Part shown: in pieces, positions 1 to 64,000 of the stretch
How the letters are laid out: each line of letters starts with the position of its first letter
Numbering within the stretch: the first letter of the stretch is position 1
Assembly: GCF_009905375.1 (NCBI RefSeq)
Contig: NC_133657.1
Coordinates: 69,562,257 to 69,626,256 of the forward strand
Origin: Apium graveolens
Lineage: Eukaryota > Streptophyta > Magnoliopsida > Apiales > Apiaceae
Length of the DNA stretch: 64,000 bases
Direction of reading: 5' to 3'
Position numbers and translations under genes: made by a program
The notes under the pieces: model-generated
What the model saw: only the letters and a program-made list of their open reading frames with translations
The model's database searches: none
What the model was told of the DNA's origin: nothing

Positions 1-177
1 ATTTATGTCTACTAGAACTGTAGGCATAAATTTGGGTTTAGCTTGATGATAACAAACACTTAACAAATATATAAACTGTAACAAAGCAGAAATTCAAAAG
101 TGCTACAAAAGTGTATATGCTGAGATGAGATTGAAGAAATACATTGTTTCCAAAGGTGCTCCTTTAGCCTGAGCAAA
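1..177 (-). other. 3' untranslated region of copia-1 with an LTR-complementary arm
   Basis: Non-coding leader to the off-window 3' LTR. Bases 37-64 (TTTAGCTTGATGATAAC then AAACACTTAAC) match, with one short gap, the reverse complement of LTR bases 12092-12125, the start of U3. In the element's RNA the two could form a long imperfect stem across the polypurine tract/LTR junction. Copia-2 has an independent version at 43473-43600. Confidence 0.6.
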
Positions 178-606
178 TTACTTTCTTTTCCTTTGATCCC
201 TGGTTTTCTTTCCTAGCCTCTTGTCATTCTCCTCTATTTGAAGTTGAAGTTGTCTGTAGAATTCAGCTTCATCTTCTTCATTGATATCTAACTTAGATTG
301 CATATCCTTGAGAGTTTCATTACTGGCAATCTTTAGCTGATCTTCAATTCTAAAAAATCTTCTGACTCCTTTGTTGTCTCTGAACTCCATCAACCAATGA
401 GGTGATTTGTGAATTGTAATACCTCTCTCTTGAATGAGTAAAGTTCTAGGCAAGGCATTGGGCTCCCTCCAAGTTTTCCTGATGTTGGCAATCTTGTTGA
501 GAATCTCAGTCCTGGCAGTCCTGGTAAAGCCAGAATCCTTTTGTATGGCTGAGTAGACTCTAATCAAGGTAGAGTAGCCTTCATTCAGATTCTGTGAAGA
601 GGCCAT
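178..606 (-). pseudogene. copia-1 env-like protein, C-terminal part
   Basis: A 142-codon frame with an ATG at 606, but in context it is the C-terminus of the preceding piece displaced by one nucleotide. It contains a helical segment (LNEGYSTLIRVYSAIQKDSG), a segment FRDNKGVRRFFRIEDQL and a very basic end (KRLGKKTRDQRKRK). I do not recognise the family beyond env-like proteins of plant copia elements. The combined frame from 4691 to 178 would be about 1500 residues, damaged by one nonsense codon and about three frameshifts. Confidence 0.6.
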
Positions 607-1574
607 GTTCTTTCCCCAGCTCCTTTATATTTGAACACTAATCTTTCTGGTAGCTGTCTGTAGGCAGCTATTCCCCTTACATCCTCCAGCTCATCCAGAT
701 AGAGTTCAATGTCTGAAAATTCTTTTATGTCACAGATGTGAACATAATCATCTTTAGAGGTTTGAGGTTTAGGCTTAGGCTTCTGTGTGAATTTGATTGA
801 GGCTTTAGAGGGTGTTGATTTGATTCTTCTTTTCTGCTTCTTTGATGGTGGAGAAGAGGTTAGGAAGGTGGGCAATTTGATGGTGTCCCAATCAATTGGT
901 TCCTCCTTGGGAATGATTGTTTCACCATGAACATTCATGAAGGGGTCAGGTACAATTGGTTCAGGAATAGAGGGTAGTGGTTTGGATATTGATTGGGTAT
1001 CTTCAGTCTTATCTACCTTCTTTCTCTTTGCATTGACCTTCTTTCTTTTCCCTTTCTGCCATTCTTCCTTACTTCTTTCCTCCATCTCAGTACCAACTAT
1101 GTCCCTCATAGCTTCATCTTCACCTTTGTCTTCAATTTCTTTTTGTTCTTCAGCCTGACTTGACTTTAGCTGTTTTTCAAACCTTGCTTGTGCTCTTTTG
1201 TCAGCCTTTAGCTGTTTGGCTTCTTCCTTCAACCTTTTGGTTTCTTCCCTCTTGGCTATTGAGAATTTGGGATGTCCTTGCATCACACATATGCTCTTTC
1301 CCTCTCTGAAGATTATAGCCATGTTTCTCCTTACAGCCTCATCCATGGTCTCTTTGAGATATGCAATACTTCTACCTAAAAGCTTGTCCTCATCAGCTTT
1401 TGGAAGAGGAAAATCCACCTCTTTTAGAGGATTCTTTGTGTAGTCCTTATTGGATCTGTTGTTGGGCTTGAGAACCATAGGTTGCAGATCTTTGGAAGAA
1501 GTTTCTCCATCCTTATGCCTCCCTATTGGCTTGAGTTCCATAATAATTGATTCCACTCTTGTGCTATGTTTCAC
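585..1574 (-). pseudogene. copia-1 env-like protein, basic/charged part
   Basis: A 329-codon frame without an ATG at its nominal GTG start (1574); it overlaps the end of the previous piece. It holds a Lys/Glu-rich helical segment, a run of basic clusters (KGKRKKVNAKRKKVDK, KKQKRRIK) that could be nuclear localisation signals, and a compact C-terminal segment ending TWPLHRI. At the stop (585-587) the adjoining frame continues with LNEGYSTL. A lost nucleotide at about 587 thus explains the break, and this and the next piece were probably one protein. Function unknown. Confidence 0.62.
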
Positions 1575-3300
1575 AGATTGTGATTGAGAAGTGTAGAACC
1601 AAATATTAGTTGCATCTTTTCATCAATCTTCTTCCTTTGTTCTTTGACTTGCAATTCAGCTGCTGCTATCTGGATTAGATCAATTCCATCTAGCTTTCCT
1701 TTAACTTGAATAGTTGGAGAAGTTGTGATGACAGGAACTAGCACTTGAGAAATCTGAACTGTTGTAGATGGCTCTCCTTCCCCTTCCCCTTTATTCTCCC
1801 CCTTTTTATTATCATCAAGGGTAGGGGTCAAGCCTTGTGCTTTAGCCAGCTGCATGAGTAGATTTGTTTGAGTTTGTTGATTCTGAAGAATGGTGACCAT
1901 AGAGTCTTCAATGATCTGAACCCTATCTGCCAATCTGGCCAGCTTCTTGTCAGCATCAGATGCTTTCTTCAGTCTCCCCAACAAATCTTGCATAGTCCCA
2001 TAGGGTATAAGGGAATCCAATTTCTCAGCAGTGTAGGATTTCAGATCAGCAATCTCCTTCTTGAGCTCATCCACACTTAGATTTTGCTGGTAATGCTGCA
2101 ACTGCAAGAGATGCAGAGATTCCAGATGAGCATGAAGAATTTCCTTGGTACCAGCATCTTGAGTCTCCTGAAGGGCCTTTTGAATTGTCTTGACTTGTCT
2201 GACCAAAGTGACACCAAACTCTCCTGGTGTAGATGGTTTTGCCCATGCCCATGCAGGAAGATCAGGAACAGAACTTGGGCCTGCTACTCCCCCTAAGTTC
2301 ATGCTCTCATTCAAAGAATCAGAGTCATCATCATTAGAATTTACTCCAAATTCTTCAGATGGCTCACCAGCTTGAGAAGGCAGCCTGTTGACAGCAGCTT
2401 TGTCTCTGAGAAGAGACTCTGAAGTGTGTACAATGTGTAGTGTCTGTTCTGCCTCCACATTGCCCTGTGCAGCCAATAATTGATAGGCTGAAACAGGGTG
2501 AGTAAAAGTGTCAGCATCCAAGGAAATGTTATCAATGACAGCTTTGTAATGTTGCTGAAATTGTCTTTTCTTGTCTACATCATCCACTTTCATTAACTCA
2601 CTAGCAATGGCTGGATCCACCCTTATAGCTTCTGTACCTGCCTTTCTCTCAATTTCTCTCTGTTCTTGCATCAGGGGCTCCCCCTGGCTCACACACACCC
2701 TCACACCCTCACCTTCACCTTCTAAGGTGGCACTCCTCTCACTCACTTTTGACATGCTGGAAGAAATAGCATGCATTTGGTGACTCTCAACCTCTCCTTT
2801 TGCCTGGGAGCAACCCAGCCTCTCACTCAAAAGATCACTCCCTTCCCTCAAACCTAAAAGTGATTGTACAATTGCCATGTCCTCTACAGTTGGAATTGAT
2901 TCTGTTAAGTGTGTAGAGACCATCAACGGATAGGGAATATCCGTTGTAGTGGAAACTGATGGTATCAACGGATAACTGCTGTTAAGCTTATCCGTTAAAG
3001 AACAACCACTTGTCAACGGATGAGAGATATTCGTTGAAGAAGGAAAAGATGTAGATATAGAAAGTGACATAATTGTTGAATCTGTGTGGATTGATTTTAA
3101 GTGTGGTGACACAGATTCTGCAACTACATCTGAAAGAATTGGCTGATGATCCAACAAATCATCTAAAAGATGATGATCACCAGGTTTTGAGTGGGGCTCC
3201 TCCCTGAGTTTTAATGAGGGAGAATAAGGAATTGATGTGAATATCATATCCACATCCAGAGAGGGTGTTGGAGAGTTTGATGAATGGTGTGTTTCTATAT
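1571..3300 (-). pseudogene. copia-1 env-like protein, middle part (disordered and coiled coil)
   Basis: Continuation of the env-like protein in another frame; the open stretch at 1571-3253 extends upstream in frame (SLNIETHHSSNSPTPS) to about 3300. It is low-complexity Ser/Pro/Thr-rich at first, with HPLT, YPLI and YPLM segments encoded by the TCAACGGAT motif (2923-3037). Farther on comes a Leu/Gln/Lys-rich helical stretch that looks like coiled coil (about 1830-2200). It ends at a TGA at 1571-1573. The next piece is open for some distance upstream of its nominal start, so a frameshift near 1600-1640 is more likely than separate genes. Function unknown. Confidence 0.65.
2923..3037. repeat. 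Signature-motif hairpins inside the env-like frame
   Basis: TCAACGGAT at 2923, 2965 and 3013, each followed by an inverted near-copy (2939, 2990, 3029). The first pair forms CAACGGATA, 5-nt loop, TATCCGTTG, a perfect 9-bp stem. The second forms a 9-bp stem with a 12-nt loop. Confidence 0.88.
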
Positions 3301-4691
3301 TGAGAGAATTGGGGCTGTGATTCCATATTTGCTGGAATCATATCAAGCTGAATTTGAGAAGGCACAGATACAGGTGGATGTATCTGTGCTGTGTGTGTCC
3401 CTTGTGTGAAAACTAGGGTCTTGGCCTTCTTCTTCCTTGAAAAGGCTTTAAATGGTGAATGTGTGTCTTCAGTGTCCCTCCCTCTTTTGTTCTGTGTCCC
3501 TGGTTGGGGACTATTTTCAATAGTTACATCCTTTTGGGAGGATGCAACTAGGGATGTGTTGGACTCTTTTTGAACCACCACAGTCTTTTGAGAGACTGTG
3601 GCTTGGCTGGTTTGGGTACCACTCACCTCTCCCACCTTATCCTGGGGGGCTTTTTGATGTTCACCCCTCCCCTCACCACTCACACCCTGTTCACTCCCTT
3701 CAGGGTTTATGGTAGTTGTTACAACTGTTGTCTTTTGAGAAACAACAGAGGTAGGTTTCTTTGACTTGACTTTGGAAACTTTAGATTTGGTGGCTTTGGT
3801 AGGAGCCTGTTTGGACAAAGACACAGGTTCCATAGCCACACTAGAAGGCAAAGAAACATTGGAGTTGGAAATAGTAGGAGTTATAGAAACATTTACCTCA
3901 CTTACCCGTGGTGCATTCATGATTGGCAAGTATACCAATGGCACCTGGCTGTTGAGGTTCATTCTCAAAAGGTCTGCAAGGACCCTTTTCTCTTGTGCCC
4001 AGCATTTGAGTTTATTATTCTCATTGGATATAACCAAACCTTCAGCAACATGGTTAGCCAATAACATAAAGAATCTAGCAAAGTAGATGTTATGTGGTCT
4101 ATTAGCTTTGTTGCCTAATCTGGAACCTAATTCTAGCATAACACAGTTGCTAAAATTAAAGTACCTATCAGAAACTAGCATAAAGAGCATATTAACAAGA
4201 GATGAAGTGATAGCATCAAAATTGCTAATCTTCCCAGAGAAAACCTTAATAAAGGCATCTCCAAGAAAACTCCATTCTTTCCTAAGGCCTTTCCTTCTAA
4301 TACTACCTAAACTAGCAGAATCAAAAGCATAGCCTATGGAATCTAGCATTGCAGAGACATCTTTATCAGTATGTGGTGTCATGGCATTATTCTCAGGCAA
4401 CTTAAAGCAAGATTGTATATCATCACAATTAATACAATAGTCCTTACCTTTGAGAGTGAAGGCAATAGTCATATCTGTGGAGTTGAACTCTGCAGTTGTC
4501 CAAATTTCCTCAATCACTTGACAGTAGATGGTTGGGGCTTCCAGCATTGCATAGCTCAGTTTGCAGTTTTTGATGAAGTCCATCATCTTGTGATAATCAG
4601 AATGGGCTTCATTCTTTTCAACCAAGACTATGAAATTATTCTTTTCATAAACAAATCATGTTTGAGACATAATTTTGACTACTGGTGCCAT
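3177..4691 (-). pseudogene. copia-1 env-like protein, N-terminal part (plant transposon-type domain)
   Basis: First part of the large extra frame downstream of pol. The likely start is the ATG at 4691 (MAPVVKI); a TGA at 4656-4658, explicable as CGA to TGA, interrupts it. The frame is then open to 3177. Roughly the first 230 residues after the stop form a globular, conserved-looking domain of the kind annotated as putative plant transposon protein in plant genomes. After that it is Ser/Thr/Pro/Lys-rich. The copia-2 product at 61268-61544 has the same layout. Such ORFs in Sireviruses are called env-like by position, but I see no convincing signal peptide or fusion peptide, so a membrane role is not supported here. 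A 1-nt frameshift near 3300-3350 passes the frame to the next piece. Confidence 0.72.
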
Positions 4692-5232
4692 TTTTTGTGA
4701 GTAGAGGTTGCAGAGAAAAACTTGAGAATTGAGAGTGAGAGAGAATAAGAATTGCAAGAAAGCGTAAAGTGAGAATAAGAGTTCAATTGGGCTTTTATAC
4801 TTTCTTGAATTAAAACGTAAATAAAATGATTAAATGATACTTTTAAGTAGGTGATAGCCGTTCAAGAATAAATAAAACTGTAGAAATTCTAAAAACTACC
4901 GTAAATACAAATACATACAACGCTGTATATTTGTATCAACGGTTGAGTAAAAGAATCAACGGCTGTGACTTACTTATAGTAACTGACGTGACACATCAAC
5001 GGATAAGGTAAACAGTTATCCGTTGATGAACAACACCATTTTATCCGTTGAAGGATAAATTACCAGAAATGTGTTTGTCTTTCAACGGATAATGAATATC
5101 TGTTGATAGAACAATTTTGGCTTTCAATGGATAGGGAATATCCGTTGACAGGATAAGTCTTAATTAAAGCCAACTTTGTTCTTGCAGCAAATTCATTTCA
5201 GGCTTCAAGACAGATTATATAAAGGACATAGA
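4692..5232. other. Spacer between pol and the env-like frame of copia-1
   Basis: Non-coding, about 540 bp. Its only recognisable content is the signature-motif cluster at 4936-5148. A promoter or splice site for a subgenomic env-like RNA could lie here, but I cannot identify one. Confidence 0.6.
4936..5148. repeat. Signature-motif cluster with perfect hairpins, pol/env-like spacer
   Basis: Exact TCAACGGAT or its complement at 4996, 5018, 5043, 5082 and 5140; one-mismatch copies at 4936, 4956, 5098 and 5124. The 4996/5018 pair extends to a perfect 13-bp inverted repeat (CATCAACGGATAA / TTATCCGTTGATG) with a 9-nt loop. The 5082/5098 and 5124/5140 pairs are also inverted. This is the same position, relative to pol, as the different motif cluster of copia-2 at 62021-62346. 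Confidence 0.9.
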
Positions 5233-8200
5233 TCATGAATAATTAAGCATACCTAACTCACTTACTAATCTTGTGAATGTTGATTCATCAAGTGGCTTGG
5301 TAAATATGTCTGCAATCTGCTTTTCACTTGGAACAAAATGAAGTTCCACTGTACCTTTCATCACATGTTCCCTAATGAAGTGGTACTTGATATCAATGTG
5401 CTTGGTTCTTGAGTGCTGCACTGGATTTTCAGTAATGGCAATGGCGCTTGTGTTGTCACAAAATATTGGAATTTTGTCAACAGTCATACCATAGTCAAAT
5501 AACTGGTTCCTCATCCATAGTATTTGTGCACAGCAACTACCAGCTGCAATGTACTCAGCTTCAGCTGTTGATGTGGAAACAGAATTCTGCTTCTTGCTGA
5601 ACCATGATACAAGCTTGTTCCCTAGAAATTGACAGGTGCCTGTTGTGCTTTTCCTGTCTATTTTGCAACCTGCATAATCTGCATCTGAGTAGCCAATTAG
5701 ATCAAAACCAGACTCTCTAGGGTACCAAATTCCTAGATTTGGAGTCCCCTTGAGATATCTGAAAATTCTTTTAATAGCCACTAAGTGAGATTCCTTAGGG
5801 TCAGCTTGAAATCTAGCACAGAGACATGTAGAAAACATTATATCAGGTCTACTAGCAGTTAAATATAAAAGTGAGCCAACCATGCCTCTATAACTTGTAA
5901 TATCCACAGACTTTTTAGCCTTGTTTAATTCAAGCTTAGTGGCAGTGGCCATGGGAGTTTTTGCAGGTGAACAATCCATTAAGTCAAACTTCTTTAAAAG
6001 ATCATAAATATTTTTAGTTTGACTAATGAAAATTCCACCACTAACTTGTTTAACTTGTAAACCAAGAAAGTAAGTTAGCTCTCCCATCATGCTCATTTCA
6101 TATTTACTTTGCATTAATTTAGCAAACTTTTTACAAAGCTTATCATCTGTAGATCCAAATATAATATCATCTACATAAATTTGTACAAGTATCTTAGAGC
6201 CATTAACATTTCTATAGAAGAGAGTTTTGTCAACAGTACCTCTTGTGATATGATTATCTAGAAGGAACTTTGACAAAGTCTCATACCAGGCTCTAGGTGC
6301 TTGCTTTAGTCCATAGAGTGCTTTCAACAGATAATACACATGGTCTGGAAAATTTTGATCTTCAAAACCTGGAGGTTGGCTTACATAAACTTCTTCCTCC
6401 AATTCCCCATTTAGAAATGCACTCTTGACATCCATCTGATAGACTTTGAAATTGGCATTAGCTGCATAGGCTAGAAAGATTCTGATGGCTTCAAGTCTTG
6501 CAACTGGAGCAAATGTTTCATCAAAATCTATTCCCTCTTGTTGAGAATAGCCTTTAGCAACCAATCTGGCTTTATTCCTTATGACAATGCCATTTTCATC
6601 CATCTTGTTTCTGAATACCCATTTTGTGTCAATAGAACTCTTGTTCTTTGGCTTGGGTACTAGCTTCCATACTTTGTTCCTTTCAAATTGGTTTAGCTCC
6701 TCTTGCATTGCTAAAATCCAATCTGGATCCAATAGAGCTTCTTCCACTCTCTTAGGTTCCTCCTGTGATAGAAAGCTACTATACAGACATTCATCTTGAG
6801 TAGCCCTTCTAGTTTGTACTTTTGATGTAGCATCACCAATGATCAGTTCAAAAGGGTGATTCTTGGTCCATTTCCTTTGAGGTGGTAGATTAGCCCTAGA
6901 TGAGGTTGCCTCAGTATTGTCATGATGTGTGATAGAATGTTGATTTGTTGAAACTCCCCCTGAGTTGCTGATCCTTTGAAAGGAATTGGGAGCTCTATCA
7001 ACTGATGAAGTGAATTGATTATCCGTTGACAGACTGCGATCAACGGATGCTTCATTATGAACTTCAACGGATGATGCACCTTGTCTTTCAATGGATGCTG
7101 CAATGCTTCTTTCAACGGAAGCTGAATTACGACTTTCAACGGATGCAGCATTCTGTGCATTATCCAAAGGCAGATTCTGAATTCTTCTTGAGATGCCTTC
7201 TTCATCATTCTCACTTTCACTATCATCACAGTATATCTCAATGTTGTCAAATTTGAGTCCTTCATGATGTCCCTCATCTGTTAGTCTGTCAATCTTTTTA
7301 TCATCAAACACAACATGTACAGATTCCATGACAATGTTGGTTCTTAGATTGTAGACCCTATATGATTTTCCAGCAGAATAACCAACAAATATTCCTTCAT
7401 CAGCCTTTGCATCAAACTTCCCTTTGTGATCAGATTGATTTCTTAAGATGTAGCATTTGCAACCAAAGACATGTAGAAAGTTTAAAGTTGGTTTTCTTCT
7501 CTTGAATAATTGATAGGGAGTCATGCATTTTGCTTGATTGATTAGAGAAATATTCTGAGTGTAACATGCACAGTTAACAGCCTCAGCCCAAAAATAAGTT
7601 GGGAGTTTTGACTCTTCAAGCATTGTCCTTGCAGCTTCAATTAGTGATCTGTTCTTCCTTTCCACCACACCATTTTGTTGTGGAGTTCTTGGAGCTGAGA
7701 ATTCATGCATGATCCCACTTTCTTCACAGAACAACTTCATGGATGAATTCTTGAACTCAGTTCCATTATCACTCCTAATATTCCTTACTTTGAAATCAGG
7801 ATGATTGTTGACTTGCTTGATATGATTGATGATGATTTCACTAGCTTCATCCTTTGATTTAAGAAAATAAACCCATGAAAACTTTGAGAAATCATCTACA
7901 ATCACTAAGCAGTATCTTTTCCTTGAAATTGACAGTACATTGACTGGTCCAAAAAGATCCATGTGTAGAAGTTGTAGTGGTTCATCAATTGCAGATTCAA
8001 GCTTCTTACTGAATGATACTTTCTTTTGCTTTCCTTTCTGACAAGCATCACACAGCCCATCCCTTGTGAATTCCACTAGAGGCATTCCTCTAACTAAGTC
8101 CTTTTTGACTAGATCATTCATTGTCTTGAAATTCAAATGGGACAGCTTCTTGTGCCATAGCCAACTTTCAACTGGACTTGCTTTGCTGAGAAGACAAGTT

Positions 8201-8577
8201 ATGGATTCTGCATCTGTAGAGTTAAAATCAGCTAAGTACACATTTCCTTTTCTAACTCCTGTTAGAACCACTTTATTGTCCTTTTTACTTGTGATAATAC
8301 AGGCTTCAGAATTGAAGGAAACAGTATTCCCTCTGTCACATAGTTGACTGATGCTCAATAAATTGTGTTTGAGACCATCAACCAGTGCAACTTCATCAAT
8401 GATGACATTTTCTTTTGAAATCAAGCCATATCCCATAGTGAATCCTTTGCTGTCATCTCCAAAGGTTATGCTAGGGCCAGCTCTTTCCTTAAACTCTGTG
8501 AGCAGGGTGAAATCTCCTGTCATGTGTCTTGAACAACCACTGTCCAAGTACCATAGATTTCTTCTTTGTCCCTGCAC
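5233..8577 (-). CDS. pol: copia-1 pol polyprotein: protease, integrase, reverse transcriptase, RNase H
   Basis: An intact 1114-codon frame for the enzymes of reverse transcription and integration. In order: aspartic protease [10 protein letters not shown] at residue 12; GAG-pre-integrase zinc region (HKKLSH...CDACQKGK) near 140-175; integrase core with D in HMDLFGP, D in SDNGTEF and E in NGVVERK, the last two separated by exactly 35 residues (DD35E); a linker at about 478-520 rich in ASVE-like repeats; RT with [10 protein letters not shown] near 801; RNase H beginning YSDADYAG near 964. There is no ATG: the frame opens after a TGA at 8586-8588 and is +1 relative to gag. Expression therefore needs a frameshift, splicing or reinitiation. 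No nonsense or frameshift lesion is visible, so this pol could still be active. Confidence 0.95.
7021..7144. repeat. Signature-motif cluster inside the pol linker
   Basis: Exact copies at 7021 (ATCCGTTGA), 7040, 7064 and 7136 (TCAACGGAT), with one-mismatch copies at 7088 and 7112. On the coding strand most read GCATCCGTTGAA or similar, which is ASVE or ASVD in the pol frame. This produces a repetitive spacer between integrase and RT. Unlike the paired non-coding sites, all but the first lie in one orientation. Confidence 0.88.
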
Positions 8578-8590
8578 ACAACAAAATCAA

Positions 8591-11029
8591 TCAAGTTGAT
8601 TTTGGTACCCAAGTTTCCTTGGGTCCAGCTTTGTTAGTCTTTTTCCTAGACTTCATTCCTCCTGCATCTTTTGACTTAGGTAACTTTAAGTCAACCTTGG
8701 TCTCAGATATGGTTGGTTGAAGTGTAGGGTTAGTCACAGAATCATTTAACACATTTGATTGAATTGGATAAGGCATAGGTTGTGCAAACATGTTATTCCA
8801 CATAGGCATATTGTATGGCATTTGAGGCATACTAAATGCAGTAAAGTAAGGATTGTTAATGTATGGCATGTTTGCAAAATGTGCATGGGGATTCTGGTGA
8901 GACATAACAGGCATAGCATGCAGAGGTGACATAGACATGTTAGACATGGAGGGATTTGAAGGCATGGGAGCATTTTTAACAGATTTGCAATTATCAGATA
9001 GGTGATTAACACTTTTACAATGCACACAGCTTTTTCTAGGAGCATACCTATCAGGTGTGTAATTGTTATGTTTATTAATCCCTACCTTCACATTTCTTTT
9101 AGATTTTCTTTTAGTTTCCTTCTTATCCTCAACCAACTTAAGCTTATCTTTTAGCTGGTCTAAAGTCATGTGTCCTATATTCACCTTACTAACATCTTTG
9201 GATGTGCTAGCTCCTTCTTTGACAAAGTTCTTGAGAGTTGAATCATTCTTTTTATTTAGATTTTTATTTTTAAAAGAACTTGCCTGTTTTAATTGATGAG
9301 CCTTCAACGGATGCTCCTTTTCTTTCTTCAACGGATAACTTTCATCATCCGTTGATTCCATATCTGTTGACAATCCATCAATTAATTCTAACTTCTTTTT
9401 GTTTTTCTTCGAGGCATCCTCACAGAATGATTCAATTCCCTGGACCTTTGCAATCTGAACACTAACATCCCTAGATGTTTTCCAGGCCTTGATTACCTCT
9501 TGCTCACTTTCTAACTGTTTAGAAAGAATTTCCACTTTCTTAACAGCTTCTGCTAGTTCACTCTCAGCAGTCAGGCATTTAAGTTTTATCTTTTCAAGCT
9601 CAATTACCTGATCCTCTAACACAGCATTCCTATCACTTAAAAACACATTATTCTCTTTGATCCTAGTGTTTTCTTTTGCTAGTGATTTAAGGGAAACGCG
9701 CAAATGATATAATTCATTGATCATATCATTTATGGCTTCATTGCATTCATGTTTGGAAAGCTGAGATAGATCAGTAGTAATTACCTGGTTGCTTGATGAA
9801 CTAGTTTCATTTTCATCCGAATTAGCCATCAGGGCTAGGTTGACATATTCCACATCATCATCTTCATTTACCCCATCTGCTGCCCAATCATCTTGAGTGA
9901 GGAATGCTCTTTCCTTTTGTTTGAGCAAATCAAAATACTTCTTTTTGTAATCAACTTGCTCAAATTTCTTTTTCTCAGAATTTGGCTTCCTACACTCACT
10001 TGCAAAGTGTCCACTAATGCCACAGTTGTAACATTTGAACTTTGATTTGTCCACCATGTTTTTGTTTGGCTTAGTGAATTTTGTGTTTTTCCTGAACTTC
10101 ATCTTTGCAAACCTCCTGGACAGAAAGGCCAAATGTTCTTCAATATCATCAGATTCATCCTGACTGGAATTGTCTTTATCCTCAGCAGCTTGCTCTTTAC
10201 CCTTGCTTGATTCTGATTTGCTTGTGCAAATTTTGAGACTTGGCATTGTCTTTTCCTCATTCCTGGTTTCCATCTTCTCACTGTCAGCTACAAGAGCAAC
10301 TGTTCCTCCTTTTCTCTTTCCCTTTTCCAACAGCTCATCCTGCTCCATTTCAAGTTCATAAGTCTTCAAAATTCCATATAATCTTTCAAGTGTGAAGTTC
10401 TTATAATCTTGAGAGTTTCTCAAAGATACAGTCATGGGCTTCCATTCCTTTGGCAGAGACCTAAGAAATTTTAAGTTGGAATCCTTGACTTGGTACACTC
10501 TACCATACATCTTCAATCCATTCAACAGTTTCTGAAACCTGTTGAAGGTATCATTTAATGATTCACCTTCTTCAAAGTGAAAATATTCATACGGTTGAAT
10601 AAGAAGCTACATTTTGTTCTCTCTGACCTGCTCAGTACCTTCACAGATGATTTGTACAGTGTCCCAAACTTCCTTTGCAGTTTGGCAATTGATGACATTG
10701 TCAAACATATCTTGATCTAAGCCATTAAACAAAATGTTCATGGCTCTCTTATCCTTGCGGATTTCTTCCATGTCTTCAATAGTCCATTCTGCTCTTGGCT
10801 TGGGAATAGACTGTCCAACAGCAACTGTTGCAGTAGCAGCTGTGGCTACCTTGTGAGGGATGTGAGGACCATTTTCAATACAGTTGATGTAGCTTTCATC
10901 TTGAGAAAGAAGATGTAAATGCATCTTCACTTTCCAGTGATGATAATTATCCTTTTCCAGGACTGGAATCTTTACACCAATATCCTTCCTATTCATGATG
11001 GTAACAGGAGAGTTCTTTTGTGCACTCAT
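8591..11029 (-). pseudogene. gag: copia-1 gag, complete but with one premature amber stop
   Basis: This is the nucleocapsid/capsid polyprotein that would form virus-like particles and bind the element's RNA. The ATG is at 11029; the frame runs about 812 codons to the TGA at 8591-8593, broken only by a TAG at 10607-10609 (codon 141, after ENKM). Related gags usually have Gln there, so a single C-to-T change explains it. The N-terminal 140 residues are the copia-type gag/UBN2 region. The first CCHC knuckle (CYNCGISGHFASEC) is near residues 332-345. A long coiled coil follows at about 410-510. A second knuckle-like CVHCKSVNHLSDNC is near 666-680, then a Met/Pro-rich tail. Three exact copies of the TCAACGGAT motif (9304-9355) lie inside the gene. 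The extended coiled-coil gag is typical of Sireviruses. Confidence 0.9.
9304..9370. repeat. Signature-motif cluster inside gag
   Basis: TCAACGGAT at 9304 and 9328, ATCCGTTGA at 9347 and a one-mismatch copy at 9362. The copies encode HPLKA, YPLKK and ESTDDE, so they are read in different frames and strands within one protein. Confidence 0.85.
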
Positions 11030-11075
11030 GATGTTAGCAAAATAGATCTTTAAACTCTTTATATGTTAAGATCTT

Positions 11076-11087
11076 GCTCTGATACCA
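11076..11087 (-). other. Primer binding site of copia-1 (initiator tRNA-Met)
   Basis: On the minus strand this reads TGGTATCAGAGC, complementary to the 3' end of plant initiator tRNA-Met. It lies 2 nt inside the LTR boundary at 11090 and fixes the element's orientation. Confidence 0.95.
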
Positions 11088-11089
11088 AT

Positions 11090-12142
11090 TGTTATTCCCA
11101 GTGGACTAACAATGAGATTTACAGAAGGGGGTTGAATGTAAATCTCAAAACTTTTTCAAGTTTTGAGCAGTTTGTAAGGCTAAGTGTTTGAGTGATCAAA
11201 TGTGTGTGAATTGCTTGGAGCTGATGCAGACAGATATATATTCAAACACAAATGTAATAAACACAAAGAACTTAAAAACTTTTCTGGTGGATTTGTTGTT
11301 CCACCAGAGATGTGTTATTTCAGAAAATCTGTGATTCAAAATTAAATCACAACTGCTTCCTAGTACAAACTAGATGATTTTCTCTCTTAATATTTCTAAA
11401 CAGCTCAGGGAAAATTCATTCTAATTACTAGCTACTACTTGGTTTATTTATCACCAAGTTTACAAGTAAAGACAAAGATAAAGTACAATAAGAAAATAGT
11501 TCTTCACTTGTTTATATTCCATTTTTATCCAGTGTAATATGGAATTATCTGTTGACTTTCCATTTTGAACCAGACTAAAAATGGCTGCTTTTTCTGCTTT
11601 TCCTGAAATAGGCTACCACATCTCTGTCAATCCATGTGCCTCTGTCAACTTTGTTAACTGTCACTATCAACTGCTATGAGACTGAGCATCCGTTGAAGCT
11701 TTCATCCGTTGATGGCTTTATCTGTTGATGCTCTAGCAGTTGAAGCTTTATCCGTTGAAGCACTTATCCGTTGATGGATATTTATCCGTTGAAGCATTAG
11801 AGACATCCGTTGAAGCTTTGTTTCTTATCCGTTGAAGGTCTTCAATATCCATTGACACTTCTTCACTTATACAAAATTACAAGGCATGAAATATTTAGAA
11901 TTAGCCCTCCTATTTGTACATCCATTAGTAGTCAACATGACTGATTATTTCCTAACAACATCTAAGAATTACTGCTTGAAACTAGAGAGTGAAATGCGCT
12001 ACAATACCAAACTTATTGCTAAGTAAGGCTACTCCTTCAACGGATAGCCAAGATGGTCTTATCCGTTGAGGCTACAAACACTAGATTTCTACTTAAGTGT
12101 TTTGCTTAACTTATCATCAAACTAATACACATATTCCTAACA
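11090..12142 (-). repeat. 5' LTR of copia-1
   Basis: A 1053-bp LTR, shown on the plus strand as TGTTATTCCC...ATTCCTAACA, with TGTTA/TAACA terminal inverted repeats. The PBS abuts at 11087. It carries AGAAGGGGGTTGAAT near its plus-strand left end, a block also in the copia-2 LTR at 42280. Its outer half holds the densest array of the ATCCGTTGA motif (11547-12069). The other LTR lies outside the window, so LTR divergence cannot be measured. Confidence 0.92.
11547..12069. repeat. LTR cluster of the ATCCGTTGA / TCAACGGAT motif
   Basis: Exact ATCCGTTGA copies start at 11688, 11704, 11750, 11766, 11784, 11805, 11827 and 12061, and an inverted copy (TCAACGGAT) at 12037. Single-mismatch copies start at 11547, 11720 and 11847. 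Spacing is irregular (16-46 bp), so this is not a simple tandem repeat. The 12037/12061 pair is inverted and can form a stem. Most copies are followed by AGC, AAG or TGG, suggesting that the core was copied with little flank. Confidence 0.9.
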
Positions 12143-12204
12143 TTTATAGTGATTTAGATGGCGTGGCCTCCGAGATTCCTGACCCCGGATTTTGGGGCGC
12201 CGCA
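12143..12204 (+). repeat. 3' end of the G1 5' LTR
   Basis: The last 62 bp of the LTR, matching 22147-22206 and 16357-16413, ending TTTTGGGGCGCCGCA directly before the PBS. The rest was displaced beyond the window by copia-1. Confidence 0.9.
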
Positions 12205-12208
12205 GAAA

Positions 12209-12221
12209 TGGTATCAGAGTC
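12209..12221 (+). other. Primer binding site of G1
   Basis: TGGTATCAGAGTC, 4 nt after the LTR end. It matches the initiator tRNA-Met primer except for a T in place of the usual C near the end. Confidence 0.88.
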
Positions 12222-12411
12222 TTAGGTTATCAAATCTTGGAAATGATAGGATATAAAATACATAGACATAAGAAGAATAAATAATCAATTAGAGCTCAAG
12301 TCGAGTTCGTCATCGGGCTACACGGGTAGTCTTGACAGTTTTAACCCTCAAGGGAATTCTGACTCTAAGTTAGTAACACCTTGCCTATTGTGTCAGGAAC
12401 CCGTGGAGCCT

Positions 12412-13083
12412 ATGAGGAAGGTTGACCCTGTTGATGATGCTATAGTCCCTGAGCGTGACCCTACTCCCGAGCCGGAGGACCCACCCGTTGATGAATCAGA
12501 TGATAACCCTACTGAGGATGCCCCGGAGGAGGAGATTGACCTTCCTGTCCCCATAGTTGACGACGTTGAGATGCCCCAGGGAAATGACTTAGGCTGGAGG
12601 GATGTAAAGATGTACCCTCTCCCGACGGTTCACTCTCCTATACCACACCCAGAAATGCAGAGCCCTTTGCCCTATACTGATGATGATGAGGAGGATGGGA
12701 TGGATGCACAGACCTACAAGGCTTATGACATATCCTCTAGTGACCCAGACTCACCTCTACCACCCTCGACGACCATGCATGTAGCTGTACACGACTGGAT
12801 GGTGGCTCAGCTTAACACTGAGATCACTGCGGCATTTGCCCACATTATGGAGTTATGCCAGGCACTAACAGCTGAGAGAGCCATCAGACTAGGATACCCA
12901 GGGGACTTCAGAGCTGCTTCCCCAGCCATAGCCCGCAGAGAGATTGATGGGATCGAGCTCCATACCCGGGTTCAGATGAGGATGATGACGGTTGGAGGAT
13001 ACATCCCGGTAGTTGATGCAGAGTTGATGTTGGCAGGAGCGATAAGGAGGGTGCGTGACCTCACGCGCAGTGACAGTGATTGA
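12412..13083 (+). CDS. G1 acidic leader ORF upstream of gag, function unknown
   Basis: A 223-codon frame from the first ATG (12412) to the TGA at 13081; the frame is open without ATG back to about 12280. The first half is strongly acidic and Pro-rich (PEPEDPPVDESDD, EEEIDLPVP), so probably disordered. The second half looks helical (AQLNTEITAAFAHIMELCQAL, LMLAGAIRRVRDL). It is uninterrupted although gag and pol of the same element carry many stops. G5 has an acidic frame at the same place (56515-56730), and the nucleotide leader around GAGTTCGTCATCGGGCTAC recurs in G4 and G5. It is not gag, which starts afresh at 13456. I do not recognise a family. Confidence 0.6.
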   Translation: MRKVDPVDDAIVPERDPTPEPEDPPVDESDDNPTEDAPEEEIDLPVPIVDDVEMPQGNDLGWRDVKMYPLPTVHSPIPHPEMQSPLPYTDDDEEDGMDAQTYKAYDISSSDPDSPLPPSTTMHVAVHDWMVAQLNTEITAAFAHIMELCQALTAERAIRLGYPGDFRAASPAIARREIDGIELHTRVQMRMMTVGGYIPVVDAELMLAGAIRRVRDLTRSDSD

Positions 13084-13455
13084 GGGACTAGTGACTATTT
13101 ATGGACCTTGAAAAAGGCCGGGTGACTTGTCACCGATTTTGATAGGATAGCTGGCAGTAGATAGCGTTCCTAGCCCTTCAGGGTACACGGCTTATGTATT
13201 TGCATTTCAGTATTCAGGACAAGTAATGAAGTATTATAATCAAGGCATGTATGAACTCGGTTAGTTTTTTTGTCCCCCAGATATAAGTGGGAGACCCTAT
13301 GGTATATATATCTAGCAGTTATTTAGAGATGGATTTCCATATTATTGCACCTGATAAAAACATGCTAGATAGTAAATGACATGCTTACATATGAATAAAT
13401 TAATCCAACTGTAAAATAAATGCAACTATATTGACAAATTTTCATTATCCGAACA
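13084..13455 (+). other. Spacer between leader ORF and gag in G1
   Basis: About 370 bp without a convincing frame or repeat; an untranslated spacer. Confidence 0.6.
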
Positions 13456-14640
13456 ATGCCACCACGTAGAAGAGGAACCAGGGCACAACCCGCAGAATCT
13501 GTTAACCAACAACGGAATGAACCTGACCCTGTAGTGAATGAAGAAAGTGAAAAGGACCTAGACTATAATGAATATGATGAGGAAGAATATGTAGAAGAAG
13601 AGGTTGAGGATACCCATCAGGGAGGGAACCCCATGAATGAGTTTATGGAACTTTGAAGAGCAAATCTGAACCAACAGCCTATTCCACCACAGCCGCATGC
13701 TTCCCAACAGACTGCAGCCACTGCCTACAGGGCCTTCAAATCTCTCAAACCCCCAGAGTTTCTAGGATCTACCGACCCCGTTGAAGCACGGGCCTGGCTC
13801 AAAGAGATAGAAAAGTCCTTCGAGATACTAGGGGTAGAGGAACGACACAAGACCCTTTTCGCTTCTTACATGCTAAAAGGAGAAGCTAATTACTAGTGGG
13901 AGTCCAAATGAAACCTAGAGACTGATGCTATGATTCCATGGGATAGATTTACCCGACTGTTCTTAGATAAGTATTTCCCTAGGTTTATGGAAACCCAGAT
14001 GGAGATTAAGTTTCTATAGTTGAAACAGGATAAGATGACTGTGGCAGAGTATGAGGCCAAGTTTAATGAGCTATCACGATTTGTGCCTGAGTTCGTGAAT
14101 ACCGAAAAGAAGAAAGCGTGAAGGTTTCATCTTGGTCTAAAACAGTGGATTCAGAACCGAGTGCCAGTACTAGAGCTGACAGATTATGCCACCTTAGTGC
14201 AAAAAGCTTCGATTTTTGAAGCTGGCAATGAACAAAGTTCGAAGGAAAAGGAAAATAGGAAGAGGAAGATAGGAAGCCAAGGAATAAGAACCGGGAACAG
14301 GAGCCTTCCAAGCAGGTGTGTCAGGGGAGTGGTGTCCCGACCTGCGAGAGGCCCAGGATTCAGAAAGGCCCCAAGTAAGAGTGTTGGCCAGGGCGGCGGA
14401 CAATCTAGGGCAATATTTCATAGCCAACCCCGTGCCCTAATACCGGAGTGTCAAACCTATAGGAGGAGTCACCTTGGAGTGTGCACCCAGGCGAGAGCCC
14501 CTCTGAAATGCTACAGGTGTGACCAAATCGGACACCTTGCCAATAACTGCACCGGACCCAATGTGACGTGTTTCCAATGTGGGAAGGTAGGACACATGAA
14601 AAAAGATTTCCCGATATTGAAGCCCCAGTCTCAGGGATGA
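13456..14640 (+). pseudogene. gag: G1 gag, broken by several stops
   Basis: Starts ATGCCACCACGTAGAAGAGG (MPPRRRG), the usual start of Tekay gag. An acidic N-terminus is followed by the retrotransposon gag domain (about 13720-14160: FKSLKPPEF, EARAWLKEIEKSFEILG, YLxKFNELSRFVPE). Two CCHC knuckles follow, CYRCDQIGHLANNC at 14509-14550 and CFQCGKVGHMKKDF at 14569-14610, the second having lost its last Cys. In-frame stops occur near 13654, 13895, 13909, 14018 and 14119. Several are explicable as C-to-T or G-to-A changes, as expected in methylated repeats. The frame overlaps the start of pol near 14568-14640. Confidence 0.88.
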
Positions 14641-15596
14641 GCAGAGCTGCATCCAACCGACCCCCAGCTGCTAGGACCTTCAACATGACCGTTCAAGATG
14701 CTGTCCGAAACACTAACGTGATAGCAGGTACCCTTCTATTAAATTCCGAACATGCAAATGTCCTAATTGATTCTGGAGCAACCAAGTCATTTATATCTCA
14801 AGATTTTTCTAAAAAGTTAAAACTTAACGTCATACCCTTACGTGAGGTATTACAAGTGGAAATAACAAACAAAGAAATAATTCCTGTGAATCAAGTACAC
14901 CTTAAATGCAAGTTAAAATTAGAAGGGAAAGACTTCGAGGTTAACCTAATCCCATTTGCGTTAGGAGAATTTGATGTAATTTTAGGAATGGATTGGTTAT
15001 CCAGTAATGGAGCGCAAATAGATTGTGAACAGAAGAGGGTGAAGATAAGAGTGCAAAATGGAAAAGAAGTAGTGTTTAGAGGTCAACGACAGACCCATAT
15101 ATTTCTGACCATGCTACACGCGGAAAGGTTGTTAAAGAAAGGTAACGAGGCCTATTTAGCTTATGTGATGGATACGAAGAAGGAAGTTCCTAACATACAG
15201 AACATACCCATAGTAAATGAATTCGAGGATGTATTTCCAGAGAACTTACCAGGGTTGCCACCCGACAGAGAAATAGAATTTGCTATAGAATTAGCATCAG
15301 GAACAGCACCAGTGTCCAAGGCCCCATATAGGCTAGCCCTAGTTGAAATGAAGGAATTAGCTTCCCAAATGCAAGAATTATTAGATAATGGAATGATAAG
15401 ACCCAGTGTGTCGCCATAGGGACCGCTAGTACTGTTCATAAAGTAAAAGGACGGTAGTATGAGATTATGCATAGACTATATCGAGAAATGAATAAGCTGA
15501 CTATTAAGAATAGGTACCCTCTCCCTAGGATTGATGACCTATTCGATCAACTCAAGGGAGCTGTGCATGTTTCCAAAACAGATTTGAGGACAGGGT
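14568..15596 (+). pseudogene. pol: G1 pol, protease and N-terminal RT, truncated
   Basis: Open from 14568 to 15419, then broken. The aspartic protease shows VLIDSGATKSF (catalytic D at 14769-14771) and the flap-side motif DVILGMDWL. The RT region begins with the conserved linker FPENLPGLPPDREIEF and continues through APVSKAPYRLA and GMIRPSVSP, then a TAG (SPxGPL), a second stop and a small frameshift near 15480. The last recognisable residues are SKTDLR at about 15576-15593. There the sequence switches to LTR, so the RT palm with its YIDD-type active site is absent. Confidence 0.88.
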
Positions 15597-16413
15597 GATA
15601 ACCGAGATATGAAGGTGTCGTCCTTCTACTAGTAGAAAAGGTTACCTTAATCGTATTACGACTGATCATCGTATGTGGTGGCTCCAACGAGTGTCTTATT
15701 CTTCCAATTGGAATTGTGATGTAATACCGTAACCCAAGCCTAGGTGCTAGGTTTACTATTAAGGTATTCGAAGGATAATAAAATCCACTAAAGAATTGTT
15801 TTCATAAGAAGGTGTGTATCACCAAGGAAAACTATTTTCGAATAAAACATAATTATCATATATGATATTTTACGTGAGTTTATCATACAGTCATTTTCAT
15901 ACTGTACATTATTATGCTGGGCATTATAGCTCACACTTGTTTTCTTAAATTAACACAACACAACAGTGAATCAAGATGCCTACCATGAAACTCACAGCCA
16001 GGAAATGGGTAGGAAATGGCCAGCTATTCTGTAGGTTATTTGGTGTTGTACCACAGGTAGTCCGAATAAGCTGGATTGGCTTTCAGTTGTTTTTAGTTCG
16101 GCTTATTTATAAGTATGACTTATGTAAGGTAATAAATAAAAAATGTATATCTGGCTGACGAACTAGCCTTACTTAAAGGTTATTCCCCGGTAAGACTTAA
16201 TTACTTTTGGGTTGTAATAATTATCACTTTGTGGTTGATTTACTCTAGTAATCAATGGTTCGTTTCCAAGACAATAATCTGTAAGTGTGTGTGTGTGATA
16301 AGTGCGGGGTCGTAAAGTGTGAGTATTTATATAATGTGATGTGAGGTATGTGGTTTATAGTGATTTAGATGGCGTGGCCTCCGAGATTCCTGACCCCGAA
16401 TTTTGGGGCGCCG
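15592..16413 (+). repeat. LTR fragment replacing the RT active-site region of G1
   Basis: 822 bp colinear with the 3'-terminal part of the G1 LTR (21385-22204), differing by scattered substitutions. The left junction shares CAGGGT between RT (DLR-x-G codons) and LTR. The right junction stops 2 bp short of the LTR end and then resumes in RT at V-S-N-W-E-R-P. The normal RT between these points (roughly 125 residues) is missing. It carries an open version of the H3-like LTR ORF (15976-16158). Confidence 0.9.
15976..16158 (+). CDS. H3-tail-like short ORF in the displaced G1 LTR fragment
   Basis: A 60-codon frame starting ATG 10 nt after the conserved CAACAG acceptor-like site (AG ends at 15966). 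It begins MPTMKLTARKWVGNG. Counting after the initiator Met, K4, T6, A7, R8, K9 and G12 coincide with the histone H3 tail. The 3' LTR copy shows CGG instead of TGG at the next codon, so the ancestor probably read ARKRVGNG, like the RKRVGS of G3. The rest (QLFCRLFGVVPQVV...) has no recognised domain. The fragment is out of its LTR context, so this copy is probably not expressed as in an intact element. Confidence 0.5.
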   Translation: MPTMKLTARKWVGNGQLFCRLFGVVPQVVRISWIGFQLFLVRLIYKYDLCKVINKKCISG

Positions 16414-17193
16414 GTGTCTAACTGGGAAAGACCAACTACCCCAACAGAGGTCAGGAGCTTTATGAGTTTAGCAGGATATTACCGAAGATTCGTGCAAGAC
16501 TTTGCTTAGATAGTCGGTCCACTGACTAGACTTACCCGGAAGGCAGAAAAGTTTTTATGGACAGAGAATTGTGAGGAAAGCTTTCAGGAACTGAAAAGAA
16601 GGCTGGTGTCAGCACCAGTACTCGCTCTTCTCGATGGAAAGGGAGAGTTTGTGATATATAGCGACGCATCGCTTAAAGGATTATGATGTGTGCTTATGCA
16701 GCATGGCAAAGTTATAGCGTATGCCTCTCCGTAATTGAAGGAATACGAGAGCAGATACCCGACGCATGATCTAGAATTAGCAGCCATAGTGTTTGCCCTG
16801 AAAATTTGGAGACACTACATGTACAGTGAGAAATGCGAGATTTACACAGGCCATAAGAGCCTCAAATATATTTTTACTCAGAAAGAACTGAACATGAGAC
16901 AGAGGAGGTGGTTAGAGTTGATTAAGGACTACGACTGTGAAATTTTGTATCACCCGGGTAAAGCCAATGTGGTGATTGACGCCCTTAGTAGGAAGGAAAG
17001 ACTCAAAATGATAATGACATTTGAGGAATTAATTAAAGAATTTGAGAAAATGGAAATTGACTTGAGGATGACAGATAAGGGAACAGAAGGATTATTTGAG
17101 ATTAAGCTAGTGCCGGAACTAACTGAAAAGATACGAGTATGTCAGGAAAAGAAGATGAGTGAAGAAAGAGGAACATTGACTGTGAGGAAGTGA
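16414..17193 (+). pseudogene. pol: G1 pol, RT tail and RNase H
   Basis: Resumes mid-RT with [16 protein letters not shown] and [14 protein letters not shown], the RT thumb/connection, followed by a TAG. RNase H follows: FVIYSDASLKG with the first catalytic Asp, [19 protein letters not shown] with the Glu, [18 protein letters not shown] with the final Asp. There are stops at about 16507, 16684 and 16732; the longest open piece is 16735-17193. Without the RT palm it cannot encode a working enzyme. Confidence 0.88.
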
Positions 17194-18468
17194 GGTGCGA
17201 TAAGGACGAGAAAGGGATCATGAGGTATGCGTCCCGAATTTGGATTCCAAATGTGCAAGAGTTAAAGGACAAGCTGCTGCACAAAGGGCACAGCTCCAGA
17301 TATTCAATCCATCCATGAAGTACGAAGATGTACCGTGACCTTAAGGAATATTATTGGTGGCCTAACATGAAGAGAGAAGTAGCAGAGTGGGTCAGCAAGT
17401 GCTTGAAATTCCAGAAAGTGAAGGCTGAACATCAGCGACCTAGTGGACTATTACGGCCCCTGGAAATTTCGGAATGGAAATAGGAGCATATAGCCATGGA
17501 TTTTGTGACAGACCTACCAAGGACAAAGACCAATCAACGAAAGGTACACCGTAGACAAGCTGGTGGATATTTACTTGAAAGAAATTGTAGTGAGAGACGG
17601 CATTCCTGTTGCCATAGTGTCAGATCGAGACCCAAGGTTTAATTCCCGATTTTGGAGAAGCTTCCAGGAATTCGTAGGCACCAGACTAAACATAAGTACC
17701 GCTTACCACCCCCAGACTAATGGACAAAGTGAAAGGACTATTCAGACCCTAAAAGATATGCTACGAGTGTGTGCCATTGATTTTAAAGGAAATTGGAATG
17801 ACCACTTACCCCTGATCGAATTTGCTTACAACAACAGCTATCACGCTAGCATAGGAATGCCTCCGTATGAAGCTCTTTACGGAAGGAGATGTCGCTCTCC
17901 CCTATGTTGGGATGAAGTTAGAGAACACAAGATATTAGGACCAGAGTTAGTCCAACAGACCAGAGAAATGGTGGGACTCATCAGGAAAAGACTGGTAGCA
18001 GCTCAGGACAGATAAAAGAAGTACGCCGACCAGACCAGGAAAGATAGGGAATATGAAGTAGGAGATTCAGTGCTAATGAAGGTATCTCCGTGGAAAGGAG
18101 TGATGAGATTTGGGAAGAAAGGGAATATGAGCCCCAGATTCATAGGACCCTTTGAAATTTTGAGGAGAATAGGACCTCTAGCTTACGAGCTCACCTTTCC
18201 TCCTAATCTGCAACAAGTGCACAATGTGTTTCACGTGTCCATGATAAGGAAATACCATGTAGATGCACGATACATAATGGAATACGAGCAGGTAGATTTA
18301 CAACCAGACTTGAGCTACATCGAGCAGCCAGTAAGGATAATGGACCAAAAAGAACAAGTGCTGAGGAACAAGACTGTGAAGCTGGTTAGAATCTTGTGGA
18401 GGAATCAAAATGTCGAAGAGTCAACTTGTGAACTTGAAGACGCAATGAGGAATAGATATCCCCACTAA
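17194..18468 (+). pseudogene. pol: G1 integrase and chromodomain, broken
   Basis: The zinc-binding region is recognisable (LLHKGH...[23 protein letters not shown]; one of its Cys is Phe). The catalytic core has lost about 25 residues near 17530, between DFVTDLPRTKTN and the segment that should read KYTVDKLVDIYL. From 17563 it is open: IVSDRDPRF with the second catalytic Asp and NGQSERTIQ with the Glu. After a TAA at 18013 the GPY/F-type region follows (18070-18468: FIGPFEILRRIGPLAYEL), ending in a chromodomain-like VRILWRNQNVEESTCELEDAMRNR. The chromodomain marks the Tekay/chromovirus lineage, and such domains bind histone H3 tails. Confidence 0.88.
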
Positions 18469-18500
18469 TTTTCTAATTGATTCCGGGACGGAATCCTTGT

Positions 18501-18513
18501 TAGAGGGGAAGAC
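18501..18513 (+). other. Polypurine tract of G1
   Basis: TAGAGGGGAAGAC immediately before the 3' LTR, after the conserved CCGGGACGGAATCCTT also found before the G4 and G5 LTRs. Primer for plus-strand synthesis. Confidence 0.85.
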
Positions 18514-21500
18514 TATAATAACTCGAATTTTTGAGACTTCATAAAAACATTTAATGAATAGTAACCCTGACGGACGGGGAAATTTTTTTAGCCCACACTA
18601 TGTAGTGCATGAGAAAATGAGTTTCGGAGTTGATATTATGATTATACGTACCAAATGAGTGTATGTAAACGCTATTAGTTTTCGAAGAAAACGAACTTTA
18701 AAAAATGACCATATTTTCGAATCATCAAGGATTACGGGAATCACAATATAATTACGAATTTAAAATCCTACGGATTTATATTCAAGTATGATAATTCAAA
18801 GCATAAGGAATAAATACGAAAGGATTTACGTCGCGAACCATTTACGAGAAAGTATTACGAAAACATTTAAGCGACCGAGCGAACGCGTAAACGAGTAAAT
18901 AAACGTAACGCACTAACTAACCATTTTATCAAATAGTAAGCTAAGCATAGGATAATCAACCAAGGGCAAGCAAATAGTGAGCTAAAGAGCTAAACCAAGT
19001 GGCTTAGCTTGTAATCTACTAATGCTAGCTAGTTTTGTCTCTAAGATTAGCAACCAAGATCAAATCCTAGGATATATACTAAGCAATAACAATCAAATAA
19101 AATATATCAAAAGCCTCATTTCCAAGAAGCGACCAAGGAATCATCACAAAAACTCTCTCTTTCTCTCCCAACCTTCTTCATTCGGCTATTTCATCTAAAA
19201 CAAAGAAATCAAATTCAAACCTTCAAGCTCTAGCCATGGATAAATCCTCCCATTAATTCTCAAGCTTCTTACCAACCAAACTAAGGTAATATAAATCGTT
19301 CAGCTCTTTTTATCAAGGTTTGATGGGTGAAATAAAATCAAGAAAGTTGATAATGAATAGTAACTCTTCTTTGGTTTCTTGAATTTTTTGGTTGTTTTAG
19401 GTTCCAAAAACTATACTAAGCACTCCCAAGACTTCACCATCATCAATAACACATCTCAAGCTCTCAAGAAAGGTATAAATCTTTGACCCAACCTTATTTA
19501 AGATTTAAGTTCAAGATCCTTTTAGTATATAGTTGTAAACCTAGTTTTGGTGGGAGTATTGTTGTAATCTTGATGTTTAGCTAAGTAGATTTAAGGTTGA
19601 TTGTTGTTGCCTCAAGAACATGTTGTTATTAAGAGGAGTTAGTGTGATGATGATGATATGTTGATGGTTGGTGGTAGTATAAAGATTTAAGGCAAAAATG
19701 AAACTCCGGTCGTACCGTAATCTCGCTAAAACGAACAAAACATAACTTTAAGTTTCTGCAGAAAGTCCCGAAGATGTAAAATATAGTTTCTTGAAAAATA
19801 ACCCAATTTTATAATGATTGTTTAAGTGCTTGAATCACTTGATTCCGATTTACGAATCAAAAGTTATGACCGTTTTACTAAAAGTGATTTATGCGACAAA
19901 AACTGCTACGAATTACGAACTTTGAAAATATAAAGGATCGACTTAAAAATGTTCATAAATCATGAAATTTTAAAGAGAGTAGTAAATTGAGTTTCCTAAC
20001 TTTCATAAAAATTTCAAGTGAAAATAATGATTTTTAAATTTTATAAAAACATCGAAGCCGAGACCGCGCGATTAGAAACCGTAGAATCCATAAGAGGAGC
20101 CGACGACGAAATGAAAATGGACTTAAGATACTTTGAAAAAGGAAACGACCATAATGAGAATAAGGACTTAAAGAAATAATAAGGGTAAAATAAGTTGAGA
20201 GGGTGCATAATAAGTAGTGCATGAGTGCGAGTCGCCGTAAATTAGAACGGGACCTAACGAAACGAATTGTGTTTATGATTATAGATTTCTGAGCGGAACC
20301 TAGAGCATCCTCCACCTCGAAATACCCAGGCAAGTTTACGAACCCAACTCCACTTACTGTTGCGTTGTGAAATGATTGTTTTATTATCATTGCATAAATA
20401 CCATGCTTGCCATGATACGGAGTAATTAAATTTTCGCATAATATAGCGATGTTGTACGATAAGTATATATCGTGAAATGTTTAATTCCGCTATAAGCGTG
20501 ACGTATTATTATAAAACCGAGAGTCGGTCGGGATTTCAAAATAAAAACCCGGGAATGATTCCGGTGATATTACGGGACGATTAAAAGTCCATAGTAGTTA
20601 CGTATTAAGGGACCCAACGTCCACTTACGAAAAATTAAAACACCTAGAACTTTTATTAAAACGGTTTCCAAAGATCGTATTCCCTCAACTATATTTTATC
20701 GTTCGAGTAATAAATATCATATACCTACTCATTTATTATGGGAGAAGCATATCCCAACGATTATTTATTTCAAAACCGATTAAACATTAAAGGTTATTAA
20801 ATTACGTAAACATAAATTAGTTGAGGAATATTATTTTAAATATTCTTTTAAAAGTAAACTCCTTCGAGGTTTAATTATTTATCGATTATCATTTAATTAA
20901 TTATTATTTATTAAAGGGTTTATTTATGATTTAAAAATCATAGAACCTGATTTAAAATACTTTCTGATTTTCGGAAAATCATTCGAACAATTTCCAGATC
21001 GTCGAAGAATAGTATCTCAACTTATTTAAATATTTGAATATGGTTTCAAAAGAAACTCCCCCCTTATTTAATTATCTGTTGACAACGGTCAAGTCACATC
21101 CTTAGTACTTCCTCCGAAAAATTCGGAAGTACGTATACATATACATATATACACTAATAAAACAAGTTGTTTCTATCGATAAGAAAAATGCTTGGGGGAA
21201 CTTCGATGTGGTTCGAGTTCTCGAGATATGATAGAATTCTTTTAAAGGACAAGGGAGGGGTAGACTCTGGTACTATGTGTGCTAGATGGACTACCAAAGG
21301 TAGCGCAGGCGAAGGTACTCTGTGTACTCAGGAACTTGTGGAGTATGTGTATACCCAAAATGGACACGTAGCCCGAATGCGGCCAGGGTGATAACCGGGA
21401 TACGAAGGTGTAGTCCTTCTACTAGTAAAAAAGGTTACTATTATCATATTACAACTGATCATCATATGCGGTGGCTCCAACGAGTGTCCTATTCTTCCAA

Positions 21501-22206
21501 TTGGAATTGTGATGCAATACCGTAACCCAAGCCTCGGTGCTGGGTTTACTATTAAGGTATTTGCAGGATAATAAAATCCACTAAAAAATTGTTTTCATAA
21601 GAAGCTGTGTATCACTAAGGAAAACTATTTTCGAATAAAACATAATTATCATATATGATATTTTACGTGAGTTTATCATACAGTCATTTTTATACTGTAT
21701 ATTATTATGTTGGGCATTATAGCTCACACTTGTTTTCTTAAATTGACACAATACAATAGTGAATCAAGATGCCTACCATGGACTCACAGCCAGGAAACGG
21801 GTAGGAAATGGCCAGCTGTTCCGTAGGTTGTTTGGTGTGGTACCACAGGTAGTCCGAATAAGCAGGATTGGCTTTTAGTTGTTTTTAGTTCGGCTTATTT
21901 ATAAGTATGACTTATGTAAGGTAATAAATAAGAAACGTATATTTGGTCGACGGACTAGCCTTACTTAAAGGTTATTCCCCGGTAAGACTTAATTACTTTT
22001 GGGTTGTAATAATTATCACTTTGTGGTTGATTTACTCTAGTAATGAATGGTTCGTTTCCAATACAGTAACCTGTAAGTGTGTGTGTGTGATAAGTGTGGG
22101 GTCGTAAAGTGTCAGTATTTATATAATGTGATTTGAGGTATATGGTTTATAGTGATTTAGATGGCATGGCCTCCGAGATTCCTGATCCCGGATTTTGGGG
22201 CGCCGC
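18514..22206 (+). repeat. 3' LTR of G1 (3.7 kb) with gene-like leader layout
   Basis: Begins TATAATAACTCG (TG mutated to TA) and ends GGGGCGCCGCA; 3693 bp. A TATA-like AGGATATATACTA lies near 19068 and a CT-rich block near 19150. Candidate splice signals: donor AAG|GTAAT (GT at 19286); exon 19401-19472 between TTGTTTTAG and AAG|GTATA; exon 20285-20329 (45 nt) between ATTATAG and CAG|GCAAGT; acceptor-like AATAG ending 21759, 9 nt before the ATG of the H3-like ORF (21769), which here carries a 1-nt deletion. Right of the LTR lies the interrupted gag of G2. Confidence 0.88.
21769..21804 (+). pseudogene. Broken H3-tail-like ORF in the G1 3' LTR
   Basis: Same position as 15976 in the displaced fragment, but one nucleotide is missing after the second ATG. 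The frame closes after 12 codons. In the shifted frame LTARKRVGNG is still readable. Confidence 0.5.
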
Positions 22207-22806
22207 ACTTCTCTTCATCATTATTCTCATACTTACTCACAAATCTTGACAATTCTCTAAACTTCTTCTCATATTCCAAGACGGTCATACTTCCTTGTTT
22301 CAATTCCAGGAATTTCATCTCCATCTTTTTCTGCATATACCGAGGGTAATTTTTTTCCAAAAATAACACCTTAAACCTAGTCCAGGTAACTGGTTGAACT
22401 TCTTCCCAAGCTTTGACTGAATCCCACCAATAAATCGCTTCCCCTTTTAAGAAATACGAAGCATAAAGGTCTTCTGTTCGTCCCCTAGTCGAACCAATTT
22501 GAAAGATCTCTCCATTTCTCTTATCCAAGTGTTGGCTACTACGGGATCAGTGGTATCATGAAAAGCTAGAGGGTTCATATTCTGCAAAGTTTTGAAAGTC
22601 ACAATTCGTTGAGGTGGATCTGGTTGATGTTGGTGTTGATCATGGTTCTCTTGGTTTCGAAATTGTTGTTGTTGGAATTATTGTTGAAGAGTTTGTTGTT
22701 GTTGAGCAATTGCATTAGTCTGTTGTTGCAAAGTTTCCAATATTCGAAGGATATTGGGGTCGGTTGCAGAAGCAGTACTGGTATGATTTGTCTTTTTAGG
22801 AGGCAT
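22207..22806 (-). pseudogene. gag: G2 gag, N-terminal part, truncated by G1
   Basis: ATG at 22806, MPPKKTNHTSTASATDPN, then a Gln-rich stretch and the retrotransposon gag domain (PLAFHDTTDPVVANTWI, EAIYWWDSVK, FKVLFLEKNYPRYMQKKMEMKFLELKQGSMTV, KKFRELSRFVSKYENN). The first part is separated from the open frame at 22157-22528 by a frameshift near 22470; an in-frame TAA lies in the Gln-rich part near 22680. The coding match ends exactly at the G1 LTR boundary. It would form the capsid; the zinc-knuckle part is outside the window. Confidence 0.82.
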
Positions 22807-23477
22807 ATTTCAGAAAAGAAAATTGGTAACAAGCAGGTGTGATTATGACAGATAATTCAAAGCTAGGTTATCACAGGGTTAATTTGATCACATGATGTCT
22901 AGATTTTAGCAAAGTTATACATGATTCTAAGCAGGAAAGCAAAAATATAGGAAAAATGGGACAATGGGAATGCATAAGTAAGTTTGAAACATTTGCGATA
23001 ATCGCAAACATGATTCTGATATAACAGGTTTAACAAGGTAGTTAAGGGTATAGCAATCAAAGCCAAGGTGCCACGAAATTAAGGGAATCACATGCATTCG
23101 GATTTGTAAATGAGTTGATACATAATTATAGAAATAAAATTGAAGCTAAATTGAACGATAATGAAATGAAACGATAGTATATTAAGCATTAAAACAAAGT
23201 TATCTTACAACCCCACTATTTAAGGTTCGAATTTTTAAAAGTCAACTACATCATAATTTTAAAAAGAAATACAAAAACTACATAGTCAGCGTACACGGAG
23301 AATGTTATAGTGTCAGATGGCGCCAATGACGAAGAAGAATGCATCCTTTGCTGAGAAACAATATATACGAAGGAAAATATTGGCGACTTACTTGAATAAT
23401 ATCTACTTACACTTTTGTATTTCCTATATATATATATCCTATAACCTATATGGACTGTTCAAGGACTCTAAACCTTA
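22807..23477 (-). other. 5' leader of G2
   Basis: AT-rich untranslated leader between PBS and gag; no frame, repeat or known motif seen. Confidence 0.6.
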
Positions 23478-23489
23478 GCTCTAATACCA
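23478..23489 (-). other. Primer binding site of G2
   Basis: Reads TGGTATTAGAGC on the minus strand: the initiator tRNA-Met primer site with one C-to-T change. It lies 5 nt from the LTR edge at 23495. Confidence 0.82.
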
Positions 23490-25599
23490 AAACCTGTCAC
23501 AGCTGTAATAACCCCAATTTTTGGAAATTTTTGAAACCCTTATGAATAGTGTTTTTGCTGAATGAGAAAACTTTTCATGCCACGCTATGTAGGGGTTCTG
23601 TTATTGATCTTATGGGATATTATTAGTACTCTATGTGGTATATAAGTGTATGTAAAGATCGTCAGAATCCAATTCCGAACACTTTGATTTTTCCCGGAAA
23701 TCCACAATATACGGAGAGAATTGAGTATAAGGTAACAGGATAAAAAGGATTTAAATTAAAGGATTATAAGAGAGGATCATAAAAGGAATACAATGTATTG
23801 AGAAAGGTTAAGGGAACCTAAGTAATAAGATCCCGGGTATGATTCTTCAAACGATAAATGAAAGCGAAAGTTAAGCGAACCGTATAACAGATCAGCGGTC
23901 ATTAGGCAAACGATTAGGAAGTTAATCAAAGGGATTAATGGGAATGATGTCATCCAACCAATAGAAAGAAGACAAGGAAGGAAGGATGACATCATGAGGA
24001 TGAGGTAAGCATGACATGGGAAGGAAGGAGGTGTGGTTGAATAAGAACCACACAAATTCAAGGGCAAGGTAGTAATTTGCTAAATCAAATACAAATCAAG
24101 TCAACCAAGCCAAGTAAAAATCATTTCCATCAAAAAATCAAAACAACCAAGGCATGAGTTCATCTTGCTCACGGCTTTTTAGCATTTTCAAGGCATAGAT
24201 TTTTCAAAATCAAAGATCAAAGCTTCCTAAATTGGTAAGAAAATTCCCTAATCATCTTCATGCTTAGTTATGGCTATATCATGAGTTTAAGCCATTAATT
24301 CTTTCTCTAACTTCTTCATTTAATCAATGAAGAAGACAATGAATAGTGTTTTCAAGATTTTTAACTTGAAGTTTGTCTTGTTTTCTTGAAGATCCAAGCT
24401 TTCTTAAAACTTCTCCAAGCTTCTTAAGGCTTCCTAGCTCCACCCACCACTTCAAGGAAGGTATACCATTTCCAAACCCTAGGTTCATATATATTATAAG
24501 GTGATTTTGATGAGTAGGATGTTATTGTAGCTTGTTGTTATGATTTAGAGTTTGAGATTTGGTATGGTAGTGAAATGGAATGGTAATTGTTGTGGTTTTG
24601 ATTTAAAAGAACTTAAGCATGATTAAAGTTAAGTTTAAGCATAAGTATAAATGATTAAATTGGATTGGTTGGGGTTGTTATGATGTGATAAGGATGGATG
24701 TTGGTTGTATGTTGGATTTGAGGTTGATTTGGGTTGATTGTGGATGGTTTAAAAAAATTGGAAATCGCGTAAACATAGCCGTCGTAACGTCCGATTTTCT
24801 TTGGACTGTTTTTGTGCATAGCATTAGGACCCGAGAACCCCCTGCTAGATTATGACCACTGCCATGTTTAGATAGCTCATGTTACGAGCTTCGTTTTGAT
24901 ATGTAGTTCGTTCGATTCCGATGCACGGTTTAGGAGAAACGACCGTTTCAAGTAACGGCGTTTCGCGAACGAAACTTTCCCCCCGCCTTACTTTGAAATG
25001 TAGGTTAAAGACCACAAAGGGTTAATTAATGCATGAAACATTTATGGTAAGTGTTTTAGGCAGTTGGTAAGTCACTCGAGAAGGAATCGCTTTAAAACTC
25101 GTAAAGGTTAAATTATTAAAAATGGTGGAGCCGAGGGTACCCGAGTGACTTAAGCGAATCAGTGAGCGCAAAACAAGCGTTAGAGTCTAAGTTAGTTAAA
25201 GTATAGATTTACAAGTGACTTTGGTTTAATTCCAACTTACTTGTTGTTTATAGGTTACCAGACTCGTCCCGAGCCATTCGTAACCCCCAGTCGCTCAGGC
25301 AAGTATTCTATCCGTTATACTGTTGTTGTGATGAATACACTTGTATATGCATTATCTTGCGATAGATGCATGTTGGTTATTTAGCAAATTCTTGCGATAT
25401 ATTGTAGCATGTGATATGGTATATATGCATGCCTGTTTCATATTCTTGAAATATATATCTGTTGGTTCAGTTGATAATACCTATGCTAGAGGATAGCGGT
25501 AACTTGCATATACCCTTAGTATAGGGACCCAAAAGGTGAAAATATTTTCTAAAACCGGGAGTCGAGGATCCCGAGTAATCTTGTATATATGGATAAGGA

Positions 25600-25635
25600 T
25601 ATATATATATATATATTATATATATATATATATAT
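25600..25635. repeat. AT dinucleotide microsatellite
   Basis: An uninterrupted (AT)n/(TA)n tract in the G3 solo LTR. Corresponding tracts lie in the G5 LTRs near 49190-49212 and 59145-59172. Confidence 0.9.
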
Positions 25636-25741
25636 GGTTATAGTTTTCCAAACTATAAATCGAATAAGGTTTATTCGATAACTTTAACTTTATTTTATTA
25701 TTGAATATTATTTCGAATATTATTCGAAGGCGTATGACTTT

Positions 25742-26124
25742 TTATTTTATTTATTGAATATTATTTGAATATTCATTTGAGGATGTATGACTCCTTTATT
25801 TTATTTAATGAATATTATTTATAATATTCATTCGAGGTATTATGACTCAGCTTATTTTATTTATTGAATATTATTTGAATATTCATTTGAGGATGTATGA
25901 CTCCTTTATTTTATTTAATGAATATTATTTATAATATTCATTCGAGGTATTATGACTCAGCTTATTTTATTTATTGAATATTATTTGAATATTCATTTGA
26001 GGATGTATGACTCCTTTATTTTATTTAATGAATATTATTTATAATATTCATTCGAGGTATTATGACTCAGCTTATTTTATTTATTGAATATTATTTGAAT
26101 ATTCATTTGAGGATCTATGACTCC
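25742..26124. repeat. 110-bp tandem array in the G3 LTR
   Basis: Three full 110-bp units starting at 25742, 25852 and 25962 and a partial fourth at 26072. Each unit is two related halves of about 55 bp, each with a GAATATTATTTGAATATTC-like palindrome and a TATGACTC box. Adjacent units are almost identical, so the array expanded recently. G5 LTRs carry the same repeat as single units of about 53 bp. Confidence 0.9.
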
Positions 26125-27572
26125 GATTATTTGCTGAGATATATTCTTTATTTTATTAAAGAATAAGGTGTAAATAATCAAACTTATTTTCGATTATTCA
26201 AATAAAGATAATACTTTCATATAAGTATATCTTTGGTTATTTAATACTCGTTTCAAGTATAAATTTTAATACTTCTACTTCAATTATTTTTTTATAAAGA
26301 TTATTCTTTATGGGAATATTATTTAATTAATAATATTCAGATATTTTCTAATATTATGGGGACTGATTTACTTCATTAAATCAGCTTTACTCCAAACACT
26401 CTTTAAAGTGTTTTCGAGTCTTCAAAGTGATTTTTAAAAGTCAGAGCGGATCCCAAAACTCATTTTTATATTTAAGATCTTCCTTTTTAAGGGGATTTAA
26501 ATACTCGCTCAAAACCTGGGGAATCCAGCTCTGTGGTGTATTTTATATTCGGAACGAGGTTGCAGATTTGGTAAATGAATTGATTACTTGCCCAACGTTC
26601 GGGAAGTAAGCCCATCTCATTGAGTCGGCATAAGCGACAGGCCGGGGTACGGTCTATTATTGTGTAAGTGGCTGGGTGGCAGTCCATCAACGCGTGAGGG
26701 ACCGGGGTACGGTCGAGCGCGAGGTCCTAATGCGGCCAGGGTGATGACCGGTGAGGAATTCATCCATCTACAGTAGAAAAGGTTACTTATTGGTATCTTT
26801 GCCTGATCAGCGAGATATCGGGTTTATGCCAAAATTCTTTTCCTTTCCAAAATTCATTGGATGTTTCAAACTCTGTTCATACTTTGCATAACAGAGATTC
26901 CAGGAAATGTTTAAAGGGATATATATATGTGGATATATATATATATCGGGACTAAATAAAGTATCTCATAACTTTTTCATTCAATAATATTTCAAAGATT
27001 GAATCTATTCAAGTCTTATCTTGTGGTCTCATCAGTGGGATGAACTTTTGAAACTGATTATAACTTGAATGGTGGTAGTTCAAGTAGTATTGGGAAAGAT
27101 ATAAGTATATTGGGGTATTTGGTAACCTCATCTTTTAAACTTATATCTAATTAATAATTGTCTTATGAATGACAAAGATTTTCAGAAAAACGTTGAGACA
27201 AGGTTAGATATATGAGATCACCTTGCAACGATATTTTTATACAGTTATACACTGGGATTTTGTGTATATTATGCATGGAAGAGGACTTCCAATATTTTGA
27301 AAAGTATATATGTATATATACTGAATATTTTGCGACTTCATCGCATTAAGATATCAAACTTGGTTCATTTCTTTTGACCAAGACTTTCATGAGTACTATG
27401 AGAAGGCTCATATACTAGTAAGTATATACTAGTAATTATCTTACACACGATAAAAGATTCTAGTAAGTATCCATTTAGATACTTATATTATTGTTATCAC
27501 TATATATTATCTTGCGAGCTGTAAGGCTCACTCTTGCTTTATTTCTTCATCACACAACAACAGTTAGGAAAG

Positions 27573-27695
27573 ATGGCCAGACTCCAGCAGACCCAGCGCA
27601 AGCGCGTGGGAAGCGTCCCGCGTCTTCCCGATGATGTTGTGGCTGCTATAGCTGCAGAGGTAGATCTATTGGTAGATCAGGCATTCTATTTTTGA
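27573..27695 (+). CDS. H3-tail-like short ORF in the G3 solo LTR
   Basis: A 40-codon frame with its ATG 10 nt after a strong acceptor-like site (TTGCTTTATTTCTTCATCAC then ACAACAACAG). It begins MARLQQTQRKRVGSVPR. After the initiator Met, A1, R2, Q5, T6, R8, K9 and G12 coincide with histone H3 ARTKQTARKSTGG, and a Pro-Arg follows about where H3 has APR. The remainder (DDVVAAIAAEVDLLVDQAF) has no known match. It is GC-richer than the surrounding LTR, as expected of sequence once coding. Nearby LTRs hold equivalents in the same place and register, so this is unlikely to be chance; whether it is translated is unknown. Confidence 0.6.
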   Translation: MARLQQTQRKRVGSVPRLPDDVVAAIAAEVDLLVDQAFYF

Positions 27696-27970
27696 GAATC
27701 AATTATGTATAATTATAACTTGTGGCAGATAATGGCAATTAACTGTAAATTTATCAAGTAATCATTTTGGGTTGTAATAATTTTAAATTGTGGATTCAAA
27801 GACTTGTACTTATTTCAATTTCATCTCTGAGACTATAACGGGTTGTGGTGTGTGTTAGTGTGGGGTCACAGCATAAGGTTATTATTATTAATTAAGTGAA
27901 GTGATATTGTGGAAAGAAAGACCGTGACGACCCGGATCCCCGACCCCGGATCTGGGGGTGTTACAACAGC

Positions 27971-29486
27971 CCCAAAATAACACTAGCAAAATATAATTGA
28001 ATAAATACAAAGTTATTACAAACGGCTGTTAACAACAGAATCCAAGATCGCAAAGGTCTAGGGTTTGAAATGTCCCATACTACAACTATTACAACTTATA
28101 TTTAAAGCTACCGGTCCTCACACAAATGCCAACTATACTACCTGAGCTCTCACATAAGCCTCAGCAACTCCAACGGTAGACTTACGAGCAGTCTGCTTGA
28201 ACCTAACCATACTTGCTAGCTGAAATGACATAAATGAAAAGCAAGAAGTGAGCCAAGCGCTCAACAAGGTAAATCATAAAACATAATTTAACATCATAGC
28301 AATTTATATCTAGAAATTGAGGTGTATGGCATCATTATTCAAGTCAAAATATTTGTAACCAAATCATTGCTCAAAATCATTTTATGACGCTACGGATTAC
28401 AGCCGGAGATCAGCCGCGAAGAAATCCCGAACCTCGCTGGGTTCTTAACTATTTAATGGGATCCCTAGGCATCTTTTAAGTCTAACATAATAAGTGTGAA
28501 AGGGACTTGCGTCTTAGTCCAATTCACCAATCTCAAGAAAACATTCTTTTATTTAAAGAGCAATTAACTTTTATAAAACTGATGTCAAGGGGAACTTTAC
28601 AAAGATCTATACAAATGGGTTTAAATCATCAATCAAAGATTTCGAGTTAAGAAACTCTTATTAGAATGATGTGACTTCTCACTAGCAGGGTTTTCAAGGA
28701 TAGTCAGCAATGGTTTGATAACCAAGGTAGAAAGTATTGAAAAAGAGTCATAACGTTGTTTCACAAGATAGAGGTCTCAAATTTGAGGGTTATATCAGGG
28801 ATATATCCAGTGAAAAAATTTTGGTATGATTGTAAGGATTTATGTAAAGAGTTGGTAACTCGGAGGTGTAAGAATAAAAAGAATAGCGGTTAATCAAGAG
28901 AGATCACATATGAGGTTTTATAGTTTATAAGGGTATGATTTTTATAAGTGTATACACAGCACTTGCAAAATCTCAATCTAAAATCAGAATATTTGCAACA
29001 ATATATCATGGTGACAACAATATTAAAAAGATCAATATACGAGCATGCTATCATAATTCAAAGGACGGTTCGGAACATTTGCAATATCTTAATAGTTCCG
29101 AATAATTCTCAATGTATATCTTGAGAGGGTCAAAGGAAACTTGCCTTAAGAAGGCTGGACTAACTCTCGTCTTGATCGTGGAAGCAACCGGGAGCACTAC
29201 TCGACTTTGACGGCAAGCTTACTACCTTCCCCTGAGCCTACACAAAATATTAGACCTCGTCAAGATACACTCTCACGGAAACTCCATCATGATTAAAGAT
29301 TTCAAAACATATTGGCACATAGGTCTAACTACACATTCGACTCTTTACTAATCACTTATTATGCTCAAATAATCATTTAGGATCACATAACACATTTAAT
29401 CACATAATATAAAACTATGATATAATGGTGCACTATTGAGTATTGAATGATCTCACTCAACCAACACGATTGACTCGAAGTGCTAC
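27971..29486 (-). repeat. G2 5' LTR, 3' portion
   Basis: Continues the 9-bp LTR end at 23495-23503 across the G3 insertion (the target duplication ACAGC is counted once). It runs to the G4 insertion at 29486. On the minus strand it shows an exon-like block 29145-29237 between TTGTGTAG and AAG|GCAAGT, then the acceptor-like CATTTCAG and the H3-tail ORF. Its upstream part is outside the window. Confidence 0.75.
28133..28210 (-). CDS. H3-tail ORF in the G2 LTR: near-exact histone H3 N-terminus
   Basis: A 25-codon ORF, MVRFKQTARKSTVGV followed by AEAYVRAQVV and a TAG. Residues K4 to T11 (KQTARKST) are identical to histone H3 and R2 is also kept, so 9 of the first 11 residues after Met match ARTKQTARKST. 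This includes the methylatable K4 and K9 and phosphorylatable S10. It lies in the G2 LTR downstream of a T-rich tract and CATTTCAG acceptor-like site, the same place as in G3 and G5. It ends at once after the tail; no histone fold is encoded, so it cannot be a histone gene. It is either the relic of a captured H3 gene start or a tail-mimic peptide. Confidence 0.7.
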   Translation of the reverse strand: MVRFKQTARKSTVGVAEAYVRAQVV

Positions 29487-32400
29487 TGTAAGAACCCAAA
29501 ATTTTGACATTTGTAAAAGACCTTTATGAATAGTAACCTTGCGGTTTAATAAAAACTTTTGCGACCACACTATATACGAGTTTTTAATTTAAGATTCCGA
29601 GTTGATATTGTGATTATACGTACCAAATGAATGTATGTAAACACTCTTCGTTTTCGAAGAAAACTAACTTTGAAAATTGACCGTATTCACGAACCATCGA
29701 GGATTACGGGAATCACAATATAATTATGAATTTAAAGCCCTATAGATTTATATCCAAGAAAGATACTTAAAACATAAAGAATAAATACGAAAGGATTAAC
29801 GCCGCAAACCGTTTACGAGAAATTATTACAAAAATGATTAAGTGACCGAACAAACGCGTAAACGAATAAATAAACGTATCACACTAACTAAACATGGTAG
29901 AAAAGTAACCATGGTTATTTTATCAAATACTAAGCTAGAGATGTAGGAATGATCATCCAAGGCTAAGAATAGTGAGCTAAAGCCTAAAAGACCAACTAGT
30001 TAGCTTGTAACCTAGGAATGCTAGCTAGAATTGTCCAAAGATTTGCCAACATTATCTATTCCTAGGATATATACTAGAAGATATACAAGTCACATAATAC
30101 AATCTTCCAAGAGAAGCATTCAAGAAGCAACAAACTCTCTCTCTCTCTCTCACACAAAACACCATACTGATTTTCAAGAACACCATGGAAAGAAAACATC
30201 ATATGTCATGATCTACTCATTCAAAAATCACTAAATTTTTACTAAACCTCTTTCATATCGTGGGTAAGTCACACACCCAATTTCATGCCCATCCATGAAG
30301 TTCTCAATTTTATAAAAATGTTTTAAGTTGAGAGTGAATAGTAACTACGAAAATCACTAACTTGTTTTCTTGATTTTTCATGAAAGATTAAGGCTCCTAA
30401 AGCTAGACCAAGGCTTTATCAAGGATCTTAGGACTTTATTAAGTACTAAAAAGCTTCAAGGAAGGTATAAACATTCATCCAAACTTTGTTTAAGTTTTAA
30501 GTTTCAAGAAAAGTAGGGATCTTGGATATAAGTATGGTTTTGATGATTGATTTGATATTATCTTGATGTTTAGTTAATTAGTTTTAAGGTTGATGATTGT
30601 TGCCTCAATAACATGATGTTCTTGAGAGGATTTAGTGTTGATATGATTATTTGATGATTTTTGATGGTGGTATAATGATTTAAGACGTAAACGAAACTCG
30701 AATCGTAATCGTAACCTCGTTAAAATGAACAAAACTCAACTTAAGTTTCTGCAGAAGTTCCTGAATTTATAAACTGTATTTTTTTAAAAACACATGATTA
30801 TTATAGAAAATGTTATAAGGATCGTTTAGGCGCTTGAATCGCTTGATTCCGATTTACGGATCAAAAGTTAGGACCGTTTTAGTAAAAGGGATTTACGCGA
30901 CAAAACTGCTACAAATTACGAACGTTTTAAATATAAATGATCGACTTAAAAATATTTAAAAATCATGAAATTTTTACAGAGATTAATAAATATAGTTTAT
31001 TAGCTGAAATAAAAATTTCAAGTAAAAATGTTGATTTTTAAATTTTATAAAAATGTCGGAGCCGAGGTCGCGCGGAGTATGAACGTCAAAAACAACCCCC
31101 TGTTCGGAAATTGCCACTTGGGATTTTCACCCATGTTACCAGAAAACTATTTTCAAATGATGTGTTCTAAATTTTTTCTAGATCGCGCATGCAAAAACTT
31201 TATATAGTTAACGGTTTGAGAGATATCAATGTTTTAGTGAAAGCGGTTTGAATAGTAAAACTTCGCAGTTGACCGAACTTTCGAAATGCTTTTCATCTAA
31301 TTAAATTCATTTTATCGAAATGAAACTTTTAAGATAAATATTAAAAGCACTCAAGAAGCTCCTCGAGGTGGTTTCGTATTAAAATACTAATTTTATGATT
31401 TATTAAAAATGATAGAGTGCGAGTCGCGTAATAATATTATTCGGTAAAGTCAAATCTTGAAGACCACTTTGACCGTCCGTTTCGACCAAGGAGTGATACT
31501 TATTTCGAGTCGGTCGAATAATGAAAATTATAAAGTATTGAACTTATTAGGAATATAAGTTGGTGATGAGAGTAGGAATACTGATTAAGATTATGATGTT
31601 TGTTGATTAGAAAATCCGGAACGAGAGGAAGTCAGGAAACGTATCTTGGACTCTAGGCAAGTTTTCATACCCTAACTTTTTGAAACTATTGTGTTGTGTT
31701 TGTTTTCAAATAATGACGATATATACATGATGCTATATTTACGATGTTTCACGAATTATGTTATATAATATCATACGATATGATAATGATTTTGGTATAT
31801 TAATATTACCGAATTTCAATCGATAACGCTAGAGAGTAGCGTTGTATATATAACGAGTATATTTTAGACCGAGGATCGGTCAGTATAATTTTATGAAAAC
31901 CCGGAAGTATTTCGGAGGTGTTTTATTTAAGAATACAAACGCTATAGTAGAGCGTGATATATAAGTTATAAGACCGAGAGTCGGTGAGTTTTTATAAAGT
32001 ATAAACTTGGGAATCATCCCGGAGATGTTTTGGACAATTAAAAGTCCGTACTTATTTTATTCCAAGTGACTCGACGTCCACTTACGAAATATTAAACACC
32101 TCGAACTTTTATTAAAGCAATTCCCAAAGATCGTATTCCCTCAACTATACTTTATTGCTCGAATAATAAATATTTGTTAACTATTCATTTATTATGAATG
32201 AAGTATTCTCCAGCGAATATTTATTTCAAACTCGATTAAATATTAAAGATTATTATATTACTTAAACATAAATTAGTTGAGGAATATTATTTCAATATTC
32301 TTTTAAAAGTATAACTATTCGAGGTTTAATTATTTAATAATTCATATTTAATTATTAATTATTTATTAAAGGATTTATTTATGATTTAAAAATCATAAAA

Positions 32401-33603
32401 CCTGATCTAAAATACTTTCTGATTTTCGGAAAATCATTCGAATAATTTCAAATCGTCGAAGAATATTATCTCGACTTATTTTATATATTTTGAATATAGT
32501 TTCAAAGGAAACTCCCCCTTATTTAATTAATCTGTTGACAATGGTCAACTCACATCCTTATTACTTCTTCCGAAAATTCTCGGAAGTACATATATATACA
32601 TACAAATCAAAGTGTACCTATCCACAAGCAATATGCTTGGAGAACAATATAAGTTCCAGATATATGATGGGATTTTTACAAGGACAAGGAGGGGTAGACT
32701 CCAATACTTCGTGGACTGGGGAGACTACCAATTTACTACCACATGAGAAGGTATCTTATATACTGATGAACATGTGGAGTATGCGTACCTGAGAGAGATG
32801 GACGGAAAACCGTGTCTTGAGAGGGATAGACTCGAAGTGTGTACCTGAGAGGGATGGACACAGAAAAGGCCCGAATGCGTCCAGGGTGATAACTGATAAT
32901 AAAAAGGGAATCATCCTTCTACTAGTAGAAAAGGTTACTATTTCCGTAGTACGACTGATCATCGTGTGCGGTGGCCCCCGTGAATGTCCTATATTCTTCC
33001 AATTGGAATTGAGATGCAATACCGTAACCCAAGCCTAGGTGCTGGGTTTACCATTAAGGTATTTGCAGACTAATAAGTCAATCAAAGAATTATTTTGAAA
33101 AGAGGTGTGTATCACCAAGAAAACTACTTTGAATAAATACGTATCCTTGTACGAAGTAATATAATTTCCTTTAACAGTCTTTTCACACTGTTGATTATTA
33201 TGGCGGAGCATTATTGCTAACTCTTGCTTTCTTTTAAATGTCACAACACAACAGATTACCAGTATGCCGGCATGGGACTTAGTCACTTGAAATCGTGGGG
33301 AGAATCCCTTACAACTTTATCTCAGGTGGACCAAAGTATCCATATAGGTACAAGATGTTAGAAGTAATTATTATAACTTCATGTAGAGGTTACGAATATT
33401 GTTTAAGATCCTGTAAAGTACATTTAAGTTTTAATAACATATGATACTTATTTTACGTCATTTCTAAGGCTATAACCTGTGTGTGTGTGAGATTGGGGGT
33501 CTGTGATATGGAATTATTGGATTATTGAGTTAATGCAGGTTACACATGATTGAAGGATTGTGTGATGACCCAGATTCCTGACCCCGGATTTGGGGGCGTT
33601 ACA
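29487..33603 (+). repeat. 5' LTR of G4 (4.1 kb)
   Basis: TGTAAGAACCC...GGGGGCGTTACA, 4117 bp. TATA-like GGATATATACTAGAAG lies near 30065, followed by a (CT)n block near 30131. Candidate donor CGTGG|GTAAGT (GT at 30264); exon 30387-30464 between CATGAAAG and GGAAG|GTATA; exon 31611-31656 (46 nt) between TTGATTAG and CTAG|GCAAGT; acceptor-like CACAACACAACAG ending 33254, then an ATG at 33264 whose H3-like frame is destroyed. Three copies of a GAGAGGGATGGACAC-like repeat lie at about 32788-32870. Confidence 0.9.
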
Positions 33604-36600
33604 GAAATGGTATCAGAGCAATAAGTTATAGTACTTAGAGACGAGAGTGTTAGGAATCTATCTAAATGCGAGATTACGTAAGAGCTCATATAGAGCTCAT
33701 CATTGGACTACAGGATGTAGCCCCAAGGTGTAGGTTAGGATAAGTGTATATTTGAGGTATTAAAGTGTGACTAATAGAACCACTGGAGATTATCAGAATG
33801 ATGAGAAGAAAAAATAGAATCATATAAGATTTGGAAATTATGTGGATGTAGAACTCGGAGCTGAGTCTCCAGGGCATTTGGGGGAAATGGTATTATCAAC
33901 ACCAAATTTTCATTTGGACAACACGAACCTTGTTACTTGTAGTTCTTTATAGGTTGCCCATGAGAGGGCATCACATGTGAGAACCATGAAGTCTAATTAT
34001 TAATATACAGTTGATGTTATTGACCCAAACTAGTTGAAGGAGTCATTTTACCAATAAGGATGTGAACATCGTATTAATCACGAATTCACCAGAGATAGTG
34101 TCCAATATACCCTTAAGGATATTTTCTATTAAGGAAGATTTGAATGTAATATAAGAATGTTATCGAGACGAATACACTACATGATATTATAAGTGTGCTT
34201 AACATGTAAGGTTATGATGCTTTAGCTCAGAGATCGAGAGCATCGAGAATTGATGGCATGTCTACAATTGAATGGCGTAAGATTACAATGAGCGATAGTT
34301 CGATCTTAGAACCTTTTAAAAGGATAGACCAGTGAGTCTAGAGTGGAATTCTTCGGTAGAAATGATGTCAGAGACTACGTATATATACTCGTAGACCTCT
34401 AATATATTTGGTAATGTATGTTCACTTACACACACATGCCACCAAACTTATGGACTGCATTAAGATCCCTAAGAGATCTCTTTGATCTGTTCCCAAGGAG
34501 AACTGACCACTTGTAGTTAGTAACGGCTGCGTGTAGCAGGCCTCTATCGGCTTAAAAGATGCTTTTGGAATATTTCTGAGTAAGGTCTTCGAGGTAAAAC
34601 ACCTGAATGACATATATACGTGCGAAAGTCAAGTTAGTAAGCGATTTTAAAATGATTTGAAAGAGACACTAGCTGAAATAAAGAATTACAAAGACGCAGA
34701 GGTGGTATCATCCTCAGACGGATAATAACGAGAGTTAGGATAATTTGTGAATTATTTTGGTACCTACTAATTGTCATGTTACTCCCTCCAAACCTTTGAT
34801 CATTCGTATTGCCTTGATAAGTCATATCGGGAAATCATTTTCGTTCCCTACTTTGAACTTCTGATGTGACCATCTTTAATAGTCTTTCTCTGCATCAGGA
34901 CTTATTCAATTCTTTTAGTTGATCAATGAACTTTCATTCATATATTATGATCTTCTTGTTCGGCTCAGAGCTATTTATACTTTATTTCAATCATCCAAGG
35001 AATTTTTTTTCTCTCCTCAATTTATTGAAAAATATTTATAATGAATATCTTCATTTGATTCTTCTTTCATACTTACTCTTCTCAGTCGAGATTGTAAATA
35101 TTTAACAAATTGTTAAAAACATGGATGATTAAATACCCATAGATTCCTCGAGAATCCTTTTTTCTAATCGGGATGAAATTATGTATTGAACTTTGAAATC
35201 ATAGTAAGGGTATCAATTTGATATTGGTATTCCGAATTCAATTCTATTTGAGAATCTAATAAAGTATATGAACGAGGACACCTCTGAGTGTACCCTTTTA
35301 TTGGCAAGAAATATTTGATAAGAGGCTATCGATTTTTCTGATGCCAAGACCACTCGATTCAGAGTTATAATTGTCTTTCTCGAACCAAATTGGAAAACTC
35401 TTTATTTTGAAATCGTCATCCAGGTAGCCACAAATTCTTTAGTGGTTACGATATTGAGATTTTCTTTTTTGAACAAACTGAAATATGCTTAGTTGTATAT
35501 GTTCTCATGAATGACTAGTTAATGTCCTAACTAGTCGAAATTTTAATTAATATGATGAAAGTCTAGCTAATCATTCTAGCTAGTTGCTATGGGCCAAACC
35601 AATTGTGCTGGCCATTTTCTTAGCTGGTTGATAATATTGTTTGATATGGACTAGTTATTATTTTGCTAGTTCCACTTCCAATCAAATTTTTATTATTCCA
35701 TAATACATTATATATGCAAGATTAATCGTTGATGGAATTTTAAAAGAATTATTTAATTGAGACCTAACTAGGTCGCCCACTCAAAAGAGAATTCATATTC
35801 AGTTTTATGAAATATTTTGTTCATGAAATGTTTTATTCTTTCGTTTATATAACGAATATCCATTTAAAATCATAAAATGATTGAAGAACAATATACTTCC
35901 TTATTTGTTAATTATTGGATAGAATTCCTTCTTTCAAAATAGCATCTCATTGAAACCTCAATGGTTAACCTTTGGTTGAGAATGTTATTCGAAATTTCTT
36001 TCATTACTTGAAAAGAAAAGTATTCTTTCATTGGGGAAATCTTACAAGTATTGTTCGTAGGATGTTATTATTCAGCAATCAATGCTTTCAAGGAATATTC
36101 TCTATAACATCATAATATAAAATTCTAAGGACATTAAAGGATAATCCTTGTTGTATTCTTCCTTTCAAGTAATAAATCTTTTGAGTGTTGCGACTCTTTT
36201 ATTCAGAGCTCATTGTTTCTTCAGATATTAGATTTTGAAATCTTGTTAAGAATGTCTAAATTACATCGACATCGTGAAAATCATTCTTCCAAGGCTAATT
36301 GCCTTCCGAACAAAGAGAGGTATAGTTAATAACTGATTATTGTAATATGAGATTGAAAAACTCAGTGTTATGATGGTGTAATCGAAGCATCGTGATGAGT
36401 AAATTATTTTGAAAAGGGAATACCATGTTGGGTTATCATCCTAAGGATCTTTAACATGATTATTAAAGAACGATAATAAAGATACCAACGTGATTAGTAA
36501 GGTACGCTTCTGTGAAACACTATCAACATAAGTACTAATGAATTCGAGAAAGACCAAGCATGTATGAATTCGAGGAATATGATTTTGTGTCAAGTATAAT

Positions 36601-36754
36601 GATATGTCTATGTGACTTAAGTACCGTGACATAAGGTATTCTAATAATAATCTAGAATAATCGCGATAAGGTTCGCACTGAAAGGGACAAAAAGTTTAAT
36701 TTATGAGAAAAATTTGGATATTTTTTATTGAACACGAGATAGAGGCTATAGTAA
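33604..36754 (+). other. G4 leader and degenerate 5' interior
   Basis: Begins with a leader resembling that of G1 (AGAGCTCATCATTGGACTAC near 33690). No leader ORF, gag, protease or RT can be recognised with confidence; every frame is closed within about 60 codons. The stretch 34800-36350 is very AT-rich. A group of short CTAG-type inverted repeats lies at about 35505-35780. Confidence 0.55.
33608..33619 (+). other. Primer binding site of G4
   Basis: TGGTATCAGAGC, 4 nt after the LTR end; perfect initiator tRNA-Met site. Confidence 0.92.
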
Positions 36755-36830
36755 AATTGATCAAGAGTTGTGATTGAGAAATCTATTATCAAGGCCAATA
36801 TGGTGGCCGACACTTTAAGTTGTAAAAGAT
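36755..36830 (+). pseudogene. G4 pol remnant, end of RNase H
   Basis: A short match to the RNase H C-terminus, LIKSCDxEIYYQG then, after a frameshift, KANMVADTLS, equivalent to the [18 protein letters not shown] segment of G1 at 16921. Coding is destroyed on both sides. Confidence 0.6.
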
Positions 36831-38040
36831 AGATTGAGATTAATAAATTTTAGGATAACTGATGGAAAATATCGCATGAATGAATTTTGAAGTTGAGACA
36901 AGGTGAATAGAACCCTTTATTAGGTAACTGGAAGACTTGATGATGCCTAGAAACTTAAAAGGATGTTAGTCATGACCGAATATGAAAGGGATGTCATTGA
37001 TTAGGCAGTAAGTACTCGACATGGTTGAAAGTGAAAAAGGAAAGGCGAGGTTTAAAATTTTGACGATTGCGGTCTGTAAATGAGCCGAATGGGAGTAAGA
37101 GTTTATTATAATGAATTCTGGAGGAGGATTATCAGGAACCAAGCCATCGTGCTATTTTAGGATATTGAGTAATAGGTTAAATAAGACTGCTTATTTTACT
37201 ATATAAAGGATAGATCTCCGCTCTATAAAATTGTTATGAACGCGGAAGAGATAATTGGTGATAGAGAGGCCCCGTGATATTGCGCCAAATAAGGATTGCG
37301 AGAAAGGACGAACAGAGGCATGACTTAAAGTTCTCAAATCGACATGTAGGATGGGAGGACTATCCAGACCATTGAAGATACGTCTATCGGCTTGCCTTTT
37401 ATTTGGAACGGTTAGGAGAATCGCCTATCGTTGATGGAAAATTCATACAGATGTACTTACCACGCGAGCATACGGAAAATAGATGTCGATATCCCTTACG
37501 AAGGACAACGTGGAGGAACGAAGGATGTTATGGTTAGAGCTGACTGAAGGCAAAGAAGATCATACACGCCCTTTAAAAGGCCACTAGTAGCAGTTACCAA
37601 TAAACGTGAGTATGTCTAAGGCACTAGCGAGAATAACAAGTATGACCCAATATATATCGTAGTACTCTAGATATTATACGGGGAATGACTAAAAAAAAAG
37701 TCCGACCGATAGCGGAAGCTGAGCGTTCCACGACTCTAAAAGCGTATCAATCAATTGCGTATGAAATGGTGCTTCCTTCAAGATTGCAACAGGACCCGAC
37801 GTGCCTTACGTTACTACGGGAAGAAATGTTAAATCTGACGCTAAACATGTAATAGGATACGAGCGTGTAAAAATGCAACGAGAACTTCTTACATAAAATA
37901 ATAAGACAGAGATGATGCGCCAAAATGGGAAAATGTTAAGGAACGAAACTCTAGCACTAGTAGGAGCGATGGAGGGGGAAACGAATAAGTTGAAGGATGA
38001 TTCCAAATACTAGAAGATGCGCTAATCGTCCATATTATCG
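36831..38040 (+). other. G4 degenerate pol interior
   Basis: By position this should be the RNase H/integrase linker and integrase N-terminus. Frames are closed throughout and I cannot assign individual motifs. Confidence 0.5.
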
Positions 38041-38759
38041 ATTTTTAAGGGAAATGAAGTGACCAGTTGACGTTAATCGAATTATCGACGATAACGAGTT
38101 ATCATGCAGGCATTGGAACGGCTACAAAGCTTTGTACGGAAGAAAGAATCGTTCTCCCTTAGGTTGGGAAGAAGTTGGTTAGCAGAGGATACTTGGACCA
38201 TAGTTGAGTCAACAGACCAAAGAAATCCCTAGAACTTATCAGAACCCGACCCTAGAACTTATCAGAACCCGGCTAGTAGTAGCCCGGGATAAACAATAAC
38301 GATATACGAACCAGAACTATAAAGTCAGAAAGTACGAAATAACAGACCAAGTATTGTTGAAAGTACCTCCCGGGAAGGGAGTGATGAGATTCTAAAGGGA
38401 AAGAAATGTTGAACCCAAGGTTTATTGGGCTAGTTAAAATATTTAAAGGACTAAGAAAAGTGGCTTATAAATTAGCACCATCGTCGAACGGTCGCCAAGA
38501 TTATAACGAGTACCATGAATCAAGGTTAGGGAATTTAACCGTCAACGCCAAACATATGATTGAAACTGAGCTAATAAACTTACAGCCAGACTTAGTGTAT
38601 TGTCGAGTAACGTGTAGAGGTCATAGGTCTACAAGAACGAGTACCCGAAAATATATTTGACATACAAGTGGAAATTTTATGAAGAGATCCAATTCTGCTA
38701 AGTGGTCATGTGAGAAGCGTATCCCCGCCTATTTCGAAACTGATTCCGGGACGGAATCC
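38041..38759 (+). pseudogene. G4 integrase end and chromodomain-region remnant
   Basis: Recognisable from the integrase end (YHAGIGT then, in another frame, ALYGRK, RSPLGWEEV at about 38100-38180) and the following segment (GVMRF, near 38381). There is a tandem duplication of the AGAACTTATCAGAACCCG phrase near 38232-38272. An 84-codon frame at 38406-38660 covers part of the GPY/F-chromodomain region but has lost the key residues. Confidence 0.6.
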
Positions 38760-38763
38760 TTTT

Positions 38764-38776
38764 AAAGGGGGAAGAC
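38764..38776 (+). other. Polypurine tract of G4
   Basis: AAAGGGGGAAGAC directly before the 3' LTR, again following CCGGGACGGAATCC. Confidence 0.85.
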
Positions 38777-41700
38777 TATAAGAACCCAAAATTTTAACAT
38801 CGGTAAAAGACCTTTATGAATAGTAACCTTGCAGTTTAATAAAAACTTTTGTGACCACACTATATACGAGTTTTTAATTTAAGATTCCGTTGATATTGTG
38901 ATTATACGTACCAAATGAGTGTATGTAAACGCTATTAGTTTTCGAAGAAAACTAACTTTGAAAATTGACCGTATTCACGAACCATCGAGGATTACGGGAA
39001 TCACAATATAATTACGAATTTAAAACCCTGCGGATTTATATCCAAGAACGATACTTCAAAACATAAAGAATAAATACAAAAAGATTTACGCCGCGAACCG
39101 TTTACGAGAAATTATTACGAAAACGATTAAGCGACCGAACAAACGCGTAAAACGTATCGCACTAACTAAACATGGGAGAAAAGTAACCATGGTTACTTTA
39201 TCAAATAGTAAGCTAGAGATGTAGGAATGATTATCCAAGGCTAAGAACAGTGAGTTAAAGCCTAAAAGGCCAACTAGTTAGCTTGTAATCTAGGAATGCT
39301 AGCTAAAATTGTCCAAAGATTTTCCAACATTATCTATTCCTAGGATATATACTAGAAGATATAAAAGTCACATAATACAATCTTCCAAGAGAAGCATTCA
39401 AGAAGCAACAAACTCTCTCTCTCACACATAAAACACCATGCTGATTTTCAAGAACGCCATGGAAAGAAAAATTCATATCTCATGATCTACTCATTCAAAA
39501 ATCACAAATATTTAACAAAACCTCTTTCATATCATGGGTAATCACGCACCAAATTTCATTCCCATTGATGAAGTTCTCACTTTTATAGAAATGTTTTAAG
39601 TTGAGGGTGAATAGTAACTCCGAAAATCACTAACTTGTTTTCTTGATTTTTCATGAAAGATTAAGGCTCCTAAAGCTAGACCAAGGCTTCATCAAGGATC
39701 TTAGGACTTTACTAAGTATTAAAAAGCTTCCAGTAAGGTATAAACATTCATCTAAACTTTGTTTAAGTTTTAAGTTTCAAGAAAAGTAAGGATCTTCGAT
39801 ATAAGTATGGTTTTGATGATTGATTTGATATTATCTTCATGTTTAGTTAATTAGTTTTAAGGTTGATGATTGTTGTCTCAATAACATGATGTTCTTGAGA
39901 GGATTTAGTGTTGAGATGCTGATTTGATGATTGTTGATGGTGGTATAATGATTTAAGACGTAAACGAAACTCGAATCATAATCGTAACCTCGTTAAAACG
40001 AACAAAACTCAACTTAAGTTTCTGCAGAAGTTCCCAAATTTATAAACTGTAGTTTATTAAAACGTAACTCTTGATTATGATAGATAATGTAATAAGGATC
40101 GTTTAGGCGCTTGAATCGCTTGATTCCGATTTACGGATCAAAAGTTATGACCATTTTAGTAAAAGAGATTTAGGCGACAAAACTGCTACAAATTATGAAC
40201 TTTTTAAATATACATGATCGACTTAAAAATATTTAAAAATCATAAATATTTTACAGGGAGTGAGAAATAGAGTTTATTAGCTGTCATAAAAATTTCAAGT
40301 AAAAATGTTGATTTTTCAATTTTATAAAAATGTCGGATCCGAGGTCGCGCGGAGTATGAACGTTAAAAACAACCCCCTGTGAGGAAACTGCCACTTCGGG
40401 ATTTTCACCCCCTGTTACTAGAAAACTATTTTCAATTGATGTGTTCTAAATTTTGTCTAGATCGTGCACGCGAAAATGGTGTAACAATTGAGTTAACGGT
40501 TTGAGAGATATCAATGTTTTAGTGAAAGCAGTTTGAATAGTAAAACTCCGTAGTTGACCGCACTTTCGAAATACTTTTCGCCTAATTAAATTCATTTTAT
40601 AAAAATGAAACTTTTATGATAAATATTAAAAGCACTCAAGAAGCTCCTCGAGGTAGTTTTGTATTAAAATAATAATTTTATGATTTATTAAAAATGATAG
40701 AGTGCGAGTCGCGTAATAGTAATATTCGGTAAAGTCAAATCTTGACCACTTTGACGGTCCGTTTCGACCAAGGAGTGATACTTATTTCGAGTCGGTCGAA
40801 TAATGAAAATTATGAAGTATTGAACTTATTAGGAATATAAGTTGGTGGTGAGAGTAGGAATACTGATTAAGATTATGATGTATGTTGATTAGAAAACCCG
40901 GAACGAGAGGAAGTCAGGAAACGTATCTTGGACTCCAGGCAAGTTTTCAAACCCTACCTTTTTGAAACTGTTATGTTGAGTTTGTTTTCGAATAATATCG
41001 ATATATACATGATGCTATATTTACGATGTTTTACGAATTATGTTATATAATATCATACGATATGATAATGATTTTGGTATATGGATATTACCGAATTTCA
41101 ATCGATAACGCTAGAGAGTAGCGTTGTATATATAAGGAGTATATTTTAGACCGAGAATCGGTCAGTATAATTTTTATGAAGACCCGGAAGTATTCCGCAG
41201 GTGTTTTATTTAAGAATACAAACGCTATAGTAGAGCGTGATATATAAGTTATAAGACCGAGAGTTGGTCAGTTTTTATAAAATATAAACTCGGGAATCAT
41301 CCCGGAGATGTTTTGAACCATTAAAATTCCGTACTTATTTTATTCCAAGGGACTCGACGTCCACTTACGAAATATTAAACACCTCGAACTTTTATTAAAG
41401 CAATTTCCAAAGATCGTATTCCCTCAACTATACTTTATTGCTCGAATAATAAATATTTATTAACTATTCAATTATTATGGATGAAGTATTCTCCAGCGAA
41501 TATTTATTTCAAACTCGATTAAATATTAAAGATTATTATATTAATTAAACATAAATAAGTTGAGGAATATTATTTCAATATTCTTTAAAAGTATAACTAT
41601 TCAAGGTTTAATTATTTAATTATTAATTATTTATTAAAGGATTTATTTATGATTTAAAAATCATAAAACCTGATCTAAAATACTTTCTGATTTTCGGAAA

Positions 41701-42256
41701 ATCATTCGAATAATTTCATATCGTCGAAGAATATTATCTCGACTTATTTTATATATTTTGAATATAGTTTCAAAAGAAACTCCCCCTCATTTAATTAATC
41801 TGTTGACAACGGTCAACTCACATTCTTAGTACTTCCTCCGAAAATTCTCGAAAGTACATATATATACATACAAATCAAAGTGTACCTATCAACAAGCAAT
41901 ATGTTTGGGGAACAATATAAGTTCCAGATATATGATGAGATTCTTACTAGGACAAGGAGGGGTAGACTCCAGTACTTCGTGGACTGGGGAGACTACCAAT
42001 TAACTACCACATGAGAAGGTTTCTTATATACCGATGAACATGTGGAGTATGCGTACCTGAGAGGGATGGACACAAAACCGTGTCTTGAGAGGGATAGACA
42101 CAAAGTGTGTACCTGAGAGGGGTGGACACAGAAAAGGCCCAAATGCGGCCAGGGTGATTACCGATAATAAAAAGGGAATCGTCCTTCTACTAGTAGAAAA
42201 GGTTTCTATTTTCGTAGTACGACTGATCATCGTGTGCGGTGGCTCCAGTGAATGTC
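38777..42256 (+). repeat. 3' LTR of G4, interrupted by copia-2
   Basis: Colinear with 29487-32984 of the 5' LTR, beginning TATAAGAACCC. The exon-like blocks are kept: 39660-39737 and 40893-40938 (46 nt) with the same AG|GTATA and AG|GCAAGT borders. It stops at GTGAATGTC where copia-2 begins. The last part, with the H3-like position, is outside the window. Confidence 0.9.
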
Positions 42257-43532
42257 TGTTAGGTCTCAATATGTTTGTAGAAGGGGGGTTGAATACAAAC
42301 AATACTGTTTAATCGAATAAAATGCGGAATAAAAAATGTGGAACAAAATTCAAGTTAAATAAAATTATTATTAAACTTGAAAGGTGTTACAACAACGGTA
42401 TCGTTTATAAGGGATTAATCTCAAATCAATTATTACAAATCTAGAATAAATTCGAAATGAACTTTTTCTATTTTTGCAATAAAAAGATCAAATGCTAAAA
42501 GCGATTTGAGATTAAGTTTTAGGGATTTCGATCCGCTAGATAGTTACACAAGAAAAAGAAAAGTATTTCTAGTGGATTGGATTTAACAATAAATACTAGA
42601 AATAAATGATCTGTGAATTTGCAATAATTTCTCTGCAGGTTTCTTTTGTTCTGTGTTATGCTGAAAGATATTCAATGCTATGCTCTGATGATGAATTATG
42701 TTGCTTCTGCTTCTTTTTATCAAACAGCCGAATAGAATGAACTGCAATGACAATCCAATTAGCTCAGCAAGACAATCCATTTGAACTAGAAAGACTTTCG
42801 GTAGGACTATCAAATTTCCAGTAGAACTTTCAGCAAGACCATTGTTTGTACTAGCATGACTTTCGGTAGGACTATCAATTGTCATACCGATTGTCATATT
42901 AGTACAATCAGATTGTCTTGTTGAATTTAACTAGATTTTAATCCAATTTAAATTCTGAAAATCCTTAATATTAATTCTGAATTAATTAATCAATTAATTC
43001 AATTAATGAATAAATTAATCTTTGCAAATATAATTTATTTTCTTAATTAAATTATATGACTTAATTAATTAATAGAGAATTAATACTGATCTTGAGCAGC
43101 AACCATTCTTCTGAATATCTTCTGAAAATCACTGAAAATTATGAATCAATTCCACCACTTCAATGTTGACACTCGATGTACTGTCTGGTTCATGAGTGAC
43201 TAACTTCCGTGACGTTTCTTCATGCCTTGACCTTGATACTCTTGATTTTCTTCAGACTAAATCCTTGTAATTAATTGATACCCTGACGAGATCTTTGTCA
43301 CTTGATTAAATCCACAATCTTGATTTATATCACTGAGGCTTGATCAATTGCTTGAGCTTCTTCCAGTGAATTAAGTCATCAAGTCTGTAGAAGAACAATG
43401 TTACTTAATCCTTTGACATATGTTACTCTGTGAGATCTCTCTGACGATAGATCCACTATTTACTTATTACATTCTTATTTGAGTTGAGTTAAATCCTCGA
43501 ATAAACAAATAGGCTATGACATATGCCTTTCA
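42257..43532 (-). repeat. 3' LTR of copia-2
   Basis: 1276 bp, plus strand TGTTAGGTCTC...ATGCCTTTCA. It shares the block AGAAGGGGGGTTGAAT with the copia-1 LTR near the same end and carries the copia-2 signature motif at about 42790-42910. Confidence 0.88.
42790..42910. repeat. copia-2 signature-motif cluster in the LTR
   Basis: Copies of GACTTTCGGTAGGACTATC, AATTGTCATACCGATTGTCAT and related forms in both orientations. Cores ATTGTCAT, ATGACTTT and CGGTA recur within 120 bp. Matches the cluster at 62021-62346. Confidence 0.8.
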
Positions 43533-43600
43533 ATCTCCCCCTATTTGTTTGTTAGACAATAACAATAAATACCTAGAGGATAACTCAACTAACAAATAAG
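43473..43600. repeat. Inverted repeat spanning the PPT/LTR junction of copia-2
   Basis: Inner perfect 11-bp stem AAACAAATAGG (43503-43513) / CCTATTTGTTT (43540-43550). An outer imperfect stem runs from 43473-43498 (CTTATTTGAGTTGAGTTAAA, TCCTCGA) to 43575-43600, with small gaps. The LTR end and polypurine tract lie at the loop. Copia-1 shows an equivalent, unrelated in sequence. Confidence 0.75.
43533..43543 (-). other. Polypurine tract of copia-2
   Basis: Minus strand ATAGGGGGAGAT directly upstream of the LTR start TGAAAGG. Plus-strand primer. Confidence 0.82.
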
Positions 43601-43794
43601 AAAAAGATATAAACAGTAATGCAAAGTAAATAGCAGAAAAGTTCTGGATTATATTTAACATTTTCCAGATTCCAAACGAAATTTACAAGTGAATACAAGG
43701 TAGATGTTCCTCTAGCCTGAACATGTAACTACATTAGTCTATCTTGATTCATAAAGCTCTAATCATATTACATTGAGTTTTGAGCTAATTGAAT

Positions 43795-44784
43795 TCAGTT
43801 GTCTTCTCTTCCGACTTCACCTTCTTCCAACTCATCACCTTCTTCCAAATCTTGAAGCAACTCCTTGTCAAAGACACGATCCTTTTCTGAAGTGAAGATG
43901 TCTGGCCTGACTGGTTGAACTCCAACTGTATTTAGTTTATTCTTGAGTTGATTGTACCTTTTAATATTCTTTTCATAATAAGCTTGAATCAAATCAGCTG
44001 CTTGAGTTTTCAACATGGATGAATATCCAGCAGTTCTTAGATGATGTTCCATCCAGACCAGATGCTTAGCTGAGTAGTCTTTAAGAGATTATGAATCGAG
44101 CTGGCAGATTTGAAGACAGTCAGACTTAAAGAATCTTACCTGATGAGGATTGTTGACCACTTGAGGACTAGCCCTGCTGGCAAACTCTTTGAGTCTTTCT
44201 CTAAGAACTTCATTCAATTCTGAGCTTCTTTTGACTTTGTTGAGAAGAACCCAAATCTCTGACAAAGAACGATTCTCAAATAGATGAAGTGACACCTTGA
44301 AAGATCCTTCGCTCTGACAATATACAAATATGCTCATCTCATTTAGTGATCTGTCAAAGGCGGCTGTGATCCTTGAGACTTCAGTCTTTATAGCATTCAT
44401 GTACATGTCATTGTTTGGATTAGAGATCTCCAGCTTGTCCAGAAGATGTAGAAACTGTCTATCATTGTTTGTGCTCAGCTGAGGCATATCAAGTACTCTC
44501 CTAGCTTCATCCCATTTTTCACCCATCTTCAGTCTGACATCTCTTCTCCTTTCTTGAGCATTAATGTCATGAAGACGTTGCTTTTGAAGAGTTTTTGTTC
44601 TTTGTATGTCTTTCCTCATGTCAATGATCTGGGATACCTTTTTGAGTTCAGCTTCTTTTCTTTTCATCTCTGACTGCTGCTGCTGAAACTCTTTCTCAAA
44701 TAGAGGATCCACTTGAGCTTCCTCTTCCCATTCTCCAAAATCACTTTCCTCCTCAGCTTCAAAGAAACCATCTTTATCTTCCAA
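43795..44784 (-). pseudogene. copia-2 env-like protein, C-terminal part
   Basis: Acidic start (DGFFEAEEESDFGEWEEE), a coiled-coil Gln/Lys/Glu-rich segment (QQQQSEMKRKEAELKK), then a helical, globular-looking region (NRSLSEIWVLLNKVKRSSELNEVL; WMEHHLRTAGYSSMLKTQAADLIQAYYEKN) and an acidic tail. One in-frame TAA at 44089-44091 (CAA to TAA would explain it) splits it. A frameshift near 44780 separates it from the preceding piece. It takes the place of the copia-1 C-terminal part, but sequence similarity is low by eye. Function unknown. Confidence 0.65.
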
Positions 44785-46946
44785 GACTGGTTCAGTGGAA
44801 CGTCACAAATATCAAAGTCATCCTGTTCTCCACTATAGTAGATATCATCAGGCTTCCATGTGCCTCCAGCAGATGACTCTTTTTCTTTTCCCTTTTCACT
44901 TCTCCCTTTCTTCTCCCCCTTAGTTGAGGAATCCTCTACAGACTTTCCCTTAGATCCTTCATGACCTCCATCACCTCCCGAGCCTGAGCCTCCACCAGAC
45001 GGCCCTTCAAAGAAAGTCCTTTGTTCTTCATTGGGACAGTGAGAATTTTTGATCATGTAGTACAGGTGCTTCATCCCTTCATTCAGATGTTCCATACCCG
45101 TCTCTATCTTCAGAAATCTGGAGGAATCCAGTGAATGATTCATTTCAACCAAGTCTTCAAGAGAAGTCATTCTTGTATATAGAGAGCAGAAGTTTGAAAT
45201 GTCGTCAGCTGATAACGTTGGAGATGCCTGGATTGAGTTTAGCTTCGGTACAACAGATGTCTTCAAATCTGATATTTCAGTCCTGATAAGAGCCAGCTGA
45301 TTATTGACAGAGGTGGAAGAAGAAGACCGTTCAACCACTTGTGCTTTGAATGATTGAGCTTCAGCCTGACTTTTTGCAAGTTGTTCCTTGAGATCAGCAA
45401 TTTGAGCTAACAGATTTTCAGTGTTTGTGTCTGTGTGTGCACTCACATGAATATCTCTCCTGTTTAATTCACTCAACTCATGTGCATGTGTATCTCTCAA
45501 TATAATTGCTCGTGAGGAGTCTTTCTGAGGCTGATCTTCTGTACCTGCATTTAAAATCACCCTAGCCTCTTCAAGAGAGGTCAGTGGTGGTGCAATGGGA
45601 ATTCGCGAGTCCCGATCCTCAGTCAAACCTATCATTTCATGTGAAATAGATGTCTGAATTGCTTCAGGGATAGATTGACCGAGTTGCCCTCCACTTTCTC
45701 CAGATAAATCTGTGAGTGGAGAATCCCGTGAGGGAGCCAGAGGTGTTGGATCTGGGAGGGGAGAAAATGACTCTATTAAAGGTTGCTGAGAGTCAGATTT
45801 TCCCTCAGAAGCATGTGACTGCTCTTCTGCCGTAACTATGGCAGGCACTATAACCGACTCTATGTGCACTCCTCGCTCCGTGTCCTGAATATCATCTACT
45901 GGTCTGTATGCTTCCATTGTGAGTAATGGAATTGTGCTTGACTCAGTACAGGATGCCATGGCCCTATGGCGAATTTCAATAGATTTATCCTGTTGAGAGA
46001 ATGTTTCTAGTAACTGTTCAGTGGCCATTTCAAAGTCCATGTCCTGTTGGGAGGACAAGGATGGGCTTTCAGATGCCTCAGTAAATGTTCTTCTTTTCTT
46101 CGGAGGAGGCAGAGCTGAGGGTTCATTCACATCCACCAACAAACTACTTCCTATTAACCTTCTAGGCAACATTTTAGACAGTGGGGGAGAGGTTGAGATA
46201 GGTTGTGACTCTGTGTTTGGCTCTATGACCTGGGATTGAAGCTGTAGTTCTACAACTTCATGGTCAGTCCTGTCAACCACTGGGGGTCTTTCAACAGAAG
46301 TAGGAATAGGTTGAGTTTGAGGAACTATTACCTGTAGAGGAAGAGCATCTGATGCTTGAGCCTGGGTGGTTAGAACCACTGGAGGTTGAGCTTGCTGTTC
46401 ATGACCGGGAAGATTTAAGATAGGTAAAGGAATATAAGTGGCCATGAAAGCAGATACAAGTACTGGAACTTGCATGAATTTGAAAGTTGTGTCTTGGCGG
46501 GTGTAAATCTTTTTGCTTACAGAAGGGGGTTCGGTTACTGCGGAGTTAGCAAAAAGGGTTTTATGCTCAGGTGAGAGAATATGTTCTGCTATGAGCATGA
46601 GAAAACGAGCATAGTAACACGAGACCCTACGATTTGTAGAATGATCACGTAAAGCAGTAGTGAGACGTCTCAAAAGAATGGGTAAAAGTAGTTTGCCAAA
46701 ATTGATTCTTTGATTGAAAACAACCGCAAGACCAATATACTGCAGAGTGGAAGTGATGTTGTGAAAGTTGGATTTAGTGCAGTTGGCAAACACTTTAGAA
46801 AGTGTATCGAAGAAAATGTCCCATTCAAACACCAAATTGGATTTTGATAACTTGGTTAAATTAATTACCCTTGATAGTGAATAGCATGGAAAAAGTTTGA
46901 AATATCATTTTCAGAGGGCAAATTACAGAAATTGTCCATAGGAAAA
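44664..46946 (-). pseudogene. copia-2 env-like protein, central part, cut by G5
   Basis: Starts at the G5 junction with PMDNFCNLPSENDI, continues after a 1-nt frameshift near 46870 into a 723-codon open frame. The first about 130 residues complete the plant transposon-type domain (WDIFFDTLSKVFANCTKSNF, NRRVSCYYARFLMLIAEHIL). A long Ser/Pro/Gln-rich disordered region follows, then a coiled coil (NLLAQIADLKEQLAKSQAEAQSF), a Gly/Ser/Lys-rich stretch, and the end at the frameshift near 44780. The matching N-terminus is at 61268-61544, beyond the inserted G5. Env-like by position only. Confidence 0.72.
46942..46946. repeat. Left target-site duplication of G5
   Basis: GAAAA, identical to 61268-61272. 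Confidence 0.9.
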
Positions 46947-47222
46947 TGTATCACCCCCAAATCCGGGGTCGGGGATCCGGGTTGTCACGAGTTCCATTTC
47001 CCTTAATAACACCCAATCTTAATAAATAATCAACTACTCTGTACTGTGACCCCACAATAAACACACACACCACAAGTTATAGTCTCAGAGATGAATATCC
47101 AAAAATAATCACAAGTCGTTTTATTCCACCAATATATGCCAAAACACCTTAAAAGGGTTTCTGAATAAATTTACATTTCTTTGCCATTATTATAATTCAT
47201 AAATATACATAAATCTGGTACA

Positions 47223-47342
47223 TCAAAAGTTGAAGCCTAGCCTATTGGTAGTTCCTACCTCAGCTACAGCGACATCAACGCCTATAGGAAACTGCGGAAC
47301 GTTTCCTATCCGCTCGCGAATTGGGAGCTTGGTCCTGTTCAT
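47223..47342 (-). CDS. H3-tail-like short ORF in the G5 3' LTR
   Basis: A 39-codon frame MNRTKLPIRERIGNVPQ followed by FPIGVDVAVAEVG. After Met, R2, T3, K4, R8 and G12 coincide with the H3 tail; K9 is Glu here. Downstream it resembles G3 (RIGNVPQFP against RVGSVPRLP). The ATG is 9 nt after a conserved acceptor-like CAACAG. The frame can be extended upstream without a stop to 47468, but conservation between families begins at this ATG. Confidence 0.5.
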   Translation of the reverse strand: MNRTKLPIRERIGNVPQFPIGVDVAVAEVGTTNRLGFNF

Positions 47343-48869
47343 CTTTTCTATCTGTTGTTGTGTGATGAAAGAAGAAAGCAAGAGTGAGCAGCAAGCCCAC
47401 CAAAATAATATGTATAATGATTTACAGTATATGAGCCTTCTCATAGTACTCATGAAAGTCTTGGTCAAAAGAAATGAACCAAGTTTGATACCTTAATGCG
47501 ATGAAGTCGCAAAATATTCAGTATATATACATATATACTTTTCAAAATCTTGGAAGTCCTCTTCCATGCATAATATACACAGAATTCCAGTTTATAACTG
47601 TATAAAACTATCGTTGCAAGGTGATCTCATATATCTAACCTTGTCTCAACGTTTTTCTGAAAGTCTTTGACATGCATAAGATAATCATTTACTAGATATA
47701 AGTTTAAAAGATGAAGTTACAAGATACTCCAATATACTTACATCTTTTCCAAATACTACTTGAACTACCACCGTTCAAGTTATAATTAGTTCAAAAGTTC
47801 ATCACATAGATGAGACTACACGATAATACTTGAATAGATTCAATCTTTAAAATATCATCAAAATAAAATGAAGTTATGAGATACTTCATTTGATGCAAAC
47901 ATCATTTTGAAAACTTGACCCTGCCAACACTCAACAATCGCCCAACCGTAGCTTTTCTATCGAAGTGCTCTGGGTAGTGTTGCAGAAATATCCAATTGGA
48001 TGATGAACTCATTACGGGAGTTTGCCGCGCCAGGAAGACCACTTACGATGATCAGTCGTAGTAGTACAACCCCACCATTTTCTACATGTAGAGGAGAACC
48101 TATCGGATTTACTTGTCAACCGAACACTGAACTCCTAAGGAATGGACCGCCTTAGCGGAACTTCCAGGCCATTTGGGCCAATATAATAAGGCTGGGCCGG
48201 CGCTACTCGACCACTTACGCCACTCCTAGTTCAGATGAAATCCATGACTCTGAAACGTAAAGCTCGTCCTCACTTTCCCCAAGTAGAAACTTGTTGATAC
48301 GGCTCCACCAAGAAGTCGTATCTAGTTGGAAAGGAAAACTCACCGATATTTCCCAGGCGATGCCTGTTAATGGATTAACTTGTTCCAAGAATTTTACTTC
48401 CCGAGTGCTGGGTAAGTAATCAAAATTCTTTTATCAAGACAGCAACCTTGTTGCGAATATAAAACACACTACAGAATTGGATCCCTCAGGTTTTGAGCGA
48501 GTATTTAAATCCCCTTCGAAAGGAGGATCTTAAATATAAAAATGAGTTTCGGGATCCGCTCTAAATTTTTAAAAATCACTTTGAAGACTCGCAAAACATT
48601 TTTAAGAATGTTTGGAGTGATGCTGATTTAATAAATCAGTCCCAATATTAGAAAATATCTGAATATTATTATTTAAATAATATTCCCATAAAAAATAATC
48701 TTTATAAAAATAATTGAAGTAGATGTTGTAAAACTTATACTTGAAATGAGTATTAATTAACCAAAGATATACTTATAAGAAAGTACTATCTTTATTTGAA
48801 TAATCAAAAGTAAGTTTGATTATCGACACATTATTCTTTAATAAAATAAAGAATATTATTAAATAATAA

Positions 48870-49143
48870 GCGGAGTCATAATACCTCGAATGAATATTAT
48901 AAATAATATTCATTAAATAAAATAACGGAGTCATACATCCTCAAATGAATATTTAAATAATATTCATCAAATAATATAAACTGAGTCATAAGCCCTCGAA
49001 TGAATATTCAAATAATATTCAATAAATAATATAAAGGAGTCATAAGTCCTCAAATGAATATTCAAATAATATTCAATAAATAATATAAAGGAGTCATAAG
49101 TCCTCGAATGAATATTCAAATAATATTCAATAAATGATATAAT
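48870..49143. repeat. 53-55 bp tandem array in the G5 3' LTR
   Basis: Five units of GGAGTCATAAGTCCTCGAAT plus a GAATATTCAAATAATATTC palindrome and an AT-rich tail; the last three are nearly identical. Homologous to the 110-bp array of G3. Confidence 0.88.
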
Positions 49144-51319
49144 GTTATCGAATAAACCTTATTCGATTAATAGTTTTGAAAACTATTCATATATATATAT
49201 ATATATATATAAATAATAATATACTCGGGAGCCCCGCCTCCCGGTTTTAGAAAATGTTTTAACCTTTAGGTCCCTATACTAAGGGTATATGCAAATTACC
49301 GCTATTCTCTAGCATAGGTATTATCAACTGAACCAACAGATATATATGGCAAGAATACGAAACAGGCATGCATATGTACCATATCACATGCTACAATATA
49401 TCGCAAGAATTTGCTAATTTAACCATCATGCATCTATCACAAGATAATGCATATACAAGTGTATACATCACAACAACAGTATAACGGATAGAAAACTTGC
49501 CTGAGTGCTCCCGGATAGACTTAAGCTTGGAGTGGGTCCGATAACCTATGAATAACAACATAAGTCGGAATTAGATCCCGGTCGCTTAAGAAACTAGACT
49601 TTAACCATTTAGAGTCCTAATGTTCGCTTTCACGCTTAACGATTCACTTAAGTCGCTCGAGTACCCGTGGCTCCACCATTTTTAATAAATTTACCATTAC
49701 GAGTTTTAAGGCGATTCTTTCGCAAATGTCTTACCAACTGCCTATTACACCTTACATAAATGTTTCTTACCCCAATTAGTCATTTAAGGTCCTTTACCAA
49801 GGTTTCAAAGTAAGGCGAGGGGTAATGGTTCGTTCGCGAAACGTCGTTACTTAAAACGGCCGTTTCTCCTAAACCGTACATCGGAATCAAACGAACTACA
49901 TATCAAAACGAAGCTCGTAACAGGAACTATCTAAACATGGGAATGGTCAAAACCTAGCAGAGAGTTCTCGGGTCCTAATGTTATCAACAAAAGCAGTTTA
50001 AAGTAAATCGGACATTACGACGGCTATGTTTACGCGATTTCCCAATTTTATACCAAACCAATTCAACCACCAATCAATCCCAATTCACAATCCAATCAAA
50101 ACTCCATCCATACCATACTACAACAGCCCCAACAAATCAATATTACCAATTCATACTTATTTCTCAATTATGAACTAAGAGTTTACTTAAGTTCATTGAC
50201 TAATAACCAAGATTTCCAACTCCAAAAATATCACAAAATCAACCAATCTCTAAACACACAATAATCATGCCTCTCACCAACTAATCTACTCATAACAAGC
50301 TTTAATCATGATTACACACCCATTACACTAACCCATCATCTAAACATTAGGAAATCTAAACAACAAAACCTAAAACTAAGATCATGAAGAGTTATACCTT
50401 CCTTGAAGCTTTTAATCCATGAAAGATCCTTGGAATGCCCATGGAAGCCTTAATCTAACCTCCTACAAGCTTGATCTTTCAAAGAAATCAAGAACACAAA
50501 AATTAATTTCAAGAAGTACTATTCACCATCTTCTTCCTTGATTTATAAAAAAAGATTGGCTTTGAATTAGAAGCTTAAACTTATAGGAAGTATGTAACTA
50601 TCCATGGGGAAGCTTAGATAAATACCTTGCCAAATAGTAAGTGGTGGAGCTTGGATCTTCATTTTTTAAGAAAAGGGGCCGAGAGCAAGATGAAGAAAAG
50701 AAGTGTTTTGTGATTTGTTTTGATTTGCCTTGGTTGCTTTTGTTTTGTTTTTGGTTAATTACCTTTCTAACCTTGACTTTGTGTGGTTTTAAATCAAGCA
50801 CATCTCCTTCCCCTTATGTCATGCTTATGTCACCTTGCACATGTCATAATGCTTCCACTTGTCCACACCTTATGGTTTGATGATGTCACAATCCTTGGCT
50901 TCTTGTACAAGCTTGTCTTTTGGTCACTTATTTATTTTACGGTTCGCTTATCTTTCGTTCTCATATATCGTTTGAGAGATCATTTCCGGGATCTTATTAC
51001 TTGGGTTTCCTTAACCTTTCTCAATACATTATATTCCTTTTATGATCCTCTCTTATAATCCTTAATTTAAATCCTTCTTATCCTGTTACCTTATACTCAA
51101 TTCTTTCTGTATCTAGTGGATTTCCGGGAAAAATAAAAGTGTTCGAATTTGTATTCTGACGATCTTTACATACACTTATATCCCATATAAAGTACTAATA
51201 AAATCTCAGAATATCCATAACAGAACCCCTACATAGTGTGCCATGAAAAGTTTTCTCATTCAGAAAAAAAACACTATTCATAAGGGTTTCAAAAATTTCC
51301 AAAAATTGGGGTTATTACA

Positions 51320-51335
51320 GTCTCCCCTCCTTAAA
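51320..51335 (-). other. Polypurine tract of G5
   Basis: Minus strand TTTAAGGAGGGGAGAC directly before the LTR start TGTAATAACCCC, preceded by the conserved CCGGGACGGAATCC. Confidence 0.88.
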
Positions 51336-52106
51336 AGGATTCCGTCCCGGAATCAGATAGAAAATGAATAGGGATACTCTCTTAGCATTGCACTTTCTAG
51401 TTCTCGAGTAAATTTTCCTACATTATGGTCCTACCACCAAACTCTGCCTAGTTTGATAACCCTTCTCCTAAGTACTTGTTCCTTTTCACTCTATAACCCT
51501 TCTTGGTTGCTCCATATAGGTTACGTCGGGTTGCTTGTCTATGCGCTCATATGCCCCTATTTATCTGGCATCCGAATTACACTTCCTTAACATTGATACG
51601 TGGAACACGTTATGAACTTGCTACAAGTTCGGGGGTAGGGCTAGCTCATATGCTAACTTCCCAATATGTTTTAGTATATCCTAGGGTCCGACACATTGTG
51701 GACTTAGCTTTCCTTTCTTTCCGAATCTCATCAATCCTTTCCAAGGGAATACCTATAACAGCACTAGGTCCCCTACTTCCTATTCCTTGTCCTTTCGTGT
51801 CAAATCAACATATTTATCATGTCCATCTTGGGCTACTACCAGCCGTCCTCTGATTCGATCTATCATATCCTTGGCCCTTTGGACCACTGCTGGTCCGGGC
51901 ATCTTGCGCTCTACAACTCCATCCTAACATAAGGGAGATCGATATTGTCTTTTCTCAAGGATCTCATAAGGCGATATCTCAGTACTGACATATGATCTAT
52001 TGTCGTGAGAAAACTCAATCTGCGTTATGTGATCATTCCAAATTCTTTCAAGTCTATTGCACAGACTCTCATTATAGCTTTTAGCATTAGAACTTTTGCT
52101 TCTCAA
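51336..52106 (-). pseudogene. G5 integrase end and chromodomain-region remnant
   Basis: The piece 51924-52106 reads ERIWNDHITQIEFSHDNRSY and SPYEILEKRQYRSPLC, the end of the integrase core (compare GNWNDHLPLIEFAYNNSYH in G1). From there to the PPT broken frames continue; the expected chromodomain cannot be read in one frame. Non-functional. Confidence 0.7.
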
Positions 52107-55099
52107 TACCCATTCTTTTCCAGTTCGTAATCGTTATCACCTTCCGTTCCTAATATTATACTGGTTATACTTTTGCTCGTTAGCGTTCTATAACCTTTTA
52201 ATAACCACGTCAACCTTAGTATCACGAATGTGTTTCCTTCCCGAATACCACCATAGATTTACTACTCCTTTTTCAGCTGTTTCTATTTTCCAAAGTTTGA
52301 TCAATCCTATAGAAGTAAAGGAATTTTTTGAGAGATCACTATGATCATGAACACTTGTTCTATTGCATAGTTAGTACAGAAGGTTGCCAGCCTTTAGTAC
52401 TTGACAAGCAATTAAACAATAGCTGGTATCCTACTCGGCTTCTATCACACAGATAGATAGTCATTCGGCAATACCTCCCCTTCTGGAAGGGTTGTTCTTC
52501 TCAGCTTACATGAAATGAAAAGAAGAGAAAAGAACGAAATGAAGAGAATTGTATATTCGTAAAAAATTTAATTGCCATAAAATATCTGGCTTGGAATCTA
52601 CCTCTGAACTATAGAGGTTTGTCATAGGAGAACAAAACATATATGTATTTATATCAACATCAAGTATTATAGCATCGTATCTCACATGCCTAAATATTTT
52701 TGCTATTCCGTCCACCATTCTATGGACCTAGGCTCTTCCTCGAGCTTATACACAATCACCTTTGAAACTCCCTCGATATCGAAAATCGAATCTGGGATCT
52801 CATTCTAGACATCATCGTTACTAGAATTCTATGCTTGCACCGCAACCTTCCTCATATAGTAATACGACTCTCTTTTGGTAAGAGGGAATAAATATTCAAT
52901 AGGTAGATACTCTACTTAATTAGTCTATCAATGATAACTTATACACTACCACGACCCGATTAGTGGTACTCAATCTCAACATCCATTCCAATACAACTCT
53001 CACGGTTGTAATCAGCTCATTACTCGCAGAATCATTGCTGCATTACTATGGTCCACTACTGACCTACTGTCGTCATTCACGTTCCATGAAATCTTAATAT
53101 CTAACCATACGGAGTCCATACATGTCGTATCAAATCCTTCTAAGGAGGTAACATAATCACCATTCCTGATTCATGAAGAACACTCCTGATCCTGACATAC
53201 ATACATGACATGAAGCAGATAAAATTGCAGAAGAGTTTCAGTCAAAGCAACGATAGCAGGTGAATACCATTCTTAATCGTATGCCTTAAATAGAAGACTT
53301 AACTCAAGGTTCGTTTAGTCCTTTTTAAAATATGGTCCTGGATTATTCTCAAGATAGTATTTTCTGAGATAGATAGCCCGCTCATGGTGATTACACAAAT
53401 TAAACCTTTACCAAAATACTATTACGGTTGGGTATTGCACAGTCATCAGAAGGAATGTCAATCTTTCAAACCATAATACAACCTTTACGGCTTCAACCAT
53501 TATCACTGTATTCCTCTGGCACGAGCGCCTGTAATTGTCCTCTTACACTTAAAGTGTTGGCCACCACTTTGGCCTTTCCTGATAGTAATATTTCCTTACA
53601 ATCAATGTCATCTTAACCACTTTCACTAATTTTCTACCCCATTTCCGATCACTGCTTGTGTGAAGATGCTTTCCTTAAAGCCTGATGAGTAAAAATAAAA
53701 ATAAAAAAAAATATCACCATTTTTCCATATGTTAATGCCTCAGTCTTTAGAGGTTAATCACTGTCACGACTGACTCTCAATCATACTTAGAACATCTTTT
53801 ATCTTAGGCCCTAATTGCCCTGAACAATTTTGACCTTTACTGGTTCGATCCATACTTTCTCGTGGTTTAACACGTGCCCACCTGGCATTATTATAATTAC
53901 GCCATATTTCCTTCATCAAAATTTCTATTCTTGAGAACTTTGAATATTACCTTTCTCCTTGTAAAACTTCTAAGGTTATCCTTAAATCCTTCATCAGGTA
54001 CACCCTAGGCACAGGGCATATCAAGATACCATTTATTAATACCAGAATCATAGTCTATATACTTCTGAAAAATTTCTCCACTGATCCTTAAAGGTTGTTA
54101 TTACCTTAATCCTTTCCAATTCATACTGTCAAAACTCATACTATCCCTAGTAAGGGTGAAATGTCAACCTTTATGCATTCCCCTAGGATTCATTTTAAGT
54201 TACCGATGTTCTATCCTTAATTCCACCTTTAAAAATGTACATGCATCCTTCCATGGATAAATCAAGTCATATATCCCTGATAAGGGTGTCTTATTCAATC
54301 ATTCCCACCTCGATAGTATATGCCTAATTTCACAATAACATTTGTATTCAAAATGAGGTCAATCAATATGGCCTCCAAAAGACAACAACGGTTATCCGCT
54401 TTTCTTGCCTAATTTGGTAATGATAACAAGGATGTTCTGGAAGATATTGGTCGTGTTCAACGTGAACTTCTTCTTAATAATTCCTTATTTACTTTTGTTG
54501 TTTATCTCAACAGTCATCTCAATGTTGGGATATCTTTCATACCTGGCGTCTCCCTTTCTGGGTATCAAGCCACCGGTCTTACACTTCACATTCTTGAAGG
54601 TCACTTCCTTCATCAAATTTTCCTAATTTCTTACTTTCTTGTCTCCTCAGTCTATCCGTGTCTCAATATTTATCCTTCGAACTATCTCAAGGTTTCCTCA
54701 AATCCTCCCAACTTACAGGGGATAAAATATATGTATCTCTTATGCCTTCAACCATCAATTTTAACTCATGGTGAATCACCCTCATCCTGACGATTACATA
54801 CTTTTCTATTTCTATTGCTACGAGTCTTTAGGGTTTCCTCATACCCAACTCCCTTATCGTTCCTCAAACTCTATTGCCTTTATATTCCTTTCCACTTCAA
54901 TTTCTTTTTATTTTCCCTTCTCTTATCATTATTTCATGAACCAACACAACATAAGCATTGATTTCAAACATCCCGCATTCTGGATTCGTGTCCTCAGAAT
55001 GAATCTTGACAACTTTTACCACTTAGATTCATAATTCATCATACTCTTCTGCCTTTGTTCTGTCTCTAAAGCTTTTACACTATCTCCATAACCTTGGGA
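52107..55099 (-). other. G5 degenerate pol interior
   Basis: Frames closed throughout. Near 52900 SVxVIIDxxTKxSTYLL resembles the integrase-core segment DSVWVIIDRLTKSAHFLP. Elsewhere in this stretch I cannot assign protease or RT motifs with confidence. Confidence 0.5.
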
Positions 55100-55640
55100 A
55101 GTACTTTCCTAAAAACAATTGACTGAACTTAAATCAGTTTATTATAATCTCTTGCTCCGTGCCTTCGTTGGTCTTTCACCAGTGGGTGGTCTCTCTCTTA
55201 GGAGGGTAAGTGACAAAAACACTCTTTTGTGATTCGTCAATCATTCAGAATCTCAAATGATTCCTCTATTTCCTTTAGCCAGGCTCTTGCCTCGACTAGG
55301 TCAACCTGTTCCTTGGAACTCTGAGAGCTTAGAGACTTAAAGGTCCTGAAAGAATTTCCTACCGCATTGTTTCCTCAAGGTGGTGGTTGGGGATAATAGT
55401 CTAAGTTCTGTCTAGACAGGTCCATAAATTGTCGTATAGGAGTACCGTCTCGGGTCTCCTTTCCTTACTCGACTTTCTGTTTCCTTAGTATGAAATGTTT
55501 CAACCTTCTCCCATAATCGGGGTTATCTTATACATTAAAAACCTTGTTTTCCACTTCATCATGTTATGGGTTCCTTCTATCTTGATGGCGACCTCCCTGA
55601 CTATCACGTTCAGGGTTTGCTCTAAATCTTATTCCTCAAA
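55100..55640 (-). pseudogene. G5 gag remnant
   Basis: Broken gag-like text on the minus strand. It includes KFFQDL, KLSEFQGT and, in a shifted frame, a segment like ARAWLKEIEESFEI and a Trp-containing TYLLRREATHWW. It lies downstream of the RNase H remnant (55771-56040), reversed from the normal gag-then-pol order, so the interior is rearranged. Confidence 0.45.
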
Positions 55641-55649
55641 CTAGCTTTC

Positions 55650-56500
55650 ATCTAAGATCTCATCTTTAAGCTCTTGAACATTTGGAACCCAAATTCTGTA
55701 GGAATACCTCATTATTCCCTTATAATCTTTCTCGGTATTAATCTCTTATCTATTTGTTGGCTCTCTGCCTTCATTCATCACTTTTTTTCTGGCACAATCT
55801 GTTCTTTTCCAATAATTCGGGCTGTATTGCAATCTCAAACAGCTTTTCGGTACCGGCTCCAGTTACCTTCACTTCTATTTCCATTTTCTCAAAAACTCTT
55901 ATAAACTCTCTCAAAGATATTATCATCTTGAGTCTCTCCTTTTTACTAAGGGCATCAGCCACCACATTGGCTTTCCCCGAATGATAAAGAATCTCATAAT
56001 CGTAATCCTTGATTAGCTCTAACCACCTCATTTGGCGCATGTTGAGCTCTTTCTGCGTGAAAATGTACTAGAGCACTTATGGCTTAGGTAAATCTCGCAC
56101 TTCTCTCCATACAAGTAGTGCCTCCAATCTTTAGGGCAAAACTATGGCCACGAGCCCAAGCTCATGGGTGGGGATATCGAATTTTATATTCCCTTAATTT
56201 TCTTAACGCGTACGCGAGTACCTTGTTGTGCTGTATAAGAGCACCCTAATTCCTTATGCAAAGCGTCAATACAAATCACAAAATCTCCTTTTTCCATCCG
56301 GCAATGCCAACATAGGGGCCGTCACCAACCTTTGCTTCAGTTATTAAAAGCTTTTCTCGTATTTCTCTGTCCATTCAAACTTCTCAGTCTTACGAGTAAG
56401 CCGCGTTAAAGGGGCTACTATCTTTACGAACTTGAACGAACCTCCGGTAGTGACCGGCCAATCCTACCTCTGGTAGTTTCCCTAACCATGGTCATCAATT
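55650..56500 (-). pseudogene. G5 RT tail, RNase H and integrase-linker remnant
   Basis: The open piece 55771-56040 begins [20 protein letters not shown] and contains [17 protein letters not shown], the end of RNase H. Upstream (56041-56500) broken RT-thumb text appears (VAPLTRLTRKTEKFEWTEKYEKS, ALPDGKRDFVICIDA). Just downstream (about 55680) is RIWVPNVQELKDEIL, the start of the integrase zinc region. Gag, protease and the RT core that should precede it are missing. Confidence 0.72.
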
Positions 56501-56514
56501 CCTCAATGGTCCTT

Positions 56515-56730
56515 TATTCATTCTTGTTAGGATCCTCCACGAGATCCTCCTCAGCAACAATCCCATCTAGGACAACATCCTCAACCACTACATCCTCAAT
56601 ATGAACATCATCCGGTCCTGCGTTAGGACGCTCTATTGGATCCACAATCTGATCTTCAATAACTAAGGAAACATCATCGCGTTGTTGCTCCTCAACCTCA
56701 GGGTTCGGAGTCCCGCTACCATCTACGATA
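56515..56730 (-). pseudogene. G5 acidic leader ORF remnant
   Basis: Reads NPEVEEQQRDDVSLVIEDQI, then repeated acidic phrases (DVHIEDVVVEDVVLDGIVAEEDLVEDP), ending at a TAA near 56515. It occupies the position of the acidic leader ORF of G1 (12412-13083) but keeps only its acidic part, running directly into RT remnants. Confidence 0.5.
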
Positions 56731-56886
56731 ATGAACTACGCTTCTATCACGATATTTATAAGGGTTCCCATAAGGGTTTTAACTGTCAGTACTACGTTAG
56801 GTAGCCCGATTATGAACTTGGCAAGAGTTCTTATTATCTTAGTTATTATCTTAATGTCACATCATCTCTGAGGTTTATAACGCTTA

Positions 56887-56898
56887 GCTCTGATACCA
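56887..56898 (-). other. Primer binding site of G5
   Basis: Minus strand TGGTATCAGAGC, 4 nt from the LTR edge at 56903; perfect initiator tRNA-Met site. Confidence 0.93.
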
Positions 56899-57178
56899 TT
56901 TCTGTAACACCCCCAAATCCGGGGTCGGGGATCCGGGTTGTCACGAGTTCCATTTCCCTTAATAACACCCAATCTTAATAAATAATCAACTACTCTGTAC
57001 TGTGACCCCACAATAAACACACACACCACAAGTTATAGTCTCAGAGATGAATATCCAAAAATAATCACAAGTTATTTTATTCCACCAATATATGCCAAAA
57101 CACCTTAAAAGCGTTTCTGAATAAATTTAAATTTCTTTGCCATTATTACAATTCATAAATATACATAAATATGGTACA

Positions 57179-57298
57179 TCAAAAGTTGAAGCCTAGCCTA
57201 TTGGTAGTTCCTACCTCAGCTACAGCGACATCAACGCCTATAGGAAACTGCGGAACGTTTCCTATCCGCTCACGAATTGGGAGCTTGGTCCTGTTCAT
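57179..57298 (-). CDS. H3-tail-like short ORF in the G5 5' LTR
   Basis: Same 39 residues as 47223-47342. The difference visible between the two copies inside the frame (CGC to CGT in the Arg codon before Glu) is synonymous. This copy lies in the promoter-proximal LTR, so it is the one that would be in the leader of the G5 transcript. Confidence 0.5.
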   Translation of the reverse strand: MNRTKLPIRERIGNVPQFPIGVDVAVAEVGTTNRLGFNF

Positions 57299-58825
57299 AT
57301 TTTCTATCTGTTGTTGTGTGATGAAAGAAGAAAGCAAGGGTGAGCAGCAAGCCCACCAAAATAATATGTATAATGATTTACAGTATATGAGCCTTCTCAT
57401 AGTACTCATAAAAGTCTTGGTCAAAAGAAATGAACCAAGTTTGATACCTTAATGCGATGAAGTCGCAAAATATTCAGTGTATATACATATACACTTTTCA
57501 AAATCTTGGAAGTCCTCTTCCATGCATAACATACACAGAGTTCCAGTTTATAACTGTATAAAACTATCGTTGCAAGGTGATCTCATATATCTAACCTTGT
57601 CTCAACGTTTTTCTGAAAGTCTTTGACATGCATAAGATAATCATTTACTAGATATAAGTTTAAAAGATGAAGTTGCAAGATACTCCAATAGACTTTTATC
57701 TTTTCCAAATACTACTTGAACTACCACCGTTCAAGTTATAATTAGTTCAAAAGTTCATCACATAGATGAGACTACACGATAATACTTGAATAGATTCAAT
57801 CTTTAAAATATCATCAAAATAAAATGAAGTTATGAGATACTTCATTTGATGCAAACATCATTTTGAAAACTTGACCCTGCCAACACTCAACAATCGCCCA
57901 ACCGTAGCCTTTCTATCGAAGTGCTCTGGGTAGTGTTGCAGAAATATCCAATTGGATGATGAACTTATTACGGGAGTTTGCCGCACCAGGAAGATCACTT
58001 ACGATGATCAGTCGTAGTAGTACAACCCCACCATTTTCTACATGTAGAGGAGAACCTGTCGGATTTACTTGTCAACCGAACACTGAACTCCTAAGGAATG
58101 GACCGCCTTAGCGGAACTTCCAGGCCATTTGGGCCAATATAATAAGGCTGGGCCGGCGCTACTCGACCACTTACGCCACTCCTAGTTCAGATGAAATCCA
58201 TGACTCTGAAACGTAAAGCTCGTCCCCACTTTCCCCAAGTAGAAACTTGTTGATACGGCTCCACCAAGAAGTCGTATCTAGTTGGAAAGGAAAACTCACC
58301 GATATTTCCCAGGCGATGCCTATTAATGGATTAACTTGTTCCAAGAATTTTACTTCCCGAGTGTTGGGTAAGTAATCAAAATTCTTTTATCAAGACAGCA
58401 ACCTTGTTGCGAATATAAAACACACCACAGAACCGGATCCCTCAGGTTTTGAGCGAGTATTTAAATCCCCTTCGAAAGGAGGATCTTAAATATAAAAATG
58501 AGTTTCGGGATCCGCTCTAACTTTTTAAAAATCACTTTGAAGACTCGCAAAACATTTTTAAGAATGTTTGGAGTGATGCTGATTTAATAAATCAGTCCCA
58601 ATATTAGAAAATATCTGAATATTATTATTTAAATAATATTCCCATAAAGAATAATCTTTATAAAAATAATTGAAGTAGATATTGTAAAACTTATACTTGA
58701 AATGAGTATTAATTAACCAAAGATATACTTATACGAAAGTACTATCTTTATTTGAATAATCAAAAGTAAGTTTGATTATCGACACATTATTCTTTAATAA
58801 AATAAAGAATATTATTAAATAATAA

Positions 58826-59099
58826 GCGGAGTCATAATACCTCGAATGAATATTATAAATAATATTCATTAAATAAAATAACGGAGTCATACATCCTCAA
58901 ATGAATATTTAAATAATATTCATCAAATAATATAAACTGAGTCATAAGCCCTCGAATGAATATTCAAATAATATTCAATAAATAATATAAAGGAGTCATA
59001 AGTCCTCGAATGAATATTCAAATAATATTCAATAAATAATATAAAGGAGTCATAAGTCCTCGAATGAATATTCAAATAATATTCAATAAATAATATAAA
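58826..59099. repeat. 53-55 bp tandem array in the G5 5' LTR
   Basis: Same five units as in the other LTR, followed by an AT microsatellite of slightly different length. Confidence 0.88.
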
Positions 59100-59141
59100 G
59101 TTATCGAATAAACCTTATTCGATTAATAGTTTTGAAAATTA

Positions 59142-59173
<32 letters not shown>

Positions 59174-61267
59174 CTCGGGAGACTCGCCTCCCGGTTTTAG
59201 AAAATGTTTTCACCTTTGGGTCCCTATACTAAGGGTATATGCAAATTACCGCTATTCTCTAGCATAGGTATTATCAACTTAACCAACAGATATATATGGT
59301 AAGAATACGAAACAGGCATGCATATGTACCATATCACATGCTACAATATATCGCAAGAATTTGCTAATTTAACCATCATGCATCTATCACAAGATAATGC
59401 ATATACAAGTGTATACATCACAACAACAGTATAACGGATAGAAAACTTGCCTGAGTGCTCCCGGATAGACTTAAGCTTAGAGTGGGTCCGATAACCTATG
59501 AATAACAACATAAGTCGGAATTAGACCCCGGTCGCTTAAGAAACTAGACTTTAACCATTTAGAGTCCTAATGTTCGCTTTCGCGCTTAACGATTCACTTA
59601 AGTCGCTCGAGTACCCGTGGCTCCACCATTTTTAATAAATTTACCATTACGAGATTTAAGGCGATTCTTTCGCAAATGTCTTACCAACTGCCTATTACAC
59701 CTTACATAAATGTTTCTTACCCCAATTAGTCATTTAAGGTCCTTTACCAAGGTTTCAAAGTAAGGCGAGGGGTAATGGTTTGTTCGCGAAACGTCGTTAC
59801 TTAAAATGGCCGTTTCTCCTAAACCGTACATCGGAATCAAACGAACTACATATCAAAACGAAGCTCGTAACAGGAACTATCTAAACATGGCAATGGTCAA
59901 AACCTAGCAGGGAGTTCTCGGGTCCTAATGTTATCAACAAAAGCAGTCTAAAGTAAATCGGACATTACGACGGCTATGTTTACGCGATTTCCCAATTTTA
60001 TACCAAACCAATTCAACCACCAATCAATCCCAATTCACAATCCAATCAAAACTCCATCCATACCATACTACAACAGCCCCAACAAATCAATATTACCAAT
60101 TCATACTTATTTCTCAATTATGAACTAAGAGTTTACTTAAGTTCATTGACTAATAACCAAGATTTCCAACTCCAAAAATATCACAAAATCAACCAATCTC
60201 TAAACACACAATAATCATTCCTCTCACCAACTAAACTACTCATAACAAGCTTTAATCATGATTACACACCCATTACACTAACCCATCATCTAAACATTAG
60301 GAAATCTAAACAACAAAACCTAAAACTAAGATCACGAAGAGTTATACCTTCCTTGAAGCTTTTAATCCATGAAAGATCCTTGGAATGCCCATGGAAGCCT
60401 TAATCTAACCTCCTACAAGTTTGATCTTTCAAAGAAATCAAGAACACAAAAATTAATTTCAAGAAGTACTATTCACCATCTTCTTCCTTGATTTATAAAA
60501 AAAGATTGGCTTGGAATTAGAAGCTTAAACTTATAGGAAGTATGTAACTATCCATGGGGAAGCTTAGATAAATACCTTGCCAAATAGTAAGTGGTGGAGC
60601 TTGGATCTTCATTTTTTAAGAAAAGGGGCCGAGAGCAAGATGAAGAAAAGAAGTGTTTTGTGATTTGTTTTGATTTGCCTTGGTTGCTTTTGTTTTGTTT
60701 TTGGTTAATTACCTTTCTAACCTTGACTTTGTGTGGTTTTAAATCAAGCACATCTCCTTCCCCTTATGTCATGCTTATGTCACCTTGCACATGTCATAAT
60801 GCTTCCACTTGTCCACACCTTGTGGTTTGATGATGTCACAATCCTTGGCTTCTTGTACAAGCTTGTCTCTTGGTCACTTATTTATTTTACGGTTCGCTTA
60901 TCTTTCGTTCTCGTTTATCGTTTGAGAGATCATATCCGGGATCTTATTACTTGGGTTTCCTTAACCTTTCTCAATACATTATATTCCTTTTATGATCCTC
61001 TCTTATAATCCTTAATTTAAATCCTTCTTATCCTGTTACCTTATACTCAATTTTTTCTGTATCTAGTGGATTTCCGGGAAAAATCAAAGTGTTCGAATTT
61101 GGATTCTGACGATCTTTACATACACTTATATCCCATATAAAGTACTAATAAAATCTCAGAATATCCATAACAGAACCCCTACATAGTGTGGCATGAAAAG
61201 TTTTCTCATTCAGCAAAAACACTATTCATAAGGGTTTCAAAAATTTCCAAAAATTGGGGTTATTACA

Positions 61268-61272
61268 GAAAA
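61268..61272. repeat. Right target-site duplication of G5
   Basis: GAAAA, identical to 46942-46946; proves that the two LTRs bound one insertion. Confidence 0.9.
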
Positions 61273-61544
61273 TTTAAAACTCGATTGACGACTATTTCAT
61301 CAACCACATACTGTGTGTTTGCCACGGTGAATGAAAAAGATTTAAAATCATCGGCCACAGTAGAGGTTGTGCAAATCAGTCTTAGCAGATCAACATTTAA
61401 AATCACATTTGATTTAATAGCAGAGCTAACAATCGAATCGTCATTTAAAAATCTAATCCACGGCTTAAATTTTTCTACATCACATTTATATGGATTAAAA
61501 TAACCAACAAGATTATGCGAAACAATTTGGAAATTGAGAGCCAT
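61268..61544 (-). pseudogene. copia-2 env-like protein, N-terminal part, cut by G5
   Basis: ATG at 61544, MALNFQIVSHNLVGYFNP, followed by a helical region and DDFKSFSFTVANTQYVVDEI. Layout and length up to this point match the copia-1 env-like N-terminus (MAPVVKIMSQ, then TMTIAF-type strand and YCINCDDI). The frame runs into the 5-bp duplication GAAAA and is then broken by the G5 LTR; its continuation is at 46946. Confidence 0.75.
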
Positions 61545-62766
61545 TTAAAAATAATGATAAGACACACACTTTCAGAATTTTAAGAATAATATTAAGAAAA
61601 TTCGAATTAATTAAATTAATTTAATAATTCGAATTAAATCAATTATAATCGAAAAATTTAGAAAGAAATGTATCTCGTTAAAATTCTTAACTCACAAAAG
61701 CAGATTTGAAAAACCACAAGACACGAAACAGAAATTAAAATAAAAATACCCAAAATCAAACAATCACAAACTGATTTTTTTTTAACAAAAAAATCGACAG
61801 CACTTCTGTATGTATATACGTGTATGTATATATATCACAGGAGTGATGATTTTTGAGAAGCTGAGTAAAAACTCGAGCAATAAGACAATGGAGGTAGTTT
61901 GATTAAGATCGAGTAGAGAGAGAGAGAGAAAAACGAGAGAAAAATTGAAAGACTGTTGGAATTTTTTAACAAAAACTGAATGAATGACTTTACAAAATAA
62001 AACAACTGTTAAGTAGACAACTGGTATGACAATTCGGGATAGTCTTACCGATTGTCATACCGATAGTCATACAAGGCAAATTTGAGAAAACAAAAAAAAC
62101 AATACAAACAAACAAAACTAAGAATAATATATATAACTGGTATGACAATCTGATAGTCATACCGATTGTCATACCAGTACAAAATAAAACATAATATATC
62201 TGATATTAATTTTATTACTAGCATGACAATCAATAGTCATACCGATTGTCTTGCCAGTTATAAAATTAAACTGACTTAAAAATAAACATGTATTTGTAGT
62301 AGAATGACTTTCAGCAAGACAATTTCAATTGTGTTGCCGATTGTCATTCTAGTATAAAATAAATTAAGTATTTAAATATACTGAATAATTAACATAAAAA
62401 CCGTTAAAAACACATAAAAAACAGAATATAGAAAATATTATAATTACAGAAAACTGAAATGAATATGGCAGAAAATATTTACATAACTAAAATATTTCAG
62501 AGATAATAATATTTTCAGTCCAAAAATAGATTTCTTTTGAATTTTAGCAAATAAAATTCATAGAAAAATATTTTTAGTGTAAATAAAATATTCTGAGACA
62601 TTAAAATTAACAAGTTGAGTAAATAAATAAGATAAGATAATAAAAATTACATAGAAATAAGCAAGAAATTTTGGAAAATGATAAAATAAATTTGCAAATG
62701 AATTTTTCATTTATGAAAAATTCATTTGTAAATTCACTCAAGAACAGATTTCAGATATTCACAAGT
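61545..62766 (-). other. Spacer between pol and the env-like frame of copia-2
   Basis: AT-rich, non-coding, 1.2 kb, with the signature-motif cluster at 62021-62346 and a GA-rich block near 61915-61945. Short frames here (such as repeats of MTIGMTIG) are translations of the motif, not genes. Confidence 0.65.
62021..62346. repeat. copia-2 signature-motif cluster, pol/env-like spacer
   Basis: CTGGTATGACAATT at 62021, CCGATTGTCATACCGATAGT at 62048, CTGGTATGACAATCTGATAG at about 62137 followed by ACCGATTGTCATACCAG at 62161, AGCATGACAATCAATAGTCA at 62221, and further copies to 62346. The 62137/62161 arrangement is a long inverted repeat (CTGGTATGACAATC / GATTGTCATACCAG). Same position relative to pol as the copia-1 cluster at 4936-5148. 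Confidence 0.86.
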
Positions 62767-64000
62767 TTAATCACTAAAGCTATTCAACATACCCAATTTA
62801 CCAACTAATTTGGTAAATATGGATTCATCAAGAGGTTTAGTGAAAATATCTGTTATTTGTTCTTCTGTTGGAACAAAAAATAGTTCAACAGTACCATTCA
62901 TGACGTGCTCTCTAATAAAATGATACCTGATGTCAATGTGCTTGGTCCTTGTATGCTGCACAGGGTTGTTGGTGATGGCTATTGCACTTGTATTGTCACA
63001 TAGAATAGGTATTTTGTTCAATACAGAGCCATAGTCCCGTAGCTGATTCCTAATCCACAAGATCTGAGCACAGCAGCTTCCAGCAGCAATATATTCAGCC
63101 TCGGCCTTTGAATTTGAAACTGTTTGTTGTTTCTTGCTGTACCATGAGACTAGTCTGCTACCTAGGAATTGACAACTCCCTGAGGTGCTTTTCCTATCAA
63201 CAACACTTCCTGCGTAATCTGAATCTGTATATCCAACAAGGTTAAAACCAGATTCTTTAGGGTACCAAATACCTAGATTTGGTGTTCCCTTAAGATATCT
63301 TAAGATTCGTTTAACAGCAACGAGATGAATATCTCTAGGATCCGCTTGGAACCTTGAACATAAGCATGTAGCATACATAATATCTGGTCTACTTGTAGTA
63401 AGATAGAGTAACGAGCCAATCATACCTCTGTAGCTTGTGACATCTACCTTAATGGAGTTTTCACATGGTCCAAGCTTGACAGCTGTAGTTGACGGAGTCC
63501 TTACTGATGCAGAATCCTCTAGATTGTACTTTTTGAGGAGTTCTTTGAGATACTTGGATTGACAAATAAAAGTTCCATCTAACCTTTGATTTACTTGTAA
63601 TCCAAGAAAGAACTTCAGCTCTCCCATCATACTCATTTCAAATTTGCTGTGCATTAACTTAGCAAATCTCTTACAGAGATTATCATTAGTAGACCCAAAT
63701 ATTATATCATCCACATAGACTTGGACTAATATAGTATCATTCTTGTGCTTTTTAGAAAAGAAAGTTTTGTCTATGACACCTCTAATAAAGCTATTTTCAA
63801 TAAGAAATTCAGAAAGAGTGTCATACCATTTTCTCGGAGACTGTTTGAGTCCATAGATAGCCTTGAACAGAAAGTAGACAAAATCCAAATGATCTGGATC
63901 TTCAAAACCAGGAGGTTGCTCTACAAATACCTCTTCATCCAGCTTTCCATTCAGAAAGGCACTCTTGACATCCATTTGATAAACTTTAAAGTTAGAGAAT
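62767..64000 (-). CDS. pol: copia-2 pol, C-terminal RT and RNase H (runs off window)
   Basis: Open from the right edge ([18 protein letters not shown]) to the stop at 62767. It contains the RT palm with [10 protein letters not shown] near 63700, the connection ([20 protein letters not shown]) and RNase H ([45 protein letters not shown]), ending [20 protein letters not shown]. It aligns with copia-1 pol over its whole visible length, clearly the same lineage. No lesion is seen in this part; protease, integrase, gag and the 5' LTR are outside the window. Confidence 0.94.

Follow-up and report, generated by a model that had tools for sequence, protein, structure and literature searches.

Accessory open reading frames (ORFs) located 5' of gag have been described in Tekay/Retrosat2-type elements, with no function known in the available text of the descriptions (PMC3485330, PMC11728184, PMC7264820, PMC6317226). 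The Tekay/Del 5' accessory ORFs (e.g. rice Retrosat2 ORF0, RIRE3 and RIRE8, and the 5'aORF of sunflower Tekay 13-2) are, like the celery ORF treated here, fast-evolving sense ORFs between the PBS and gag of long-LTR gypsy elements, as far as the available text shows (PMC3485330, PMC11728184). The available parts of the four descriptions (PMC3485330, PMC11728184, PMC7264820, PMC6317226) make no mention of an LTR exon or of histone likeness, and it is in this that the celery ORF is set apart from them, with a first coding exon that apparently lies within the LTR and encodes a histone H3 tail. Fixation of host coding sequence in a gypsy lineage is also described for the m6A demethylase domain of orchid Ty3/gypsy elements, whereas the celery piece is a tail of ~12 codons without a fold, in an exon within the LTR (PMC9289625, available text). 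By a proposed analogy, VANC of the Arabidopsis VANDAL transposons is a transposon protein countering host silencing, but in the text available it binds element DNA motifs, while the proposed celery target would be the H3-tail machinery (PMC10398659). Our searches of open-licence papers, judged by title or abstract start, listed no report of an LTR-encoded H3-tail exon. H3-tail mimics are found among viruses and host proteins (e.g. influenza NS1 and the self-mimicry of G9a), where, as in celery, a short non-histone stretch imitates the start of H3 in the region of K4 or K9; the celery tail differs in that it is predicted to form the true N-terminus, matches nearly the full first 12 residues, is LTR-encoded, and probably comes from an H3 gene. 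In spliced retroviral mRNAs (e.g. avian retrovirus env), a 5' exon likewise starts the downstream ORF, giving the start codon and first residues, whereas in celery this start exon is part of the LTR and encodes a peptide that is itself conserved.

The locus lies in a stretch of 64,000 nucleotides of the celery (Apium graveolens) genome (NC_133657.1, positions 69,562,257 to 69,626,256), referred to here as the window. A first-pass annotation had claimed, without giving a strand, that a gypsy LTR in it encodes the H3 N-terminal tail with no histone fold, and both points were borne out. On the minus strand, from 28210 to 28133, 25 codons and a stop encode MVRFKQTARKSTVGVAEAYVRAQVV, in which KQTARKST equals H3 residues 4-11 and R2 matches as well, just as that annotation had read it. 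Anchored at the Met, the first 18 residues agree with those of H3 at 12/18 positions, and the best value reached in 150 simulated first-order Markov windows of the same composition (dinucleotide make-up) was 8/18. The host of the ORF is a minus-strand gypsy LTR, whose 3' end is ~245 bp away. The features of this H3-type element, with ^ marking an exon boundary, are:

28142 to 28210, minus strand: LTR exon 1, from ATG to CAG, MVRFKQTARKSTVGVAEAYVRAQ, 69 nt, read from the sequence
28140 to 28141, minus strand: GT of the donor-like CAG^GTAGTA at the end of exon 1, phase 0, read from the sequence
28211 to 28275, minus strand: pre-ATG block (GGCTCAC..pyrimidines..TTTCAG CTAGCAAGT), from the alignment of LTR 3' parts
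23504 to 27965, plus strand: solo LTR within the last bases of the H3-type LTR, with the target duplication ACAGC at 23499-23503 and 27966-27970
23478 to 23490, minus strand: PBS-like TTGGTATTAGAGC of the element holding the H3-type LTR
23290 to 23350, minus strand: start of exon 2 (the 5' accessory ORF) after TTTCTCAG^, QRMHSSSSLAPSDTITFSVYAD, truncated thereafter
22760 to 22806, minus strand: gag start of the H3-type element (MPPKKTNHTS...), degenerate

Read unspliced, exon 1 extends to the stop at 28133. The block in front of its ATG resembles a branch-point/pyrimidine/AG arrangement, and may be either a leader-intron acceptor or a core promoter. Because ACAGC is duplicated on both sides, the solo LTR was inserted later into the H3-type LTR; past it, the element continues with its LTR end, PBS, second ORF and gag. 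The solo LTR was also considered as the LTR holding the ORF and was rejected, its target duplication being that of an insertion into the H3-type LTR.

The exon is not confined to this LTR type. Alignment of the 3' parts of seven LTR copies in the window gives a common order of a GCTCACTCTTGCTTT-like block, AG, a short spacer, ATG, ORF and AG^GT, and in four LTR types the exon is open, in phase 0, up to a donor-like [CG]AG^GTAG. The homologous features are:

27573 to 27659, plus strand: exon 1 in the solo LTR, MARLQQTQRKRVGSVPRLPDDVVAAIAAE, donor-like GAG^GTAG, phase 0, 87 nt
57215 to 57298, minus strand: exon 1 in one LTR of the element at 46947-61268, MNRTKLPIRERIGNVPQFPIGVDVAVAE, phase 0, 84 nt
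47259 to 47342, minus strand: the same MNRTKLPIRERIGNVPQFPIGVDVAVAE-type exon in the other LTR of that element
15976 to 16056, plus strand: exon 1 in an LTR fragment, MPTMKLTARKWVGNGQLFCRLFGVVPQ, phase 0, 81 nt
12397 to 13083, plus strand: exon 2 (5' accessory ORF, 228 aa) of a second clade, opening at TGTCAG^GAACCC without an in-frame ATG there

In the open exons MARLQQTQRKRVGSVPRLPDDVVAAIAAE, MNRTKLPIRERIGNVPQFPIGVDVAVAE and MPTMKLTARKWVGNGQLFCRLFGVVPQ the next codon after the donor AG reads V, and exon copies at 21769 and 33264 are broken. Likeness to H3 is weak outside the H3-type clade (5-7/12 for the three window strings scored), so the distribution of the exon is wider than that of the good mimic.

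Several other structures were recorded in the window. The gypsy element at 46947-61268 (minus strand) has 4.37-kb LTRs that are 98.2% identical, and an internal region of only ~5.6 kb in which the ORFs are broken; the ORF that comes first past the PBS has 73 aa, is acidic and lacks Met, as expected for a second exon. A plus-strand reading of its LTR pair (46947/56903) was rejected, as the PBS and polypurine tract show the minus strand. Another gypsy element has its LTR pair, 93% identical, at 29485-33604 and 38775-42256, the latter cut at 42257, apparently by a copia-type LTR. Tandem repeats of a 55-bp unit, differing in copy number from LTR to LTR, occupy 25688-26157, 48840-49142 and 58796-59100 in LTRs of the family under study, and an LTR 3' end at 15585-16413 (93% identical to 21378-22205) sits between the protease and reverse transcriptase ORFs of another gypsy element. 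Long, unassigned minus-strand ORFs rich in Ser, Pro and Gln occur at 585-4625 and 44089-46835, the former group adjoining a Ty1/copia pol ORF at 5233-8577.

Genome-wide, the 3.33-Gb host assembly was searched with a degenerate codon pattern for KQTARKS (AARCARACNGCNCGNAARTC), with the reversed pattern as control, which gave 737 matches (351 + 386) against 0, and the prospect raised by the first-pass annotation that the H3-like string might be private to one copy was thereby removed. Of 100 places listed for the pattern, 48 on contigs C1 and C2 only were sampled, 47 of which carry the LTR-type exon and one of which (L070) is a true H3 gene, left out of the LTR-type counts. The ATG is in frame in 40 of the 47 LTR-type copies and absent in seven, and an AG^GTA donor-like site, always in phase 0, follows at 63, 66, 69 or 81 nt in 37, with ten lacking AG^GTA. 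The natural forms of exon 1 include MVRTKQTARKSTGRQGEDHLRAQ (L097), MVRFKQTARKSTGGDAEAYVRAQ (L055), MVRFKQTARKSTGNAEAYLRAQ (L007) and MVRMKQTARKSTGGESSNQSMYHMRAQ (L047). Many of the 100 listed places are paired at a spacing of ~9.31 kb, and the LTR ends are identical within L009 and within L010 over the 321 and 326 nt compared, which speaks for recent insertion. A 20-mer downstream of the ORF gave 239 matches at <=2 mismatches (control, 8), and KQTARKST is kept in 30/30 loci fetched through it, these loci being exact 20-mer matches from one young subfamily on contig C1, many of them the LTR pairs of a single element.

Copies were also chosen by exon 2 alone. The exon 2 query P0001 gave 7164 first-look candidates, the best 150 of which were scored and 20 of those, spread down the list, examined; exon 1 is present in 19/20 (it was not found in L104), with an ATG in 18 of these 19 and KQTARK intact in only nine, and an AG, read by eye from the printed ends, stands just before exon 2 in 17/20. 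For the second-clade query P0010 (8885 candidates, the best 150 scored, 20 of those examined), a diverged exon 1 is present in 18/20 copies (e.g. L114, MPTMRTTARKRVGNGQLFRRLFGAVPQ^V) and was not found in L107 and L119; 15 of these 18 have an MP(T/I)M start and ten have TARK in frame.

A sense ORF lies between the PBS and gag in 13/15 PBS-bearing copies, as it does in the second clade in the window. These elements are probably of Tekay/Del type, judged from their RT sequence and architecture. In L009, Pfam finds a Ty3-type RVT_1 (3.2e-31) and RT_RNaseH_2 (7e-10), and the integrase end looks chromodomain-like by eye, with no Pfam chromodomain match even at E 10 in this degenerate copy. The LTR pairs of the window are long (above ~3 kb), aligning over 3.5 and 4.4 kb; the H3-type LTR was measured over part of its length.

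Exon 2 (QQ.xHSSS....) is present in the same 13 of 15 PBS-bearing copies, the exceptions being L081, which retains only its first bases, and L001, which has other sequence. An acceptor AG stands immediately before it, in phase 0, in 11/13 (L002 and L046 are without), so that a donor (37/47) and an acceptor (11/13) of compatible phase, all phase 0, are conserved across copies. Among annotated proteins retrieved by a profile search with exon 2, the predicted junction (..VIAQ^QRAHSSSS..) is found in four of the seven gene models with exon 2 sequence examined, two from Heracleum sosnowskyi and two from celery. The Heracleum models P0019 (POM88_001164, 155 aa, from a cluster of 13 sequences) and P0026 start MVRTKQTARKSSNGV(A/T)EQYVIAQ^QRAHSSSST, and the celery models P0017 and P0027 contain MV(R/I)FKQTARKTCDA(D/N)AYVRAQ^Q(S/R)AHSSSSSG; P0021 (celery) and P0028 (Heracleum) have other sequence upstream of exon 2. 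A distant exon 2 relative, P0035 (contig of 1912 nt), has the same VFQ^QRAQ start and may show the accessory ORF, possibly with the exon boundary, in another plant group. AlphaFold2, run with ten sequences, models exon 2 with three helices (mean pLDDT 68.8), for which Foldseek returned 0 matches in the PDB at E <= 0.001, and Pfam gave the exon 2 proteins no family above cut-off and no histone family; a PDB sequence search, of whose 98 matches 60 were listed, gave nothing in that list but H3 with E values of 0.11 and above. No histone fold follows the tail: 21-27 residues in, the ORF stops or is spliced, and the exon 2 proteins match no histone family. Judged from sequence, the H3-like ORF is probably no free peptide but an exon, with which the coding part of the element's 5' accessory ORF begins. 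The earlier idea of a tail-mimic peptide thus survives in part: a mimic of the H3 tail does recur in several diverged LTR subfamilies, but the donor, the acceptor and the gene-model junctions make a free peptide of 25 residues improbable.

The LTR exon probably derives from the start of an H3 coding region. The first 12 codons of subfamily C1 agree with the celery H3 gene L070 in 32/36 nt and 8/12 codons (25/36 nt and 4/12 codons for subfamilies C0 and C2), and some forms continue as STGGDA, which together favor descent from an H3 coding start; convergence on it is possible. Capture of an H3 gene start, as suggested in the first-pass annotation, is in this measure retained, as a probable descent. 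If descent is the right reading, Ala1 is favored to have become Val by a single C-to-T step.

The leading residues of the exon are unevenly conserved with respect to the remainder. Between Apium (L097) and Heracleum (P0019), 11/11 leading residues are identical, as opposed to 3/12 in the rest of exon 1 (one-sided Fisher p 0.0003) and 74/120 (about 61%) in exon 2 (p 0.007), with the split at residue 11 chosen only after the sequences had been inspected. Between subfamilies, when copies were compared without selection on the motif, codons 2-11 show seven synonymous differences and one non-synonymous (C0 vs C1, 3 + 1; L105 vs L097, 4 + 0, counted by eye), giving p 0.0006 against an assumed 27% synonymous; L104 and L070 were dropped from the comparison of subfamilies and H3 gene. 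Single copies within one subfamily show neutral decay (14 synonymous, 55 non-synonymous, p 0.23, L104 and L105 dropped), as expected if the gene is maintained in active source copies alone. Among the H3-type forms compared, some of which were found through the KQTARKS pattern itself, V1, R2, K4, Q5, T6, A7, R8 and K9 are invariant, position 3 is T, F or M, and position 10 is S or T. Their likeness to the H3 tail, 8-11 of the first 12 residues in a non-histone protein, is above chance.

These observations bear on a first alternative, in which the exon is real and spliced and the H3 likeness is a relic, the exon contributing no more than a start codon and a basic N-terminal end (serving nuclear import or the binding of RNA) and engaging no H3-tail enzyme. 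Exon, start and donor are retained despite weak H3 likeness in the second clade and in the window's other LTR types, as such a relic would predict; however, no part of the protein is better conserved in the H3-type clade than the H3-like residues, and the changes in these residues between subfamilies are mostly synonymous, so we regard this alternative as rather unlikely.

An unspliced upstream ORF in the leader, tuning the translation of gag, would also be short and stand upstream of gag, as the 25 codons of the window copy do. Contig-derived ORFs that reach upstream of exon 2 read through its acceptor unspliced in 5/5 cases (P0002, P0018, P0030, P0031, P0035), and these five may be genomic DNA. 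Such an ORF would, however, have no need of H3 residues, nor would it account for a conserved donor and acceptor in phase 0, for the junction in four gene models, or for an exon 2 that has no start codon near its beginning in P0001 (from L002) and P0010; L009-type copies do have an in-frame ATG near that point. We hold a role of this kind to be improbable.

Selection could instead act on the DNA as an inner splice donor (C^GTAAGTC at R8-K9-S10), with the peptide as a by-product. The string CGTAAGTC is nearly invariant among the KQTARKS places listed, and the celery model P0006 differs from the others in using this inner GTAAGT donor, which joins MVSTKQTARK to YVRL. The site is nevertheless absent from the second clade and from 3/4 other LTR copies with an open exon, the codons upstream of it vary synonymously, which leaves the residues in place, and four models use the outer donor; moreover, the H3 gene itself carries CGTAAATC at the same place, so that much of the string is inherited. 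An inner donor as the conserved feature is thus very improbable. Short as the string is, chance is rejected by the 737 matches against 0, by simulations that stay at or below 8/18 and by the same N-terminus in Heracleum, and a single captured H3 fragment in one dead copy by the 737 matches.

The reading that we prefer is that of an LTR exon spliced to the accessory ORF, with a captured H3 tail that serves as decoy or handle for the H3-tail machinery, to which we assign a probability of roughly 0.55; our confidence in the exon anatomy is higher than in this reading as a whole. Long-LTR gypsy elements of Apiaceae would, according to it, carry a small coding exon in the LTR, ~0.4-0.6 kb upstream of exon 2, which in one large clade would encode, after Met, V-R-x-K-Q-T-A-R-K-S/T, i.e. 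the H3 tail with Ala1 changed to Val. Transcripts, whose existence we infer, would be spliced from [CG]AG^GTAG across the LTR end and PBS to the acceptor that opens the 5' accessory ORF, giving a product of ~150 residues: the H3-like tail at the N-terminus, then a linker rich in Ser, a region predicted to form three helices, and finally an acidic stretch. An H3 gene start would most likely have been the source of the tail, which selection would have retained in active lineages. Val, like Ala, permits removal of the initiator Met, so that the product could start with an H3-like free N-terminus. Because the conserved residues are those contacted by H3K9 and H3K4 enzymes and readers, the likeliest job of the tail may be to engage such proteins (the machinery that methylates H3K9 or H3K4) by acting as a handle or a decoy substrate, the effect being weaker silencing of the element or an accessory protein steered to chromatin. 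A narrower proposal, which we put forward tentatively as possible, is that the clade captured the first H3 codons as an LTR exon and that these persist in at least two genera of Apiaceae as the tail of a spliced protein that competes for the H3K9 (or H3K4) methylation machinery, i.e. as a histone-mimic anti-silencing protein. Sunflower and grass 5' accessory proteins are predicted to be nuclear in the available text of their description, which fits a chromatin-directed role (PMC11728184). The element's own chromodomain, which had also been suggested as a partner of the tail, is a less likely one: in plant gypsy elements, type II chromodomains are reported to be without the first residue of the aromatic cage and, in most cases, also without the third (PMC3350952), and the degenerate L009 gave no Pfam chromodomain match.

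Tekay-type 5' accessory ORFs are widespread in plants, and the H3 tail gives one of them a specific, testable partner. The finding suggests that an element subject to H3K9-based silencing itself encodes a copy of the substrate on which that silencing acts. A further suggestion is that, in such elements, coding sequence can start within the LTR, a place rarely inspected in annotation, so that other 5' accessory ORFs may have true N-termini that went unnoticed.
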